Shown in pieces: positions 1 to 64,000 of a DNA stretch of 64,000 nucleotides (positions within the stretch are counted from its first letter, which is position 1; each line of letters opens with the position of its first letter). A program made the position numbers and the translations under genes. Below the pieces are notes generated by a model. That model was not told the DNA's origin. It did no database searches and saw only the letters and a list, made by a program, of their open reading frames with translations. Source of the stretch: Oribacterium sp. P6A1 (lineage in GTDB: Bacteria; Bacillota; Clostridia; Lachnospirales; Lachnospiraceae); NCBI RefSeq assembly GCF_000702885.1, contig NZ_JNKO01000005.1:124001-188000 (forward strand), given 5' to 3'.

Positions 1-1297
1 TTATGATGGTTGTCTTGCCACTTCCGGTGGAGCCTACCAGAGCAATCTTCTTACCGGAGGATACCTTGAGAGAGAAATTCCTGATGACAGGTTTTCCCAA
101 TACATAGGAGAAATTTACATTTCTAAACTCGATGACGCCCTTTACAGGCTGTACGATCGATCCTCCGCTCTTATCCTCTTCTTTTTCATCCAGTATCTCG
201 AAAATGCGCTCTCCACCGGCAAGAGCCGTTTGAATCTGACCGTAAAGCTGGGCGAGTTCGTTAATAGGCCTGGAGAACTGCTTTGCATAGATGATAAATG
301 CGGAAATAACACCGATGGAAATGTCTCCCCTCAGGGCAAATCGTGCACCGAATACCGCTACCACCACGAAGGAGACATTGCTGAGCATATTCATGACAGG
401 GCCCATGGAACCGCCGATGATCTCTGCTATGATACCGGTTTTCGTCAATTCGTCTGCTGTTTCGGAAAAGCCCCGGACTTCCGCCTCCTGACGGTTATAG
501 GCTGTGACAGTACGGGTATTTGTGACCATCTCCTCCACGGTGCCGTTGAGCTTACCAAGGAGCTTTTGCCGCCTGACGAAATATTTCCGCATGTACCCGG
601 TGATATTCGTAGTAAACAGCACCGTCAGCATAACCGTAGAGCAGCTGAGCATCGTTAAAATAGGACTGTAGGATAGCATCATTGCGATAGTGCCGACAAG
701 CATAAGCATTCCCGAAAGCAGGCTGCTTAAAGATGAAGAAACGATGGATGCTATGTTTTCTGCGTCATTGGTCATACGGCTCATGATGTCTCCATGGGAG
801 TGGTTATCAATATAGGAGATAGGCAGATTTGTGATCTTGCAAAACAAATCGCCCCGGAGCCTGAATATGACCCGCTGACTTAGTTTCGCACTTATAAAGC
901 CCTGCAAAAGTGTGCTCAATCCATAAATCACATATGCAGTAAGCATTAAGATCAGTACCCTCTTGAGAGATCCGGGTTCTGAATTTTTTATGCGGTCAAT
1001 AGCCTCTGCCTGAAAGCGGGGAGCCATCACACCCATGGTTACTCCAAGGATGATGGTAACACAAAGCAGCGATACGTATCTCCACTCATTCCTGAAATAT
1101 TTCCATAAGCGCTTAAGGGTACCTTTTCTATCCTTAGCTTTCTCGATAGGAGCTCCCATGTTGCCTCTCATGCCCCGACGCCCAAGGGAAGGCTGGGGTG
1201 CGGATGACAAAGATTTCCAGTTTTGGGAGCCGCTCTGATTTGAACTCATGGAAAGAATCCCTACGGATTCAGCTCTTATATTCAGTTGTTGACTCAT
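1..1297 (-). CDS. ABC exporter half-transporter (membrane plus ATPase domain), 3' end outside window
   Basis: About 432 residues are visible: a basic, Gly/Arg-rich N-terminus, a six-helix exporter membrane domain, and the start of the ATPase domain. The Walker A motif GSTGSGKTT lies at the very edge of the window, so the signature motif, Walker B and H-loop are not visible. The start at 1297 is chosen because a GGGAGG ribosome site sits about 7 bases upstream; this start overlaps the end of the upstream ABC gene by 29 bases, which suggests translational coupling. With that partner it should form a heterodimeric multidrug or lipid exporter of the BmrCD/TM287-288 type. The partner carries a degenerate ATP site, so this subunit should supply the catalytic glutamate. 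Substrate unknown. Confidence 0.9.
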   Translation of the reverse strand, partial: MSQQLNIRAESVGILSMSSNQSGSQNWKSLSSAPQPSLGRRGMRGNMGAPIEKAKDRKGTLKRLWKYFRNEWRYVSLLCVTIILGVTMGVMAPRFQAEAIDRIKNSEPGSLKRVLILMLTAYVIYGLSTLLQGFISAKLSQRVIFRLRGDLFCKITNLPISYIDNHSHGDIMSRMTNDAENIASIVSSSLSSLLSGMLMLVGTIAMMLSYSPILTMLSCSTVMLTVLFTTNITGYMRKYFVRRQKLLGKLNGTVEEMVTNTRTVTAYNRQEAEVRGFSETADELTKTGIIAEIIGGSMGPVMNMLSNVSFVVVAVFGARFALRGDISIGVISAFIIYAKQFSRPINELAQLYGQIQTALAGGERIFEILDEKEEDKSGGSIVQPVKGVIEFRNVNFSYVLGKPVIRNFSLKVSSGKKIALVGSTGSGKTTII

Positions 1298-3023
1298 ACT
1301 TTCGACCTCCCTTCCTGAGCTGTGAATCATAGATTTCACGATAAACATCGCAGCTGTTCATCAGCTCTTTATGGGTGCCCATGCCAACGATTCTACCCTT
1401 ATCCATGACTGCGATACGGTCTGCCCTCATGACGGTGGCAATCCGCTGGGCGATTATGATTTTGGTCATCTTCTCATAATCCCCTCTTAAGGCTTTGAAC
1501 AGTCTCGATTCAGTACCAAGATCCAAAGCACTGGTGGAATCATCCAATATAAGAATTTCGGCAGGTCTAAGAAGTGCACGGGAAATTGCGATACGCTGCT
1601 TCTGTCCCCCGGAAAGGCTCATGCCGGCCTCTGCCACCGGGGTATCATAGCTATCAGGCTGACGTAAAATGAATTCATGGGTCTGGGCCACCCTGGCAGC
1701 TGAAATCATTTCATCTTCTGTTGCCTCAGGGTTACCTATCATTATGTTATGCGCTATAGAGCCGGAAAACATTTCACTTTTTTGCAAGACCAAAGAAATG
1801 CGATCTCTTAATTCATGAAGCGTAAAGTTCTTAACATCTTCTCCGTCCACCAGCACCCTTCCTTCAGTGACATCGTAAAACCTCGGTATGAGTGAAACAA
1901 GTGTGCTCTTTCCACTGCCGGTGGCTCCGATTATAGCCAGAGTCTGACCCGGTGCCACAGTGAAACTTATATCCTTCAGTACCTCATGATGGTGACCGGG
2001 GTAAGTGAAAGAAACATTTTTAAATTCAATGCTTCCTCCGCGTTTTTCGATGTTTCCATCTTTGCCGTCCTGAATAACCGGTACGGAAGTGAGCACTTCC
2101 TTAATACGTTTTGAGGATGCAACACCAAGAGTGATGGTCTGAAAGATCATAGCCATCATCATCATTCCGCTCAGAATCTGACTCAAATAGGTGATGGCTG
2201 CCATGAGGCTTCCGATCTCCATCCGGCGTGCCGCAACCTCCATCCCTCCGATATAAATGATGGTCACCGTAGCCGTGTTCAGCACAATATTCATGACGGG
2301 ACGCATCCAGCTGATCAAAAGCTGCACCTGAAACCTGGAGTCGGCTAAATCCCTGTTGCTTTGCCGGAATTTTTCTATTTCACTCTTTTCCTGAACGAAG
2401 GCTTTTACCACACGCTCGCTTGCCACATTCTCACCGATAACAGAGTTCACGCGGTCAAGCCGTTTCTGTAAAAGAGTAAAAAGAGGCCCACTCTTCCAAA
2501 CCACAAAGGCGATTTCAAGCAAAATGATCGGCAGTGTAAACATTAGCACACGACTGAAAGCCACATTGAGACTCAGAAGAAAGGAACTTCCTGCGATAAA
2601 AAACATCATGCACCGTACTGCGCCACGGATGAGCTGGGAAACCATGTTCTGCACCTGGGTTACATCTGAAGTCGTCCGGGTGATGAGGCTTCCCACAGTA
2701 AAGTCATCGATCTGTTCAAAGGAAAAATTCATGATGCGGTGGAACAGGGCTTTTCTCAGATCATTTCCGAAGTGCTGTGAGCATATATTAACGAACACAC
2801 CGGAAAGTATCCCGCAGCAACCGCCTAAAAACACCACAAGAATCATGCGGATGCCTACACTCCACACCAGACTTTCGTTTCCTTTAAGAATGCCTTCATC
2901 TACAATCTGTGCCATCATTTTGGGCTGTATCAGATCGATCAACACCTCACCCACCATGAAAAGCGAGCCTATAAGCCCGATCCACCAGTATTTTTTCAGA
3001 AATTTGAGCAAAGAATCCGCCAC
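1269..3023 (-). CDS. ABC exporter half-transporter with degenerate ATP site
   Basis: A 584-residue exporter half. Six membrane helices occupy roughly residues 15-300 and an ATPase domain follows: Walker A at 366-374, LSGGQ at 470-474, Walker B ending in Asp494. The residue after Walker B is Asp495 where a catalytic Glu is expected, and the H-loop has Gln526 in place of His. This pair of changes is the known mark of the non-catalytic site subunit in heterodimeric exporters such as TM287/288 and BmrCD. The downstream gene overlaps its 3' end and encodes the likely partner. The substrate (drug, peptide or lipid) cannot be read from the sequence. Confidence 0.93.
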   Translation of the reverse strand: MADSLLKFLKKYWWIGLIGSLFMVGEVLIDLIQPKMMAQIVDEGILKGNESLVWSVGIRMILVVFLGGCCGILSGVFVNICSQHFGNDLRKALFHRIMNFSFEQIDDFTVGSLITRTTSDVTQVQNMVSQLIRGAVRCMMFFIAGSSFLLSLNVAFSRVLMFTLPIILLEIAFVVWKSGPLFTLLQKRLDRVNSVIGENVASERVVKAFVQEKSEIEKFRQSNRDLADSRFQVQLLISWMRPVMNIVLNTATVTIIYIGGMEVAARRMEIGSLMAAITYLSQILSGMMMMAMIFQTITLGVASSKRIKEVLTSVPVIQDGKDGNIEKRGGSIEFKNVSFTYPGHHHEVLKDISFTVAPGQTLAIIGATGSGKSTLVSLIPRFYDVTEGRVLVDGEDVKNFTLHELRDRISLVLQKSEMFSGSIAHNIMIGNPEATEDEMISAARVAQTHEFILRQPDSYDTPVAEAGMSLSGGQKQRIAISRALLRPAEILILDDSTSALDLGTESRLFKALRGDYEKMTKIIIAQRIATVMRADRIAVMDKGRIVGMGTHKELMNSCDVYREIYDSQLRKGGRKYESTTEYKS

Positions 3024-3320
3024 CTTTCGATTTATTTTGAATTGAGAACGATTATGTAAATTATATCATGAGTCCCCCGACAAATTAGTCAAATAGACGA
3101 GTTTCGTGCTTCGCACTCGTCCCCCACATTCCGCACTCCCTTGGAGCTTACGCTCCACTTCGTGCTCCATGTTGTGAGGGTTCTAAAGCCTCCAAAAGCG
3201 TTTTTCTTTTACAAGATAATGCATATACTCATGAATTTCTGTTAAGTGATTACGATACCATCCTTGGCCGGGAAGCAAGAAAACTGTTTTTAAAAAACGG
3301 AATAAATATGAGTTTGTTTA
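3024..3320. other. Gene-free stretch with small hairpins and a possible gene remnant
   Basis: No credible intact gene. From 3090 to 3170 there are several small GC-rich inverted repeats, for example TGGAGC/GCTCCA around 3141-3156 and GTGC/GCAC around 3105-3115. On the plus strand from about 3210 one frame stays open for about 60 codons and reads like the end of a coding region (it includes DYDTILGREARKLF), but no start or ribosome site belongs to it. It may be the tail of a deleted gene; I cannot name its family. Confidence 0.3.
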
Positions 3321-3357
3321 AAAAACCCGCACCGAAAAAATACAGGTGCGGGTTTTT
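3321..3357 (-). terminator. Rho-independent terminator for the oxidoreductase operon
   Basis: A 13-base inverted repeat (AAAAACCCGCACC and its complement) surrounds an 11-base loop. Read on the minus strand, the right arm runs into a T-tract. It lies about 150 bases beyond the 3' end of the Gfo/Idh/MocA gene, with a repeat element in between, and could work in both directions. Confidence 0.7.
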
Positions 3358-3378
3358 CATATGTGGGATTATATTATT

Positions 3379-3506
3379 AGGTGAGTGTCAGAAATAAACA
3401 TCGAATCGTTTCGCGCAGAGCGATGCTTGAAAGGTCAGACCATTTTAATTATCTTCGCGAAGGGCTGACGCTACATGCCAGTTCCTTTGGACCTGCCACA
3501 AAACTC
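3379..3506. repeat. Composite intergenic repeat (REP-like hairpin element, copy 1)
   Basis: The stretch from about 3453 to 3506 closely matches 11740-11796. Both contain the core TTCGCGAAGGGCTGACGCTA, followed by ACATGCCAG and a hairpin ending in GACCTGCCACAAAA. The left end (3379-3415) starts GTGAGTGTCA, like the other palindromic repeat family in this window, and carries ATCGAATCG as at 49582. The right edge stops at the stop codon of the oxidoreductase gene. Several short stem-loops make it look like a mobile REP or MITE-type element. Confidence 0.6.
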
Positions 3507-4521
3507 ACGATTCTTTCAACTGACTGTTCTCGATAATACTCATAACATCCAGGGTTTCCTTTGCATATCTATCTGCTTCACCGTAATTCCTACCATCTAT
3601 GATTCGGGCAAAATCAATAAATTCGCGGGTCATTCTGTGATGAGTCTCTGCCGGAACAAAAGTTTCTACGATAGTTTTCCGGATCATTGCCCCCGCTGCA
3701 TCCTTTACCGGATCACCGCTGTCATCCACAGTCACAATGGTAAGGTTTGGTGCGACATTGGGCTTTCCGTCGATTTTCATATACCCCTTTTCACCCTGAA
3801 TGGTCACAAAACACGGGCTGTCAGAATCTTTTGCACCGGTACATACAGCTGAGAATCCGTCATACTCCATCACCAGTATTCCGGAAGTGTCCACTCCGTT
3901 AAAGCCTATATTCGGATGATAGGAAACCTTTTCAGGTCTTCCGAAAAGTTCTGCGGCATAATGGATGTTGTAGACATTGATATCCCTCAGAGCACCGCTC
4001 AGACATGCAGGATCAAAGGCGGGATCAACATCCCCTGCAAGATACCTGTCATACCGGCTTGAATACTGAGAGTAATTGGCCGTCATCATGCGGATCCTGC
4101 CGAGTTTAGGCAGTGCCTCCTTCATCTTTCCTATCACATCATTGTGAAGAACCGTGATGGCTTCAAATATAAAACATCCCTTTTGCTTTGCCAGTTCCAT
4201 GAGTCCTTCGGCCTCGGAATATGTTCCGACAAAAGGCTTTTCAAGTATGACATTTTTCCCATGCTCAAGTGCTTTCCTGGCATATTCATAATGAACCATA
4301 TTTACAAGTCCGATATATACCGTATCCACGTCACTCTCATCAAGCATCTCATCATAATCCGTGAACACTTTTGGAATACCATACTTCTTTGCAAGCTCTT
4401 CTCCCTTTTCACGGCTGTGAGGTCTTGCAAATACAGCTCTTATCTTTATCTCTTCAACCGGCTGCATGGCAAACAATGCATCAGCTACAATCTTACCTGT
4501 TCCGACTATACCTAAATTCAT
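3505..4521 (-). CDS. Gfo/Idh/MocA family NAD(P)-dependent oxidoreductase
   Basis: About 338 residues. The N-terminus has a Rossmann nucleotide-binding motif (GIVGTGKIV at 4-12), and the EKPF motif typical of the family lies near residue 97. The C-terminal half is the Gfo/Idh/MocA substrate domain. Members oxidise or reduce sugars, inositols and related polyols, or act on trans-dihydrodiols; the substrate here is unknown. The start at 4521 has a GGGAGG ribosome site at good spacing; an in-frame ATG 11 codons earlier overlaps the upstream kinase stop and is less likely. It follows the histidine kinase by 29 bases, so it is probably the last gene of that operon. Confidence 0.88.
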   Translation of the reverse strand: MNLGIVGTGKIVADALFAMQPVEEIKIRAVFARPHSREKGEELAKKYGIPKVFTDYDEMLDESDVDTVYIGLVNMVHYEYARKALEHGKNVILEKPFVGTYSEAEGLMELAKQKGCFIFEAITVLHNDVIGKMKEALPKLGRIRMMTANYSQYSSRYDRYLAGDVDPAFDPACLSGALRDINVYNIHYAAELFGRPEKVSYHPNIGFNGVDTSGILVMEYDGFSAVCTGAKDSDSPCFVTIQGEKGYMKIDGKPNVAPNLTIVTVDDSGDPVKDAAGAMIRKTIVETFVPAETHHRMTREFIDFARIIDGRNYGEADRYAKETLDVMSIIENSQLKES

Positions 4522-4550
4522 AATGATTCCTCCCAGATACTCAATAGGTA

Positions 4551-5975
4551 TCATACTGTGATTGCAATCACCACAGAGAATGTATTATATCCTGCTTCTG
4601 AATCTACACTTATCTTCCCATGGTGACGTTCAGTTACAGCCTTTGCGATGGCAAGTCCTAAGCCGTAATGTCCGTTTAACTGCCTTGATTGATCCGAGCG
4701 GTAGAACCTTTCAAATATTTTTTCCCTATCTTCCACAGGAATCGGATCACCGGGATTAGTCACTTCCAGTACAGCATGTCCACGCTCACTATAAAGCCGC
4801 ACCCGGATGCATGGCTGTTCTGTCAAAAGACTGTACTTTGTATGGGATATGGCATTGTCAACAAGAGTGGATACCAACTGCTCAAGCTGGACAGGATTTC
4901 CTTTAATATATATATCCTCCTGAATATCACTTTCCAATACCATACCATGATCAAATATAACCGTATCAAATGGAAGCAGACTTCCCGTTACAAGGTGACT
5001 GAAATCCAGATCCTCCATTGGCACATCAGTATTTTCTGTTCTGGCAAGATCCAAAAGTTGTGTAACCAGATCTTTCATGCGACGATTTTCAAAAATGATA
5101 TTATCAAGCCATGAATTCTCTCCCAGCTCCTTCTTAAGTATGTCAGCGTTGGCACTGATGGTGGAAATGGGAGTTTTCAGTTCATGCCCCGCATCTGCTA
5201 TGAACTGCCTTTGTTTACAGTAACTGTCCTCAAGTGGTTTCACTATTTTATCCGCCAGAAAAACAGAAATCATGAACAGCACTCCCAATGCCAGGGTTCC
5301 GGTAATGATGGTATTGATGAGCAGTGCAGAAATGCTGTCGGAAATCAGTGTATTATCCATCATGGCGACATATATTATCTTATCGGTATCGGATATGTCT
5401 TTTGTTTCCACATCGCCGTTCAAAGAAGCATCTGTCGTGGCTGCATTCCAGTTCCCGGGATACTCTGTAATCCGATACACAAAGCTCCGGTTACTCCCTT
5501 CTTTGTTACCGCTGTAAAGCAGCACACTTGCCATTTCTGTTAATGCTTCATCAGACAATAGCGGTTTTACATCATTCCAGATTTCAACCACTTCTCCTTT
5601 GGCATTAAATGCAACAACATAGCATACCGTAACCTTCGTGTATGATGGAGATTCCTTAAACAGTTGATTTTCACGGGATATATCAAAGGATTCCTTATGG
5701 GTACCGTTGTTTATGTCTTCTTTCTCTGCAGCCTTTCCATTCTTTCCATCCTCTGCATCCCAGACATCATGGGAAAGTCCCCCTATACATTGCTCTGTAA
5801 AATCAAGCAGTATGTGCTGATTTGATTTATAAACACTTCTTAGTGTCGTCATATAAATGATCATCAATGTCAGAATCAGCACCAGCGTCAGCATCGACAT
5901 AATTGAAGCAACGATTTTCACTCTTGACTTTTGAAAAATACTATGATGTATTGCCTTTGAAAAAAACTTAACCAT
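4551..5975 (-). CDS. Sensor histidine kinase
   Basis: 474 residues: transmembrane helix at about 22-42, extracellular sensor region of about 175 residues, second helix at 218-241, then a HisKA domain with phospho-acceptor His264 in a GHELKTP motif. The HATPase domain has an N-box around Asn374 and GLGLA at 438-442. It is an EnvZ/PhoR-type membrane kinase with no clear HAMP domain. Its ATG overlaps the stop of the upstream response regulator by one base. That regulator has lost its DNA-binding domain, so this kinase may signal to a single-domain partner or to another regulator elsewhere. Signal unknown. Confidence 0.92.
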   Translation of the reverse strand: MVKFFSKAIHHSIFQKSRVKIVASIMSMLTLVLILTLMIIYMTTLRSVYKSNQHILLDFTEQCIGGLSHDVWDAEDGKNGKAAEKEDINNGTHKESFDISRENQLFKESPSYTKVTVCYVVAFNAKGEVVEIWNDVKPLLSDEALTEMASVLLYSGNKEGSNRSFVYRITEYPGNWNAATTDASLNGDVETKDISDTDKIIYVAMMDNTLISDSISALLINTIITGTLALGVLFMISVFLADKIVKPLEDSYCKQRQFIADAGHELKTPISTISANADILKKELGENSWLDNIIFENRRMKDLVTQLLDLARTENTDVPMEDLDFSHLVTGSLLPFDTVIFDHGMVLESDIQEDIYIKGNPVQLEQLVSTLVDNAISHTKYSLLTEQPCIRVRLYSERGHAVLEVTNPGDPIPVEDREKIFERFYRSDQSRQLNGHYGLGLAIAKAVTERHHGKISVDSEAGYNTFSVVIAITV

Positions 5976-6409
5976 TATGTTTCTAACCTGTTTCTTAACT
6001 GATATCCTAATCCGCGAACTGCCTTGGTTTCCGCATCAGCCTGCTCCATGATGTTACGACGAAGCATCGCACGTACTCTGGCTAACAGTTCTCTTGTTTC
6101 AAAGGGTTTTGTAAGATAATCATCTGCTCCTGCATCCAGTCCCGTAACCTTATCATCCAGTTCTGTCTTTGCAGTAAGCATCAGAATCGGTGCCTTGATA
6201 CCGGCACTTCTTACATTCCTGGCAATATCAAAACCATTCATTCCCGGCAGCATCACATCGAGAATCATGAGATCGTATATTCCGCTCTTTGCTGCATCGC
6301 AGCCATCCAGGCCGTTCGAAAACGAATCAACATCATATTTCTCTGAACGCAGAATCGCCTGAAGTGCTTCTGACATACGTTCCTCATCTTCAACCAAAAG
6401 TATTCTCAT
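5975..6409 (-). CDS. OmpR-family response regulator missing its DNA-binding domain
   Basis: 144 residues against about 225 for the family. The receiver domain is complete: acidic pocket Glu7/Asp8, phospho-acceptor Asp51, Thr79 and Lys101. After the linker (about residue 119) the sequence goes straight to VRGLGYQL, which is the last strand of an OmpR winged-helix domain. The roughly 85 residues in between are missing without loss of frame. The start at 6409 (MRILLVEDEE) is preferred over the ATG six bases upstream because GGGGG is then correctly spaced. The product should still be phosphorylated by the downstream kinase but cannot bind DNA in the usual way. It is either a decaying gene or a single-domain signalling protein. 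Confidence 0.85.
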   Translation of the reverse strand: MRILLVEDEERMSEALQAILRSEKYDVDSFSNGLDGCDAAKSGIYDLMILDVMLPGMNGFDIARNVRSAGIKAPILMLTAKTELDDKVTGLDAGADDYLTKPFETRELLARVRAMLRRNIMEQADAETKAVRGLGYQLRNRLET

Positions 6410-6617
6410 CCTCATCCCCCTTTCTATATTAATAACGTATCAAAAAGACCAATGACTCTGCAATCTGTTCTGCATACATCATCAATCTTTTTTATGATAC
6501 TTCCCACAATGCTTATATCAGGATTCTTTTCCGGTCTTGGAACACATAATTCAGAGTATTTAACAGTTAAAAATACCTAAGTATTCCGACACAGACTTAT
6601 TATACTCTTATGATTGA

Positions 6618-8525
6618 TTATTCCAGGGTGCTGCAGCATTCGTTTACCCATGCAATAAAGTTTGCATCGGAATCACCACTGCGCTCTGCCTTTGTATGTT
6701 CCATACCCCAAACAGTTGTAAACTGCACGTCTACATCAGTACCATTTGCGTCATAGTTTTTTAAGGCCAGGGCAAGATTTGCTTCTGTGGTTACCGCAGT
6801 ATCGCTTTGGAACAATCCGGAATTGATTCTCATAAACTGCGCAACTGTAGAAGTGCCATAACCTTCGGAACTCTTCATCAGATAGTACAGAGGAGAATAC
6901 ATGTTGAGACGTTCTGAAACAGTGTGTCCCAATGCATCTACTGTTGTCATATCCTCTTCATAATCAGCCGCATAATCGGAACCCTCTGATATAAGGATAT
7001 CTGTAAGCATTTGATCAAAATGCGCACCGCTTCCATCTCCATACCCAAAGAGAGTATTTTCTCCCTGTCCTTCATCCAACTGATCAAATGCAGCAATACC
7101 TTTTCCTGACTGCTTTACTGCATTGGAAAAAGCCTCCAGATCTGTGATGGTTGCGGTATTGGTTTCAGCATCATAGGTTACCCATACACCGTTTGAATTC
7201 AGCGCATCAATATAGTCCTGTGCTGTTTCATAAGTACCTGAAATAGTTACGCCTTCGACTGCACCTGATGAAGTACGGCTTATATCATCTATCTGCGTAT
7301 AATCAATATCCGGGTCTGCGTTTGTACCTGCTTCATTTTGAGTATTTGCACCATCCGGCTTCTGACCTCTGTTATCCGGTCCACCGAAGCCCATTCTTCC
7401 CTGTCCCGGACCGCCCTGACCGCCGTCCGGTCCCATTCCGGCCTGATGTCCGGCACTTGAAGAGGAATCATATGGGAAGGCAGTATCAGAAAGGAAGTTG
7501 TTAAGAGAAGTTTCCACTACTGATTTGATATATTCATAATAGGTTCCAGCCTGATAGCGTCCATCAGAAGACTGCTCCAGAGTGAGCTCGGTACCGTCTG
7601 TATCGGTAAGGCCCAGGGAATTGATGTAATCTGCAAATGCAGCAGTAAGATCATCTGAAATCTTCTGTTCTTCCTCTGACAAACCGGTTCTTGTGTTACC
7701 CATCTGCCACTCATAAGCTGCGTCAGCAGAATCAAGTGATGTTATGGGACACCATGCCTGTGATCCGGTGACAGCATCGCTGACACCCTGTACGGCACCG
7801 ATAGCCTCCAGATAGTCATCATAAAGCGCTGAATCACCGGTCACACCGAGTAGTGCAGACTGCGCTCCTCCGCCGGACATACCGAAAGAGAAAATCCTAT
7901 CCATATTTCCGGCAATGTTTCCTGCATTGTATCGAATGTAACGAATCGCTGCTTTAAGATCCGTAATTCCGGCAGGTGCTCCCGCATCTCTGCCACGGCA
8001 CCCGGCATGTACATAAACAAAACCCTCATCGGTATACTGAGTAAAACTCTTATACTCCGTAAGCGCAGCCTGTGCAGAATAGCCCGGTGTATCAACAGGA
8101 AGTACTATGGGCGCTGTCTCTGCAGTGTACTTTGAATCTCCAACCGTTGCTGTGGTGTTTATAGTACAGGTATAGGTACCATCACCATTGTCCTGTGCTG
8201 TCATATATGCGCCCGGTACAAAAACGGATAAAGTTTCATAGGATTCATCCGCAGGAGCTGCACAATAGGAAATCCCAATCTGATAATATACATCATCCTC
8301 AGAGTTATACTGCCACTTTGTGTTATCGATCTTTGAAAGTGTTGTAACCGCCTCTGTTGCCGATGTATCCAAAATCCCTGCTGCACCTGTTTCAACAGCG
8401 GTTGTCTCAAGAGCTGCCGCCGTTGAAGCAATTGTCGTGGTCGGTGGAACAGATTGTGATGCACTGCATCCTGCTGTAATCATGGCAATGGACATGCCAA
8501 GTGCTGTTATTCTATAAAATTTCAT
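6618..8525 (-). CDS. Secreted lipoprotein alpha/beta hydrolase, subtype B tannase-like
   Basis: 635 residues with a lipoprotein signal peptide ending in TAGC (Cys20) and a Thr/Ala-rich linker to about residue 60. The hydrolase part has a nucleophile elbow GMSGGG (Ser217). Near the C-terminus a WGMEHTKAE segment probably supplies the catalytic His (about 610). A Gly/Pro/Gln-rich low-complexity insert splits the domain around residues 355-400. The layout and the C-terminal His segment match the tannase/feruloyl-esterase-like lipoproteins of anaerobic Firmicutes, which cleave ester-linked aromatic acids from plant material. The exact substrate is an inference. Ribosome site AAAGGAG; single gene between two intergenic regions. 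Confidence 0.8.
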   Translation of the reverse strand: MKFYRITALGMSIAMITAGCSASQSVPPTTTIASTAAALETTAVETGAAGILDTSATEAVTTLSKIDNTKWQYNSEDDVYYQIGISYCAAPADESYETLSVFVPGAYMTAQDNGDGTYTCTINTTATVGDSKYTAETAPIVLPVDTPGYSAQAALTEYKSFTQYTDEGFVYVHAGCRGRDAGAPAGITDLKAAIRYIRYNAGNIAGNMDRIFSFGMSGGGAQSALLGVTGDSALYDDYLEAIGAVQGVSDAVTGSQAWCPITSLDSADAAYEWQMGNTRTGLSEEEQKISDDLTAAFADYINSLGLTDTDGTELTLEQSSDGRYQAGTYYEYIKSVVETSLNNFLSDTAFPYDSSSSAGHQAGMGPDGGQGGPGQGRMGFGGPDNRGQKPDGANTQNEAGTNADPDIDYTQIDDISRTSSGAVEGVTISGTYETAQDYIDALNSNGVWVTYDAETNTATITDLEAFSNAVKQSGKGIAAFDQLDEGQGENTLFGYGDGSGAHFDQMLTDILISEGSDYAADYEEDMTTVDALGHTVSERLNMYSPLYYLMKSSEGYGTSTVAQFMRINSGLFQSDTAVTTEANLALALKNYDANGTDVDVQFTTVWGMEHTKAERSGDSDANFIAWVNECCSTLE

Positions 8526-8618
8526 AGTATTCTCCTTTTAAGATTATCTTCAAACAAATATCTGTGTTTTGCTGATGAGAACACTATAGCGGAGTTTTCT
8601 TGAAGAAAGATTGAAAAA

Positions 8619-8650
8619 ATCGAGCAGGTAAAGCTCCCTGCTCGATTCCT
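8619..8650 (-). terminator. Terminator after GH32 gene
   Basis: ATCGAGCAGG and its complement with an 8-base loop. On the minus strand the hairpin is followed by a T-tract. It sits about 90 bases beyond the fructosidase stop and separates it from the esterase gene. T-rich sequence on the other side too means it may be bidirectional. Confidence 0.8.
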
Positions 8651-8741
8651 TTTTAGCCGTCAAATATCTATTAAGCATTATACTTTTTTAGACAAAATCC
8701 AACTTATGTGTATCACGGTCAATATTCCGATCCGTTGAAAT

Positions 8742-10157
8742 TCAAATCATGGTATTAAGTTTTATATCAACATTTCCATCCGAGCTGAATGTCATTCCTT
8801 CCGCATCCATTGGTGTCTCATAAAGAGTACCGCTCAAAACATGCTCTCCATCGTTAATGAAGATTTCAAAAGAAAAGCGATCAAGAAGAAGGCGGAGTTT
8901 GAAGTCATCGTAAGCATCAATCTTAACTTTACGGTACTCGCAGATGGAAGCTGAACGTCCGCTGTTACTCCGGTCAAGAATCAGATAACCGGATTTTTTA
9001 TCATAAGAAAAGCTGACATGAATATCATCCTTTACGGCAAACTTCATCGTAAAGTTCGATGCATCCTTTACCTCTGCCGTCATATCCAGACATCTTCCGG
9101 AAATGCCATCGACCACAGCATCATCAGGTGCCGTAACCGTTCTTTCAACAGTACCTTTATATAATGTTTCAATCTCCCTGATGGGCTGCTGACAGATACG
9201 GCCATTCTTTACAGTCATTTCTCTCGGGAAACTCATCTGACCGAACCATTTCTGTTCCTCCGGGATACAGTTTCCTGAGGCAGGATCCTGCATCCAGCCG
9301 ATAACGATTCTTCTACCGTCAGCTGTCTCCATACTCTGGGGTGCATAATAATCAAAACCTGTGTCCAGGGGCTGGGCCTTCTCCGAATCCCCTACAAAAG
9401 CCATGACACAGTTTCCGTTTCTGTAACAGTCTTCCGTCTTTTTCATATTCATGACTGAGACAGAGAGCACTTTCTCACCATCAAGTGTGAAGTAATCCGG
9501 ACACTCCCACATTCTTCCCCATCTTCCGTCATTAGTCTTCAAAGTATCCTTATACTTCCAGTTAATGGCATCATCAGATTCATATCTGAGTACCGCGCCA
9601 AGTCCGTTTTTCAGCCTTGCAGCTATCACGCAATAGTACTTTCCGTCTTCAATCCAGATTTTAGGATCCCTGAAATCCCCTTTATCCGCGCCCTCCGGCA
9701 TGTCCTTAGATGTAAGTACAGGATTTGACTCGTACTTTTCATAGTTCTCACCATCACCGAAAGCGAGACACTGTGTCTCCTCCCTGAAGAGCTCCTCACC
9801 CTTACCATGCTGGTTATGTGCTGTGTAGATCAGAAGATGCCTGCCATCCTTATCCGTGATGGCACTTCCCGAAAAGCAGCCTGTCTCGTATTCCTTATCC
9901 GGTGCAAGTGCAGCCTTTTCATAGTCCCAATGGATGAGATCCTTAGATGTCCAGTGTCCCCAGTGCATGCTGTCCCAGCTTGTACTGTAGGGGTTGTACT
10001 GATAGAAAAGATGATATTTTCCATTATAGAATGAAAACCCGTTGGGGTCATTTAACCATCCGGCCTTGGCTGTCAGGTGGTAAACAGGACGCTCGTCAGT
10101 ACTTATATTTCGGCTGTATCTTTCTTCATAATCACGTGCTTTATCTAATGTATCCAA
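8742..10157 (-). CDS. Glycoside hydrolase family 32 (sucrose-6-phosphate hydrolase / beta-fructosidase)
   Basis: 471 residues with all three GH32 hallmarks: WLNDPNG with nucleophile Asp37, FRDP at 162-165 (transition-state Asp), and ECP with acid/base Glu218. The five-bladed propeller domain is followed by the usual C-terminal beta-sandwich. There is no signal peptide, so it acts in the cytoplasm on imported sucrose, sucrose phosphate or fructo-oligosaccharides. The start is a TTG at 10157 with AAAGGA about 11 bases upstream; no ATG occurs until residue 65. No dedicated sugar transporter is adjacent. Which fructoside it prefers cannot be decided from motifs alone. Confidence 0.93.
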   Translation of the reverse strand: MDTLDKARDYEERYSRNISTDERPVYHLTAKAGWLNDPNGFSFYNGKYHLFYQYNPYSTSWDSMHWGHWTSKDLIHWDYEKAALAPDKEYETGCFSGSAITDKDGRHLLIYTAHNQHGKGEELFREETQCLAFGDGENYEKYESNPVLTSKDMPEGADKGDFRDPKIWIEDGKYYCVIAARLKNGLGAVLRYESDDAINWKYKDTLKTNDGRWGRMWECPDYFTLDGEKVLSVSVMNMKKTEDCYRNGNCVMAFVGDSEKAQPLDTGFDYYAPQSMETADGRRIVIGWMQDPASGNCIPEEQKWFGQMSFPREMTVKNGRICQQPIREIETLYKGTVERTVTAPDDAVVDGISGRCLDMTAEVKDASNFTMKFAVKDDIHVSFSYDKKSGYLILDRSNSGRSASICEYRKVKIDAYDDFKLRLLLDRFSFEIFINDGEHVLSGTLYETPMDAEGMTFSSDGNVDIKLNTMI

Positions 10158-10226
10158 AGTATTTAATTCCTTTCATGATGTAGTCATTCCCATGTTCCAT
10201 TCAGAATTATAGACTACGACAAATAT

Positions 10227-11567
10227 TTAATCATCCCCATAAATCCTGTTAAAATATATCATCTCTGCAATACCGGTGATGGTCCATGAAAAAATATACA
10301 GAAGATATAGCGATGTAACTGTTTTAAAATATGCAAAGACCGTAAATATCCACAAAATCCTGAACACACAGGAGCCAAGTATCACGATGATCGTCGGGAT
10401 GAGACTTTTACCGAGGCCTCGTGATGCTGCTATGGAGCCATCCATAAACGCAGAAAAGCCATAGGACAAAGCCATGATGGAAAGACGATACATACCGGCT
10501 TCAACAACTGCCGGATCGGTGGTAAACACTCTGAGAAAGGGTACTCCAAAAATGTACAGACTTACACCTATGGCACTTCCGATTACAAAGCTGTAAAACA
10601 GAGTTATATGATATATCTTTTTGACCCTTTCCATCTGTCTTGCACCGTAATTCTGCCCGATGAAGCTTGAACCTGCAGTGTAAAATGCGGCCATAACATC
10701 ATAATCAAGTCCGTCTGCATTTTGCGCAGCTGCCGCACCTGCCACTGTGATGGCATCAAAGGTATTGACTCCGTACTGGACAAAAAGATTGGCAATCTGG
10801 AAAATAGCATTAGCGATACCGGAAGTTATACTGATGGGAAGCATTCTCCTTGCAAACTGTTTGTCAAAATGCATGCCTCTGAATCTTAAACCGATTATAG
10901 ACTTCTCACGAATGATGGAGAATAAAATGCAAAAGGCCGAAAAATACTGCGAGATAACACTTGCAAGAGCAACTCCCACCACATCCAGATTCATAACTAT
11001 AACAAAGTAAAGGTTCAGCAGTATATTGATGAAACCTGAAACCGTCAGAAACATAAGAGGTTTACGTGTATTTCCCGAGGCGCTGTAGGCGGCGTTTCCA
11101 AAGTTGAATATAGACAGCGCAGGAATTCCGAGAAAATAAATCCTTAGATAGTTCATGGCACCCGGAAGCAGAGACTGTTTTGTGCTGAGCAGTGAAAGAA
11201 CGCTTAACTTTGTGGCTTCACTGAAAATCATTGTCAGTATGCCGATCAGCATACAGAGCATAAATGCAGTAAATACAGCTCGTTTAACCGCTTCCTCTTT
11301 TCCTCTGCCTATGGCATAAGCTACAGTTACATTTACTCCGCTCGAAATACCTATAATGAAAGTTGTATAGAGAGTCACCAGCGTGGTTGTGGATCCGACG
11401 GCGCCCAAAGCTATGGGTCCCGCAAATCTGCCGACAACAGCTATATCTGAAATATTGAAAAGAATCTGCAGTAAATTCGAAGCTATCAGCGGCAGACTGA
11501 ACATCAAAATGCCGCTCCAGAGAGGAACCTGTGTCAGATTTTTAGCTTCATTTGTTTTATTATTCAT
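10227..11567 (-). CDS. MATE family efflux transporter
   Basis: 446 residues with about twelve predicted membrane helices in two homologous MatE halves; the N-terminal PLIASNLLQILFNISDIAVVG segment is typical of the NorM/DinF group. It exports drugs or metabolites using an ion gradient. It is transcribed alone on the minus strand and the ribosome site is weak. A terminator of the preceding RND operon and a repeat element lie upstream. Substrate unknown. Confidence 0.92.
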   Translation of the reverse strand: MNNKTNEAKNLTQVPLWSGILMFSLPLIASNLLQILFNISDIAVVGRFAGPIALGAVGSTTTLVTLYTTFIIGISSGVNVTVAYAIGRGKEEAVKRAVFTAFMLCMLIGILTMIFSEATKLSVLSLLSTKQSLLPGAMNYLRIYFLGIPALSIFNFGNAAYSASGNTRKPLMFLTVSGFINILLNLYFVIVMNLDVVGVALASVISQYFSAFCILFSIIREKSIIGLRFRGMHFDKQFARRMLPISITSGIANAIFQIANLFVQYGVNTFDAITVAGAAAAQNADGLDYDVMAAFYTAGSSFIGQNYGARQMERVKKIYHITLFYSFVIGSAIGVSLYIFGVPFLRVFTTDPAVVEAGMYRLSIMALSYGFSAFMDGSIAASRGLGKSLIPTIIVILGSCVFRILWIFTVFAYFKTVTSLYLLYIFSWTITGIAEMIYFNRIYGDD

Positions 11568-11634
11568 GTATATATCATCCCTGACCTATCTGTACAAAAT
11601 CAAAAAGACATTATACTCCGAAAAAACAAAAGAA

Positions 11635-11652
11635 GCACCACATATGTGGTGC
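11635..11652 (-). terminator. Terminator after RND pump operon
   Basis: A perfect 18-base palindrome GCACCACATATGTGGTGC, flanked on the minus strand by TTCTTTTGTTTTTT. It lies about 110 bases beyond the RND gene stop, after the repeat element. T-rich sequence on both sides may allow bidirectional action. Confidence 0.75.
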
Positions 11653-11679
11653 CCTTTTCAAATAAATCACTCCGCACGG

Positions 11680-11796
11680 AACGATTCGATACTGGACCGC
11701 TTCGCGCTATGCGCTCACTGGGAACGTCAGCCCATTTGAATTCGCTTCGCGAAGGGCTGACGCTACATGCCAGGTCCTTCTGACCTGCCACAAAAA
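11680..11796. repeat. Composite intergenic repeat (copy 2), overlapping the RND gene 3' end
   Basis: The segment 11740-11796 matches 3453-3506 closely. Minus-strand reading shows one hairpin CAGGTC/GACCTG and another GTCAGCCC/GGGCTGAC around a TTCGCGAA core. The left part (11680-11735) has further inverted pieces such as CGCTTCGCGCTATGCGC and an ATTCGAT segment. The RND reading frame runs into this element, which supplies its last dozen codons and its stop. Confidence 0.65.
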
Positions 11797-14700
11797 GCGT
11801 TCCTCTCGCGTTTCGGTGTCATTACAGAATAATAAACCGGCAGCATCAGAAGACAAAGCAGGGTGGATGCTGTAAGTCCGCCAATATTTACTATGGCGAG
11901 TCCCTGATTCATGGAGCCTGCATTACCAAACGCCATAGCCATGGGAATCATCGATATAACGGTTGTCAGAGTAGTCATGAGGATAGGTCTTATACGTGTA
12001 GCTCCTGCTTCTATAAGAGCTTCATCAAATTCCATAGTGCCTCTATACTGATTTGCCGTATCAACATAGAGAATACCGTTATTTACAGCAGTACCTATGA
12101 GCATCAGGAATCCAACCATGGATACCATACTGATAGAGCAGTCTGTAAGCCAAAGCAATGAGAAAGAACCTATCAGAGAAAAAGGTATGGTAGTCATGAC
12201 CATCAATGAGTATTTTGGAGACTCGAACTGTGATGCCATCACTACAAATACCAGAAATACTGCTTCAAGAAGAGCCATCATCAGATTACCCATTTCTCTG
12301 GACCGCGTTTTATCCATGGTACTTTTACCGATGGTCACTGTGCCTGTGAGATTTGGTTTTACCGTTTCTTCAAGTATCTGTTTAGGTGATTCTCCGGTAG
12401 CTTTATCCGAGTACTCTGCTGTTATAGTAACATTGTACTGTTTATCTGCCCGGGATATAGATGCCGGTGAATCCACATAATGAACATCAGCCACATCAGT
12501 AAGAACAACCTGCCCGCCGTTTCCGGCACTTAAAAGGATATTCTTTATCTCATAAAGAGAATTGTATTTATCAACAGGGTATTCAACTTTTACATCCGTG
12601 TCTTCTCCATTTACCGGAATACTTGTCACTGTAGATCCCGTAAGTATCGACCTCAGTGTACTACCTATGGTTCCTGCCGTAAGGCCGTAGGATTTGGCTT
12701 TAATGGCATCTACTGTAACCTCTACTACAGGCGAAGAATTATCTATGCTTGAATGAACTCTTGCTATATCGTCACGTGTTCCAATTTCTGAAACTATTTC
12801 ATTTACGACTTCTTTCACCTCATCATAGTCCGCACCCTGAATCAGTACCTCATACTTATCTCCGGAAGAACTCATCATACTCATGGAAGATTTCATTTCC
12901 ACGGAAATATCACAATTCGTAACATCCGAAAGCTCCTTCTTCCACTTGTATACGACATCCTTTGTTTCCATGCTTCTGTCATCTTTGAGCGTTGCCGCGA
13001 TAGTCGCCTCTGAGTTTCCGCTTCCACCGGTAAACTCTGTTCTGTAATGTTCCAAATCCGGATCCTGTTTAATGATTCCTTCTATTTCATCTAATGTAGG
13101 TTCTATCTTCTTTATTTCCGTACCGGGTCTTGTATTCACAGTAATGCTTATCTCACCCTGATCATCTGATGGCATGAGTTCAATGGTAAGTGTTGCCGCA
13201 AGTAAAAGAGAACCCAGGAGAAGCAGCACAGAGGTAAACATAACTGTTTTTTTCTTCGGAAGGATCTTCTGCATCAAAACTCTATATCCGTCCTGAAGTT
13301 CCTTTACAGGGTCGTTAAGCATTGCCTTTGTTTTTTCCTCAGGCTTATACATCATGTAGCAAAGAGGAACTACTGTGATAGCAGAGATAAGTGATGCAGA
13401 CATACAAAAAACAATGGTGAATCCCAAAGGTCCGAACATCTGACCTGTCATACCGGAAAGCAGTCCCAGGGGAAGAAATACTACACAGGTGGTTATGGTT
13501 GAGGCTATAACCGACATAGCCACTATTCCTGTTCCATCCAAAGCATCACGGGCATATTCTAAAAGTCCCTGTTTTTCTTTATTTTGAGCTGTGACTCTGA
13601 AACAACTTTCCAGCACTACTATGGAATTGTCCACCATCATACCGACTCCCAGAGTCAGCGCAGAGAGGGTGATCATATTCAGTGAATAGCCCACCAAACT
13701 CATAAGTATAAGAGCTGCCAGTATTGATACGGGAATAGAACTTCCTACAATGAGGGATGCCTTTATATCTCCGAAAAACAGATATATGATGATCATGGAA
13801 ATGACTATGGCAAGAATAAGTGTCTTTACCACATCATTGATTGAGTCAGTTATATTTTCAGAGGTATCGCTGATTACTGTAATTTCAAGAGCATTATCCT
13901 TTTTTGAAAGTGTGTCTATAGTTTCCCTTACTTTCTCTGAAAGTTTCATCGAAGACGCACTTTGCTGCTTTGTTAAAGAGATGGTTATGGTATCCTGACC
14001 ATCATATTTCGCTATACTGTCATTCTTTTCATTAGCGTAATTAACTGTTGCCACATCCTGAAGATACACAACATCATTCTGGTTTTTGGTTGTAAGCGGA
14101 ATATCCCCGAGAGCTTCAAAGGAATCATATTTCATTCTGGTGGAGACCGAAAGCTCCTGACTTCCATCCAGGGTACTTCCGGCCGGTATGGTGGCATCCG
14201 CTGCTGAAATGTCTCCGGCTATGGATGACATAGTAACTCCGTACTGAAGCATTTTTTCTTCATTCAATTCTATGGAGATATACTGTTTGTTTCCTCCATT
14301 TATCTTTATATCAGCTACCTCAGGTATCTTTTCAAATTCCGGAGACAGTTTATTTTCCACATAATTATATAGATTTGCTGACTCCTTTTCGTTCTGTATC
14401 ATGAGAGTCATATCCGAACCCGAGTTCATATTCATCTCAAATATGGATGGTGTCTTGCATCCATCCGGAAGCTCTCTCGCCACCTGATCAACCTTCTTTT
14501 TGAGATCATCATAAGCCTTATCCATATCAGTTCCGTAATCATATGAAAGCATGATCATGGAAGATCCTTCACTTGATTTTGATGTTATGCTATCAAGACC
14601 GGAAAGAGCGCTGATATTGTCTTCTATAGGCTTTGTTACAAGTTCCGCGACATCCTCCGGGCTGGCTCCGGAATAATTTGTCATTACAACCATCATGGAC

Positions 14701-14825
14701 ATATCCATATCAGGCGTGAGTTCAAGGGTAGTATTGAAAACTGATGATATACCGAAAACTATAAGGCATAGGATAGCCAGGATAGCCGAGACAGGTCTCT
14801 TTAAAACCACTTTAGTTATTCCCAT
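11763..14825 (-). CDS. RND-family efflux permease (AcrB/CusA type)
   Basis: 1020 residues with RND architecture: an N-terminal membrane helix, a large extracytoplasmic loop, a block of helices, a second large loop and a C-terminal helix block. In Gram-positive anaerobes such pumps act with an HlyD-like adaptor and no outer-membrane channel. The ATG overlaps the end of the adaptor gene by 14 bases and has AAGGGGG upstream. The final residues (about NAFCGRSEGPGM) are encoded by an intergenic repeat element, so the original C-terminus probably ended near residue 1008. The divergent OmpR-type two-component system probably controls the operon. Substrate unknown. Confidence 0.92.
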   Translation of the reverse strand: MGITKVVLKRPVSAILAILCLIVFGISSVFNTTLELTPDMDMSMMVVMTNYSGASPEDVAELVTKPIEDNISALSGLDSITSKSSEGSSMIMLSYDYGTDMDKAYDDLKKKVDQVARELPDGCKTPSIFEMNMNSGSDMTLMIQNEKESANLYNYVENKLSPEFEKIPEVADIKINGGNKQYISIELNEEKMLQYGVTMSSIAGDISAADATIPAGSTLDGSQELSVSTRMKYDSFEALGDIPLTTKNQNDVVYLQDVATVNYANEKNDSIAKYDGQDTITISLTKQQSASSMKLSEKVRETIDTLSKKDNALEITVISDTSENITDSINDVVKTLILAIVISMIIIYLFFGDIKASLIVGSSIPVSILAALILMSLVGYSLNMITLSALTLGVGMMVDNSIVVLESCFRVTAQNKEKQGLLEYARDALDGTGIVAMSVIASTITTCVVFLPLGLLSGMTGQMFGPLGFTIVFCMSASLISAITVVPLCYMMYKPEEKTKAMLNDPVKELQDGYRVLMQKILPKKKTVMFTSVLLLLGSLLLAATLTIELMPSDDQGEISITVNTRPGTEIKKIEPTLDEIEGIIKQDPDLEHYRTEFTGGSGNSEATIAATLKDDRSMETKDVVYKWKKELSDVTNCDISVEMKSSMSMMSSSGDKYEVLIQGADYDEVKEVVNEIVSEIGTRDDIARVHSSIDNSSPVVEVTVDAIKAKSYGLTAGTIGSTLRSILTGSTVTSIPVNGEDTDVKVEYPVDKYNSLYEIKNILLSAGNGGQVVLTDVADVHYVDSPASISRADKQYNVTITAEYSDKATGESPKQILEETVKPNLTGTVTIGKSTMDKTRSREMGNLMMALLEAVFLVFVVMASQFESPKYSLMVMTTIPFSLIGSFSLLWLTDCSISMVSMVGFLMLIGTAVNNGILYVDTANQYRGTMEFDEALIEAGATRIRPILMTTLTTVISMIPMAMAFGNAGSMNQGLAIVNIGGLTASTLLCLLMLPVYYSVMTPKRERNAFCGRSEGPGM

Positions 14826-15906
14826 TGTTTTCCCCCTTGATCCTTACTTCTGTACCGTCACTGAGTTCTGAACTCCATGTGGAAACCACCTGATCTTTGG
14901 CATCGACACCACTAAGTATCTGAACATTGTTTTCATCTTCTATTCCGGTAACTACCTTGACCTTTGAGAGTATATGATCCCTGCTTACATATACGAAAGA
15001 TCCGGCACTTTCACTGTAGATACAGTCTTTCGGAAGAGTCAGAACATTTTCTGCATGACTCGAAACCACGTAGAGTTTCACTTTGGATCCTGTTGGAAGC
15101 GCTGAAATATCCGAAGAAATGGTGGCGGCATCACCATCCAGAAGATCCGCCTTAACAGTATAAAGTCCGGTTGAATCCTCAGCCATGGTGCTGATTTCTG
15201 TGATGTGGCCGGTGAAAGTCCTGCCCTCCTTTTCAACCCTTATGGCGTCGCCTGTGTTTAATCCGTTACGTATACGTTCAGTTACAGAAAAAGAAACAAC
15301 CTTATGGCCGTTACCCGTGATGACACACAACTGGTTTCCTGCATTTACTGTGTCATTCGCTTTTATGTTCACTATCTCTATCATTCCATCGATTTTTGCT
15401 TTTACATTGGCATACTCCTGCTGGGTATCGTAAGAAGTCTTTGATGACTGATACTGAACTTCTGCAGATCTAAGGGCATTTACGTAGGCTTCATATTCTG
15501 CCGCACTTATATCTCCCGTAGCAAAAAGGGGCTGCATTCTTGAAAGATCCTGCTGTGCTTTCTGAAGATTTATCTGCGCTGATTCAACAGATGATTTTGC
15601 ACCGGCAACCTGTTTTGTATCTATAGTGCAGATGGTATCTCCGGCCTTAACCATATCCCCGGCAGAAACATTAAGTGAAGTTACATCTCCGCCTACTTTG
15701 GCGTAAACATAGACCGTATCACTGTTCTCAATAGAACCAATCAGAGAAGTTTCACTGCTTATACCGGAAAGTCCGGGATTAATAACTTCTACAATCGGAG
15801 CAGAAACGCCTTGAGCAAACACCTCCTGATTACTCAGCTTTCTGTAAACTGCTGCGCCTAAAACAAGAACTATAAGGCCCGTGACCACCATTGAACGTTT
15901 TTTCAT
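14812..15906 (-). CDS. RND efflux adaptor (membrane fusion protein, HlyD family)
   Basis: 364 residues. An N-terminal membrane anchor (about 7-24) is followed by a biotinyl-lipoyl-like half motif, a short coiled-coil hairpin (about 100-165, rich in Ala/Gln/Ser), the second lipoyl half, a beta-barrel and a membrane-proximal domain. This is the periplasmic adaptor order, here working outside the cell membrane. It is the first gene of the pump operon; AAAGGAG precedes the ATG. The 3' end overlaps the permease start. It faces a divergent response regulator across 282 bases. Confidence 0.92.
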   Translation of the reverse strand: MKKRSMVVTGLIVLVLGAAVYRKLSNQEVFAQGVSAPIVEVINPGLSGISSETSLIGSIENSDTVYVYAKVGGDVTSLNVSAGDMVKAGDTICTIDTKQVAGAKSSVESAQINLQKAQQDLSRMQPLFATGDISAAEYEAYVNALRSAEVQYQSSKTSYDTQQEYANVKAKIDGMIEIVNIKANDTVNAGNQLCVITGNGHKVVSFSVTERIRNGLNTGDAIRVEKEGRTFTGHITEISTMAEDSTGLYTVKADLLDGDAATISSDISALPTGSKVKLYVVSSHAENVLTLPKDCIYSESAGSFVYVSRDHILSKVKVVTGIEDENNVQILSGVDAKDQVVSTWSSELSDGTEVRIKGENNGNN

Positions 15907-15965
15907 ACTGATCTCCTTTTTAACATCTGCCGAAATATCATTAAGGCTTATGTTTTATTGTCATC

Positions 15966-16131
15966 TTAACGCCCATATTCTAGGTGCCTTTTTTTTAACA
16001 AGTTTTAAGCCAATGTTAAGTGAATGTTAAATCGCGAAAAAATACTGCAATGAAATCCGTTGAAATTTTTCTAAATACTTCTGAAAGTCAATACTTACTT
16101 AACATTTAGGTTGTAAGCTGTACGATATAGA
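15966..16131. promoter_or_regulatory. Divergent regulatory region with direct repeats spaced 10-11 bp
   Basis: TTAAG/TTAAC/TTAAA boxes start at 15995, 16005, 16016 and 16027, spaced by 10, 11 and 11 bases. More TTAAC boxes occur at 15966 and 16099. Direct repeats about one helical turn apart are the usual binding pattern of OmpR/PhoB-type regulators. A TATAGA at 16126 could be a -10 element for the plus-strand regulator gene. I infer that the regulator encoded next door binds here and controls both itself and the RND pump. Confidence 0.55.
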
Positions 16132-16188
16132 TTAAATAACAAACCTGCCTTTAGGTTTATAGCATCAGATTTTTTTACAGGAGTATAT

Positions 16189-16872
16189 ATGTTTACAATT
16201 TTAATAATTGAAGATAATGATGAACTTAGAAATCTCTATTCTCTTGCTTTAAGAAAACAGGGATATGAGACCTTATCCGCATCAGATGGCGTCACTGCCT
16301 CACAGCTTTTGGAACAGAATTTTGTTGACATGGTCATAACAGATATCATGATGCCTAACATGAACGGATATGAGTTTGTTAAATATTTACGGTCTTTCAA
16401 CAAAGAGATACCTATAATCATTATCACCGCCAGGGATGATTTCTCTTCCAAACAGGAAGGGTATCATCTGGGCACAGATGACTATATGGTGAAACCAATA
16501 GATGTAAATGAACTATGTCTTCGTGTCGAAGCCCTTCTCAGACGTTCAAAGATAGTTCATGAACGTAAGCAGACAATAGGTGAAACCGTGCTGGATCTGG
16601 ATGCTCTGTCAGTCACCCGAAATGATTTAAGCTATGATCTTTCAAAAAAAGAGTTCTATCTTCTATACAAATTGATATCAACTCCAAATAAGATTCATAC
16701 CAGGCAGCAGCTTATGGACGAGATATGGGGAGTAGAAGCAGAATCCGATGCACGAACCGTAGATGTGCATATCAGTAAACTGAGAAAACTTTTTGAGGCT
16801 AATCCGGACTTCAGCATAAAGACCATTCGAGGCCTGGGCTACAAAGTCACTATTCCGGATCACATGAGGTGA
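16189..16872 (+). CDS. OmpR-family response regulator
   Basis: 227 residues. Receiver domain with acidic pocket Glu8/Asp9, phospho-acceptor Asp52, Thr80 and Lys102; winged-helix DNA-binding domain from about 125 to 222, ending in the typical TIRGLGYK strand. Ribosome site CAGGAG precedes the ATG. It is followed almost directly by its kinase gene and is divergent from the RND efflux operon, whose control is its most likely job. Spaced TTAAx repeats in the shared promoter region fit this. Confidence 0.95.
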   Translation: MFTILIIEDNDELRNLYSLALRKQGYETLSASDGVTASQLLEQNFVDMVITDIMMPNMNGYEFVKYLRSFNKEIPIIIITARDDFSSKQEGYHLGTDDYMVKPIDVNELCLRVEALLRRSKIVHERKQTIGETVLDLDALSVTRNDLSYDLSKKEFYLLYKLISTPNKIHTRQQLMDEIWGVEAESDARTVDVHISKLRKLFEANPDFSIKTIRGLGYKVTIPDHMR

Positions 16873-16876
16873 ATTG

Positions 16877-17935
16877 ATGCAAAAATACTTATCCAGAATT
16901 TTCAAAAAGCATAAACTATGGCTTTTAACCTATGCTCTTTCATTTATAGGATTACTCCTGTCTATTATTGCAGGTGCTATGGTTGGGTTCTTACTGTACA
17001 AGTATGATCTCTCAGATTCTTTTGGTTTCATAAAAAATCCACTGACACCTTATCTGATAAGCGTGCTTATACTGACTCTCATCTTTATGAGATTTATTTC
17101 CTTCATCATAATCAAGCCACTGAATAACCTTGTTGATGCCCTGCAAAAGATATCCCAGGGAGATTTTGAAGTTAAACTTGATGAGAATTCCGGACTTCAG
17201 GAATTCCGAAATATGAATAAAAATTTCAATCGAATGGCGAAGGAGCTTTCCAATACTGAAACCCTGAGGAATGATTTCGTATCCAATGTTTCTCACGAGT
17301 TTAAAACCCCTCTTTCTTCCATAGAGGGGTATGCTTCCCTTATGCTTGCACCGGATATAACCAAAGATGAACTTCAGGTATATGCAAAAAAGATTATGAC
17401 CAGCACCAAACAGCTTTCCTCACTGACAGGTAACATACTGGCTCTTTCAAGGCTAAACACCGGAACCATCAATGAGACTCCCGTTTTATATTCTCTGGAT
17501 GAGCAGATTCGCGAATCCATACTTATGCTGGAGCAGAAATGGACACAAAAAAATATTGACCTTGAAATGGAACTTCCGGAGGTCAATATCATGAATTATC
17601 AAAATTTACTTTTTCAGGTATGGACCAATATCTATTCCAATGCCATAAAGTTCTCACCTGACAACTCCACCATCACTACGCTTATCGAAAAGGAAGATAA
17701 GGTCGTAAAAGTACGTATCAGGGATCAGGGTATAGGAATAAACGAAGAACAAATCCATCACATATTTGATAAATTCTATCAGGCCGACACTGCCCATAAA
17801 TCCGAAGGAAACGGTCTGGGTCTAGCAATCTGCGCTTCGATCCTGAAGCTTTCCGGAGGGAGCATACAGGTTCATAGTGCACCCGGGAAAGGATCTGAAT
17901 TTATAGTTTTTCTACCATACTCAATCACAGCGTAA
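16877..17935 (+). CDS. Sensor histidine kinase of the RND-linked two-component system
   Basis: 352 residues. Two membrane helices (about 16-40 and 59-80) with only a short extracellular loop, then HAMP (80-130), HisKA with His140 in a SHEFKTP motif, and HATPase with N-box and a GNGLGLA G-box. The small loop suggests that it senses something at or in the membrane, as kinases that detect envelope-active compounds often do. The start is ATG 16877, with GAGGTG upstream; a TTG three bases earlier is possible. It lies 4 bases after its regulator and ends in a terminator. Confidence 0.93.
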   Translation: MQKYLSRIFKKHKLWLLTYALSFIGLLLSIIAGAMVGFLLYKYDLSDSFGFIKNPLTPYLISVLILTLIFMRFISFIIIKPLNNLVDALQKISQGDFEVKLDENSGLQEFRNMNKNFNRMAKELSNTETLRNDFVSNVSHEFKTPLSSIEGYASLMLAPDITKDELQVYAKKIMTSTKQLSSLTGNILALSRLNTGTINETPVLYSLDEQIRESILMLEQKWTQKNIDLEMELPEVNIMNYQNLLFQVWTNIYSNAIKFSPDNSTITTLIEKEDKVVKVRIRDQGIGINEEQIHHIFDKFYQADTAHKSEGNGLGLAICASILKLSGGSIQVHSAPGKGSEFIVFLPYSITA

Positions 17936-17938
17936 AAT

Positions 17939-17972
17939 AACCCTCTTTACCGACTGCCCGGTAAAGAGGGTT
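17939..17972 (+). terminator. Terminator after two-component operon
   Basis: AACCCTCTTTACCG and its complement around a short loop, starting a few bases after the kinase stop, followed by TTATATCATTTT. It lies between convergent genes and may serve both. Confidence 0.8.
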
Positions 17973-18108
17973 ATATCATTTTAGCACTTATGAGAACTCT
18001 GATTAAATCTTTCCCTGGCCGGATTATCGATGCAAAGCATTAACTTCCTTTGAAAATCCGTGCCCCGACGCCGGAGGCTCTACGGGAATCATACAAGTAT
18101 GCTGATCA

Positions 18109-19755
18109 TCATACCTTCAAAGATCCGCTGCAGATCAGCTTTCCTGACTTTCTGTCAAAGAGAAGGATATCTTTTCCTGTGATATTGATCTTTTCCTCCT
18201 GTCCGATCTGATAGATTACGCCTCCGAAGATAACGCTGGTGAGAAGGAAATCTCCCACTCTCAGCTTAAGGGTGGACTCCATACCTGTAGGCATGGCACC
18301 GTAAACAGTTGTATCTATACTTCCGTTTTCGTCAATGTCTATAGCCTCAGGTCTTATGCCGAGAACATAGTCCTCATCAGTGATGACAGGCTCATCCAAA
18401 AGACTGTCGTCTTCTTCATTGACCTTTTGGATATGGTACTTGAAAACTTCATCCTTATTGGTCTTTTCAACCGCTCCCTTTTGGCTCAATCTCTGACGTT
18501 CAAAATCAAGCTTTTTCTGCTCTTCGGCATCACGATTCTTACGCCATTCGACGATATCCATCTTATCGTTAGGAATGAAGCCTGCCTTGATTCCGTCAAG
18601 CATGGTGACTGAAAAGCTTCCATCGCTCTCCTGAGTTCCCTTTATATCAATAAAGTTCATTGAAGGATTTCCGACGAAATCAGCTACGAAAAGGTTCGAT
18701 GGTCTGTTATAAACCTCAAGAGGCGCCGCATACTGCTGAAGCACGCCATTGTTCACAAGACAGATCTTTGTGGCAAGAGTCATGGCCTCCATCTGGTCAT
18801 GGGTTACGTAAACAAAGGTACTTCCTGTTTCCACATGCAGTCTCTGGAGTTCATATCTCATCTCCAGTCTCAGCTTTGCATCAAGGTTCGACAGAGGCTC
18901 ATCCATGAAGAGAACCTGCGGCTGAGGTGCCAGGGTTCTTGCGATGGCTACTCTCTGCTGCTGACCTCCGGAAAGTTCTGCAGGGTATCTGTCCATGAAC
19001 ATTCCGATCTTGACTATCCTTGAGCAGGCTCTTACTCTCGAATCTATCTCTTCCTTTGTGAGTTTTCTCTTTTCTTCGAGAACCTTTCCGTTTTTAGTCA
19101 CCTCACACTTATCATTAAGAGCCTTACCTTCATTTGCATATTTATTCTTTATGGTTTCAAGCTTTTTCTCATATTCAGCCAGCTTACTCTTTGCAGAAAC
19201 ATTGGGGTCAGTCGCCTCGTGTATCTTCATATCGAAGAGCTCTTTCGCAGAGTAAATGGATAATCCAAAATTATCGATGAGTTTGATATAGGCCTTTTTC
19301 TCATCCAGCTTACGGTTTTTGTCGAAGCACTCTTCTACAACTTCCTTTATCTTATTGCCGTTCTGAAGTGCTCTTATGAGATCAACTGTCTGTTTTGCTT
19401 CTACATCAAGAACCGGCATCTCTTCGTTAATGTTCTTGAGTCCGAAGGAGATATTCTCATAAACAGTCATGTTGGGCCAGAGGGCATAGTTCTGGAACAG
19501 GAATCCCACCTTACGCTTGTTTGGCGGCACGTTGATTCCCGCGTTGGAATCAAATACCACTGTATCTCCTATTTTGATTCTTCCCTCTGTAGGTGTTTCA
19601 AGACCTGCGATCATTCTGAGGATCGTAGTTTTACCACATCCTGAAGGTCCAAGTAAAGTTATAAAGGAATTGTTCGGGATATTGAGACTTACATTATCTA
19701 CACCGAAAAACTTTCCCCATCTTTTTGTGACATTTTCCAAAATAATCTCAGGCAT
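18109..19755 (-). CDS. ABC importer ATPase with a large helical insertion (FbpC/MalK-like)
   Basis: 548 residues; family members are usually 350-370. Walker A at 36-44, Q-loop Gln88, LSGGQQQR from 261, Walker B with catalytic Glu286, His319, then a TOBE-type regulatory domain. Q-loop to signature is about 170 residues instead of about 50, so roughly 120 charged, helix-forming residues (about 110-245) are inserted in the helical subdomain, where permease contacts are made. A second charged insert lies at about 405-455 in the C-terminal domain. GGAGG precedes the ATG; the permease stop lies just upstream. It powers the permease encoded next to it. Confidence 0.9.
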   Translation of the reverse strand: MPEIILENVTKRWGKFFGVDNVSLNIPNNSFITLLGPSGCGKTTILRMIAGLETPTEGRIKIGDTVVFDSNAGINVPPNKRKVGFLFQNYALWPNMTVYENISFGLKNINEEMPVLDVEAKQTVDLIRALQNGNKIKEVVEECFDKNRKLDEKKAYIKLIDNFGLSIYSAKELFDMKIHEATDPNVSAKSKLAEYEKKLETIKNKYANEGKALNDKCEVTKNGKVLEEKRKLTKEEIDSRVRACSRIVKIGMFMDRYPAELSGGQQQRVAIARTLAPQPQVLFMDEPLSNLDAKLRLEMRYELQRLHVETGSTFVYVTHDQMEAMTLATKICLVNNGVLQQYAAPLEVYNRPSNLFVADFVGNPSMNFIDIKGTQESDGSFSVTMLDGIKAGFIPNDKMDIVEWRKNRDAEEQKKLDFERQRLSQKGAVEKTNKDEVFKYHIQKVNEEDDSLLDEPVITDEDYVLGIRPEAIDIDENGSIDTTVYGAMPTGMESTLKLRVGDFLLTSVIFGGVIYQIGQEEKINITGKDILLFDRKSGKLICSGSLKV

Positions 19756-19757
19756 GA

Positions 19758-21584
19758 TTATTTACCTCCAATTCCACTGTCCAGGCTTGCTCCTGTCAGC
19801 TTATTTACAAGTGTATTAAATACTAAGATAGTGACGATCAAAATCAGGTTGATGGCACTTGAGAATGCATAAAGTCCCATTTCATCGAAGTAATCAAGGG
19901 TCGTTGAAAGAATAAAGCCCTGGGTACAAAGAAGAAGGAACAGTGAAAGCTCACGAAGACATGTCATGAACGGAAGCAGATATCCGCTGATGATGGATGA
20001 CTTCTGTATAGGAATGATGATCCTGAGCATTCGTTTGATCCATGGTGTGTTCTGAATGATCGCTGCTTCTTCCAGCTCATTACTTATCTGAAGCATAGAG
20101 TTCAGTGAGCTTCTGGAAGCAAAAGGAATATATTTAACTACACCTGCGATGATCAAAAGTGTGTAAGTGTTGAACAGGTTGATGTGCTCATTTGAGAACA
20201 GAATGAAGAATGCGGCGCCAACTGCAATTGACGGCATAAGATAAGGCAGGAATGCAACATTGTTCACATAGTTCGCCCACTTGTTTCTTCTGTTCTTTGC
20301 AACCGCATATCCGATAAGTGTTCCTATGGTTCCTGCAATAAGGGCGCAGACAACCGCAAGGAAAAGTGTTCCGAAGAAGGCATGCCAGATGGTGTTATTG
20401 TAAAGGATACCTGACTGTCCGTACATACCGTTTTCGGTAATGTTTTCATTGGTCACCCACCATTTAGTTGTGAGATGCGCAAAGTTTCCTGTGTAAAGGA
20501 AGCTGTAGTCTCCTGGGTTCGGAAGGAATGTTTCCAGTGCGAACAGCAAAATAGGCCAGATACTTGTAAAGAAAGTAATGATGATAAAAATGATTCCTAC
20601 TATATACTTTCCGGCATTTCCGATGGAAAGCTTTGTAAGCTGTCCTGACTTACCGGTTACCGTTGTATAGTTCTTTCTGCTCTTAAGGCTCATCTGGTTC
20701 ATTCCGAGAATCAGTACACCAAATACCATCATGATGATAGCAAGGATACTTGCCTCACCGGTGTAAGTACTGTTCATGGAAATGTACTTCGTTGAAAGAG
20801 TTGTAAGATTCAGATAGTGCGGAACCGGATAGCTTCCCATGGCGCTTCCGAATACAAGAAGTATGGTTGAAAGGATCGCCGGCTTTATCATAGGAAGTGT
20901 GACCTTAAACATTATCTTCCACTTGGGTGTATCGAGGATAGTTGCCGCCTCCTCCAGGTTGGCATCCATGTTTTTGAAGATGCCGCCGATAAGGATATAT
21001 GCAAAGGGCGCATAGTGAAGTCCCAGAACCATGGCACTTGGAAATGCTCCCTGACACCACCAGCTCGGAAAATAAATATTAAATATAGCTGCAAGAAGTC
21101 CGTCAGCAGTACCCGTAACCTTATTGCTGTAGAACATGTGCTGCCATACAACAGCCAGTGTCCACTGGGGCATGATATACGGGAAAATGAAGATGGAACT
21201 CAGATATTTTTTGAATTTCATGTTTGTTCTCGTTACCAGGAACGCGAACAATCCACCAAACAGAATGGAAATCACACAAGTGAGAACCGACAGGATTATG
21301 GTATTTAACAAGGGTGTCCACAAATTTGCTTTCGCAAGTCTGCTGGTAAATAAGTCTGTATAATTTACTATTGTGTATCCGTCTACCCTGCCTGTCAGAT
21401 GCTGGTCGATGGTACCCGGATGTATCTGGAATGTATCTTTTACTATCGCCACAATGGGGGCAACAGTACTGAATGTCAAAACTATGCCAAATAAGAGCAA
21501 TATTATGTTCTGAGGCTGGGAGAACCAGGTTTTCAGCTTGTTCTTAAATATTGCACCGTTATCCGGTTGAATGCTTCTATCCAT
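19758..21584 (-). CDS. Fused double ABC importer permease (FbpB-like)
   Basis: 608 residues with about twelve membrane helices: two binding-protein-dependent permease domains in one chain. Each half carries an EAA loop (EEAATILDTPKWK around residue 215 and EEAAIIQNTPWIK around residue 525) that docks on the ATPase. Fused permeases of this kind occur in FbpB-type iron(III) and in phosphonate or sugar-phosphate importers. It lies between the binding protein gene and the ATPase gene; the ATPase start follows its stop by 2 bases. Substrate not determinable. Confidence 0.9.
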   Translation of the reverse strand: MDRSIQPDNGAIFKNKLKTWFSQPQNIILLLFGIVLTFSTVAPIVAIVKDTFQIHPGTIDQHLTGRVDGYTIVNYTDLFTSRLAKANLWTPLLNTIILSVLTCVISILFGGLFAFLVTRTNMKFKKYLSSIFIFPYIMPQWTLAVVWQHMFYSNKVTGTADGLLAAIFNIYFPSWWCQGAFPSAMVLGLHYAPFAYILIGGIFKNMDANLEEAATILDTPKWKIMFKVTLPMIKPAILSTILLVFGSAMGSYPVPHYLNLTTLSTKYISMNSTYTGEASILAIIMMVFGVLILGMNQMSLKSRKNYTTVTGKSGQLTKLSIGNAGKYIVGIIFIIITFFTSIWPILLFALETFLPNPGDYSFLYTGNFAHLTTKWWVTNENITENGMYGQSGILYNNTIWHAFFGTLFLAVVCALIAGTIGTLIGYAVAKNRRNKWANYVNNVAFLPYLMPSIAVGAAFFILFSNEHINLFNTYTLLIIAGVVKYIPFASRSSLNSMLQISNELEEAAIIQNTPWIKRMLRIIIPIQKSSIISGYLLPFMTCLRELSLFLLLCTQGFILSTTLDYFDEMGLYAFSSAINLILIVTILVFNTLVNKLTGASLDSGIGGK

Positions 21585-21710
21585 TACCTACCTCACTGTA
21601 TAGCGGCCTGCTTTTCGTATCCTGTATGGGCTAATGTCTCCCGCGAAAATACATGTGCAGACAGCTCTCAAAAATTTGAATCCTATTCATGATATATTTT
21701 TCATTAAGAA

Positions 21711-21757
21711 AGGATGTCGCTTAAAAGGATATATTTTTCTCAATCAAGCGACATCCT
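21711..21757 (-). terminator. Hairpin between binding protein and permease genes
   Basis: AGGATGTCGCTT and its complement enclose a 23-base, A/T-rich loop; on the minus strand the second arm ends in TCCTTTCTT. It lies downstream of the solute-binding protein gene and upstream of the permease. Such hairpins usually act as partial terminators or RNA stabilisers that leave the binding protein in excess over the transporter. Confidence 0.6.
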
Positions 21758-21863
21758 TAATTCTTTTATATAAGTACGATGCCGGATTTTGATTTATTCG
21801 TCACTATCTTATGCATATAACTTATATTTTTAATTTTGTATAAATTATGATTTTCAGTGCCTA

Positions 21864-23270
21864 TTAAGCGCCCGGTGTATACTTATCAAGTACGTCAATC
21901 CAGCTTCCTACTGAGAATGATACCTCTGCGCAGTATGCAGGATCCTCAAGAACCAGCTCGCCCTTGCCTTCTGATGTCCACCAGTCATAACCACGGTCGT
22001 TCTTTGCAGGGAACTCATCTCCGCCGCCTGTGCTGTGGCTGTACTTGGCTTCTACATCAGCTGCTACCTTAGGATTTGCAGAATATCCGCCCATATCCTT
22101 GCCCCATGCATCGAAGCCTTCTTCTGTACATGTCATATAAGCGATAAATGCACATGCTGTCCATGGAAGCGGGCTGTTCTTTGTAAGGAAGAGATAGTGG
22201 CAGTATCCGTATCCGCCGATACCTGTGTAGCCATCCTCATATGCTGCAACCTTGATGTTGTTTACAGATACAGTAGCTGACTCCTCAACTGAACGAAGCT
22301 TTGAATACACAAGAAGTCCGGCCTGATCCTTTGCTGATGCATCTACAAGTGTGTTGCAGATAGGACCGTCATCGGTCTGCTCGTTATAGTTGTTTACCCA
22401 GAGCTTGATCCATGCAAGTGCATAAGCGCCATTTGATCCGAGTCCCAGATCTGCTGCATCAGACTGCATAGCCTGAATTGTAGGCTCGAAGTATGCCTTC
22501 TTGGTATCATCAAGCTTGTCGTAAGCTTCCTTAAGCCATGTAGCATACTTATCTGATGTAAGCATCATAAGGAAGTTCTTTCCTACGATTTCTGAATCAA
22601 CGCCCATGAAAAGAGGATGTGAGCCGTCATATACGAAATCCCAGCAGTTTGTGTATGTTGCAGTTCCTGTTGAGTTGTACATAAATACTTTGTTAAGTGT
22701 CTGAAGCGGAAGGAATCCCTTGTACTCTACAGGTGTAGTTCCGTTTGCTTCTGCCCACTCCTTGGGAACGAATCTCTTAAGGATATTTGTTTCTACCATC
22801 TTTGACTGAATCTGGTTTCCATCCTGAATGAGAGTCATGGCAAAGGTTCCCTCACTCTTAAGAGAGTCTGATGTAAGCTGTTCAAAGATCTTGTTGTTCT
22901 TTGGCTGCTGCCACTCAAATTCCATATTGTAGGATGGATCGATGGTCTTCAGATACTCGATAAAAACCGGAAGTGCTGATTTTCCACGGCTGGAGTTTCC
23001 TACGCCGTAAAATGTCTTGCCGTTGGACTCTTCTATAGCCTTCTTGGCCAGTTCTTCAAGTGACATGGTCTGGGCTTCAGCTATGATAGCATCGATACCT
23101 GTAAGCTCCTCAGCCTTAGCCTCCTTGGGACTGTCCTGCAGTGCTGCTGTTTCAGCTGCAGATTTTGTTTCTGCTGCAGCGCTTGTTGTTGCTGTACTTG
23201 AACCGCCGCAGCCTGCCAATGAAGCAACCACCATAGAAACCGTTAAAATTGTTGATAAAACTCTTCTCAC
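21864..23270 (-). CDS. Extracellular solute-binding lipoprotein of the FbpABC-like importer
   Basis: 468 residues. Lipoprotein signal peptide ending in LAGC (Cys21), Ser/Thr/Ala-rich linker to about residue 50, then a periplasmic-binding-protein fold. The context (fused permease plus ATPase downstream) makes it the substrate receptor of that importer. The start is GTG with AGGAGGG upstream. The protein is longer than classical FbpA (about 330). A hairpin follows the gene. The neighbouring binding protein/kinase/regulator trio probably controls it. Ligand unknown. Confidence 0.88.
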   Translation of the reverse strand: MRRVLSTILTVSMVVASLAGCGGSSTATTSAAAETKSAAETAALQDSPKEAKAEELTGIDAIIAEAQTMSLEELAKKAIEESNGKTFYGVGNSSRGKSALPVFIEYLKTIDPSYNMEFEWQQPKNNKIFEQLTSDSLKSEGTFAMTLIQDGNQIQSKMVETNILKRFVPKEWAEANGTTPVEYKGFLPLQTLNKVFMYNSTGTATYTNCWDFVYDGSHPLFMGVDSEIVGKNFLMMLTSDKYATWLKEAYDKLDDTKKAYFEPTIQAMQSDAADLGLGSNGAYALAWIKLWVNNYNEQTDDGPICNTLVDASAKDQAGLLVYSKLRSVEESATVSVNNIKVAAYEDGYTGIGGYGYCHYLFLTKNSPLPWTACAFIAYMTCTEEGFDAWGKDMGGYSANPKVAADVEAKYSHSTGGGDEFPAKNDRGYDWWTSEGKGELVLEDPAYCAEVSFSVGSWIDVLDKYTPGA

Positions 23271-23571
23271 GTTTACCCTCCTTTGATTTACATCACGTAA
23301 ACTGATTTAATGATGCGAAGTAATTCAAAAAGCGCTCATAATTTGTGACATTTTTGCGCATTCACATCATTTATTACTTATGCGTCTATTTTAGTTGTGC
23401 AGTTTGATGTTTAAAATGGGGTAATTCTGATATTTATTGTAAAAATGCGACATCATTTTCACAAAGAAAATGATGTCGCATACTTGATAATATACATAGT
23501 ATTAAATCAAGCAGTTTTAAAGGTATCCTGTACCATTTTACAGTGCCGTGTATGGAGCGTAACAGACATAC
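23271..23571 (-). promoter_or_regulatory. Upstream region of the importer operon
   Basis: No gene. It holds the terminator of the upstream AraC-type regulator gene at 23446-23480 and about 170 bases of AT-rich leader in front of the binding protein gene. No operator could be assigned by eye. Confidence 0.4.
23446..23480 (-). terminator. Terminator after AraC-type regulator gene
   Basis: A perfect 15-base stem (TGCGACATCATTTTC and its complement) with a 5-base loop, followed on the minus strand by a TTTTT tract. It ends the regulator/kinase transcript before the importer operon begins. Confidence 0.85.
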
Positions 23572-24345
23572 CTATTTCTTCAGACCGTAGGCCTGATAGT
23601 CCGATGGTGAGGTGCCCACCAGCTTTTTAAAGGTATTGGAGAAATATGCTATATCCTGATAGCCTACCATTTCCGCCACTTCATAGACTTTTACCTTTAC
23701 ATCCTTAAGCTTCTCCATAGCCTTTTTTATACGGTATTTCACCAGATAGTTATTGATGCTGTTATTTGTCTCTCCTTTAAACAGCCTGCTGATATGACCT
23801 TCACTTACTCCTATGGCTTCAGCCAGAGCTGTAAGTGAGAAGTCCATATTCATATAATGCTCCTCTATATACTCTATGGCGCTTTGCACATATCTGTTGG
23901 AGACCTCTGATTTCTTTTTTAGTCCCAGAAGCTTTTCCTCTTCCGCCTCTTCTTCCGGCCCCTTTTCCTCAAGAGGGTTCAGATGTATGAGTCTCTGTAT
24001 GGAAGCCTCCAGTTCACCGTCTTCAAAGGGCTTAAGAAGATAATCAGAAACTCCTATACGAAGAGCCTGTCTCGCATACTCAAAATCACTGTAGGCAGTA
24101 AGAAGAATAAGCTTTATATCCGGAAACATCTCCACCAGATGCTGTGAAAGCTCAAGTCCGTCCATTTCGGGCATACGTATATCGGAAACAACCAGATCGG
24201 GACGAACTTCCTTTGCCTTTTCCAGAGCTTCAACTCCGTTTGTGGCCTCTGCCACCACTTCACATCCTATAAGTTCCCAGTCCGTTTCCTGTATGATTCC
24301 CCTTCTGACAAACCTTTCGTCATCAACTATCATTACCTTTATCAT
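23572..24345 (-). CDS. AraC-type response regulator (YesN-like)
   Basis: 257 residues. Receiver domain with Asp8/Asp9, phospho-acceptor Asp55, Thr83 and Lys105; a charged linker (about 118-145, Glu-rich); and two AraC helix-turn-helix motifs in the last 100 residues. AGGAGAT precedes the ATG. It sits 66 bases after the YesM-like kinase gene and just upstream of the importer operon, which it probably activates. Confidence 0.94.
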   Translation of the reverse strand: MIKVMIVDDERFVRRGIIQETDWELIGCEVVAEATNGVEALEKAKEVRPDLVVSDIRMPEMDGLELSQHLVEMFPDIKLILLTAYSDFEYARQALRIGVSDYLLKPFEDGELEASIQRLIHLNPLEEKGPEEEAEEEKLLGLKKKSEVSNRYVQSAIEYIEEHYMNMDFSLTALAEAIGVSEGHISRLFKGETNNSINNYLVKYRIKKAMEKLKDVKVKVYEVAEMVGYQDIAYFSNTFKKLVGTSPSDYQAYGLKK

Positions 24346-24411
24346 TAAATTATCTCCTATTTTGCAGGTGATTCCGTCTTAATTTCCGACTCAGGAAGGC
24401 CGGTCTTTTCA

Positions 24412-26109
24412 TCATACCCCGTATTCGGGTTCCTCAAAAGAAAGGGGCAGTCTGACTGTAATAAGTGTGCCTCTTTCAGTAAGTCTTGCGGCATGGATTC
24501 CGTAATTCTTTCCGTAATACATGCGGATGATGGTATTGACATTGTTCATTCCCAGATGTCCTTTCAATGTCTCCACATCATCATTTTCAAGAGCCCGTAT
24601 GTACTCGTCTGTAATACCCTTTCCGTTATCCTGAATTTCTATAAAGAGATCTTCCTTCTCATATGCCCTTACATCTATATGTCCGTTTGTCTGTCCGTCA
24701 AGCCCGTGTATGATGGAGTTTTCTATGAGAGGCTGCAGTATAAGCTTCGGAACTATGGCATCCAGCAGCTTTTCCTCAACCTTTATCTCTATATCAAAAC
24801 AGTCATCAAACCTTATCCTCTGGATGTCACAGTAGTTTCTGATCATCTGTATCTCCTGGGAAAGCCTGCAGAACTGCTTCTCAGAGATACTGCTTCTCAG
24901 TATCCCTGCAAGTGAAGCCGATAATGTCGCTATTTCAGGAACCTGATTGGCTTTGCCTACCCATTTGATGGTATCCAGGGTATTGTAAAGAAAATGAGGA
25001 TTCAGCTGTGCCTGCATCATGGCGATACGGGTCTCATTGACCTTTCTTTCAGCCTTGACCTGCTCTTCCATGGTCTGTTTGAGCTGGCTGGTCATCTTGT
25101 TGAAGCCCACTGCCAGCTGCTCAAACTCATCTTCACGGTTCAGCTCTATCTTTGTATCAAAGTCACCTTTTCTGAATCTCTTCATAGCCTGATAGAGTTC
25201 ACTTATGGGTTTTGAAAACGCAATACTGAAACGGGATGCCACCAGTAGACACACAAGAACACTGAGTACAGCCAGAAGCATTATCACACGATATCCCGCA
25301 TTAACGGCACTCTGCTCCAGTACAGGGGGAGTAATGTAAATACTCAGGATATCAGTGCCGGGAAGCTCTGACATATATATGTTGTCTGTAAGATTGAGAT
25401 TATAGTTCTTACCCGTCAGAAGATTGTCTCTTATGGATGAAAGAACCTTTCCGTCAGCTGCCGTTCCCAGGAGACAGAATGGCCGAAGATATCTGTTTAC
25501 CAGGATGAAACCGTCTCTTGCATTGATTCCATCCTTTATCTCATTCTCTATTTCGGTCTGCCCTATTCTTATAACTATAAAGCCCGGTTCTGCTCCGGAA
25601 ACTATTTTCCGAACCATTAAAAGCTCTGAACCCGAATCACTTGCGTGTCCCGGATTCAGAGAATAGACGGTTGTTCCCGCTCTTCTTGACGCTTCTCTAA
25701 GAGCCGAATAGTAATCGGGCAAAGGATCGGAACTGTTGCCGCTTTTAGTACTGTATCTGCAGTTGCTGCCTCTGTACAGCTCGATAACCGAAAAGTTTCT
25801 TATTTCGTTGGTGATTTCATAAAGATCCGCATAAACATTGAAGGAATTACGTCTTCCTGTAGTCAATGCTTCAATTATGGCTTCACTTTCCTGCATTTTA
25901 TCAATAGCAGCATCTGCCAGACCGATCATATTCGATATACGGCCGGTCACATATTTCTGCTGTTCCAGATCTCTGTTTTCATAGTCAAGCACCACTCTGG
26001 CCTGGAATGTCTGAACTGTCACCATTCCCCCGATTATGACAAGGAAAAGTGACACTGAAAGAAACACCGCAAAGATCTGTCTTTTGAAGGATTGTCTGAT
26101 AAATCCCAT
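24412..26109 (-). CDS. YesM-family sensor histidine kinase
   Basis: 565 residues. Membrane helices at about 12-34 and 272-293 enclose a roughly 235-residue extracellular sensor domain. HAMP follows (294-346), then the His_kinase domain with His372 in AQLNPHFLYNTLD and a HATPase domain. It pairs with the AraC-type regulator downstream. The gene immediately upstream encodes a solute-binding lipoprotein with no permease of its own, which probably presents ligand to this sensor domain. Confidence 0.93.
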   Translation of the reverse strand: MGFIRQSFKRQIFAVFLSVSLFLVIIGGMVTVQTFQARVVLDYENRDLEQQKYVTGRISNMIGLADAAIDKMQESEAIIEALTTGRRNSFNVYADLYEITNEIRNFSVIELYRGSNCRYSTKSGNSSDPLPDYYSALREASRRAGTTVYSLNPGHASDSGSELLMVRKIVSGAEPGFIVIRIGQTEIENEIKDGINARDGFILVNRYLRPFCLLGTAADGKVLSSIRDNLLTGKNYNLNLTDNIYMSELPGTDILSIYITPPVLEQSAVNAGYRVIMLLAVLSVLVCLLVASRFSIAFSKPISELYQAMKRFRKGDFDTKIELNREDEFEQLAVGFNKMTSQLKQTMEEQVKAERKVNETRIAMMQAQLNPHFLYNTLDTIKWVGKANQVPEIATLSASLAGILRSSISEKQFCRLSQEIQMIRNYCDIQRIRFDDCFDIEIKVEEKLLDAIVPKLILQPLIENSIIHGLDGQTNGHIDVRAYEKEDLFIEIQDNGKGITDEYIRALENDDVETLKGHLGMNNVNTIIRMYYGKNYGIHAARLTERGTLITVRLPLSFEEPEYGV

Positions 26110-26124
26110 GTCTGCTATCCTTCC

Positions 26125-27195
26125 TTACTTTTTGGTGACTTCACGCCATATACCCATAGCTTCTTTTTCTTCCGATGCTGATTTTTTGATATCAAAATCC
26201 ATGAGATCAATTCTTCCGTATTCCTTCATCAGCTCTACATCTGTTCTGACGGGGCGTCTTTGAAATTCTTCCATGGCAAATTTCTGTGTATCCTGACTCA
26301 CTATAAAGTCTATGAATTTTCCCGCATTGTAACTGTGGGGCGCATTCTTTACTATGGCACAGGCATCGGGAATAGCACAGGTTCCGTCGGAAGGATAGAT
26401 CATGGCTATGTCATGACCACCTTCTATATATTTTTTTGCAGTTTCCTCAAGGGTTATCCCTATAAGATATCTGCCTGATTCCACAGAAGGAAGGATATCT
26501 CCCGATGATTCGAGTATCTTTCCGTTAAGCTGATCATAGAACGCAGGTATAAGACTCTCCGGTTTTTCAGAAAAAAGCTGCTCCATAGTAGATATAATGG
26601 TATAGCTGGTTCCCGATACTTCCATATCAGCAAAAGCTATGAGACCTTTCCACTTGTTCAGGAAAAGGTCGTGCCAGCTTTTCGGGGCATCTGTCACAGA
26701 AACAAGCTTTGGATTATAAACAAATACTATGGGAAGCTCTGTGAAAGGAGTCCAGAGATTTTCCCGGGAAAGATATGCCTGATTCAGTTTTTCATTTTCA
26801 GAGGAACTGTAAGGTATAAAAAGATCCTTTCTTGCCTCATAGCTTTCGGCACCGCCACCGAACATGATGTCACATTCACCGTTTTCGATACCGGCTTCCA
26901 CCTTATCCATCAATTCAGCAGTTCCGCCTGTCCTGAGTTCAACCCATATACCTGTCCTGACTTCAAACTCTCTTATGATGGGAAGATAAACCTCTTCTTT
27001 ATGGGAAGTCCATATAATAAGCTGCTTTTCATCCGGTACGCTGTACTTCTTTGAAAGTTCCTTTATTTCAGATTCCCTTGCATCTTTTCCGCAGCCTGAA
27101 ATCAGGAACATAAAACATAAAATAACGGGCAGAACCGAAGCAATCTTTTGAATCAATTCTTTTCCTTTATTTTTTTCATGGTTCAAGTGTGACAT
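26125..27195 (-). CDS. Solute-binding lipoprotein, probable ligand sensor for the adjacent kinase
   Basis: About 356 residues. Signal peptide with lipobox ISGC, then an FbpA/AfuA-like binding protein fold. Its neighbours are a YesM-type kinase (15 bases downstream) and an AraC-type regulator, not permease genes. A three-gene unit of binding protein, kinase and regulator next to an importer suggests that it senses the same substrate and passes the signal to the kinase. The start is uncertain: ATG 27195 is used here; a TTG at 27204 overlaps the upstream stop. Neither has a strong ribosome site, so translation may be coupled to the ECF gene. Confidence 0.82.
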   Translation of the reverse strand: MSHLNHEKNKGKELIQKIASVLPVILCFMFLISGCGKDARESEIKELSKKYSVPDEKQLIIWTSHKEEVYLPIIREFEVRTGIWVELRTGGTAELMDKVEAGIENGECDIMFGGGAESYEARKDLFIPYSSSENEKLNQAYLSRENLWTPFTELPIVFVYNPKLVSVTDAPKSWHDLFLNKWKGLIAFADMEVSGTSYTIISTMEQLFSEKPESLIPAFYDQLNGKILESSGDILPSVESGRYLIGITLEETAKKYIEGGHDIAMIYPSDGTCAIPDACAIVKNAPHSYNAGKFIDFIVSQDTQKFAMEEFQRRPVRTDVELMKEYGRIDLMDFDIKKSASEEKEAMGIWREVTKK

Positions 27196-27200
27196 ATATT

Positions 27201-27758
27201 TCAATCGATAACAGCTTCCCTTTTTGCTCCGGTTTGGAATTTAATGAGATGAGCCTTTCCGAGAGCCACCATAATTACAGGAATGAGAACCAGCTGTAAA
27301 ACAACTCCCGGAATGGTATTTACAAAATATCCTGTGATGAATGCAGCAAGTGAATACTGGCCTCCCAGAAGTGCAGCCTGTACAATACCTCCTACGATAC
27401 GTCCGATGATCATGGCAGGAATAAGTGCCTTATATACAGCGATGATGCATTTATACTTTGAACGGCTGTATAAATAACCGGTAACAAGTCCGTAAGTAAG
27501 AAGCTCAAAAGCCATGGCCACAGCTCCCGGGAAAAGCTTCGGCATTCCGAAAGTAACAGATCTTAAAAGCGGAACTATAAATCCGACTATGGCACCATAA
27601 CCGGGTCCTAAGATAAGCCCGCAAAGAAGCGCCGGCAGATGCATAGGTGAAAGCAGCTGACCTAAGGACTTAAGCTGCATAGTTGCAAAGGGAAGAACCA
27701 GCCCTAAAGCAATAAACATAGCCGACAGAACAATTTTATGAACATCAATCTTTTTCAT
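27201..27758 (-). CDS. ECF transporter S component
   Basis: About 185 residues, almost wholly hydrophobic with about six helices. The LSPMHLPALLCGLILGPGYG segment in the first third is typical of the ECF S-component family that binds vitamins or precursors and docks on a shared EcfAA'T module, which is not in this window. ATG 27758 has GGAGGT at proper spacing; a GTG six bases earlier is less likely. The stop overlaps the following binding protein gene. The vitamin cannot be assigned. A hairpin in the leader may regulate it. Confidence 0.85.
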   Translation of the reverse strand: MKKIDVHKIVLSAMFIALGLVLPFATMQLKSLGQLLSPMHLPALLCGLILGPGYGAIVGFIVPLLRSVTFGMPKLFPGAVAMAFELLTYGLVTGYLYSRSKYKCIIAVYKALIPAMIIGRIVGGIVQAALLGGQYSLAAFITGYFVNTIPGVVLQLVLIPVIMVALGKAHLIKFQTGAKREAVID

Positions 27759-27799
27759 ACCCACCTCCGATAATGATTTACTGAATAAATAAATGAAGT

Positions 27800-27845
27800 C
27801 TATCTCTCACTATTGTTAAAGCACACCTGAGAGAAGACTTATGAT
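27800..27845 (-). promoter_or_regulatory. Structured leader of the ECF gene
   Basis: On the minus strand AAGTCTTCTCTCA and TGAGAGATAGACTT form an imperfect 13-bp stem with an 18-base loop, just before the S-component gene. S-component genes are often under riboswitches, but I could not match this to a known class. Confidence 0.35.
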
Positions 27846-27926
27846 ACCTGTATCATACCATATCTTATCTTCCCGCCAAAAGCCATGCCATGATATGGTC
27901 ATCTTTATAAACATGACCTGAGCCCC

Positions 27927-28730
27927 TTAATTTCCTTCGAAAAAATCAGCCAGTCTCTTTCTGTAGTCAGGAGCCGTGTCAAAAGCAGCATGACCGTATC
28001 CCGTATACGTGTAGAATACAAAATCGGGTCTCGATTTAAAATGCTCAGCAATTTTTTCCCCGGCATCTTCTCCGAGTACCATATCATCACCGGCACTGAG
28101 CACCATAACCGGACACTTTATATTTTCCAGTTCACCGGTAAAATCGAATCCCCTGATGGCTTTTGCAAGTATCACAAACTTCTCAAGCTCCTCATCTGTA
28201 ACCGTTCCTGATACATTAGTAAAATAGTCCGAAAGATTTTCATATACGTTTACAGGATATATATTTTTTCCAAACTCATGATAAAGTTTCTGTCTTTCCT
28301 TTGCTTCTGCCAGCTCTATCCATTTATCTATCACCATACACTTATCAGGATGAACCTGACAGGAAGTGGAACCCAGCACAAGCTTTTTAACAAGCTCCGG
28401 ATACCTCGCAGCTATCACCATGGCAATCATTCCACCCTGGGACGCGCCAAAAAGATACACATCCTTTAAACCCAGTTCCTTCATGGCAGCAGCGGTATCC
28501 GATGCCATATCAAATATTGAATATGAATCGGGAACCTGCTTTCTTCTGTCAAATAAGTAAACGTCATAATCATCATTCATGGATTCAAATCCGGCTTCCA
28601 ACGCACTGCTTAATCCCATAACACTCTGGACACTAAGTCCCGGAATCATAACAAAAGTTTTATCTCCTCTTCCGAATCTGCAATATTCCATTTCAAATTC
28701 AACGGTTTTTACAATACCTGTATACGCCAT
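27927..28730 (-). CDS. Alpha/beta hydrolase
   Basis: 267 residues with a complete hydrolase fold. GASQGG supplies the nucleophile Ser (about residue 115). A SAGDDMVLGE segment near 215 gives the Asp, and GYGHAAFD near 248 gives the His. The family includes esterases, lipases and haloperoxidase-like enzymes, so the substrate is open. No signal peptide. AAGGAG precedes the ATG. It directly follows the GNAT gene (16 bases) and so joins the run of lipid-type genes upstream. Confidence 0.88.
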   Translation of the reverse strand: MAYTGIVKTVEFEMEYCRFGRGDKTFVMIPGLSVQSVMGLSSALEAGFESMNDDYDVYLFDRRKQVPDSYSIFDMASDTAAAMKELGLKDVYLFGASQGGMIAMVIAARYPELVKKLVLGSTSCQVHPDKCMVIDKWIELAEAKERQKLYHEFGKNIYPVNVYENLSDYFTNVSGTVTDEELEKFVILAKAIRGFDFTGELENIKCPVMVLSAGDDMVLGEDAGEKIAEHFKSRPDFVFYTYTGYGHAAFDTAPDYRKRLADFFEGN

Positions 28731-28746
28731 AAGTTCACTCCTTCTA

Positions 28747-29847
28747 TCATATATTTATATTATTCTTTCTCAAAAGCACATATTCCATACTCTCATCCAG
28801 AAGATCGTTATAATAAGCTCCGGTAACCTTGTTTTCAAGTATCAGTGCCTTTATAGGAACACGACCGTTACTGTACAGCTCTCTTCTGATAAGTTCTGCC
28901 ATAACACTTCCCAGTCCGAGATGTGACGGATCCACACCCATATAGAGATAGACCATTTCCTTCGGAGATTTTTTTATCCAAAGTATTTTCAATATCTTTA
29001 GAAGATTCATCCTTCCGGATAAATTATCATATAAATTCGGAACACTTATGGAAAACGCCACCAGCTTTTCGTCTTTGTAAATAAGTATCACATCTTTTCC
29101 TGACAGAATCAGTTTAAGATTGTGGAACAGAGCATAAAATGCTTTGTAACTGATCCTTTTATATCCGGGAAAGGATGAAAACAGCTCAATCAAAAGATCA
29201 TATATCTCCCGGATGGTTTTATCAAAGTTCCCGATATCAAGATTACGGAACTCATATCCCCTATTCATAAACTGTTCAACTCTTTCCACGTACTTTGGTT
29301 TTCCTTCTTTTTCACTTATCTTTTTAAGTCTGAAGGAATAGTATCTTTTCCATACAGAGAATCCGCACTGTTCCCAGAGTCCGGTATAGTAAGGTTTATT
29401 CCAGGGTTCCGATGTGTATGGTCTTACTTTTTTTGAATCATATAATTCCGGACTTTTAAATGCTTTAAATCTGTACCCGATCCATATAGATGAATCCACA
29501 GGCCCCACCATGGACTTTTTCTGTTTCTCCCACGCTGTTTCCTCAGCCTTTTTAATAAGAGTCCTGCAGGCTTCCATGTCTTCAATACATTCAAAAAACC
29601 CGAGATAGGCTGTTTCATCATCATTATAGAATGTAAGCAGCCCTCTTGCCACAGCTTCATCTTTTTCATCCACCACCAACAGCGGGACAACAGAAAAATC
29701 ACTGCTCAATGGATGTGTTCCATCAAGAATCATTTTCTCTGTTGAAAAATCCTGAGGACATATCTCTCCTTTGTACAATGCAGCAGGCAGTTTAAGAAAT
29801 TCTTTTTTTATTATTTCACTATTTCCGGATAAGCACTTAAATTCCAT
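28747..29847 (-). CDS. GNAT-family acyltransferase-like protein
   Basis: 366 residues. The N-terminal half resembles the YghO-type part of GNAT proteins, with a GPVDSSIWIGYRF segment near 115 and NKPYYTGLWEQCGF near 150. The C-terminal half is a GNAT acetyl-CoA site with a GVDPSHLGLGS turn near 303. Proteins of this type occur in sphingolipid and other lipid gene clusters in bacteria, though no enzyme activity is settled here. It starts 7 bases after the dikinase-like gene and is followed by an alpha/beta hydrolase. Its substrate may be an amine or hydroxyl on a lipid; that is an inference from context. Confidence 0.72.
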   Translation of the reverse strand: MEFKCLSGNSEIIKKEFLKLPAALYKGEICPQDFSTEKMILDGTHPLSSDFSVVPLLVVDEKDEAVARGLLTFYNDDETAYLGFFECIEDMEACRTLIKKAEETAWEKQKKSMVGPVDSSIWIGYRFKAFKSPELYDSKKVRPYTSEPWNKPYYTGLWEQCGFSVWKRYYSFRLKKISEKEGKPKYVERVEQFMNRGYEFRNLDIGNFDKTIREIYDLLIELFSSFPGYKRISYKAFYALFHNLKLILSGKDVILIYKDEKLVAFSISVPNLYDNLSGRMNLLKILKILWIKKSPKEMVYLYMGVDPSHLGLGSVMAELIRRELYSNGRVPIKALILENKVTGAYYNDLLDESMEYVLLRKNNINI

Positions 29848-29853
29848 AGATTT

Positions 29854-32313
29854 TTACATTATTAGTGTCACAGTTCCTTCATATGCGTCAAGCTCTACCA
29901 GGTCTCCTGTCCTCAGCACTCTTGCAGCGCCCTTTACATTGACAACGGAAGGCTTTCCAAGCTCTCTTGTGATGATGGCCGTATGACTGAGCATAGAGCC
30001 CTTTTCCGCAATTATCCCTAAAGCCGGCTTTATAAGAAACACCCAGCCCGGATCAGTCATACGGGTTACGATGATTTTTCCACTTGTATCTATACTCTGA
30101 TCAGCTTTTTCAATCAAAAGCACCTCACCCTTTACCTTACCGGGAGATGAGGGTATGCCTTTTAAAACCCGGGAGTTCCTGACAATATCAGAACATATAT
30201 TTGAAACAGGCTTATCTATAACCCTGTCTCCATAGACCAGTCTGCTGTATGCCGGAATTTTCTTAAAGCCATCATATCTTATTTTTCTCTCCTGAACGAG
30301 ATTCAGGAAGTTATTATTCTGATTTGTCTCTGAGAAATCCCGAAGTACTTCCGATTTATCGCACTGATGTGATTCCTGTATGCTTTTGTCACCGGTAAAA
30401 CAGTATTTCGAGACACTGCTTTTCTCATGACTTTTTGCAGCCTCTTCTCTCAGCTCCTCAAGAGTCAGATAGAAAACATCCCGGGTCTCTGAAATCTTTC
30501 CCTGTTTCTTCAGTATCTCACCTATTTTCAGCATAATGCTTCTCACCATACCAAAGATTCTGGTCCTGTTCATTCTGGATATTTCACGGTTTGCTATTCC
30601 AAGCTTTGCTCTTTTTACAAAAAGAGATCTGCTTTCTTCGACTTTATGCGGAGACTTATCAGGTATTTCGTCTGAAAGGTGTGTTCTTACATATTCATCC
30701 AAAAGCACAGGATCAGTTCTGTAGGTTTTTGTTTCAAGCTTCAGTTCTTCAAGACAGCGGTCACCATATTTTTGTATATAGTTTTGTCTCTCCTTAATAT
30801 ACTCAGAGGAAAATCCCCTTTCAGCATTTTTCTTTGACTGACCGGATTCAGTTCCACAGTTTACTGAATCCCCTTCGGCAGGAATACCGAAACAGTCCGG
30901 ATCCTGTTTTACAAGTTTTATCAGCCGGTTCAGGGCCTTTACCGGCCGCATACTCTCAAGTTCTTTAATATGGGATATCTCTTCAGGATGTCTTCTTCCT
31001 GCCAGATATGTATAGATAAAGGCATACATATCATTTACAAGGGTGATGTCCCAGAGAGGTATCAGTTCCTCTTCTATATCACTGTATATTTTTAGTAATT
31101 CTTTTATTCCTTCGCAGGAATCGCAAACTGGTCTGCTTGTTTTTTCTTCTGACCCGTCATTTATAGTATCAGCGTTTCCGGTACCCTGATCCTTTCCTGA
31201 ATCCGAATCCAACGGTCTGAAAAAATAATCCGGCTTAATATCACCATATCCTTCTATCCTTTCCATATATCCGGGATAAAGCTCTGAAAATCTGTCATTA
31301 AGTTTTTCCATTTCCTCAGGGGTTGTATGGAGGTATTTCAAAAAAGAAAAGAGAACATGTCCCTTTTCAAAAAATCCCGTGTGAAAATCAACATATACAT
31401 CCTTATTGCCGACCCCCAGCATTTCCTGCCAGACAGAAATGATTTTATCTGAAAAAGGAAGGATGGAGAGGACGTTATACCAGTTTGTGATGTCATAGTA
31501 CACACGTCCGTTTGCTTCCCTCACCATATCTTGAAATACCGGCTCCATCTTTTTAACAAGCAGCTCATTACCTGTAAGGCGCCTTACCATAGCTCTGAAG
31601 ATATCTGTGTATATTTCTTTTACAAAGCTCTGTGTCAGCGGCAGAGATATTCCCGGATAACTCTCCACGATATTACTGTTATCAAGGACTATCTTTCTGC
31701 TATAAGAAAGAGTTGTGATGGGACGGGCCTGGAGGACGTAGACCTCAGCATCCTTTACTGCAAACTCTATATCCATGTCTTTTTGAAATATCTCTTTTAT
31801 TCGCTTCCCCGTATCAACAAGAAGCTTTATGACTTCCTTCCCTGCAAGAACAGCATTCTCCTGCTGCTCATAATAAAAAAGATCATCATCAAGATTGTAA
31901 TAGTATGCAGTGGTGTCACATCTGTCCTCCACCACATTTTCGCCCAGACCTTTTCCTATCACCACCACTGATTCGTTAAGAATCCCCATGGGATTTGCGG
32001 TAAACAGCACACCGGAATAATCAGCCTCAACCATTTCCTGAATTATGACCTTCATATGAGATCCGGATTGTTTTCCGCTTTCGATAACTCTTTTTACAGC
32101 TGCGGAAATATCCGGTTTATTTACATTAAGTTCAGAAAGAAACTGTCCCGCATAGGACATTTCATCTCCATCCTCAAGGTCTGACGAGGAACGGACAGCA
32201 TATTTTTTATTGGGAAGTTCCTGTATGATTTTGTCATCCGTACTTTCCACGACGATAAATTCCGGAACCGGAAAACCATATTCTTTTAATATCCTGAGAT
32301 TTTCTGCTTTCAT
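29854..32313 (-). CDS. PEP-synthase-type dikinase with rifampin-phosphotransferase-like architecture
   Basis: 819 residues. N-terminal ATP-grasp domain (about 1-205) with the YAVRSSSDLEDG motif near residue 39. A long central region (about 215-735) resembles no catalytic PEP barrel, and a C-terminal swivelling phosphohistidine domain has His777 in a SMLSHTAIITRE motif. The C-terminal PEP/pyruvate TIM barrel of PEP synthase is absent. This order and size match rifampin phosphotransferase (about 825 residues), where the His domain moves phosphate from ATP to a small molecule held by the central domain. Here the centre is divergent and low in similarity, so the acceptor is unknown. It lies among lipid-type genes, which suggests a lipid or isoprenoid alcohol. 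Confidence 0.8.
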   Translation of the reverse strand: MKAENLRILKEYGFPVPEFIVVESTDDKIIQELPNKKYAVRSSSDLEDGDEMSYAGQFLSELNVNKPDISAAVKRVIESGKQSGSHMKVIIQEMVEADYSGVLFTANPMGILNESVVVIGKGLGENVVEDRCDTTAYYYNLDDDLFYYEQQENAVLAGKEVIKLLVDTGKRIKEIFQKDMDIEFAVKDAEVYVLQARPITTLSYSRKIVLDNSNIVESYPGISLPLTQSFVKEIYTDIFRAMVRRLTGNELLVKKMEPVFQDMVREANGRVYYDITNWYNVLSILPFSDKIISVWQEMLGVGNKDVYVDFHTGFFEKGHVLFSFLKYLHTTPEEMEKLNDRFSELYPGYMERIEGYGDIKPDYFFRPLDSDSGKDQGTGNADTINDGSEEKTSRPVCDSCEGIKELLKIYSDIEEELIPLWDITLVNDMYAFIYTYLAGRRHPEEISHIKELESMRPVKALNRLIKLVKQDPDCFGIPAEGDSVNCGTESGQSKKNAERGFSSEYIKERQNYIQKYGDRCLEELKLETKTYRTDPVLLDEYVRTHLSDEIPDKSPHKVEESRSLFVKRAKLGIANREISRMNRTRIFGMVRSIMLKIGEILKKQGKISETRDVFYLTLEELREEAAKSHEKSSVSKYCFTGDKSIQESHQCDKSEVLRDFSETNQNNNFLNLVQERKIRYDGFKKIPAYSRLVYGDRVIDKPVSNICSDIVRNSRVLKGIPSSPGKVKGEVLLIEKADQSIDTSGKIIVTRMTDPGWVFLIKPALGIIAEKGSMLSHTAIITRELGKPSVVNVKGAARVLRTGDLVELDAYEGTVTLIM

Positions 32314-32410
32314 AACACTTCCTGAAAACTGATGTCTGACTGCTCCCCGCCTTATAAGCTAACCCGGCTTAAACTCATCCCTGGCTGCGGCGATGTTTTT
32401 GACATTCACA

Positions 32411-33328
32411 TCAAAGTATTTTTCCAAATATGAGATACAGTACCACTGTAAGTATCATGGTACTTTCCTGAAGATATGTGTATCTCTCTACCTTTGTAAC
32501 GATCCTGTATTTCAGAGGGTCTTTCTTATACTCCAGGAATTTAAAACTCATCCAGAGCACAAGTATGAAAAGTACCAGAACAGATAACTTATTCAGATTC
32601 CATACAAGTATAAAATTTGTGATAATGTCTATCCATGTAACTATAAATACAAAATCCACAGACTGCTTATATCCGAAAAGCTTTGAATATGTCACATACT
32701 CTGTCTCCTCCTGAGGCGCCCTGATCTTTCTTGATACCTCCCAGATAAGGGCCGGAAAATACAGGGTAAAGCAGGCAAGAACATTCATGAGATCCACAGG
32801 TCTCACATTATACTTGATGACAGTAAATGAAATGATGTAAATGTTCATCAGTATCTGAACCGGATTATGTGTCACCAGTGCAAGAGGCAGTGATTTTGCT
32901 ATCTTATGCTTCTGAAAAAACCATACCGCCATGAGGGATCCGTAGGTATAAAGAATAAGACAGAATATGAAATTCGGCATATACAGATAGTTTATGACAA
33001 GCGTAAATGCTATAAGGAGGCTCACAAAAACCGCCAGATCCTTCTTATGCACTCTTCCGGAAGGCAGGGGTCTCGCAGCGAACAGACGGCAGTCCAGTTC
33101 ATAGTCCTTGAAATCATCTGCGATCCTAAGCCAGAAAAGGAAGCTGAATACGGTAAAACCTGCGATGATCTCCTGGATACCGAGACTGAATGAAGTTATC
33201 CCGTGATTAAGTAAAATGATAAAATAGATTTCCGCCGCAACGATATATCCGAGAGCAAGCCTCGGAAGTATCGGATACATCTCTTTTTGATAAATATTAA
33301 GTCTTTTAATTGCATTTAACATTTCCAT
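32411..33328 (-). CDS. UbiA-superfamily prenyltransferase-like membrane protein
   Basis: 305 residues with about eight helices. The first aspartate-rich motif is present: Asp71, Asp72, Asp75 and Asp79, followed by ARPLPSGRV, as in UbiA enzymes that bind prenyl diphosphate through magnesium. The second usual motif is weak; in its place is WEVSRKIRAPQEET, charged but without the normal DxxxD pattern. It may transfer a prenyl chain to a polar acceptor (compare DGGGP synthase and menaquinone UbiA enzymes). It lies between CarS-like and dikinase-like genes on the same strand, with gaps of about 90-100 bases. Confidence 0.75.
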   Translation of the reverse strand: MEMLNAIKRLNIYQKEMYPILPRLALGYIVAAEIYFIILLNHGITSFSLGIQEIIAGFTVFSFLFWLRIADDFKDYELDCRLFAARPLPSGRVHKKDLAVFVSLLIAFTLVINYLYMPNFIFCLILYTYGSLMAVWFFQKHKIAKSLPLALVTHNPVQILMNIYIISFTVIKYNVRPVDLMNVLACFTLYFPALIWEVSRKIRAPQEETEYVTYSKLFGYKQSVDFVFIVTWIDIITNFILVWNLNKLSVLVLFILVLWMSFKFLEYKKDPLKYRIVTKVERYTYLQESTMILTVVLYLIFGKIL

Positions 33329-33420
33329 ACTCTCTATCCTTTTATTATTTCAAATTAAAGGAAATTCTCTATTTTTTTAAAATAAAAAAAATTACGCAAT
33401 GCCGAAAAATGACACTATGC

Positions 33421-33993
33421 TCAAAGATTCCTTCTGATCTTGAGCTTATATAATGTCAGGTTAACTGCTATATGGGTAAATCCTCCAACAAGGATATAAC
33501 AGAAATATTTCCATACAGGAATCCCGGCAGTCACAAAAAGAATAAGCATCACACCAAAGAGGCTGTCTATCTGATCTATGACGAAAAACAGCTTATTCTC
33601 AGTCTTCCCGGGTTCTATATCTATACGCCTTTTCACAAAACTGTTTGGAAGCTCGAACAGCATATAGCTGAGGCCAAAATATGCGCCGACAGAGGCATTG
33701 AACCAAATCTTATTCGGAAAGATGAGATAAAGTTCATTTTGTGATTCAAGCCCCGTTAACCTGCAAAAGGCCCCCCAGCAGATAGTTGTGATAATGCTGA
33801 TAACTATCATACTGAAGAAGCCTATATAAGTTTTATTATCACCGAATATCCTTCTTCCGTCGCTTAAGCAGCGGCCTCCATCTATAGGATATTTCAATTT
33901 TTTATAAAACGGAGTCTTAACAAATACCATGTTGAGAATTCCTGCAAGAATCACAGGCATCATGGTGATGTACATTCCGAGTATCATATTCAT
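33421..33993 (-). CDS. CDP-archaeol synthase-like (CarS/DUF46) membrane protein
   Basis: 190 residues with about five helices. Recognisable CarS-type pieces are the early GD.KT segment (GDNKTYIGF near 50), ELPNSFVKRRI near 115, and IDQIDSLFGV near 140. Archaeal CarS activates unsaturated archaetidic acid with CTP; bacterial relatives are generally cytidylyltransferase-like and mostly untested. The role here is inferred: activation of a phospholipid-like product of the neighbouring genes with CTP. The start has GAGG about 12 bases upstream. Confidence 0.75.
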   Translation of the reverse strand: MNMILGMYITMMPVILAGILNMVFVKTPFYKKLKYPIDGGRCLSDGRRIFGDNKTYIGFFSMIVISIITTICWGAFCRLTGLESQNELYLIFPNKIWFNASVGAYFGLSYMLFELPNSFVKRRIDIEPGKTENKLFFVIDQIDSLFGVMLILFVTAGIPVWKYFCYILVGGFTHIAVNLTLYKLKIRRNL

Positions 33994-34040
33994 CTTTTTT
34001 CTACCAACCTCTATTGAAAATCGGTTTTCCTCCTGTTAAA

Positions 34041-34448
34041 TCATCTGAGTGTCTGAACCAGGATCAGGATCTCCACAGTAAAATAACCGAAGCCCCAAAA
34101 CAGAACATTGGCAGCAGCTATGTCCTTTGCTACACCGATCTCGGGACGATTCTCTTTAGTGATAAAATCACAGAGATGTTCCAGGGCAGTATTGATGAGC
34201 TCAGCAGAAATAACTCCTGAAACGGTTATGGCATAAGCTATATAAAACGAGCTTTTAACACCGAGATAAATATTTAAAAAAAGGAAAAATAAAGCAATAA
34301 AAAGATAATATGCGAAGTTCTTTTCGGTTTTAAAGGCTTTTATCATACCCCGTGCAGCACAGATGATGCTGTCAGGAAAGGTTTTGTTTTTGAAATCAGC
34401 CTTTACCATGTTTTCGGAACCCACCCCAAGGTTCACACTTTTTGACAT
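34041..34448 (-). CDS. Diacylglycerol/undecaprenol kinase family protein
   Basis: 135 residues. The DagK-type layout is clear: a cytosolic N-terminal amphipathic part, then three helices, with an SAELINTALEHLCD motif carrying the metal-binding Glu residues and a KDIAAANVLFWG segment. Such enzymes phosphorylate diacylglycerol or undecaprenol. ATG 34448 with AGGGG upstream is chosen; an open frame extends 36 codons further but lacks sense. It heads the run of lipid-type genes leading to CarS-like, UbiA-like and dikinase-like genes. Confidence 0.88.
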   Translation of the reverse strand: MSKSVNLGVGSENMVKADFKNKTFPDSIICAARGMIKAFKTEKNFAYYLFIALFFLFLNIYLGVKSSFYIAYAITVSGVISAELINTALEHLCDFITKENRPEIGVAKDIAAANVLFWGFGYFTVEILILVQTLR

Positions 34449-34576
34449 AATTATACCCCTACGTTTTTTTATTACATAGTAAGTGTCCCCGGCGCCAATG
34501 TCTGAAGAAAACCTTTGCACTGACCTGTTACATTTTCTTAACCGTTTAGGAAACACATACTGATGTAGTCATTATC

Positions 34577-34882
34577 TCATACATAATCAAAGATGCTCTG
34601 AATTGCATCGGTGATATCAATAATTTCCGGCATATGAACTCGTCCAAGCTTTGAATACCCTCTGATATTCATATCTAATAATGACATCTTTTCACACTGA
34701 ACATATCCGGTGATTTCGTCTGTACTTATTCTGATGTGCAAAGCTCCAGGCTCTCCATTCTTATATATAGGACAACCAATAATCTCACCTGTCTGATTAA
34801 AAAAATCTTTGCTCACAACAAGCACCGGCATCTTGATTCTTTCAATATTAAGAATATCCCCCTGAGAAATCTCTTTCGTCAT
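34577..34882 (-). CDS. MazF/PemK-family mRNA-interferase toxin
   Basis: 101 residues. An N-terminal GDI/L pattern (QGDILNIERIKMPVLVVS) and a central GCPIYKNG segment fit the PemK/MazF fold. These toxins cut mRNA at short sequences when their antitoxin is lost. Its ATG lies in a TAATG overlap with the antitoxin stop, the usual arrangement of TA pairs; a TTG six bases earlier is possible. Cut site unknown. Confidence 0.82.
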   Translation of the reverse strand: MTKEISQGDILNIERIKMPVLVVSKDFFNQTGEIIGCPIYKNGEPGALHIRISTDEITGYVQCEKMSLLDMNIRGYSKLGRVHMPEIIDITDAIQSIFDYV

Positions 34883-35124
34883 TACCAAATCTCTCTTCCT
34901 ACGGGTTCGCCCCAGTCAAATTCCCCATCAAGGTCTAGTTTTCCTCCATATTCTGCTGCACGTTCCTCTAATGTTTTATGCCTAAAAGGCTTAAGCAACA
35001 TTATTACACCATTTGAAACTTTTACATCCAACATATCGTCAACCGCTATATCTGCCTCTTGCAGTACTTCTTTAGGAAGTCTTATACCTTGACTATTTCC
35101 CCATGTTTTTACCTGAGTCTGCAT
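34882..35124 (-). CDS. MazE/AbrB-type antitoxin
   Basis: 80 residues. Starts with the AbrB-type swapped-hairpin DNA-binding segment (VKTWGNSQGIRLPKEVL), then a Phe-rich acidic tail (DGEFDWG) that should wrap the toxin. AGGAGG sits right before ATG 35124; the longer open frame upstream is not needed. The antitoxin precedes the toxin, as is normal, and together they should repress their own promoter. Confidence 0.87.
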   Translation of the reverse strand: MQTQVKTWGNSQGIRLPKEVLQEADIAVDDMLDVKVSNGVIMLLKPFRHKTLEERAAEYGGKLDLDGEFDWGEPVGREIW

Positions 35125-35237
35125 AATAAGCTCCTCCTTTATGTATAAACATCGTATATCCAAATCAGGACACATGCAACCCTTTTTTGCCAACGGCATA
35201 AGTTTACTGTAGGAATTATAATTGCCCCGCTAATACA

Positions 35238-35654
35238 TTAATGCCCTTTACGTTTTTCCTTCTTCTTTTGCTGTTTCAGTTCAAACATCCTCTGTTTTTC
35301 GGCTTCGGCTCTTTCTTTTCTAATTTGTTGTTTTAGATTTTTCATTTCATCGTATTGAAGCTTAAGAGCCTGTTGCGATTTTGTTCCGATACCTACAGCA
35401 GAAATCTGCTTTCTTGCATTACGCTGCCGCCGTTTGGGATTATCTGCCGAAATCTTTTTCTTTAGCTCTACCCCGCTGCTGAAACGTAATTCATGATAAT
35501 GATATAGAATAAAGTTCAACACTTCATGATCTTTAGGTTCAGAACCAAAGGTAATCTTGCTTACCGAAAGCTTACCATCGAACTCCTTCTCAAATACTCC
35601 AACCCAAAATGGATCTTCAAAATATACCGTTAGTTTTCCGCTATCAGTCACCAT
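35238..35654 (-). CDS. yjdF: YjdF family RNA-binding protein (DUF2992)
   Basis: About 138 residues. The start TVYFEDPFWVGVFE and a basic, Gln/Lys-rich helical tail (from about 75) define the YjdF family. In Bacillus the gene lies behind the yjdF riboswitch, which responds to azaaromatic compounds. The start is unsure: ATG 35654 is chosen, a TTG at 35684 is also open. I see no recognisable yjdF RNA in the 110 bases upstream. Confidence 0.85.
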   Translation of the reverse strand: MVTDSGKLTVYFEDPFWVGVFEKEFDGKLSVSKITFGSEPKDHEVLNFILYHYHELRFSSGVELKKKISADNPKRRQRNARKQISAVGIGTKSQQALKLQYDEMKNLKQQIRKERAEAEKQRMFELKQQKKKEKRKGH

Positions 35655-35756
35655 ATGTTTGCCAATTCCCGTAATATACCCCAAATTAAGATCTTTAATT
35701 TAACCCTACGCATTTCAAAATATTATAAGTGACCATACTTTATCACAGCAAAAGAA

Positions 35757-35793
35757 AACAGACCTCAAATCGCACTGATTAAGGTCTGTTTTT
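35757..35793 (-). terminator. Terminator after truncated hydrolase gene
   Basis: AAACAGACCT and its complement around a 16-base loop. On the minus strand the right arm passes into TTTTCTTTTG. It starts a few bases after the stop of the hydrolase remnant. Confidence 0.75.
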
Positions 35794-35799
35794 CACTGA

Positions 35800-36006
35800 T
35801 TATTTTCCTCTGCATGATTGCATCCAATTATTCAAAAAGCTAATTTGCTCATCCGTATGAAACCAATGCTCTCCGCCCTCCATGACAGTAAGTGTTGTAT
35901 TAATCCTACTAGCAAATTTTGTTATATTATGAAAGTTTTCAATTTCATTTGCATTTCCACCCTTTCCATGAACGTAAATCATAAGGGATTTCTTATTTTC
36001 ATTCAT
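35800..36006 (-). pseudogene. Alpha/beta hydrolase remnant with internal in-frame deletion
   Basis: Only 68 residues, yet both ends of a hydrolase are present. The N-terminus has MIYVHGKGGNA, the start of the fold with its oxyanion loop. The C-terminus has MEGGEHWFHT plus a tail, which carries the catalytic His region of the same family. The middle, with the nucleophile Ser and the Asp, is missing; family members are about 200 residues, so some 130 residues are lost with the frame kept. It has a start in an ATGAATGA overlap with the DUF3795 gene and a terminator. It cannot be a working hydrolase; it is a deletion product, possibly still translated. Confidence 0.75.
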
Positions 36007-36358
36007 CTTCTGTATAATCCTCTCTTATACATGAAATATTGCTGCGTGCTTCCTCATTGTGTCCGATAATCGGTTCAAGCTTCTCACAGGAATTCATCTC
36101 ACTGCATTCGCCGCAGGAGGCATAGTGTTTTCCCATGGCACATTGTCTTATGGAACACATAAATTTACAATACGGAAATTTCACTCCCTCTATCCTGCAT
36201 CCCACACAATTGATCATCTCCGGTGTGATCTCGGCATGATTCATTTCTGACCATTCCTTGGCTACCTTTTTTCTTAGTTCATCATCATTATTCACTGTAG
36301 CAATATGAGCCTCGCAGGTTTCACAGTTCAATCCGCAGTAAGCGATATAGTCATTCAT
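35999..36358 (-). CDS. DUF3795 Cys-rich protein
   Basis: 119 residues with about ten cysteines. The N-terminal CGLNCETCEA pattern and the later CVGCR and CGECSEM pairs match the DUF3795 family, small soluble proteins of anaerobes that probably bind zinc or an iron-sulphur cluster. ATG 36358 has AAAGGAG upstream. The 3' end overlaps the hydrolase remnant by 8 bases. Function not known. Confidence 0.85.
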   Translation of the reverse strand: MNDYIAYCGLNCETCEAHIATVNNDDELRKKVAKEWSEMNHAEITPEMINCVGCRIEGVKFPYCKFMCSIRQCAMGKHYASCGECSEMNSCEKLEPIIGHNEEARSNISCIREDYTEDE

Positions 36359-36420
36359 AGATTGTTCTCCTTTCTTAGACAAGTCAACTTTTCATTAGTG
36401 TTCAACTATACTGTAATGCA

Positions 36421-36466
36421 AAAAAACAGACCCAAAACTAGTATCACTGATTCAAGTCTGTTTTTT
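36421..36466 (-). terminator. Terminator after esterase gene
   Basis: AAAAAACAGAC and its complement with a 24-base loop directly at the esterase stop; on the minus strand it ends in a T-tract. Could also act in the other direction. Confidence 0.7.
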
Positions 36467-37235
36467 AAACACTGCCATAAAACCCTAAATAGTTCTCCAT
36501 ATTTGACAGTAAATATTCACCATTATGATGTCCCTCAAAAACATGGTTTTCCACTTTGACACCTTTGCTCTTCAGAATACAATAAAGCTTCTCACAAGAG
36601 ATATAGAACTTACCTTCATCATCTTTTCCATCATCAAGATAGACAGAAATATCTGAAAATTCTACCATTTCAGCAATAGAAACAGGATCATTCTCTAACC
36701 ACATTCCTCTATCTCTGAAATAGCACTCGTCCTCGTCTTCATATGACAAATCTATGGCAGGCATATGACCTCCGATTCTTGAAAACAAATCCTGATGGCG
36801 TAAACCAATATTAAGTGCAGCATATCCTCCTGCAGAAACACCTCCTACAAATCTTCCATAAGCGCCATTGACCGTAGAGAATATACTATCTATAAAAGGT
36901 ATTACTTCATCAATAAAATAGTCCTCATACCTGCCTTTATGAACGATTCCGTATTTTCCGTCAAATTCCTCATAATTATCTGCAGAATTAAGTCCTCTGC
37001 TGTTATCCATATTTGGACATACTATTATCAAAGGAGCCATCTTTCCCGTTTTAATTAAACTGTCTGCAGTTCTATCCATCCCTAACTGACAAAGCAACTC
37101 TTCATTTCCTGTTCTTCCATGCAAAAAATACAGGACCGGAAGGGTTATGTGAAGATAATCATCCGGAACATATACTGAAATGTTCATTTCCTTATTCAGA
37201 ATATGACTTTGTAATGTATGTACATATAAACTCAT
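36465..37235 (-). CDS. Putative esterase (esterase D / S-formylglutathione hydrolase family)
   Basis: About 256 residues. Esterase fold: LPVLYFLHGRTGN near 35 (oxyanion region), the elbow GGVSAGG near 130 with nucleophile Ser, an Asp near 200, and a GHHNGE His near 240. No signal peptide. The family hydrolyses small acyl esters; some members are feruloyl or acetyl-xylan esterases. ATG 37235 is preferred, with AGGTGA upstream; a GTG nine bases earlier is in frame. Confidence 0.87.
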   Translation of the reverse strand: MSLYVHTLQSHILNKEMNISVYVPDDYLHITLPVLYFLHGRTGNEELLCQLGMDRTADSLIKTGKMAPLIIVCPNMDNSRGLNSADNYEEFDGKYGIVHKGRYEDYFIDEVIPFIDSIFSTVNGAYGRFVGGVSAGGYAALNIGLRHQDLFSRIGGHMPAIDLSYEDEDECYFRDRGMWLENDPVSIAEMVEFSDISVYLDDGKDDEGKFYISCEKLYCILKSKGVKVENHVFEGHHNGEYLLSNMENYLGFYGSV

Positions 37236-37274
37236 TTCTTTCACCTATAAAAACATCCTGATACACATCATGAT

Positions 37275-37360
37275 GTGAGTGTCAAAAGTATTTGCCACTC
37301 ACTTATATGCGCTAACGCACACGTTCGTGTGCAATGTACTGCTGAACACTCATAGATCAC
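37275..37360. repeat. Palindromic intergenic repeat, family 1, copy 1
   Basis: Begins GTGAGTGTCAAAAGTATT and ends with an ACACTCAT...CAC segment that is the inverse of the start. The first 28 bases form a hairpin (GTGAGTG/CACTCAC) and a second hairpin GCACACG TT CGTGTGC follows. Nearly the same element occurs at 39682. Its right end overlaps the flavoprotein stop. Confidence 0.75.
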
Positions 37361-38004
37361 CAAGGTTTATATTCAATTGGTTTATCACATCCCCAGGATT
37401 TTGCCATGTGTGCAAAATTCTTTTTTGCTCCTGTTTTGAAGTAAATCCCTATATACACTCTGAGAAGCCACGGTAAAATCTCCGGACCGGTAAAACTCAC
37501 GCATTTGGAATTAAAGAAATCCCCTTCTTTTCCAAATATTTTTCCTATTTCTTTGTAAGGCTCGGTTAATTTCTCCACTTCTTCTCCTTCAGCAAAACGT
37601 ATACCGAAGTTATCACCTTTTACAATAGCACCTCCATACCCACAGTTTAACCGTTCAGTAAGTATTTTCAGATATGTTTCTCCACATCTAAGCTGCAATC
37701 CCTCTGCAAATCCACTCTGTAAAATGAATGATAATTTAGTGTCTTTATTCTTTGAGGGTAAAGTTTCCAGAAATTCCATCATCAATCCCGGCACACATTC
37801 TACATATAGAGGTAAAGCAAAAATGATATTATCATTCTTTTCATAAGCTTCTCTTGCAAAATCCCAGGTGGTTATATCTGATAATGAATATAATTCAAAT
37901 GTATTTCCGGCCTCACAAAAACCATCTATAAATTTCCGCAGTATTCTATTGGTATTACTATGATTTTGAACTCTCGGACTCCCATTAATTATCACTGCAT
38001 GCAT
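37357..38004 (-). CDS. NAD(P)H-dependent flavin oxidoreductase-like protein
   Basis: 215 residues with an N-terminal flavodoxin-like FMN loop (INGSPRVQNHSNT, 6-18) and a central PLYVECVPG segment like those of NADPH-dependent FMN reductases. It is cytosolic. It overlaps the upstream flavoprotein gene by 13 bases, so the two are probably translated together and may act as a pair. GGAGG lies before the ATG. Electron acceptor unknown. Confidence 0.78.
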   Translation of the reverse strand: MHAVIINGSPRVQNHSNTNRILRKFIDGFCEAGNTFELYSLSDITTWDFAREAYEKNDNIIFALPLYVECVPGLMMEFLETLPSKNKDTKLSFILQSGFAEGLQLRCGETYLKILTERLNCGYGGAIVKGDNFGIRFAEGEEVEKLTEPYKEIGKIFGKEGDFFNSKCVSFTGPEILPWLLRVYIGIYFKTGAKKNFAHMAKSWGCDKPIEYKPW

Positions 38005-38498
38005 TTAGTAGCCTCCAAAATTTCACCGACATCAAAAACACCTAAGGGCTTGCTTTTCATATTATCTGTTATTTTTTTATTCCATCTGATCATATAATCC
38101 TTGTCTATACCGCCCTGATATATTATTCCAATGTCTAATCTATTGTCATACCTCATCACATGACGCATCATCTTATCTCTAAATTCCAGATTCATGGTAA
38201 GGAAAGGAACGATCCTATCAAATATATTCTTTCCTTTGTGATTCAAAAAACCCAATGCTGTATCAGAAATAACCCAAAGCTGACTGGCTCTTGGCAGCTC
38301 CTTTAATATCTTTTCATAGTCATCTTTGATGGCACATACGCCCGGCGTCTTAAGCCAACAGAAATTACAACCCCTGCAATGACTGATATGCATATCACTC
38401 GCTTCAAAAATTTCATACTCCAAACTTCTCCCAAATAGATTTTTCTCAAGTATCTTCGTAATATCTTTGTTATCCGTTGTATTAACTATTACTGTCAT
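37992..38498 (-). CDS. Flavodoxin-like FMN oxidoreductase with Cys cluster
   Basis: 168 residues. Flavodoxin-like fold with a conserved CRGCNFCWLKTPGVC segment near 42-56, which matches the cysteine motif in a subfamily of FMN reductases. The usual N-terminal phosphate loop is altered (NTTDNKD). CAGGAG precedes the ATG. Followed by a second flavoprotein in an overlapping frame. Confidence 0.75.
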   Translation of the reverse strand: MTVIVNTTDNKDITKILEKNLFGRSLEYEIFEASDMHISHCRGCNFCWLKTPGVCAIKDDYEKILKELPRASQLWVISDTALGFLNHKGKNIFDRIVPFLTMNLEFRDKMMRHVMRYDNRLDIGIIYQGGIDKDYMIRWNKKITDNMKSKPLGVFDVGEILEATKCMQ

Positions 38499-38596
38499 AG
38501 TATTTTATCTCCTGTTTCACGATACATCAGCTCACCTATGCACCTCGATTCATCTCTTCATCGCTGTCCGAACAATTCAATTTTATCAAGTATAAA

Positions 38597-38634
38597 AAAA
38601 GAAGCCCATCGCCACACGGAAATGAACTTCTTTT
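38597..38634 (-). terminator. Terminator after flavodoxin gene
   Basis: AAAAGAAG and CTTCTTTT arms with extra pairing inside; on the minus strand the hairpin is followed by a T-tract. Confidence 0.6.
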
Positions 38635-38707
38635 ACACTTATGTTTCTAACCCATATCTATTTTAGCAAATTTCATATTTCATTTTATTGAACACGGTAC
38701 CAGGTCT

Positions 38708-39163
38708 TCATATATTAGCTTCCAGCTCCCGATAGAATTTTACTGCCTGCTCCATATTTTCCTCATTCGGATAATTCTTATTGATTCCCCCTATAAGCTT
38801 GAAGGGGCCGAAAGTATCGAAGCCCTTGCAATAAAAAATTCCAAGACAGCGGCAATTTTTACTCTCAGCGATTTTCAATCCACTATCTGCATGACTCTTT
38901 CTTGGATCTCCCGCTGAATGAATAAAGAATACGCTTTTATTCTCGGGAAGATTATTTTTGAGAAACTCCAGCATCTGCGGATAATACTTTCCGAAGGCTA
39001 CCCCGGAAGCAATTCCAATACGGTCGTACTCTGACAGATCGTATTTTTCATTCCCGATGACATTTACAAGCTCCACATCCTCATGTGATGCTATGGCATC
39101 CAGTAATTTCTTTGTATTACCATGGTGAGTTGAAGTATATACAATAACTGTTTTTTTATTCAT
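38708..39163 (-). CDS. Flavodoxin domain protein
   Basis: 151 residues. The N-terminal YTSTHHGNTKKL segment is a flavodoxin FMN phosphate loop and a second FMN-contact GVAFGKYYP segment follows near 54. No membrane segments. It is monocistronic with a GGGAGG ribosome site and a terminator. Such proteins carry electrons at low potential in place of ferredoxin or act in quinone reduction; the partner is unknown. Confidence 0.86.
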   Translation of the reverse strand: MNKKTVIVYTSTHHGNTKKLLDAIASHEDVELVNVIGNEKYDLSEYDRIGIASGVAFGKYYPQMLEFLKNNLPENKSVFFIHSAGDPRKSHADSGLKIAESKNCRCLGIFYCKGFDTFGPFKLIGGINKNYPNEENMEQAVKFYRELEANI

Positions 39164-39218
39164 GATTCTTCCTCCCTTAGATCATTTCTGAATTAATTTT
39201 TATATTTGTTTTCCCGAA

Positions 39219-39584
39219 CTATTCCATGACTTTTTTTGGCCATCTGCAGATTCCCACCTCAAGTGCCGTTTCCTCCTTAAGGTGAAAATCAGCGTATTTG
39301 CAGTACCAGCACCCTCTGAGGCTGGGAATGGCATCCTCTCTTTCGGTGTATGCAGGACAGATATCTTCAGGCCACACACTGCCATCACGTTTTGGTACAG
39401 CGTAACAAGTGGGAACTTTCCGTAACTCCGGAATATTTATCTGTCGTTTATTATCTTCCATAGGCAAACTGTCTTCGGTAATGTTTTCGGTAATGTCTTC
39501 GGCAACATCTTCTGCAGCATGATCTTCATGTACTGCTACACTTATCACATCAGGATTCCTATAGTTTTTCACATTTTCATCCAT
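39219..39584 (-). CDS. Small Cys-rich protein with acidic N-terminus, unknown
   Basis: 121 residues. The N-terminal third is acidic with a repeated AEDVAEDITENITED-like pattern. The C-terminal part has Cys residues in spaced pairs (CPAY, GCWYCKY, GICRWP) that could hold a metal. I do not recognise the family. ATG 39584 has AGGAGG upstream; a longer frame upstream is not used. No close operon partners. Confidence 0.6.
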   Translation of the reverse strand: MDENVKNYRNPDVISVAVHEDHAAEDVAEDITENITEDSLPMEDNKRQINIPELRKVPTCYAVPKRDGSVWPEDICPAYTEREDAIPSLRGCWYCKYADFHLKEETALEVGICRWPKKVME

Positions 39585-39681
39585 TTCTTTTCCTCCTGAT
39601 AACAAGATACAACCAACATAATTTATTATTTCATGGTACACTGAACTGCACTTATTTCACACCGCCATGGCATGACATGAT

Positions 39682-39768
39682 GTGAGTGTCAAAAGTATTT
39701 GCCACTCACTTATTAGCGCTAACGCACACATTCGTGTGCAATGTGCTGCTGAACACTCATAACTCACG
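39682..39768. repeat. Palindromic intergenic repeat, family 1, copy 2
   Basis: Starts GTGAGTGTCAAAAGTATT and ends ACTCATAACTCACG, an imperfect inverse of the start. It has the same hairpins as the copy at 37275 and is about 90% identical to it. It lies in an intergenic region next to the left copy of the 63-bp inverted pair. Confidence 0.78.
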
Positions 39769-39803
39769 TCCTTTTGCTGTGCAAAACGACTACGTTATTC
39801 GTG

Positions 39804-39866
39804 TTCGGGCGGGTCATAAAGTCTCAAATCAACGTGCAAGCACGTGATTTGGTACTTTTGACCCTT
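39804..39866 (-). repeat. 63-bp repeat, left copy (inverse of 44707-44769)
   Basis: The reverse complement of this stretch equals 44707-44769 apart from two mismatches. It contains the palindrome CGTGCTTGCACG with further pairing on both sides (AAATCA/TGATTT). It lies 9 bases beyond the stop of the sensor kinase gene, so it may also act as its terminator. Confidence 0.8.
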
Positions 39867-39874
39867 ACATCATA

Positions 39875-41494
39875 TCATGGAATCATCATCCTCACTTTAA
39901 ATCTGTTATCCTCAGCTGCATATCTTATTTCGCTGCCTGTTTTTTCAGCAAAGGCCACAACACTTTTTGTGCCAATGCCATGGCCATCCACATCTGCAAA
40001 GGGATGTCCTTCTTCATCGAGCTCCACTTTTTCGGCACAGGAATTTACTATTTCCAAAAGCAGCTGCTCTTTGAATCTGGCCGTTATACCTATAAACCTT
40101 TCTCCCTCCGGCAGTTTCTCACAGGCGTGTATAGCATTTTCAAACAAATTGCTGATGGCTATGGCAAGCTGCATTTCATCCACTCCCGGGTCAATTGGGA
40201 TATGTGTCTGTACCGTAACTTTAATGCTTTTTCTCTCAGCCATAGTTACATAATGGGTGAGCGCTGCATTAACAGTGGTGTTCTCACAGTATCTCCGCAT
40301 GGAACGAGGTTCCTGTGATAACCGCTCCTCGAGATATTTCTTCGCCTCATCCGCCTTTCCATCCTGAATAAGCGATAAAATCAGTGCTTCAAAATGTCTC
40401 CTGTCATGGCGCATGGTTCTGTCCTGTTTCATGATTTCTTCTGCAGTTAGAAGCCTGTCCCTCATACTGTTCGCTGCCATTTTAAGCATTGCCGCATCTG
40501 ATTTGAGTTTATACTCATTCTGCTTTAGTACTGTTGAATCTACGAGGGCATAGAGCTTTCCCAGGATTTCCCCGTCTTGCGACAATTCTTTTTCTTCCGG
40601 AGTATAGTACCTTTCACCGGAGCTTATTGTTTCCTTCCTGATGATAGTCTTCTTAATCAGATCCACAACAGCTTCAGGATCTTTATTTATCTCAGGATAA
40701 AGTTCCTTTATATGTTCATTGTAGTACTGAACTCTCCCGTCTCTGTCCACAGCGATAACACCTTCTGAGAGTCTGTCTACGATATACTCCTTAGCCATAT
40801 CTATGATTCCCAAAAGATTGAACTTAAATATAGCTATAAACATGGAAATCGTGATTGCAAAGCTTCCTAAAACCGAAAGATCATAAAAGTATGTGAAGAA
40901 AAACAAATGCGTTACCTGAAGTATATACAGGACTGCTTCTGTCAAAAAACCTGTAATTATAATCCAGATACGCAGTCTGGCAGTTTTGCCTTTAAGTGAA
41001 TGAAGATACTTAAAGAGCCAGAACATGATAATTATGATCACCATAGCCTGAAACTGCATGAATATTTTATGAACTATCCCGCTTCTATGCAGTAAAACAG
41101 GAAACAGCTTGCTTTTGTCAAACCATATCTTTGAATAAAATAAGGGATTATCCGGTACTGTAAAAATAACCGCATAAACAGCTGCATCGATAAAAATAAA
41201 AAGCCTGACCGCGAGTTCAGGAAGCTTTACATGGCAGAGCTCCACAGTAAACATAAAGAGGGAAAATATGATCCAAATCCGCCCTGCATAAGAAAATTTG
41301 AGGGCCGTTATATACGCCTCCTCAGTATTAGATAACAGCTGCATCAGATATCCGGTGTCGTTGACTATCATGGTTATACAGTTAAGAAACAAATATGCGT
41401 GAAGCTTGTTTTTGAGATTTTTAAAAACCACAATACTCTCAAAAAGCATCGCCAAAATACTTATAATCAATACAGCTAAAAGGATTTCCCGCAT
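39875..41494 (-). CDS. 7TM-type sensor histidine kinase with PAS and GHKL ATPase
   Basis: 539 residues. About seven membrane helices in the first 230 residues resemble the 7TM histidine kinase N-terminal domain; a PAS-like segment follows (about 250-330). Then a DHp helix with the MRHDRRHFEALIL motif (His near 365), and a GHKL ATPase domain with FENAIHACEKLP. This is the AgrC/GHKL class that works with LytTR regulators, one of which is in the same operon. The binding lipoprotein encoded between them may supply the ligand. Confidence 0.88.
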   Translation of the reverse strand: MREILLAVLIISILAMLFESIVVFKNLKNKLHAYLFLNCITMIVNDTGYLMQLLSNTEEAYITALKFSYAGRIWIIFSLFMFTVELCHVKLPELAVRLFIFIDAAVYAVIFTVPDNPLFYSKIWFDKSKLFPVLLHRSGIVHKIFMQFQAMVIIIIMFWLFKYLHSLKGKTARLRIWIIITGFLTEAVLYILQVTHLFFFTYFYDLSVLGSFAITISMFIAIFKFNLLGIIDMAKEYIVDRLSEGVIAVDRDGRVQYYNEHIKELYPEINKDPEAVVDLIKKTIIRKETISSGERYYTPEEKELSQDGEILGKLYALVDSTVLKQNEYKLKSDAAMLKMAANSMRDRLLTAEEIMKQDRTMRHDRRHFEALILSLIQDGKADEAKKYLEERLSQEPRSMRRYCENTTVNAALTHYVTMAERKSIKVTVQTHIPIDPGVDEMQLAIAISNLFENAIHACEKLPEGERFIGITARFKEQLLLEIVNSCAEKVELDEEGHPFADVDGHGIGTKSVVAFAEKTGSEIRYAAEDNRFKVRMMIP

Positions 41495-41656
41495 GAAATC
41501 ATCTCCAATTCCCGGTGTTTCTTCTTAAACGTGCACAGCACGAAGTGGTTAGATACGCTTTATTGGTACACACAAGATTTGCACCGATACAGAATATCCG
41601 ATATCAGATCACTAATTTTTTTGTGTTCAGATATCTATGTCTTACAGAACCACAGT

Positions 41657-42973
41657 TTATCGTATGGTATTACGTGATACCTCCTGAATCTCTTTCGCGG
41701 CTTCTTCGGGAGTCACTTCACCCAGTGCCAGATCCTTCAAAGCTCTGCATACAGCAAGATTCAAATCCGGATATTTTATCCCTCTTGTTCCTGCAACATT
41801 GTTTTTCCCATTTTCAATGATATATCGAAGATTCTTTTCTCCGTCAGCACTCAGCCCTTTCACATCAATCTCCAAATCTTTAAGTGTGGGCATATACTCC
41901 AGATATTCATTCACAAGTATCTTTTGACCTTCATTTACCAGATAATCCATCCAGCGAAATGCTGCATCCTTAACCTTTGATTCCGGATTCATGCACAGGA
42001 TTACATCTGCTGACGCGGTCACAGGTGATACGATGCCATCATTATCCCAGTCGATCAGAAACACCTCATGCTCTGAATCATCGCTGTTAAAATTTTCGTA
42101 TGTCTTTGTATCTCTCAAGGTATACATGTTCATAGCCCAGGAGCCGTTAACAAACATAGGGATGCTTCCTTCACGCTGGAACATGTCATTGACCTTATCA
42201 TAGAGCGGCATTCGGATGGCCTTGTCCTGAAAAACTCCGTTTGTGAAACTGCTCTGCCAGATTTCAAAGGACTCTATGATAGAGTCAGTCTCGAATGATA
42301 CCTTTCCTTCTATAGCATCGTACAGCGCATCTCTGTCCACATCTGCGGCTATGGTCATCCACATATCGAGATTCACCCATGAATCCCCGGCACCGATAGC
42401 AAGGGGATAAAGGCCGTTTTCACGAAGTATCCCGCAGGTTTCCTGCATTTCTTTATAGTTAGACGGCACATCACAACCGTACTTTTTCATCATATTGACA
42501 TCAGCCCAAAGAAATCCTGCAAAGGTCTGACCCAATGGAAGTCCCAGAGTATCCCCCTTTTCATCCTTTATAATCCCGAGACATGGATCAAGGAATTTCT
42601 TTTCCCATTCCGGTCCCCAGGTATCCTCACAGTAGGGTGTCAGATTCTCTTCAAAGTCCCTGAATTCGTCAAAAGAAGCTCCGGCACTAAGTCCGAAGAC
42701 ATCAGGCCCATCTCCCTCCATCAGATTTATTCTGAGACGATCTGCGTGTAAGTCTGAACCTACATAAACGTAATTTATATCAATATCAGGATTTTCTTTT
42801 TCAAATGAATTTATGATCTTGTAGATAGGACTCTCAGGCCCGGTATCAGCGGGATTCCAGGTCTGAAAGGTCACAACGGTTTTTTCTTTCTGTGCACCGC
42901 ATCCGGAAACCGCGAACAAAAAAAGGGACATAATAAAAAGAAGTTCTATTCCCTTTTTTATATGGTTTTTCAT
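41657..42973 (-). CDS. Extracellular solute-binding lipoprotein (sugar-type)
   Basis: 438 residues with signal peptide and lipobox VSGC (Cys about 25), then a family 1 sugar-binding fold (early FQTWNPADTGPESPIY, and later FVNGSWAMNMY as in maltose/oligosaccharide binders). There are no permease genes nearby. It is encoded between the LytTR regulator and the 7TM kinase, so I infer a role in signal sensing, not in transport, though an orphan importer elsewhere could use it. Confidence 0.88.
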   Translation of the reverse strand: MKNHIKKGIELLFIMSLFLFAVSGCGAQKEKTVVTFQTWNPADTGPESPIYKIINSFEKENPDIDINYVYVGSDLHADRLRINLMEGDGPDVFGLSAGASFDEFRDFEENLTPYCEDTWGPEWEKKFLDPCLGIIKDEKGDTLGLPLGQTFAGFLWADVNMMKKYGCDVPSNYKEMQETCGILRENGLYPLAIGAGDSWVNLDMWMTIAADVDRDALYDAIEGKVSFETDSIIESFEIWQSSFTNGVFQDKAIRMPLYDKVNDMFQREGSIPMFVNGSWAMNMYTLRDTKTYENFNSDDSEHEVFLIDWDNDGIVSPVTASADVILCMNPESKVKDAAFRWMDYLVNEGQKILVNEYLEYMPTLKDLEIDVKGLSADGEKNLRYIIENGKNNVAGTRGIKYPDLNLAVCRALKDLALGEVTPEEAAKEIQEVSRNTIR

Positions 42974-42983
42974 ATGGTTCTCC

Positions 42984-43724
42984 CTACAATCTGAAATCCA
43001 TATAGCTGTCCATAACCTCAGTATATCTGCTCTTGGAAACAGGAATCATTTCCTTGTTTCTGAGTGTGATGTCAGTTTTTGTGAGCTTGTTAATGGCAGA
43101 AACATTAACAGCTATGGATTCATGGCATCTGACAAAATCTTTATCCTTGTAATTATCTTCAAGATATTCCGCAAATCCTATCCTGAGTGTGGGAGTTGAT
43201 ATGATGCTTCCATCGTACAAATGATATGAAACCACATGATTTCTGTATTCCATATAAAGGATTTCATCAAGTCTCAGGGTCTGGAAACCGCCCTTGACTT
43301 TGACTATCACACTTTTTTCAGAAGAAATATCCACACGTGACACAGCCTTATCAAGTGTAGGAAACAGCTTATCCTTCTGTATGGGTTTTAAAATATAATT
43401 TATGGGATTTACATCAAAAGATTCCAATGCATAAGAGCTCTCGGATGTGGCGAAAATGATCTCAGCATCAGGCTGATTCCACCTGAGTTCCCTGGCCGCC
43501 TGTATGCCTGTTACCATAGGCATAACTATATCAAGAATGTAAATATGCGGTCTGTAATTCTCGCACTCTTCGACAAGAGCATCGGGATGATCGAAAACTT
43601 TTACTTCAGCCTGAATGTTCTTTTCATCAAGATATATCTGAACGAGAGACAAAACCCGTTCCAAATCATTTCTGTCATCATCGCATATAGCTATCCGAAG
43701 CGATGATTCACCTTTGCGCTCCAA
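42984..43724 (-). CDS. LytTR-family response regulator
   Basis: About 246 residues. Receiver with DDD pocket, phospho-acceptor Asp near 62 in YILDIVMP, then a LytTR DNA-binding domain (about 145-245) with the typical RCHESIAVNV segment. The start is a TTG at 43724, six bases after GGGGGG; ATGs at 43763 and 43742 lack a good ribosome site. It precedes the binding lipoprotein by 10 bases and follows the L,D-transpeptidase. Confidence 0.88.
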   Translation of the reverse strand: MERKGESSLRIAICDDDRNDLERVLSLVQIYLDEKNIQAEVKVFDHPDALVEECENYRPHIYILDIVMPMVTGIQAARELRWNQPDAEIIFATSESSYALESFDVNPINYILKPIQKDKLFPTLDKAVSRVDISSEKSVIVKVKGGFQTLRLDEILYMEYRNHVVSYHLYDGSIISTPTLRIGFAEYLEDNYKDKDFVRCHESIAVNVSAINKLTKTDITLRNKEMIPVSKSRYTEVMDSYMDFRL

Positions 43725-43781
43725 AGTAATCCCCCCTGTCATCAGCGACTCACGTAAAAACATTTTTCTTAAGAAAAATAA

Positions 43782-44549
43782 TCAGAACTCTCCGCCAAGA
43801 TTCTCCAGTGAATCTATAACCACAACGCACTCAGGCTTTGCATGCTGAATGATATATCGCATCTGATCCATAGGAACAGCTACACAGCCTCCTGTATACG
43901 GCTTTCTGTCGCCAAGGCAGTGAAGGAAGATAGCGGAGCCTCTTCCGGGAGTACCATCCTCATTGAAGCTGATGTTCAGACAGTACTGATACTGGTATGT
44001 ATAATCCATGATATGCTCACTGTTTTTCATATCAAGGTCCGGAAAATCCTTTATATCCACCATTTCATTATAGTGCATACCTTCCCTGTCATCCCCTGAC
44101 CAGTAGGTATCGTCATCAACCTTGGTGTACGGCATGATGGATCCAGGATCGTCAGCTATTCCGAAAGCCTTTGTAAAGTGATATACCCCTGCAGGCGTCT
44201 GACCACAGCCCTCAACATGCTCTTCATCCGGACATATACCGTTCTTCCCCACATATCCCGGAGTTGAACATATCATCTTCCACTTTCCTTCACTGTCCTT
44301 CTCATGCATCGAAACCCACGCAGTAGTCTTCTCATGCTGCGCCACCACGAACAGCTGCTCAGCTGATCCGGCCTGTGAAAGTTTCGTTACCCATTCAGGA
44401 GAATCCGGAGCTTCAAGCTGAAGAACCTCCCTGGCAGAATTCCCCTCCTGTGACTTAGGTGCCAATGCCTCAGGCACAGAACTCTCACCGCAGCCTGTCA
44501 GCATCATCACGCAAACCATAACCATCCCGATCACACTTCTTTTTTTCAT
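43782..44549 (-). CDS. L,D-transpeptidase (YkuD) lipoprotein
   Basis: 255 residues. Signal peptide with lipobox LTGC (Cys20), then a YkuD catalytic domain with the typical C-terminal motif HCLGDRKPYTGGCVAVP holding the active-site Cys. Such enzymes make 3-3 peptide crosslinks in peptidoglycan or act as carboxypeptidases. It is the first gene of the operon that also carries a LytTR regulator, a binding lipoprotein and a 7TM-type kinase. Confidence 0.9.
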   Translation of the reverse strand: MKKRSVIGMVMVCVMMLTGCGESSVPEALAPKSQEGNSAREVLQLEAPDSPEWVTKLSQAGSAEQLFVVAQHEKTTAWVSMHEKDSEGKWKMICSTPGYVGKNGICPDEEHVEGCGQTPAGVYHFTKAFGIADDPGSIMPYTKVDDDTYWSGDDREGMHYNEMVDIKDFPDLDMKNSEHIMDYTYQYQYCLNISFNEDGTPGRGSAIFLHCLGDRKPYTGGCVAVPMDQMRYIIQHAKPECVVVIDSLENLGGEF

Positions 44550-44706
44550 TCTACACCCCCAAAAACTATAACAGTAACCCTAGAGCCGCCTGCATTTTTT
44601 CCATGCAGCACAGCCCAGTTAATGATTTTTGTAACCACTTTATTATATCGACACTTATTCCTATTATCTTTAACTATATGATACATTTTTTTTAATATCA
44701 TGATTC

Positions 44707-44769
44707 AAGGGTCAAAAGTACCAAATCACGTGCTTGCACGATGATTTGAGACTTTATGCCCCGCCCGAA
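44707..44769 (+). repeat. 63-bp repeat, right copy (inverse of 39804-39866)
   Basis: AAGGGTCAAAAGTACCAAAT, then the CGTGCTTGCACG palindrome, then GATTTGAGACTTTATG and CCCGCCCGAA. The left copy is its reverse complement with two differences. The pair brackets exactly the four-gene L,D-transpeptidase to kinase operon. Confidence 0.8.
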
Positions 44770-44777
44770 TAGAAAAA

Positions 44778-44807
44778 AGCACCTGACACCTAATGATGCC
44801 AAGTGCT
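44778..44807 (-). terminator. Terminator after flavoprotein gene
   Basis: AGCACCTG/CAAGTGCT arms (one G-U pair) followed on the minus strand by TTTTTTC. Confidence 0.65.
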
Positions 44808-44854
44808 CCCATTTTCACTTATTAAGTTTATTTATTTCCGCCATTCTTATTAAC

Positions 44855-45484
44855 TCATTTTCCATCAGGGAAACTGGTGAAAAACTCACGCTCCATCTCC
44901 GGTAATCCCATGGTGCTTTTTGCCATATCAAAGGCCTTGATCATGAAAGCCATATTTCTGGCCAGATTCCTCATGGTCTGAAGCCCCTCCAGATCCTTCT
45001 TCACATCTTCTGCCGAGAAACCGTGAACCTGATTCCAGTATGTACTTGAGGCAACGGGCATACCGCTTATAGTGAAGTACTTGTTCAGGACGTCGAAGCT
45101 TGCAGTATTGCCTCCACGTCTGCAGCTTACAACCGCAGCGCCAACCTTCATCTGTTTTGAGTAACTTGTGCTGTAGAAAAGCCTGTCCATAAATGAAATT
45201 ACGGTTCCGTTAGGTGATGCGTAGTAAACCGGACTTCCGACTACGAGACCATCGGCATGCTCCAGTTTCTCCGCAACTTCATTAACGAGGTCACCATTAA
45301 ACACGCATCTTCCATTCTTTTTGCAAAATCCGCAGCCTATGCAGCCTCTGATTTGCTTATTCCCTATCTGAATCAGTTCTGTTTCTACATTTTCCTTTTC
45401 AAACACACTGATCATTTCCTGAAGAGCGGTAGCTGTGCAGCCGTTCTGATGAGCGCTGCCGTTTAAAAGTAGTATTTTAGCCAT
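44855..45484 (-). CDS. NADPH-dependent FMN reductase-like flavoprotein with Cys motif
   Basis: 209 residues. N-terminal GSAHQNGCTATAL loop binds FMN; IRGCIGCGFCKKNGRC at about 45-60 is the Cys-rich motif seen in iron-sulphur flavoprotein relatives (Isf family). VGSPVYYASPNG near 82 is the second FMN contact. CAGGAG lies before the ATG. Monocistronic and ended by a terminator. Electron partner unknown. Confidence 0.84.
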   Translation of the reverse strand: MAKILLLNGSAHQNGCTATALQEMISVFEKENVETELIQIGNKQIRGCIGCGFCKKNGRCVFNGDLVNEVAEKLEHADGLVVGSPVYYASPNGTVISFMDRLFYSTSYSKQMKVGAAVVSCRRGGNTASFDVLNKYFTISGMPVASSTYWNQVHGFSAEDVKKDLEGLQTMRNLARNMAFMIKAFDMAKSTMGLPEMEREFFTSFPDGK

Positions 45485-45533
45485 ATTTTTCTCCTGATAC
45501 TTTAGTGTTTATGAACTTAAATAAATATACTAT

Positions 45534-46310
45534 TCATCTGTAAATCTCTTCGTATACAAAGCTGCAGAACTCATTCAGGGTCCTGTGATCAGGATTAATA
45601 TAATAATTCTGAAGGAGCTCCCTATACCTTTCATCTTTTCCCCTTAAATAAACATCAGATATACTCTGCTGCTTCTTCCTGATCTTAAAACGGGCTTTAT
45701 AATCCCTGAAGAAAAGTCCGCTCCCATTCCTGTAGAGCTCAAAATATTTATATGCCGCAGCACTTCTCAGAAGAACAGCATCCGAGACATTTTTAAAATT
45801 GCCCGGCTTTTCCTTTCTGTAATCAAGAAATCTGAACTGGTAATCGGTCACACTTGTATTCACCTCTTTTATGAGCCTGTCATCCGACCAGTCAAGACTG
45901 GTAAGCACAGAATCACAGACGTCGATCACCAGCTCGTTCCTTATGGCTTTTTTATCTATAAGATACTCAAACTGATATGGATGATACTTTTCTATGTAGT
46001 TAGCTAAGTTCATGTTGTACTCGGCAGCGACTTCTCTGTAACACTCAGCGGAGGCAACACCTATATTTATCGCCTCTGCTGACATGGTGGATTTCTCCTG
46101 TTCTGCCTTATCGATCAGATAAAACTCCTCCGCCTCAAAATACATGGCTGTTTCAGGAATAGTCGGTGTCACAAGACATGTATTGATAAATGCAGTGTCC
46201 ATATGATCCGCATTTATACAGTACACCGCATCAAATCCAAGGTAATCAAAAATAGCCCGCTTTTGTGTAGACACTCTCCAGTCATAGGGTTGAAAAGTCA
46301 GAAATCTCAT
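45534..46310 (-). CDS. Unknown protein at the end of the VWA/PurA-like operon
   Basis: 258 residues, soluble, no signal peptide or membrane segment. The N-terminal half contains AVYCINADHMDTAFINTC; the C-terminal part is rich in Tyr, Arg and Lys. I do not recognise it. It lies 106 bases after the PurA-like gene on the same strand and no terminator is visible between them, so it may belong to the same operon. A family 1 repeat half-site (GACACTCACGTC, 46393-46404) lies in this gap. Confidence 0.6.
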   Translation of the reverse strand: MRFLTFQPYDWRVSTQKRAIFDYLGFDAVYCINADHMDTAFINTCLVTPTIPETAMYFEAEEFYLIDKAEQEKSTMSAEAINIGVASAECYREVAAEYNMNLANYIEKYHPYQFEYLIDKKAIRNELVIDVCDSVLTSLDWSDDRLIKEVNTSVTDYQFRFLDYRKEKPGNFKNVSDAVLLRSAAAYKYFELYRNGSGLFFRDYKARFKIRKKQQSISDVYLRGKDERYRELLQNYYINPDHRTLNEFCSFVYEEIYR

Positions 46311-46416
46311 ACCGCCAATGTTTCCTCATGATGTCATCACTAACTGTTTACCCTATTTATATCGTTTAAAATAATATCAAATATAAACTTTAGACACTCA
46401 CGTCATGATTTTCTTA

Positions 46417-47661
46417 TCAATAAACCTTTATTATGTCTTCTGCGTAACGGGTTGATGACAGGTATATATGAGAAAACAGGCTTCGTATCTCCGGAAGGGC
46501 GACGAAGTCACTTATATCAATGCTTCTGTCATTTATAATGATACTGTTTCCGGTCTCATTCAGATGTGTAACAAGCAGAGAGACTTTCAGATTTTCATGA
46601 CCGTAATCCGATATATCTCTTTTTATCGATGATATAAAACTTTCCAGACTTTCATGGGGCGCATAACGTATATGTCCCTGCCATTCATTAGGTTCGTTTG
46701 TAAGGTCTTTCTCTATATTGCCAAGTTCTTTTTTATCGCACTCACATGAAAGCTTACCTGCTCCATGTCTCGTTACATAGGATCTGGTCACATATATGAC
46801 TTCATCAAGCTTTAGCCCCATCCGTCTCAAAAATGCACAGGGGTTATGTATTCCGGTTTTGGAGGCGGTCACATGCGGCGCATATTCTTCATTATCGCAG
46901 TCAAGCAGCAGTCCCTGACCGGTCTCAAAAACCAGAGTATCAGTATCCTTAAAAAATCCCTTCAGAGATTCTTCCGTAAAAAGCTTTAAATATCTAAAGT
47001 TTTCGATCATTACATCAGCTGCGTTCAAAAGTACATTTTCATTTCGTAAAAGCTCAATATACTCTGAAGACTTGTCTCTCAGGCAGTTACTGATCTCATT
47101 TAATCTTCTTTTGGTATAGTCTTTTCTTATGGATGAAAGCTTTTTATACAGACTCTCGGAATTAAGGGACGATATCTCTTTAAGTGTCAGTCCGAATCCG
47201 GATCCGGTACGTACATCACATTCGTTTATACCCATACCGCAGCTTCCGTGCCTTTCCGGCCCACGGGATATTTCCAATGCCATATTTATAAGTATGTCAT
47301 CCGGAACAGTGATGCAGGTATTCTCCATGGCATATAATGGAGGCACAAAACCGAAGTGATCTTTAAAAGTGGAAAACTCTTCTGAAAGCTTATATAGATC
47401 AGGATAGAAGCTTTCTATCCATAAAGTTCCTGCATGACGCAAAGAACCGGAGGACAGCTCATGAAATACAAAACGCCCCCCTCCGGTACATGCATAATCC
47501 TCTGAATCAACTCTTTTTTTCAGTTCCACTGTATGCCCTGACTGAGCACCGCCGTTATGCCGGACAACAAGAGCTCCGGAACTCTTAAGGGAAAGGTAGT
47601 CAACTGCCATTCCCTTTCCCTCATCTCCGAAATTCTTTCCGACTACTGCAATTGTCTTCAT
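46417..47661 (-). CDS. Divergent adenylosuccinate-synthetase-like protein
   Basis: 414 residues. The N-terminus keeps the PurA catalytic motif (GKNFGDEGKGMAVDY with Asp13) and the SGHT segment with His43. A YVTRHGAGKL segment near 307 matches the VGAGPFPTE turn of PurA. Then the family pattern breaks: the GTTTGRPRR aspartate loop is replaced by EPNEWQGHIRYAP, and the guanine-binding TKLD region reads VTHLNE. True PurA is about 430 residues with high conservation in these loops, so substrate and nucleotide have probably changed. The ATG overlaps the stop of the VWA gene (ATGA). Unlikely to be the housekeeping purine enzyme. Confidence 0.72.
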   Translation of the reverse strand: MKTIAVVGKNFGDEGKGMAVDYLSLKSSGALVVRHNGGAQSGHTVELKKRVDSEDYACTGGGRFVFHELSSGSLRHAGTLWIESFYPDLYKLSEEFSTFKDHFGFVPPLYAMENTCITVPDDILINMALEISRGPERHGSCGMGINECDVRTGSGFGLTLKEISSLNSESLYKKLSSIRKDYTKRRLNEISNCLRDKSSEYIELLRNENVLLNAADVMIENFRYLKLFTEESLKGFFKDTDTLVFETGQGLLLDCDNEEYAPHVTASKTGIHNPCAFLRRMGLKLDEVIYVTRSYVTRHGAGKLSCECDKKELGNIEKDLTNEPNEWQGHIRYAPHESLESFISSIKRDISDYGHENLKVSLLVTHLNETGNSIIINDRSIDISDFVALPEIRSLFSHIYLSSTRYAEDIIKVY

Positions 47662-48536
47662 AGTGTAATGGAATGTCCCACATCCGAAAGGCTGATCTGC
47701 TTTAAGGCATTGTGAATGAGCAGCCTGTTGGCATTATCATATGACGCAAGAATATCCTCCTGTCTTTCTCCCTTCTGCATGCGTATAACTCCGAAAATGA
47801 TGTCAGGAATAACATTGACAGCGTCTTTTCCGATTACAATTTTGCGTCCTGCAAGAATTCCCCTGTTTCCTTCCTCACCGATCATGATATGGAATACATG
47901 GAATTTTTGCTGAACCTCAGCCAAAAGACTTTCTACCGTAGCACAAGGCACATAGTCCCCTGTAACTCTTTTAATAGTCTCAGAAACACTATCTGTCCTT
48001 ATCTCGGCTCCGTCTCCGATGGTAAACAGAAATCCCTTCTCACCTCTTTTATTGATGGCATCGATGTTGGTATGTCTTGAAAGGAACTCCCAGAGACAGG
48101 TCGGAACCACTTCGCCGTTGCCATGATTTTCAAAATACAGATTGAGAAGCTGTTCCGCAATTCGGATATCAGACTCAAACTGTGTCACCTGGAGAGGTGA
48201 CTCATCACGGAAATCACCGTAAGCCGCGCACATAAGTGCCGGATCCTCAATGGTGTTTGTTGAATAAAGCTTGGTGATGAGATCATTAAGTGCCTCTGTG
48301 GCAACCTTCACTGCAAGGTAACCCATGGATGCCGTAACATCCAGTCCCACAACTATAGGTGTTGAGTGTGGATGATCCTGCGAATCAAAGCACTCTCTGG
48401 TTCCGATAAATCTTGGATCGAATTTCGGATCACAGCTTCTTCTTTTGAAGACTTCTTCTACATTCTGATCATTTGATAACTTTCTGCTTGCTTTAAGCTT
48501 TGACCAGTCACTTGCTGAATAACTACCATATCCCAT
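47658..48536 (-). CDS. VWA-domain protein
   Basis: 292 residues. A VWA (von Willebrand A) domain fills most of it. The metal-ion adhesion site has the DxTxS form, Asp66/Thr68/Ser70 in VGLDVTASMG, and FTIGDGAE near 165 gives a further acidic position. No signal peptide or membrane helix, so it is cytosolic, as in TerY- and MoxR-linked VWA proteins. The start is 6 bases after the kinase-like gene, and its end overlaps the PurA-like start. Confidence 0.85.
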   Translation of the reverse strand: MGYGSYSASDWSKLKASRKLSNDQNVEEVFKRRSCDPKFDPRFIGTRECFDSQDHPHSTPIVVGLDVTASMGYLAVKVATEALNDLITKLYSTNTIEDPALMCAAYGDFRDESPLQVTQFESDIRIAEQLLNLYFENHGNGEVVPTCLWEFLSRHTNIDAINKRGEKGFLFTIGDGAEIRTDSVSETIKRVTGDYVPCATVESLLAEVQQKFHVFHIMIGEEGNRGILAGRKIVIGKDAVNVIPDIIFGVIRMQKGERQEDILASYDNANRLLIHNALKQISLSDVGHSITL

Positions 48537-48542
48537 AATCTA

Positions 48543-49427
48543 TCATCTCCTGTTCTCAGGGAACATCGTCCTGAAATTGTGTCCCCCAAATCCTTTTTCT
48601 ATTACTGTGTCCCATTTTTCAAAATCGGAATAGGCATCAGAGGCCGGTTCCGAATTCAGAAAGCGGTACATCTCTTCAGGTTCTCTGGTATTCTCTGCCA
48701 GAATTACAGCGGTTTTTCTCAATGCTTTCAGATCGGCATTTCCTTTTAAAGCTTTAACTTTTCTCCAGTCCCCAAACAGCATGCCTTCATGAGTGAACGG
48801 ATTGATAAAGACAGAATCCGGTGCCACGTCTCCGTACTCAAGCTCCGAGTATCTTAGTGCGCAGCAGATGTTCTCCATTCTTGAGATAACCCATGCAAGA
48901 TGTACTGATTCCCACGGAGCAAACATCTCTGCGGGATAGCAGTTGGGTCTTCTTATGAATACAAGGGCGGACTTGTCATCGGACAGAACAATTTCCATCT
49001 TCAGTTCAGGAAACGATCTGTGGAGCTTTGCGTCTGCCGCAGGAAAAACCAGGCTTTTAAGCTTATTCAAAAAGACTTCCGCCCCGGATCTTTCATCAAA
49101 GATATATACAACAGATTCCTTTGCTATATAGAATAAAAGCCCCTGCCTTTCATACTTTTTCATATACTCGATATTGAGCATCTGACCGTTCTGCATGGTG
49201 TAACTGTCGCGGCCTGTACATGTCCACAGATGATCGGTACTGTAATCCATATCCTTTTTTTCTGCTTCAGCCTTATAGTGCTGCAGAACCATCTTCCGGA
49301 ATTTCTCATTTCCTTTGAAATCTTCATCGGAAAAAAAGGCTTTTGAACCGCAGAAGGGACATGCAAGTCCCACAGAACCATCAAAGTTCATCTGTCCTCC
49401 GCAGTTTTTACACTTGTAAGTAATCAC
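48543..49427 (-). CDS. Zinc-ribbon protein with kinase-like domain
   Basis: 294 residues. N-terminal zinc ribbon CxxC (Cys6/Cys9) and CxxC (Cys23/Cys26), then a domain resembling protein-kinase folds. LEYGDVAPDSVFIN (Asp200) sits where kinases have HxDxxxxN, with Ser205 in place of Asn, and LFGDW (Asp220) resembles the DFG metal site. No glycine loop or VAIK lysine is evident, so activity is uncertain and it may be a pseudokinase. The start is a GTG with GGGG upstream. It heads the operon with the VWA and PurA-like genes. Confidence 0.68.
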   Translation of the reverse strand: MITYKCKNCGGQMNFDGSVGLACPFCGSKAFFSDEDFKGNEKFRKMVLQHYKAEAEKKDMDYSTDHLWTCTGRDSYTMQNGQMLNIEYMKKYERQGLLFYIAKESVVYIFDERSGAEVFLNKLKSLVFPAADAKLHRSFPELKMEIVLSDDKSALVFIRRPNCYPAEMFAPWESVHLAWVISRMENICCALRYSELEYGDVAPDSVFINPFTHEGMLFGDWRKVKALKGNADLKALRKTAVILAENTREPEEMYRFLNSEPASDAYSDFEKWDTVIEKGFGGHNFRTMFPENRR

Positions 49428-49728
49428 ACTTTACCCCTCACTTAATTCTTACCTTTGAAAATTCTCACTTTTGAAAAACATTAAATTCTTTGATAATCAT
49501 GTATATTTTAACACCAACCCCTTCTCCAAAAAACCGACTAAATTCTTACAAGGATTTAATAATGCGAGTGTCAAAAGTCTACATCGAATCCTTCCTATCT
49601 CCCGGACCCGAAAAACATCCTTACATGCTTCATGGCACTTGGCTGCTATCATAATTAAAGAAAAAACAGGTCGAAACAATCCACTGTTTCAACCTGTTTT
49701 TTCTCTGTTTAACAACTATTCTATACCA
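49428..49728. other. Intergenic region with repeat fragment and terminator
   Basis: No gene. It holds a short repeat fragment (GCGAGTGTCAAAAGTC at 49563, followed by ACATCGAATC) and the alcohol dehydrogenase terminator at 49661-49702. The rest is AT-rich and should contain the promoter of the kinase-like/VWA operon. Confidence 0.45.
49661..49702 (-). terminator. Bidirectional-looking terminator after alcohol dehydrogenase
   Basis: AAAAAACAGGTCGAAACA and its near complement (one mismatch) around 5-6 bases; T-tracts on both strands. It lies just past the iron alcohol dehydrogenase stop. Confidence 0.8.
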
Positions 49729-50877
49729 TCACGCCATCAGCATGCGGAACATCTCTATAACCTGCTCCTTGGTAGCTTCTCTGGGATTTCCCGGATAGCA
49801 TGCATCATTAAGAGCATCTGTAGCAAGGGTATCAAGATCTTCTTCCTTGATCTTGTCAAGAGTCTTAGGAATGCCTACATCCTCGGAAAGCTTCTTTACA
49901 GCCTCGATTGCTGCATCACGATACTCCTCCTGGGACATTTCATCTACACCCTTAACGCCCATTGCCCTTGCAACTTCTCTGAGTCTCTCTCCTGTGTACT
50001 CACGGTTGAATTCCATGGAGATAGGAAGGAACATGGCACATGCTACACCATGAGGAGTGTCATAATGTGCTGAAAGTGTGTGTGCCATAGCGTGATCGAT
50101 ACCGAGTCCTACGTTGGAGAAGCCCATGCCTGCGATATACTGTCCGAGAGCCATTCCCTCTCTGCCTTCTTTCTTGTTCTCTACTGCATCACGAAGGTTC
50201 TTTGAAATAAGACGGATAGCCTCAAGATGGAACATATCTGTCATTTCCCAGGCTGCTCTTGTGGTGTAGCCTTCGATAGCATGAGTGAGAGCATCCATAC
50301 CTGTTGAAGCTGTCAGGCCCTTTGGCATAGAAGACATCATTTCAGGATCCACTACTGCAACGATAGGCATGTCATGTGTATCTACACAAACGAACTTTCT
50401 CTCCTTTTCAACATCAGTGATAACATAGTTGATGGTAACCTCGGCAGCTGTACCTGCAGTGGTGGGAACTGCGATGATAGGAACACAAGGGTTCTTTGTT
50501 GGTGCAACGCCTTCAAGTGAACGGACATCGGCGAACTCAGGGTTTGTGATTATGATACCTATAGCCTTTGATGTGTCCATGGATGAACCGCCGCCTATGG
50601 CAACGATGCAGTCTGCACCGGACTTTTTAAATGCTTCAACACCGTTCTTTACATTTTCTATAGTCGGGTTCGGCTTTATATCCGAATAGATTTCGTATGG
50701 AATCTTTGCCTCATCGAGGAGGGCAGTTACCTTTCCTGTAACTCCGAATTTGATGAGATCAGGATCTGATGCAACAAAAGCCTTCTTAAATCCGTTGTTA
50801 TTGATCTCATTTACTATCTCACTGATGGCACCTGCGCCATGATAAGATGTCTGATTAAGTGAAATTCTGTTAGCCAT
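49729..50877 (-). CDS. Iron-containing alcohol dehydrogenase
   Basis: About 382 residues. The family's NAD-binding GGGSSMDTSKA lies near 95, followed by the metal-binding Asp/His pattern in the C-terminal half (MGFSNVGLGIDHAMAHTLSAHYDTPHGVA with spaced His residues). It interconverts an alcohol or diol and its aldehyde with NAD(P)H in fermentation; group III members act on 1,3-propanediol, butanol or ethanol. ATG 50877 with AAAGGAG is used. Just upstream lies a Rex-like operator, so it should respond to the NADH/NAD ratio. A TetR-like gene lies upstream. Confidence 0.94.
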   Translation of the reverse strand: MANRISLNQTSYHGAGAISEIVNEINNNGFKKAFVASDPDLIKFGVTGKVTALLDEAKIPYEIYSDIKPNPTIENVKNGVEAFKKSGADCIVAIGGGSSMDTSKAIGIIITNPEFADVRSLEGVAPTKNPCVPIIAVPTTAGTAAEVTINYVITDVEKERKFVCVDTHDMPIVAVVDPEMMSSMPKGLTASTGMDALTHAIEGYTTRAAWEMTDMFHLEAIRLISKNLRDAVENKKEGREGMALGQYIAGMGFSNVGLGIDHAMAHTLSAHYDTPHGVACAMFLPISMEFNREYTGERLREVARAMGVKGVDEMSQEEYRDAAIEAVKKLSEDVGIPKTLDKIKEEDLDTLATDALNDACYPGNPREATKEQVIEMFRMLMA

Positions 50878-50907
50878 AATACGTACTCCTTTGTACATTG
50901 ATTTACT

Positions 50908-50925
50908 GTGTTAAAATATTAACAC
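50908..50925. promoter_or_regulatory. Rex-like operator upstream of alcohol dehydrogenase
   Basis: GTGTTAAAATATTAACAC matches the clostridial Rex consensus TTGTTAANNNNTTAACAA in all but the outermost base on each side. It is a perfect two-arm palindrome about 30 bases upstream of the alcohol dehydrogenase start. Rex blocks such genes until NADH rises. The protein Rex is not in this window. Confidence 0.7.
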
Positions 50926-50960
50926 GCCTCTATGTGAGTATTGTACATCCCATAGAGGCG
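50925..50960. promoter_or_regulatory. Long inverted repeat beside the Rex-like site
   Basis: CGCCTCTATG and CATAGAGGCG form a perfect 10-bp arm pair with a 16-base centre. It is next to the Rex-like site in the dehydrogenase leader. It could be an operator for the nearby TetR-like protein or an RNA hairpin. A third, weaker palindrome (GTTACA/TGTAAC) follows at 50970-50995. Confidence 0.4.
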
Positions 50961-51103
50961 TAACATAAGTTACAGATTTTCACTTTTGTAACATAGTTTG
51001 TAGAGTCATCAGGTTGCCTCACACCTATGCAAAATAAAGCAGGTAACAGTCTTTACAGCAGACCCCACACGGAGCGCATAGTACTAAACGATTCGCTATC
51101 TCA

Positions 51104-51652
51104 TTATAGAATCTTTATCTTTGCAAACTGTTCGGAAAGGGAAACCGGCATGGCATCTATCATAAGATCCGCCAGTTCTTCCTCTGATTCCTTCATGCCC
51201 TTCATGAGCCACTGAACAGTCATATAGATCGAAGCCTGACAGTACATCTCAAGAAGCTTTCTGGTATGTTTGTCCGGCGGGGTACCGGTCTTATCTCTGA
51301 TAAGGCTGCAGTAAAACTCATAAATCATGAAGAAATCATGCTCCTTCAGATTATTCTGCTCGTCTCCCTTAAAGCCTGCAGTAAAGAAAAGCCGTTCTTT
51401 TTTAATGTACCGGAATTTCTTTATGAGACCGTCACGAACTGTCTCTCCCTTTCCCATCTCCTTAAAAGATTGCTCCAAAAGCCGGTCAAAATACCAGTTC
51501 ACCAGATCATATTTATCTATAAAATTCCTGTAGAAGCTCTGTCTGGAAACTCCGCAAACCTCCACAATCTGAGTTACGGTAATGTTCTCAGGATCTGAAG
51601 TTTTCATGCATGTCTTCATGGCTTCCGCAAGTCTGTACTTGATTTCAGGCAC
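51104..51652 (-). CDS. TetR-family regulator (DhaS-like)
   Basis: 182 residues. N-terminal helix-turn-helix with ITVTQIVEVCGVSRQSFYRNF at about 24-44, then an all-helical ligand domain of the DhaS/TetR_C_14 kind. Its target is uncertain; the alcohol dehydrogenase transcribed downstream on the same strand, with palindromes in its leader, is the obvious candidate. The start is GTG with GGAGA upstream. DhaS itself regulates dihydroxyacetone kinase in lactic bacteria. Confidence 0.86.
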   Translation of the reverse strand: MPEIKYRLAEAMKTCMKTSDPENITVTQIVEVCGVSRQSFYRNFIDKYDLVNWYFDRLLEQSFKEMGKGETVRDGLIKKFRYIKKERLFFTAGFKGDEQNNLKEHDFFMIYEFYCSLIRDKTGTPPDKHTRKLLEMYCQASIYMTVQWLMKGMKESEEELADLMIDAMPVSLSEQFAKIKIL

Positions 51653-51872
51653 CGCTCTGTTCTCCTATATCGCAATATTTCCCTCCTATAATAGCATTTT
51701 TTCGGGATAAGTGCCTTAGTCAACCATAAATGGATATTTTTTTATTTGGTATATGCCTTGAAATAAAGTTCCAGTATATCTTGCAAAAAACAGGCAGAAA
51801 ACTTCATCAATCTCCCGGATAATCCTCTATTGAGCATACTGCTAAGGCTCTTTACTTCTGTGTATCCTGAAG

Positions 51873-54800
51873 TCAGATACCTTTATCAATTTCAATCAGA
51901 CTTCCGTTTTTCGTTTTCCTGACACGTATCTGCTGGGGTATGTTCTCAATCAGTTCTTCTCTGTGGCTGATTACGCCAACCAGCTTGTTGGTTCCCGAAA
52001 GATTGATCAGTATGTCCATGGCACTTTCAATGGACTTTCTGTCAAGGGTACCAAAACCCTCGTCTATAAACAGTGCATCCATCTGAACACCACCGAGATT
52101 TGATGAAACCGTATCCGAGAGTCCCAGAGCCAGACTAAGAGATGCCTTAAAACTCTCACCTCCGGAAAGATTCCCCACCGGTCTTCTGTGACCGGTATAG
52201 TTATCAAGTACCTCCAGATCCAGAAAATTATTGCTCTTCTTCCCCAGAGAATCCTCCTGCCGGTAAAGCTCATACTGATTATCACTCATGGGCTGTAAAC
52301 GTCTGTTGGCAGCTGCAATTATTCCGTCAAAACCGGCAGCCTGAATATACTGTTCCAGAGTTATCTTTACATTTCCTGTTGTTCCTCTGACAAGCTCATA
52401 CAGCTTCCTGCATATATTATATTCCCTTGCTGCAGCCTCAAATACAGGTTGCAGCAATTCGATATTCTGCTTCTTCTCTTTATTGTTTGCTATTCTGTTT
52501 GATATTTCATTTTTTACCTTTCTGACAGATTCAACAACAGTATTCTGCTTCATACAAATACTGTTTAATTCTTCTATATCAACCTTCTTTTTGCCCCCGG
52601 CATCCTTTTTTGCCTGCTCCAGCTGAACAGCATTTGTTGAAACAGCCTGCCTGTACTCCCTGATTTTTTCATCACTTTCAGTCAGTTCCTTTTCGGACAC
52701 AGCAAAAGAAAGCATTTCCTCATAATCGGTAAATCCACGGGATGAGAGTATCCTGTCCAGATCCTCTTTCAGGGATTGTTCTTCTTTCTTTTTCCCCATC
52801 ACCCCGTCTTCCAATGTCTTTAATCCGGATGTGACGGCTGTAAGAGCTTTGTCTGCTTCATTCTTTGCTGCATCCAGAGCCTTTATCACATCAGTTATTT
52901 CTTTATACCTGTCTTCTGCTTTCTTCTTTTCGGAGGCTGCGGTTTCAGAATCCTGGAAGCTTAATCCGTCAAGTGTCTCCAGTTCCGTACTGCATTTTGT
53001 GATATCCCTGTCTGTTTCCTGAATTTTGCTATCAAGTTCCAGTCTCTCTTTTTCCAGATTTTCGCTTTCTTCACCCCTTGCTTTTTCAAGCTCTTCTTCT
53101 GCTTTTTTCAGGGCCTCACATTCTTTGGAAAGTACTGTCTGAATTGAATCATTGATTCCTGTTTTTTCATCAAGCTTTTTATCAGAGCTTCTTAATTCTT
53201 TCAATAGTTCATCAAGCTCTTTACTGCTTACCTTCACACCGATAATGTTATTCTCTAAACAGGAAAGTATATCCGTTACCATCCGGTTCTCATACACTTC
53301 AAGGGTATTCTTCGAAACCTCACAAGCCGTATTTGCTTCAGCTTTCTTCCCCTGAAGCTCCGCTTCTTTTGTCTTCAGGATTTCAAGATCTTCTTCAGAA
53401 ATGGTTTTATCAGAAAGCTTTGCGGGTTCGGGATGGTGAATAGATCCGCATACCGGACATTTTTCCCCCTCCTTTAATCCTGCTGCAAGAATGCCTGCTC
53501 TTGACCTTTCCAGGATTTTTTCGGCCTCAAGTCTTTTCTTTGTCGCCGATTCGTATTCATCAAATGCCGAAATATAAGCTTCCTTCTCTATTTCCAGTTT
53601 ATTCTTCTGATTTTCCCGTTCTTTTGTCCGTTTTTCCAGAATTTCCTTCACTTCTTCAGACAGAATTTTCAGTTCCCTGCCCTCGGTTTGAGCCTTCAAA
53701 AGATCATTCGGCTTTGATTTATTCTTATCAACGGTATCTTTCAGAGAAACTATCCTTTCTTTCAAAGCAGTTTCTTTCTGCTTTAATAAAGCCTCATTTT
53801 TCAGATTATTTTTCCTGTATTCATCAAGTAAGGCTATCCTTTTTTTCAGCTCATCTCTCTTCCGGTATTTAGGTTCCTCATCTTCAAGCTTTCTGATCCG
53901 TATCAAAAGCTCACCTGCTTCCGGCTCCAGCTTTTTAGTCTCAGTCAAACATTCAAGGGCTTCTTCAGCCGACTTTTGCTTTTCAAGCTTTTCATTCTTC
54001 TTTTTCTCTATCTGTTCCTCTGTTGTTTCTATATCCTTCTTTTTCGAATCCCACAGATCATAAGCAGGTTTAACTTCATGGGATGCAGCCTTTTGCCTCT
54101 TTAAAAGAATTTCAAGATCATCAATCTCCTTCTTTCCTTCACTGAGTTCTCGTCTCTTTTCTTCAAGTTTATCCAGTCTTTCGATAAACTCATTGTTGGT
54201 TTTTGCTGTGGCAAATTGAGTATTAAGTCTTTTAAGTTCCTGCTCTTCCAGTTCCAGTCTGGAACTTACTTCTGTAAGACAGTTCTCATCCGCAGAAATA
54301 ACAGATTCTGTGGTTTTTAAAATCTCATCAAGATTCCAGGCACTGTTTAAATCTTTTGCCTTTTTCTGCAGTTCCCTGAATTCATCGAAACAGGTATTTT
54401 CTTCATCCGTTTTAACATCATAAAAGTACTGCACTATGCTCTGTTCGGTACTTAAACGCTCCTTGTTGCCGGCATCCATTCGGTCTTTCAGTTTATATTC
54501 GATTGATTTATACCCGCCGGTCATAAAAATGGTTCTCAGAATCTCGGTTCTCTGATCTGTCTTTGCATTCAACAGATTCCAGAATTCACCCTGAGCTATC
54601 ATAGCAATCTGCTTAAACTGTTTTTCATCAATGTGAAGCAGTTCTTTAACGGCAGCATTGACCTGGGTAAGGCCTTCAACCGGAGCCTCACCTTCGGAAT
54701 AAAAAACAGCCTTCTCCTTTTCGGTGATCACACCTTCTCCACGCTGCTTTTTACGTTCATAGGCAGGCTGCCTCCGCACATGATAATTACGTCCCTGATG

Positions 54801-55055
54801 AGTGAAATAAAAATCAACGTAACTTTCCGTATCAGGCTTTGCATACTCACTCCTGAGATTCTTTGTATCCCTGTATGATCCGCTTGTTATTCCGTAGAGT
54901 GCAAAACATATAGCATCAAAAATAGTGGTCTTACCGGCTCCGGTATCTCCGGAAATCAACAGTAATCCCTTGTCTTCAAATTGTTCAAAGTTTATCTCCG
55001 GCATAAGACCCGCGTATGGTCCGAATGCACTTATAATAAGCTTAATCGGTTTCAT
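51873..55055 (-). CDS. sbcC: Exonuclease subunit SbcC (Rad50-like ATPase)
   Basis: 1060 residues. N-terminal Walker A SGDTGAGKT near 35 and the C-terminal LSGGESFKASLSLAL signature with Walker B FIDEGFGTLD form a split ABC-type ATPase. Between them is a very long coiled coil broken by a zinc hook CPVCGS near residue 535. It works with SbcD to open and cut hairpins and DNA ends. The start overlaps the sbcD stop by 14 bases. Confidence 0.95.
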   Translation of the reverse strand: MKPIKLIISAFGPYAGLMPEINFEQFEDKGLLLISGDTGAGKTTIFDAICFALYGITSGSYRDTKNLRSEYAKPDTESYVDFYFTHQGRNYHVRRQPAYERKKQRGEGVITEKEKAVFYSEGEAPVEGLTQVNAAVKELLHIDEKQFKQIAMIAQGEFWNLLNAKTDQRTEILRTIFMTGGYKSIEYKLKDRMDAGNKERLSTEQSIVQYFYDVKTDEENTCFDEFRELQKKAKDLNSAWNLDEILKTTESVISADENCLTEVSSRLELEEQELKRLNTQFATAKTNNEFIERLDKLEEKRRELSEGKKEIDDLEILLKRQKAASHEVKPAYDLWDSKKKDIETTEEQIEKKKNEKLEKQKSAEEALECLTETKKLEPEAGELLIRIRKLEDEEPKYRKRDELKKRIALLDEYRKNNLKNEALLKQKETALKERIVSLKDTVDKNKSKPNDLLKAQTEGRELKILSEEVKEILEKRTKERENQKNKLEIEKEAYISAFDEYESATKKRLEAEKILERSRAGILAAGLKEGEKCPVCGSIHHPEPAKLSDKTISEEDLEILKTKEAELQGKKAEANTACEVSKNTLEVYENRMVTDILSCLENNIIGVKVSSKELDELLKELRSSDKKLDEKTGINDSIQTVLSKECEALKKAEEELEKARGEESENLEKERLELDSKIQETDRDITKCSTELETLDGLSFQDSETAASEKKKAEDRYKEITDVIKALDAAKNEADKALTAVTSGLKTLEDGVMGKKKEEQSLKEDLDRILSSRGFTDYEEMLSFAVSEKELTESDEKIREYRQAVSTNAVQLEQAKKDAGGKKKVDIEELNSICMKQNTVVESVRKVKNEISNRIANNKEKKQNIELLQPVFEAAAREYNICRKLYELVRGTTGNVKITLEQYIQAAGFDGIIAAANRRLQPMSDNQYELYRQEDSLGKKSNNFLDLEVLDNYTGHRRPVGNLSGGESFKASLSLALGLSDTVSSNLGGVQMDALFIDEGFGTLDRKSIESAMDILINLSGTNKLVGVISHREELIENIPQQIRVRKTKNGSLIEIDKGI

Positions 55056-56199
55056 TGATAACTCCCGCCTCCCTGGCTGCCATCCTCATGACATCCATCT
55101 CTTCATCACTTATTTCACAGCCGTAAATAGTTTTGTAGAAATCACTGATAAGGTCGGTAAAGGATCTGTTTTGTGCGATCTTTGAAATATCCACCTGTTC
55201 TATTTCCCTGGTGTGAGCATTGTCATAATCTATCTTTACGGTATTTGGATAAGTCTGCTGAAAGATTCCCATGGCATCATTGATGATATCTTCATCAGTC
55301 AGAGTGGCATAAATAAAATCTTCCGTTGAACTGACATTTGCTTTATCCAGCAGTTTTTCCATTTTGCCCTTGATATGTCTCATGTCACGCAAAGGCTTTA
55401 ATGGAAACAGCTCTATAGCTACATTCTTTTTTTCATCCATTGTGATGATGGGAACGGATTTTTCATTATTTACTTCGCTTAATGAATATTTCAGGGGAGA
55501 ACCTGAATATCTGACCTCATCTCTGCCTACACGCTGGGGAGAATGAATATGGCCAAGAGCCACATAATCAAATTCATCGAACAGGTCATAAGCTATCTTT
55601 TCTACCAGTCCGACACTCTGGGTTCCCGCGCTTTCCGAGCCCCCCAGAGCCGGATCTTCACCTTTCCCTGCTACAAATTGATGCGCAACCAGCACATTGC
55701 ATTTCTCTTTATCTATATCTGCATCTTCCAGAATCACCCTTACTGCATCTTCATAATTATCGATTTTTTTATCAGGGAAAAAGTGTCTGACCTGAGATGC
55801 CTTTACAAAGGGCAGAAGATAAATATTCAATTCCGTATCACCATCCCTCAGGACACGCTTATCAAGATGTCCGCTGAAGATGGCGGAAATATATATTCCG
55901 CTGCTTTCAAAAAGCGTACTGCCATAATTCAATCTGTCATCCGAATCATGGTTTCCGCTGATCAGAAATGTGCTGACCTTTCTTTTGGCAAGCTGATTCA
56001 AAAATCTGTCCAGCAGGCGGGTTGCGGATTCACTGGGAATCGACTTGTCATAAACATCCCCTGCAATAAGAACAGCATCAACAGACTCTTTATCTATGAG
56101 ATCTATGATCTGATTCAGAATGTATTCCTGATCAGCTATCAAATCAAAATCACCAAGATATTTACCTAGATGTAAATCCCCCAAATGCAATAACTTCAT
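55042..56199 (-). CDS. sbcD: Exonuclease subunit SbcD (Mre11-like nuclease)
   Basis: About 385 residues. Metallophosphoesterase motifs in order: GDLHLGK near 7, GDVYD near 48, SGNHDS near 80, VAHQF near 172 and LGHIHSPQ near 215. This is the manganese-dependent nuclease partner of SbcC. ATG 56199 has GGAGG at good spacing; an ATG 18 bases earlier is unlikely. It overlaps the sbcC gene, the usual order in Firmicutes. Confidence 0.95.
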   Translation of the reverse strand: MKLLHLGDLHLGKYLGDFDLIADQEYILNQIIDLIDKESVDAVLIAGDVYDKSIPSESATRLLDRFLNQLAKRKVSTFLISGNHDSDDRLNYGSTLFESSGIYISAIFSGHLDKRVLRDGDTELNIYLLPFVKASQVRHFFPDKKIDNYEDAVRVILEDADIDKEKCNVLVAHQFVAGKGEDPALGGSESAGTQSVGLVEKIAYDLFDEFDYVALGHIHSPQRVGRDEVRYSGSPLKYSLSEVNNEKSVPIITMDEKKNVAIELFPLKPLRDMRHIKGKMEKLLDKANVSSTEDFIYATLTDEDIINDAMGIFQQTYPNTVKIDYDNAHTREIEQVDISKIAQNRSFTDLISDFYKTIYGCEISDEEMDVMRMAAREAGVINETD

Positions 56200-56336
56200 T
56201 TGCAAACCTCCAATCATTTACATAATTGTATCAAAGTAACTATGTATATGTTGCTTATTTCTTAATTTTTTATGTCGATATATCGTTAGTAAGGACTTTT
56301 TTCGATCCATAACATTATGAAAAGGAGGCAAATGGG

Positions 56337-56885
56337 ATGAAAAAAAGATTGGCATTTTTACTTGCTGTACTGATGGCTGTTTTTTCACTTGGAATGGTTT
56401 CTTTGGCCAAGGAGAAAAATGTTACTGAAATGAGCTGGAGCGATGGCGAAAAAGCAGTAAAGGAGAGTGGAATCAAGGGCAGCTTTGTCACTTTGGATGA
56501 GGTGGATCTCAAGTTCTGGATTCCAAATGACTATAAAGCCACTACTCTGACAAAAGCTGACAAAGACGAAGGCTACATCGCCTACTATGAGAATCCAAAG
56601 ACCAAGGGTGTTGTCGCTGTAATGTACGTGGACGTAAAGGGTATGACCCTTGATGAATATAAGAAAGAACTGAAGGGAATGTCCGAAGTAACAGAAATCG
56701 AGGATTGTGTACTAAACGGTCTGGAGTGTGTTGGCTATCGTATACCTGACGATGATACCATGAGTTTAAGTTTTTCTACCGAGAACGGCTATATCCTTGA
56801 AATCACTTTCGCTCCTGTGACAGATGATGATGACTCTATTGAGATACCCGCATATATCATGAGTTCTATCATGGAAGAGGAGTGA
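56337..56885 (+). CDS. Small secreted protein, unknown
   Basis: 182 residues. N-terminal signal peptide (MKKRLAFLLAVLMAVFSLG, cleavage near AKE at 24) with no lipobox, then a soluble acidic domain. I do not recognise the domain. AAGGAGG precedes the ATG. It is the only plus-strand gene in its region and is followed by a family 1 repeat. Probably released or wall-associated. Confidence 0.72.
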   Translation: MKKRLAFLLAVLMAVFSLGMVSLAKEKNVTEMSWSDGEKAVKESGIKGSFVTLDEVDLKFWIPNDYKATTLTKADKDEGYIAYYENPKTKGVVAVMYVDVKGMTLDEYKKELKGMSEVTEIEDCVLNGLECVGYRIPDDDTMSLSFSTENGYILEITFAPVTDDDDSIEIPAYIMSSIMEEE

Positions 56886-56888
56886 TGA

Positions 56889-57054
56889 CGTGAGTGTCAA
56901 AAATATTTGCAACTCACTGATGATGCACAGCACGTACACATCCGTGTGCAATGAGCAGGAATCCTTACGGATTCCTTTGAAGCGCTCAAAGCCGCGTGGC
57001 TCCTTCGATTAAAAATCGAAGGCAGTTGTGCTGTTGAACACTCATAACTCACGT
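56889..57054. repeat. Palindromic intergenic repeat, family 1, copy 3 (with extra hairpin modules)
   Basis: Starts CGTGAGTGTCAAAAATATT and ends AACACTCATAACTCACGT, inverse ends. Inside are extra hairpins: GGAATCC TTAC GGATTCC and CTTCGATT AAA AATCGAAG. About twice as long as copies 1 and 2. It lies between the convergent secreted-protein and CapA-like genes. Confidence 0.75.
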
Positions 57055-57066
57055 TATAACATTAAC

Positions 57067-57098
57067 AGAGCGGCATCCCATGAAAGGACGCCGCTCTT
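57067..57098. terminator. Probable terminator of convergent genes
   Basis: AGAGCGGC/GCCGCTCT arms extended by further pairs (12-bp stem with a G-U pair). The T-tract on either side is poor, so a bidirectional or partial role is likely. It is about 30 bases beyond the CapA-like stop. Confidence 0.5.
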
Positions 57099-57126
57099 CT
57101 ATTTATCATTTTCTCTTGAATTATCC

Positions 57127-58287
57127 TCACACCATTGTTAGGAGATACTCTTTTACTTTCCCGAGCCTGCTTCTCTTCCATGCTCCTTCCTTTGCAGTAA
57201 GGGAATATGGAACCACAACCGAAAGATCCATATGTGCCTTTTCGAAATATCCGTCCGGTTCAGTGCTGAAGAAGTAAGCATTCCATACATCCTCTCCGGC
57301 ATCTTCAAAACGATCCTTTTCAAGATAGATCATTTTTTTACGTTCCTCCTGAATGAAGGCAGCTGCCGCAAGGGGAGACAGTAATTCATATTCCTCTGCA
57401 GGGATATCTGTAAAGATGTCCGGAAGCTCCGCTTCTGCTATACTCTCCGGTCCTCTCAGGATCTTAGTACCCACAGCCTCGAAAGACATTTCGGATTCCG
57501 TAAAGCAAAGCTTCAGAAGAACTCCTTCATCGGTATAGGGGTGGGCGCGCTGATAATCTGTGTCAAAAATAAAATTACCAAGAGAATAAAAGATCATCTT
57601 TCCATCATCAAATGTCTCGTAATTTTCCACCACATGAGGATGATGTGCCACCACAGCATCAGCTCCCATCTCAAGATACCTGAGATATCTGTCTCTGGTA
57701 TAGGGATTCGGCATGGCTGCAAACTCCTCTCCTCCGTGAGCCACAACTATGCACCATCTGCAATGTTCTTTTATCTCTTTTATTCTCGCTTCTATACGCT
57801 CCATGTCATCCCAGCGGAAAACTCCGGGATCCGCAGCCGTTGCAGGTATACATTCTGCCATGTAGGCAACTCCGAACATGCCTATCCCGCCGGCTTCCTC
57901 AAGTATCACCGGCTTCGAGGCCTCTTCCTCATTTATTCCGGCACCTATGGTACATGCTCCCGATTCAGCCGCGAGACGCCTGGTGTTTAAAAGCCCCTCC
58001 TCTCCGGCATCCATGATATGGTTGTTTGAAATATTCCAGATATCCGCATGGATGTTCTTTAGCACAGACACGGCAGCAGGATTCATGCTGTGGAAGAAAA
58101 CGCCATGACTGCCGTTGTCCTCTGCATCCGTAAGAGCGCCTTCCACATTGGCAACCACGTGGTCCGCACTGTGAAAAAACTTAAGGAGATCCTCCGAAAC
58201 AAGCTCAGGATCCTCCCAGCGGTTCAGCATATATTTGTCAAAACCTATATCACCTGTAAAAACGATGGATGTTTTATCCTTCCCCAT
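57127..58287 (-). CDS. CapA-family protein (PGA synthesis-type metallophosphatase fold)
   Basis: 386 residues. CapA motifs: TGDIGFD near 11, NVEGALTD near 46, NISNNHIMDAG near 85, VVAHGGEEF near 185, VVAHHPHVVE near 222 and GNFIFDTD near 243. The fold is that of metallophosphoesterases; CapA proteins are linked to poly-gamma-glutamate capsule but many lack the other cap genes, as here. No signal peptide or membrane anchor is seen, so a cytosolic role is likely. GGAGG precedes the ATG. Confidence 0.87.
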   Translation of the reverse strand: MGKDKTSIVFTGDIGFDKYMLNRWEDPELVSEDLLKFFHSADHVVANVEGALTDAEDNGSHGVFFHSMNPAAVSVLKNIHADIWNISNNHIMDAGEEGLLNTRRLAAESGACTIGAGINEEEASKPVILEEAGGIGMFGVAYMAECIPATAADPGVFRWDDMERIEARIKEIKEHCRWCIVVAHGGEEFAAMPNPYTRDRYLRYLEMGADAVVAHHPHVVENYETFDDGKMIFYSLGNFIFDTDYQRAHPYTDEGVLLKLCFTESEMSFEAVGTKILRGPESIAEAELPDIFTDIPAEEYELLSPLAAAAFIQEERKKMIYLEKDRFEDAGEDVWNAYFFSTEPDGYFEKAHMDLSVVVPYSLTAKEGAWKRSRLGKVKEYLLTMV

Positions 58288-58402
58288 AATCTATCCCTCC
58301 TGCCTAAGATTTCATGGCACGATGCAGAGAAGCTTTCATCATATCAATGTCTCTGATCCTTCATAGCCAATGTGCCATTTACACTACGGTTCCCTTATCA
58401 GG

Positions 58403-59839
58403 TTATCTGAGTCTCTTCAAAGTTTCTATGGTCAGTTTATAGATACGCCCCGTGCTCTCGATATGAAGTCTTTCTCTCGGGGTATGAATATCCGTGAGAT
58501 CCGGGCCGATGGAAACCGCATCAAGTCCCGGCATTTTTCCGGAAAGGATACCGCACTCCAGTCCCGCGTGTAATGCTTCCACCTTCGGTTCTCTGCCGTT
58601 CAGCGCCTTATAAGCCTCTATCATTGTGTCACGAAGCTTTGAATCAGCCTTGTACTCCCATGCTGAATAGGCTGATCCCACTTCTGCTTCCCCTCCGAGT
58701 GCGGCTGCCAATGCCTCTATACGTTCCACTGTCTCATCCCTTTGGGAATTGACGCTTGATCTGGTAAGAAAACTGAAGTAAACCGAGTCTTCCTCTGTAT
58801 AGATCTGCCCAAGATTTGTGGATGTCTGAACAAGTCCCTCCACATCCGCACTCATTACCTGAACTCCGTTAGGCACCGTAAACATAAAACAAACTATACG
58901 CTCACTAAGTTCCCTGCTGAATCCGGCTTCCGCCTCTGCAGGCTCAAGCTTCACCCACACTCCTGAATCAGTAACTCTGTATTCATTCCCGAGATTATGA
59001 TTAAGCTCTGACACTGCCTCCTCTGCTGCTTTCACATCGGATACAGCTATGATGGCTGAAGATTCTCTCGGAATGGCATTATCCTTGGTTCCTCCGGAAG
59101 CCTCCACGAGCCTGAGTTCTGTCTTTCGGGAGATTTCAAACATTGCCCGTCCAAGCACGATGTCAGCATTGGCACGGCCTTTGTGTATCTCCTCACCGGA
59201 ATGACCGCCCGCAAGTCCGCCAACTGTCAGCTTCAGGGCTTTTCCTGCCAATGTCTCTCTCCCGCCACTGAACCTGACCACAACTCTTGCGGCTCCGGCA
59301 CAGCTCACGGTGAAGATCCCGTCAGCCTCCGAATCCAGATTCAGCATATACTTTGCTTTAAGATCAGAGGTGTCCAGGGCTCTCGCCCCTACCATTCCTA
59401 TCTCTTCCCCAACGGTGAATACACACTCAAGATCAGGATGCTCTGCTTCATGAGACGCAAGGATGGCAAGCTCCATGGCAACGGCTATTCCATCATCTCC
59501 TCCGAGGGTTGTTCCCCTGGCCCCCACCAGATCTCCATCCACAAACAGATCCAGACCTTCTGTCATCATGTCCTTTGTGCAGTCGGGATCCTGTTCTGCT
59601 ACCATGTCCATATGTCCCTGAAGCATGACGGTATCGGCATTTTCATATCCCTCCGTGGCAGGTTTAAATATCACAACATTGCCGGCTTCGTCCTGACGAA
59701 ACCTGAGCTTGTGATCCATGGCAAACTTCACAAGATAATCACTGATTGCCTGAGTATTTCCGGAGCCATGAGGAATTCCGCAGATTTCCTCAAAATATCC
59801 GAATACTTCCTTTGGTTCTAAATTTGATAATACGCCCAT
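58403..59839 (-). CDS. pepD: Aminoacyl-histidine dipeptidase (M20 family)
   Basis: About 478 residues. M20 metal-binding motifs are present: GHMDMV near 72, GGDDG near 113, GEEIGM near 142. A GGHSGEEIHKGRAN segment near 212 begins the dimerisation domain of PepD proteins. The enzyme splits Xaa-His and many other dipeptides in the cytosol and needs zinc. ATG 59839 is chosen, with AAAGGA upstream. It starts just past the terminator of the DUF819 gene. Confidence 0.94.
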   Translation of the reverse strand: MGVLSNLEPKEVFGYFEEICGIPHGSGNTQAISDYLVKFAMDHKLRFRQDEAGNVVIFKPATEGYENADTVMLQGHMDMVAEQDPDCTKDMMTEGLDLFVDGDLVGARGTTLGGDDGIAVAMELAILASHEAEHPDLECVFTVGEEIGMVGARALDTSDLKAKYMLNLDSEADGIFTVSCAGAARVVVRFSGGRETLAGKALKLTVGGLAGGHSGEEIHKGRANADIVLGRAMFEISRKTELRLVEASGGTKDNAIPRESSAIIAVSDVKAAEEAVSELNHNLGNEYRVTDSGVWVKLEPAEAEAGFSRELSERIVCFMFTVPNGVQVMSADVEGLVQTSTNLGQIYTEEDSVYFSFLTRSSVNSQRDETVERIEALAAALGGEAEVGSAYSAWEYKADSKLRDTMIEAYKALNGREPKVEALHAGLECGILSGKMPGLDAVSIGPDLTDIHTPRERLHIESTGRIYKLTIETLKRLR

Positions 59840-59851
59840 AATTAATCCTTT

Positions 59852-59880
59852 AAAAACAGGGGCTGTCAAAGCAGCCCCTC
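59852..59880 (-). terminator. Terminator after DUF819 gene
   Basis: GGGGCTG/CAGCCCC arms with a 6-base loop followed on the minus strand by TGTTTTTAA. It lies between the DUF819 gene and pepD, right in the pepD leader. Confidence 0.8.
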
Positions 59881-59957
59881 AATAAATACTTTAATGTAAG
59901 TAAATGTCATAAGTCCATGTGCCCGGTTTATGATTAAGTATTCCTACACCGGAACCT

Positions 59958-61130
59958 TTATGCAAGAGCATGCATAATATTTGCACACAGCACAGCCAAC
60001 GGAGTACCCACAACATAGCCCATGAGAGCCATGAGGATACCTACCGGAACAAGAGATCCTGAGTAGGAACCTGCAAGTACAGGTGCAGATGCCGTTCCGC
60101 CGATATTGGCAAGGGATGCAACTCCTGCAGTGAAAAGATCAAGCTTAAGTACACGGCAGATAACAAGCATAAGAACCGCATGAATCGCAAGAATGATAAA
60201 TCCTGTGAGTATCCATGCAGGAGCATCTCCAAGCTCCAGAAGGCTTGCACGGCTTGCCAGAAGGCCGATTACAGAATAAAGGAGCAGGTTGGAAACTTCA
60301 GCAGAACCCGGAACCTTTCCAAGAGGTGTAACTGCAGCGATAAGTGAAACCGCTGTAATGAAAAGAACTGTCCATGTTGCCTTATCCGAGAAACCGGTTG
60401 CATCATACAGTGCGGCACCAACATTTGAAGCTACGGCACTTGCAAGAAATGCTGAACCGATAAGAAGGATGAGACTCTGGAAAGTGATTCTGCTGGTGTT
60501 TGACTTTGCCTCTTCCTCAAGCTTTGATGAAACCTCATCAAGCTTTGAAGTATCTGCCTTGGTCCACTTATTGAACTTAGGTGCCAGCTGGATAGCCCAG
60601 AGCAGAAACATTACCCACAGTGAATAGTCGATGGAGTCGATAACCAGAGCATAGCCCATATCCGCTTCACTGATATTGAGGGCTGCCTGAACCGCAACCA
60701 TGTTTCCCGAACCGCCGATCCATGATCCGCACAGTGCGCCGAGACCCATCCAGGCATCACTTCCTATGGCGCCCTTCATGATAAGGAATGCAGCTATAAA
60801 TCCGATGATGATGGTTACTGTTGCAGAAAAGAATCCTATGAGCATCTTTGGTCCAAGCTTCAAAACCTTTCTGATATCGCATCTCAGAAGCATGGCAAAG
60901 ATCATGGCATAGGTCAGATTGTTCTTCAGCGCGCTGTAGGCCGGTTTCGTTTCTGCCATATCCCATACCTTCAAGGTACAGAGAAGCATGGCAATCAGAT
61001 AGCAGAGAACAACGGCAGGCACGTACTTGAAGAATTTTTGAAGACCGCCTGTGGCATGTGTTGACAGCGTGACCAGAACGGCAGCCATAAACAACAGAAC
61101 CGCAACATAAGTGAACCCATTAGTAATCAT
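59958..61130 (-). CDS. DUF819 family membrane protein (YjcL-like)
   Basis: About 390 residues with around ten helices. The conserved GSWIGGSGNMVAVQ segment near 140 and ANIGGTASAPVLAG near 355 identify the DUF819 family, which has the look of a secondary transporter with two inverted halves. Substrate unknown. In Firmicutes it is often next to dipeptidase genes, as here (pepD follows), which hints at amino acid or peptide transport. ATG 61130 has AAAGGGGG upstream. Confidence 0.88.
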   Translation of the reverse strand: MITNGFTYVAVLLFMAAVLVTLSTHATGGLQKFFKYVPAVVLCYLIAMLLCTLKVWDMAETKPAYSALKNNLTYAMIFAMLLRCDIRKVLKLGPKMLIGFFSATVTIIIGFIAAFLIMKGAIGSDAWMGLGALCGSWIGGSGNMVAVQAALNISEADMGYALVIDSIDYSLWVMFLLWAIQLAPKFNKWTKADTSKLDEVSSKLEEEAKSNTSRITFQSLILLIGSAFLASAVASNVGAALYDATGFSDKATWTVLFITAVSLIAAVTPLGKVPGSAEVSNLLLYSVIGLLASRASLLELGDAPAWILTGFIILAIHAVLMLVICRVLKLDLFTAGVASLANIGGTASAPVLAGSYSGSLVPVGILMALMGYVVGTPLAVLCANIMHALA

Positions 61131-61380
61131 AAACAACCCCCTTTGAAACATTATTTTTAATAATTATAGCACCTAAAATTAATATTTGTCTCTAGCTTGA
61201 AGCCATATTAAGTGAAACAGATTCGATATAAATTTAAGGAATGGCTCCAGTCTGTCACTCAAAATTCCATACAATCTCCCATCAGAGATGGTCGATTCCG
61301 CATTGTCGGTCTAGTGCTCCATTGGTCTTTTGTGCAGGCACAACGCCCAATGGAACGTTTGACCGCCTTATCGCAAAAAA

Positions 61381-61416
61381 AGGAGACTGTCCACTTCAAT
61401 AGTGAAACAGCCCCCT
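61381..61416 (-). terminator. Terminator after GH5 / sugar importer operon
   Basis: On the minus strand GGGGCTGTTTCAC pairs with GTGGACAGTCTCC (with a few G-U pairs) and runs into seven T. It lies about 140 bases past the GH5 stop, beyond a repeat element. Confidence 0.75.
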
Positions 61417-61439
61417 CATTGAGCTAAACCCATTTAATG

Positions 61440-61540
61440 ACGTGAGTGTCAAAAGTATTTGCCACTCACTGATGATGCGCAGCACGCAGCTTTGAGCGCT
61501 TCAAAGGAATCTGTAAGGATCCCTGCTTTATGCTCACGAT
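61440..61540. repeat. Palindromic intergenic repeat, family 1, copy 4 (inner module inverted)
   Basis: Starts CGTGAGTGTCAAAAGTATT as in the other copies. The inner part GCAGCTTTGAGCGCTTCAAA is the reverse complement of the matching part of copy 3 (about 56964-57000), so that module is flipped between the two. The right end is short (GCTCACG at 61532-61538). Confidence 0.7.
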
Positions 61541-61556
61541 TATGTGCTTGCTGCTT

Positions 61557-62579
61557 TTAATTCGTCAGAAGCTTCAAAAGTTCATTTCTTATTCCGGCAT
61601 AATGCTCCTGATTTATTCCGAAATCCATATTCTTATAGGTCCAAAGCGCACAACCTATTTTTTCTTCTGAAAAGATGGTCATAACATCCCGGAACCAGCG
61701 AAGAGTATCCTCTTCTGGCGCCTGATCAATGACTCCGAACTCTCCAACATAAAGAGGAGCTCCCTTTTCTTTTGCTGACTCAACAGCCACTCTGACCATG
61801 TCTCTCAGGAAAGAGATATTCATCTCGTCGTATTGACGTTCCACAACACTCTGCCCCTGAGTTCCCAGGATACGGGACTTTTCCCTGTAGATCTCATAGT
61901 CGTCAGGATAATGTACAGTCTTTATTTCCTGCATCACAGGCATCCAGTGAGCCCACTGATGTGTAAATACAAGAGGCTCATAAAAATGGAAGGTAAAAAG
62001 AATCCTGTCATCTGCCGGTTTCTCAAGGTACTTTATGGTACCTGCACTGTTCCACTGTATGCCGCCGTAAATGATCCAGGCATCCTTTGAAAACCTTCTG
62101 ATAACCGAAACTGCCTTCTTTATGAGAATGTTCCAGGCCTCAGCATTTTCATCCTCCACAACCTCATTGAGTAGTTCAAAGCAAAGATCCTTATGAACCG
62201 AGTATTCCTTTGCCAGAGATTCCCAAAGACCAAGGAACCTTCCCTGAACCTTTTCGTCGGTAAAAAGACGGTTCTTCCCGGAATCTCCCGCATCATTAAA
62301 ATCATATCCGTAGGCTTTGTGAAGATCCAGAACCACCGGCAATCCCTGCGCCTCACACCATTCGATGACCTGATGAACCCGCCTGTAGCCATCTTCCCTG
62401 CGGACACCTTCTTCTGTTTCAAATACTTCATAATCGATGGGAAGTCGAATGTGATCAAACCCCATTTCCCTGATCTTTCCGATATCCTCTTCCTTTATGA
62501 AGCTGTCATAATGCTCTTCTTCATGTGTGCACTGTGACAGAAATCCCCCTAAATTTATGCCCCTTCTAAGTGATATCAT
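61557..62579 (-). CDS. Glycoside hydrolase family 5 (cellulase-type), cytosolic
   Basis: 340 residues. GH5 landmarks: RRGINLGGFLSQ near 5, HIRLPIDYE near 43, ELLNEVVED near 140 with acid/base Glu, FTFHFYEPL near 195, and LYVGEFGV near 275 with nucleophile Glu. No signal peptide, so it should cleave short oligosaccharides already imported. Its ATG overlaps the stop of the MalG-like permease (ATGA), so it is part of the importer operon, and the pair suggests that the importer carries beta-linked oligosaccharides. Confidence 0.93.
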   Translation of the reverse strand: MISLRRGINLGGFLSQCTHEEEHYDSFIKEEDIGKIREMGFDHIRLPIDYEVFETEEGVRREDGYRRVHQVIEWCEAQGLPVVLDLHKAYGYDFNDAGDSGKNRLFTDEKVQGRFLGLWESLAKEYSVHKDLCFELLNEVVEDENAEAWNILIKKAVSVIRRFSKDAWIIYGGIQWNSAGTIKYLEKPADDRILFTFHFYEPLVFTHQWAHWMPVMQEIKTVHYPDDYEIYREKSRILGTQGQSVVERQYDEMNISFLRDMVRVAVESAKEKGAPLYVGEFGVIDQAPEEDTLRWFRDVMTIFSEEKIGCALWTYKNMDFGINQEHYAGIRNELLKLLTN

Positions 62580-63436
62580 TCCTTAACGCCTCCCAGTGTC
62601 ACACCTTCAACTATAAACTTCGATAACAGAATGTATACGAAGATGATAGGCACTATGGCTATGGTGATGAGCATGTAAACCTTACCCATATCGAACTTCA
62701 GGAAGTCAGCACTTCTTAAAGATGCGATAAGTATAGGCAGTGTCTTTTTCTTCTGAGTGCTGAGTACCAGGGCCGGAATAAAGTAGTTATTCCATGATGA
62801 TACGAAGGCAAATATGGCCTGTACTGCCATAGCCGGCTTCATGATCGGAAGAACTATACTGTTAAAAGTCCTGAACTCATTGGCTCCGTCTATTCTTGAA
62901 GCCTCCACCAGAGACATAGGCAGGGATGACTGCATATAGCTGTACATGAAATAAAATACAGACGGAGCGGCGATTGACGGAAGGATAAGGGGGAAAAATG
63001 TATCCTCCATGTTCATCTTGGTTATCAGTCGTAAAAATCCAAGGGCTGACACCTGTGTAGGCATAACCAGTATAAGCATGATAAATATAAATGCCGGCTT
63101 CTTAAGCTTAAAATCGTATGCGTAAAGTCCGTAAGCTGTCAATGCTGAGAAATAGCACGAAAGCACAGCTGCGAAGGAGGATACTATAAGCGAGTTGGTG
63201 ATGCCGTTAAAGATAGGAACATTGGCATCATTCGCCACGTTCACAAGATTCTTTAATAATGCCGCACCCGGGATAGCTGAAAATCCCTTCTGAATATCAA
63301 CATGCTCTCTTGTGGAGTTTATCAAAAGAATGTAAAAGAAGAACAGGCACAGGAAAGTCAGAACCGAAAGTAATATATATGCAGCTACCGTTCTTATTTT
63401 TGCCTCAGTTATTTCCCTTTGTTTTCTCTTATTCAT
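62576..63436 (-). CDS. Carbohydrate ABC importer permease (MalG-type)
   Basis: 286 residues with six helices and the EAA loop near 185 (EASRIDGANEFRTFNSIVLPI). Second permease of a sugar importer (MalFG type). AAAGGA precedes the ATG. It lies between the other permease (18 bases upstream) and the GH5 gene. Confidence 0.94.
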   Translation of the reverse strand: MNKRKQREITEAKIRTVAAYILLSVLTFLCLFFFYILLINSTREHVDIQKGFSAIPGAALLKNLVNVANDANVPIFNGITNSLIVSSFAAVLSCYFSALTAYGLYAYDFKLKKPAFIFIMLILVMPTQVSALGFLRLITKMNMEDTFFPLILPSIAAPSVFYFMYSYMQSSLPMSLVEASRIDGANEFRTFNSIVLPIMKPAMAVQAIFAFVSSWNNYFIPALVLSTQKKKTLPILIASLRSADFLKFDMGKVYMLITIAIVPIIFVYILLSKFIVEGVTLGGVKE

Positions 63437-63454
63437 ACTGCGTCCTTTCCCTGA

Positions 63455-64000
63455 TTAACTTTCTGCCTTGGTATTCAGCACGTCTCTGTCTATTCTTTTC
63501 TTCTTTGGCGCGCTGTTTTCTTCACTGTTCATGGAGAAGTAAACAAACAGGCAAAGTATCGCGCAGACTATAAAAAGAACTACCGAAAGCGCACCGGCCA
63601 TGCCGTAATTCCTGCTGAACAGATGCTTATTCAGATACATAATCATGGTCATGGAAGTTCTGTCGGGTCCTCCGGTTCCGTCTGTAAGAATCTGAGGAAC
63701 ATCAAACATCTGAAGACCACCGATCATGGAAGTGATGAACACATACACAAGAATAGGTTTTATGTTTGGCAGTGTGATATGGAAAAATGTCTGCTTATGA
63801 TTACAGCCATCAAGCTCCGCAGCCTCAAAGAGTGAAGGATTGATGCCCATGACCGCAGCCATAAGAATGATGGTAGTGTTTCCGAACCACATGAGGAAGT
63901 TCATGGATGCTATAAGTCCTCTGGTTCCCCATACCTCAGAAAGAAAACGGTATGGCTTTGAAAGAATTCCCGAATCCACAAGAAAAGAATTGACCGGTCC
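63455..64000 (-). CDS. Carbohydrate ABC importer permease (MalF-type), 5' end outside window
   Basis: The last 182 codons or so are visible and the frame stays open to the window edge (GPVNSFLVDSG at the cut). Six-helix permease fold with EAA loop AAELDGCNHKQTFFHITLPNI. First permease of the importer; its binding protein and the start lie beyond the window. A GTG at 63979 is inside the gene and not the start. Confidence 0.92.
   Translation of the reverse strand, partial: GPVNSFLVDSGILSKPYRFLSEVWGTRGLIASMNFLMWFGNTTIILMAAVMGINPSLFEAAELDGCNHKQTFFHITLPNIKPILVYVFITSMIGGLQMFDVPQILTDGTGGPDRTSMTMIMYLNKHLFSRNYGMAGALSVVLFIVCAILCLFVYFSMNSEENSAPKKKRIDRDVLNTKAES

Follow-up and report, generated by a model that had tools for sequence, protein, structure and literature searches.

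Three adjacent genes in a 64,000-nucleotide stretch of the Oribacterium sp. P6A1 genome (hereafter the window) belong to a real module, K-V-P, that is widespread in phages and also occurs in several bacterial lineages. The module comprises a zinc-ribbon and kinase-like protein (K; 48543..49427, GTG start, 294 aa), a VWA-like protein (V; 47658..48536, 292 aa, phrog_2971) and a PurA-like ligase (P; 46417..47661, 414 aa). All lie on the minus strand in the order K-V-P, with a 6-base gap between K and V (48537-48542) and an ATGA overlap between V and P (47658-47661), the end-to-end packing that a preliminary description of this DNA had reported. Among open reading frames of at least 100 aa at 40000-56500 of the window, only K, V and P matched the 23 loci L018-L040, in which P was found in 23/23, V in 23/23 and K in 22/23. 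A fourth open reading frame on the same strand (45534..46310, 106 bases beyond P), originally grouped with these genes, is placed outside the module: a phmmer search at E 0.01 of the genes called in the fetched loci found no relative apart from the window's own copy. A terminator-like hairpin lies 3' of the upstream alcohol-dehydrogenase gene (49659..49704, minus strand), such sites being no commoner than in shuffled sequence.

The linkage of V and P exceeds chance because, among 150 genomes of the same family, V was found in 8, P in 9 and both in 8 (hypergeometric 1.7e-12). Using V as the seed, we found P in 76 of 78 viral loci; in the converse search, V was present in 75 of 80 P-seeded viral loci. 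V-P linkage was seen in 73 of 74 loci on GTDB contigs, and of the 75 GTDB-contig loci with room for K, 73 carry it on the strand of V and no more than 7 kb away. Exceptions include L193, L225 and L242, P-seeded viral loci that have room for V but do not carry it. No same-strand P lies within 7 kb in the V-seeded viral loci L098 and L144 or in the genome locus L043, and one genome (G092) has a partial P and no V. This co-occurrence elsewhere bears out the earlier proposal of a single system. In a phylum-wide sample of 398 genomes, V was found in one, the window's own.

The set was also found in many large bacterial viruses, including phages of M. smegmatis, a spread absent from the preliminary description. 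On viral contigs, V matches were confirmed by an alignment-based search, a single-sequence search having confirmed none. In a tree of P sequences, the window's Clostridia clade is nested among viral P. Three genes of Mycobacterium phage Sebata (Bixzunavirus), gp260, 261 and 263, are members of the module; they are annotated singly, as 'kinase', 'hypothetical protein' and '2-aminooxy adenylosuccinate synthetase / PurA', and an extra 88-aa gene separates V from P.

P is a homologue of adenylosuccinate synthetase (Pfam 3e-32; PF00709), and its structure model has the PurA fold (Foldseek 1.4e-19). It is a paralogue because an ordinary PurA sits elsewhere in the genome, which also answers the concern that P might be the genome's only PurA; it scored 88.5 bits against the NCBIfam PurA equivalog, below the cut-off of 402. 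Alignment of 195 nonredundant P sequences demonstrates retention of the PurA catalytic residues: D13 and K16, both within the GDEGKG loop (residues 12-17, 47611..47628, minus strand), are present in 194/194 aligned sequences each and H43 in 194/195, so that equivalents of both Asp13 and His41 are kept. Q249 (195/195), H299 (194/194), N322 (194/194) and Q328 (193/194) are similarly constant. With PurA, P shares D13, K16 and the equivalents of His41, Q224 and T239 (E. coli numbering). It differs in its linkage to V and in several positions, including N38 to Gln, the guanine motif TKLD to T[HC]x[DN], and Val273 to His (P His299, 46765..46767, minus strand).

The loop changes noticed at the outset can be specified as the altered aspartate-binding loop and the Val273-to-His change. 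In the sequence alignments, the PurA loop motif TTGRxRR is not present in P and is replaced by DxTNxxNxxQGxxRY (residues 319-334, 46660..46707, minus strand), in which NxxNxxQGxxRY takes the place of the PurA motif. The accompanying deletion is alignment-dependent, at 4 residues in one alignment and 1 in the other. In E. coli PurA, R303 touches both O2' of IMP and free aspartate (PMC8342488). PurA has several arginines in this region, whereas P has one that is conserved, R332, which may match a PurA loop arginine, so that part of the amine or carboxylate site could remain.

PurZ and PurZ0 of Z-DNA phages are likewise phage-linked PurA paralogues, and P matches PurZ structurally (E 2.7e-13). 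PurZ is reported to carry Ser in place of the catalytic Asp in 147/147 phage sequences, and Ser or Gly at this position marks PurZ/PurZ0 (PMC12884076), whereas P keeps the Asp in 194/194. PurZ is also described as keeping the tip of the aspartate-contact loop (PMC8342488). The PurZ profile matches P at the N-terminus only, and P scored 25.3 bits against NCBIfam PurZ, for which the cut-off is 300. On this score and the retained Asp, we rejected the assignment of P as PurZ.

V had been described as a VWA protein with a DxTxS metal site. The motif stands: it reads DVTASM in the window (D66-V-T-A-S70, 48327..48341, minus strand), and alignment of nonredundant V sequences places D66 and S70 in 191/191 and T68 in 99%. 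The VWA fold found less backing, with no Pfam VWA match, no PDB sequence match and weak hhalign probabilities of 1-23% against six VWA comparators; against TerY/TerF-type VWA the metal-site motif aligns, again weakly (6.6%). The Met-Gly start (codons 1-2, 48531..48536, minus strand, preceded by AGGAG) is conserved to the same degree as the metal site, with Met-Gly in 184/191 nonredundant V and Gly2 in 190/190 aligned, although this glycine could be structural. A C-terminal [ILV]x[FWLY] was found in 114/191 V, compared with 7/197 P sequences.

As first described, K combines an N-terminal zinc ribbon (CxxC...CPxCG in the window, a CxxC...CxxC pattern at residues 6-26; 49350..49412, minus strand) with a kinase-like domain (approximately residues 70-285, 48573..49220, minus strand). 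The AlphaFold2 model (mean pLDDT 94.6) has a kinase fold, its best Foldseek match being VRK3 (E 7.9e-7). The family appears to be a mostly degenerate kinase fold: Asp occupies the HRD position of the catalytic loop in only 18/89 K, and no catalytic Lys was conserved in the alignment columns read for these 89. The window's K retains this Asp (D200) and therefore may not be dead.

A ribbon is present in 52/89 K, the window's clade among them, and an HPD-like motif in 35/89 (33 strict). Outside that clade, the ribbon's place is taken by a J domain, a feature that the preliminary description lacked; it matched DnaJ structures at E 2.6e-5, single K proteins scoring below the Pfam cut-off. Sebata K matched Pkinase at 1.7e-9, over the cut-off, and DnaJ at 0.025. 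Another protein, U, with a Met-rich C-terminus, can stand in for K in many viral loci, likewise an addition to the earlier picture. Across 118 loci, K was found in 45, U in 45 and both together in 0, an exclusion confounded by phylogeny.

On the basis of these observations, we tentatively favour a reading in which P is a PurA-type ligase using an amine other than aspartate, V its near-obligate partner and K or U an adaptor. P would be a working enzyme that first uses an NTP to activate a hypoxanthine-type (deoxy)nucleotide at its 6-oxygen and then couples it to an amine that is not free aspartate. V would reach into or beside the active site of P. The likeliest point of contact is the N-terminal glycine left after processing of V, which could be the amine itself or an activating tail; this contact is proposed from conservation. 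The metal site and conserved C-terminal tail of V may hold either the complex or a client. K, as a mostly dead kinase fold, would tie V-P to Hsp70 or a client via its J domain (outside the window's clade) or its zinc ribbon (Clostridia K), with U taking its place in many phages. The predicted product is an N6-substituted purine nucleotide, free or protein-bound. With the usual aspartate site of P rebuilt, this product may be something undescribed.

A bolder form of this reading, which we consider decidedly improbable, is that removal of Met1 frees the N-terminal glycine of V, which then replaces aspartate and is joined to a purine nucleotide through C6. Because a peptide N-terminus has no free alpha-carboxylate, P would have little need of the loop that holds the carboxylates of aspartate, most of which it has not kept. 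A glycine acting as the amine would also account for the near-constant pairing of V with P and for the conserved Met-Gly of V. If R332 is a leftover loop arginine, V glycine as the amine becomes less likely.

A somewhat unlikely but serious alternative is that the product of P is a small modified purine (deoxy)nucleotide built with a free non-aspartate amine, the role of V and K or U being confined to regulating or scaffolding P. That nucleotide would be destined for phage DNA or for nucleotide pools, much as PurZ acts in the supply of 2-aminoadenine. The wide spread of the set in viruses is consistent with this. The contact of PurA R303 to the 2'-OH seems lost in P, and PurZ is described as lacking it too (PMC8342488). 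The gene neighbourhood is suggestive only: NAMPT lies near 12/118 loci and NMNAT-NUDIX near 9/118, raw counts with no background rate. However, inspection by eye of the 45 largest neighbour clusters revealed no DatZ, MazZ or special polymerase, and a small-molecule product alone leaves the near-constant presence of V unexplained.

We consider it unlikely that the module is instead a chaperone-like assembly, in which a client would be matured or remodelled by V and its partner, either K with its J domain or U with its Met-rich tail, and P would serve mainly as a nucleotide-bound scaffold or switch. The model here is the MoxR AAA+/VWA co-chaperone pairs that jumbo phages carry (PMC7824862). K-V-P resembles these in joining a phage VWA-like protein to a chaperone theme, but the set itself has no AAA+ ATPase and includes a J-domain or zinc-ribbon kinase-like K, or U in its stead, and a PurA-like enzyme. 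Besides the J domain of K and the tail of U, some neighbourhoods fit this idea, as the triad lies one gene away from a dnaK-dnaJ-like pair in four loci and, in the plasmid locus L016, P is followed by an AAA family ATPase. Against it, no recurrent AAA+ partner was recognized in the neighbour clusters, and the catalytic residues of P are invariant beyond what a scaffold requires.

The resemblance to TerY-linked systems raised in the preliminary description turned out to be loose. According to PMC11090510, the TerY-P triad consists of a VWA protein, a PP2C phosphatase and a Ser/Thr kinase with a C-terminal zinc ribbon. K-V-P likewise places VWA-like and zinc-ribbon kinase-like proteins in one operon, but its ribbon or J domain is N-terminal, its kinase is mostly degenerate, V bears no clear likeness to TerF, and the set adds a PurA-like enzyme; in the window, a Pfam scan of K, V, P and three further neighbours found no PP2C. 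We thus rejected membership of TerY-P, and we regard as very unlikely a stress or anti-phage signalling system of this type in which the PurA-like enzyme produces the signal. The patchy spread (8/150 genomes) would suit such a role, as would some neighbours: among 93 neighbour proteins (100 drawn from 215 eligible, minus 7 removed by hand), PADLOC matched 13 families, including mad3 (5), mad8 (5), AriA (3) and mad2 (2), with no control set, and single matches to the candidate defence family PDC-S01 (8.7e-130), DRT DUF1848 and GlgB. However, phages themselves carry the set, and of the 93 Pfam families found in the same proteins, the 25 listed are mostly ordinary metabolic and transport families. 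Finally, that P simply supplies purines as a spare adenylosuccinate synthetase is highly improbable, and was set aside as the main reading: the PurA fold, R332 (a reservation) and the 2 of 16 V-carrying genomes with a PurA-like copy only speak for it, but the other 14 and the window's genome also encode a full PurA, the aspartate loop is changed and P is tied to V.

Among the open-access matches listed, no title or abstract start describes a VWA/PurA-like system. A genome announcement for a C1 mycobacteriophage contains the words PurA-like and kinase (PMC9476963), and in a table of another paper Vi01-like phages are credited with both an adenylosuccinate synthase and a VWA protein (PMC10892097). 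In our record search, P0003 matched 3 Salmonella/Escherichia records at ~25% identity, which do not resemble Vi01-like phages, and V matched no Salmonella/Escherichia record.

To our knowledge, phage PurA paralogues have so far been assigned either to purine supply or, as PurZ, to Z-DNA. P looks like a third type: it retains the catalytic Asp and has an altered aspartate loop, a metal-site protein almost always accompanies it, and K or U is often encoded upstream. The module also presents a J domain and a zinc ribbon swapped on one kinase-like protein, and a phage-type module established in rumen and gut Clostridia. Since the set occurs in M. smegmatis phages, new nucleotide or protein-modification chemistry would be directly testable. 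If the glycine of V does prove to be the amine, the product would be a protein-purine conjugate, a new post-translational modification or signalling handle that large phages would have disseminated and bacteria would have domesticated.

The triad comprises K (zinc ribbon plus kinase-like domain, 294 aa; 48543-49427), V (VWA-like, with a DxTxS metal-site motif, 292 aa; 47658-48536) and P (PurA-like ligase, 414 aa; 46417-47661), with a fourth ORF at 45534-46310, all on the minus strand. The positions of these ORFs in the preliminary description were correct, and the packing it reported was borne out, both the 6-base gap and the ATGA overlap being present. A terminator-like hairpin (49659-49704) lies upstream of the triad, after an alcohol-dehydrogenase gene; such hairpins are no more frequent in the window than in shuffled sequence. 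A tRNA search of the window found none. Near the triad are three clustered genes (39875-43763), whose translations presumably represent a sensor-kinase-like protein, a lipoprotein of the solute-binding type and a LytTR-type response regulator.

The K-V-P triad is the unit. When ATG-started ORFs of at least 100 aa from 40000-56500 were compared with 23 close-relative loci (L018-L040; tblastn, 1e-10), some of them short contigs with little flank, K, V and P were the sole window ORFs that matched, P and V in all 23 and K in 22. Among gene calls from the retrieved loci, the window's own copy was the sole match to the fourth ORF. We then seeded six-frame profile searches with V, counting same-strand partners no more than 7 kb away, for loci with downstream room. 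Because the best-scoring loci were taken (the best 80 of at least 522 relatives on GTDB contigs and of 432 on viral contigs), the window's near relatives are over-represented in this set, in which P lay near V in 73/74 GTDB-contig, 76/78 viral-contig and 7/7 genome-search loci, 4/4 phage records and 3/3 plasmids, and directly adjacent (≤150 bases) in 68, 49, 6, 3 and 3, respectively. The corresponding figures for K were 73/75, 38/78, 6/8, 1/4 and 3/3. Conversely, V was found in 75 of 80 P-seeded viral loci (the best 80 of at least 484), upstream sequence being scant or absent in 2 of the 5 without it. Using neither gene as seed, V was present in 8, P (profile E ≤1e-50) in 9 and both in 8 of 150 same-family genomes, the window's included (hypergeometric 1.7e-12). 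The ninth P genome, G092, is a 460-contig assembly with a partial P (profile 153-393) and no V; in G111, V and P are on separate contigs. Among 398 genomes across the phylum, V occurred solely in the window's own.

P had been described as a PurA paralogue, and this held, since the genome (3.7 Mb, 95 contigs) carries a full PurA on another contig (PF00709, 532.9 bits versus 111.5 for P). Likewise, 14 of 16 V-carrying genomes searched encode a full PurA (526-552 bits) plus a P-like copy (92-124 bits); G554 (locus L043) and G555 (L048) showed the P-like copy alone, perhaps because these genomes are incomplete. AlphaFold2 predicts a PurA fold for P (pLDDT 95.4), with H. pylori PurA as the best Foldseek match (1.4e-19) and a further match to PurZ (7odx, 2.7e-13). 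Across 195 nonredundant P sequences, D13 and K16 (each 194/194 aligned), H43 (194/195) and Q249 (195/195) are conserved; H43 presumably corresponds to E. coli His41, the E. coli numbers here and below being counted along the alignment. New invariants are H299 and N322 (each 194/194), Q328 (193/194) and R332 (192/194). Two alignments place H299 at V273 of E. coli-type PurA. In the aspartate loop, one shows a 4-residue deletion and the other a 1-residue gap; both leave TTGR unmatched and align R332 with the final arginine of TTGRxRR, and P thus seems to retain at most one loop arginine.

According to PMC8342488, PurA R303 touches both IMP O2' and free aspartate, and the dGMP base pocket contains a conserved valine close to C2' (V241 in S-2L PurZ); V241 probably corresponds to E. 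coli V273. PurZ has Ser at the catalytic Asp position in all 147 phage sequences of PMC12884076, whereas P retains D13. Unlike PurA, P lacks the TTGRxRR motif and has H299 at V273, and by these features it fits neither enzyme. D13 would favour a hypoxanthine-type base, and loss of R303 may free the 2' position. The guanine-recognition motif varies (H366 in 130, C366 in 55, D368 in 101 and N368 in 89 of 195), so the donor may be an NTP other than GTP.

The most striking feature of V is its Met-Gly N-terminus, present in 184/191 nonredundant sequences (Gly at position 2 in 190/190 aligned), followed by variable positions 3 and 5-14 and by Gly at position 4 in 83%; the patterns used to find V were located away from this region. 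Methionine aminopeptidase cleaves Met preceding Gly, and Met removal would expose a free N-terminal glycine. Within the DxTxS motif, both D66 and S70 are conserved in 191/191, but Pfam, PDB sequence and hhalign comparisons left the VWA fold unconfirmed. A C-terminal [ILV]x[FWLY] occurs in 114/191 V versus 7/197 P sequences. Four bacterial loci (L079, L087, L089 and L097) carry two V genes in a K-V-V-P tandem, the second V of the first three having a different, basic C-terminal tail. In L122, a second V-profile match three genes past V (9919-11004) looks like a more ordinary VWA-type protein and has no Met-Gly start.

The modelled kinase fold of K is firm (pLDDT 94.6), with VRK3, WbdD and YabT among the top Foldseek matches, and K of phage Sebata matched Pkinase at 1.7e-9. 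Against the PDB, the K profile matched DnaJ structures at 2.6e-5 and kinases at 1.1e-4. The zinc ribbon occurs in 52 of 89 K sequences (those of the Clostridia clade plus that of viral contig L106) and an HPD-like J-domain motif in 35 (33 of them strict), leaving 2 without either; 18 of the 89 have the catalytic-loop Asp, and the alignment columns read showed no conserved lysine. As the window's K retains D200, its loss of activity is not certain. Many viral loci carry U in place of K: in a set of 118 nonredundant loci, all from viruses or phages apart from bacterial L009 and L010, 45 have K, 45 U and 28 neither (Sebata falling here solely because the gene caller missed its K), and none has both, against 17 expected under independence, a contrast inflated by relatedness. 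U is ~200 aa (188-328) with a Met-rich C-terminal tail and lies immediately upstream of V in 38/44 loci. Two U proteins had no Pfam match; of three compared with PHROGs, two had no match and one weak partial matches.

V was found in 206 of 50,697 phage records (188 Mycobacterium, 1 Mycolicibacterium, 10 Rhizobium, 6 Vibrio and 1 faecal phage). P matches covered these host groups as well as a few further records, at 22-26% identity (Listeria, Staphylococcus, Enterococcus, Salmonella), which probably represent bacterial PurA from contigs submitted as phage. Sebata has the gene order kinase-V-(88 aa)-PurA, while in Rhizobium phage TM30 and Vibrio phage Va1 the order is V-P. A 485-kb uncultured phage (LR745208.1, 132881-133555) encodes a more remote V, 24.8% identical (E 1e-5). 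Of 72,556 plasmids, 21 carry V (Rhodococcus 11, Agrobacterium 3, seven single others), and the three read contain K, V and P. In an Allorhizobium plasmid (L016, 8408-12885), genes for an AAA ATPase and for DUF5682 and DUF4132 proteins come after the triad. The triad of four related Lachnospiraceae loci (L069, L071, L073, L074) appears to be preceded by a dnaK-dnaJ-like pair, with one gene, for a MATE-type transporter, in between (names assigned from sequence). Near viral V-P pairs we observed NAMPT in 12/118 loci (10 with U) and NMNAT-NUDIX in 9/118 (5 with U), counts without a background rate; NAD genes occur, for example, at L214, L127, L143 and L238.

Among the matches listed, the closest named V relative, 78% identical, belongs to Oribacterium sp. 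C9. We built a tree from 101 P sequences, 56 of them viral and 45 bacterial, together with one PurA. It places the window's Clostridia clade (40 rows including one viral contig; SH-aLRT 100) among viral rows, and P from three other Lachnospiraceae (L007, L008, L009), from the alphaproteobacterial plasmids and from Rhodococcus also groups with viral P. L048 carries the label Myxococcales, perhaps in error, since its P groups within the Lachnospiraceae clade. Since the rows are not a random draw and the root is uncertain because canonical PurA forms a very long branch, a phage origin is likely rather than certain.

The simplest account is that P would be a ligase of the PurA type that uses a different amine in place of free aspartate, with V as a nearly constant partner. 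Nearly as likely is that a small modified nucleotide is made for phages. NAD genes (NAMPT, NMNAT-NUDIX) lie close to some viral copies, counted without a background rate. The boldest account, in which V's N-terminal glycine would itself serve as P's amine, would account at once for the loop change, the invariance of Met-Gly and the close linkage of V and P; we consider it improbable. None of the open-access full-text matches, as listed (PMC9476963 among them), described a system that pairs a PurA-like enzyme with a VWA protein; the comparison literature was PMC7824862, PMC8342488, PMC12884076, PMC10892097, PMC11090510 and PMC7139368. Leaving the chemistry of P itself outside the claim, we judge the novelty to lie in the combination of genes and in the altered enzyme.
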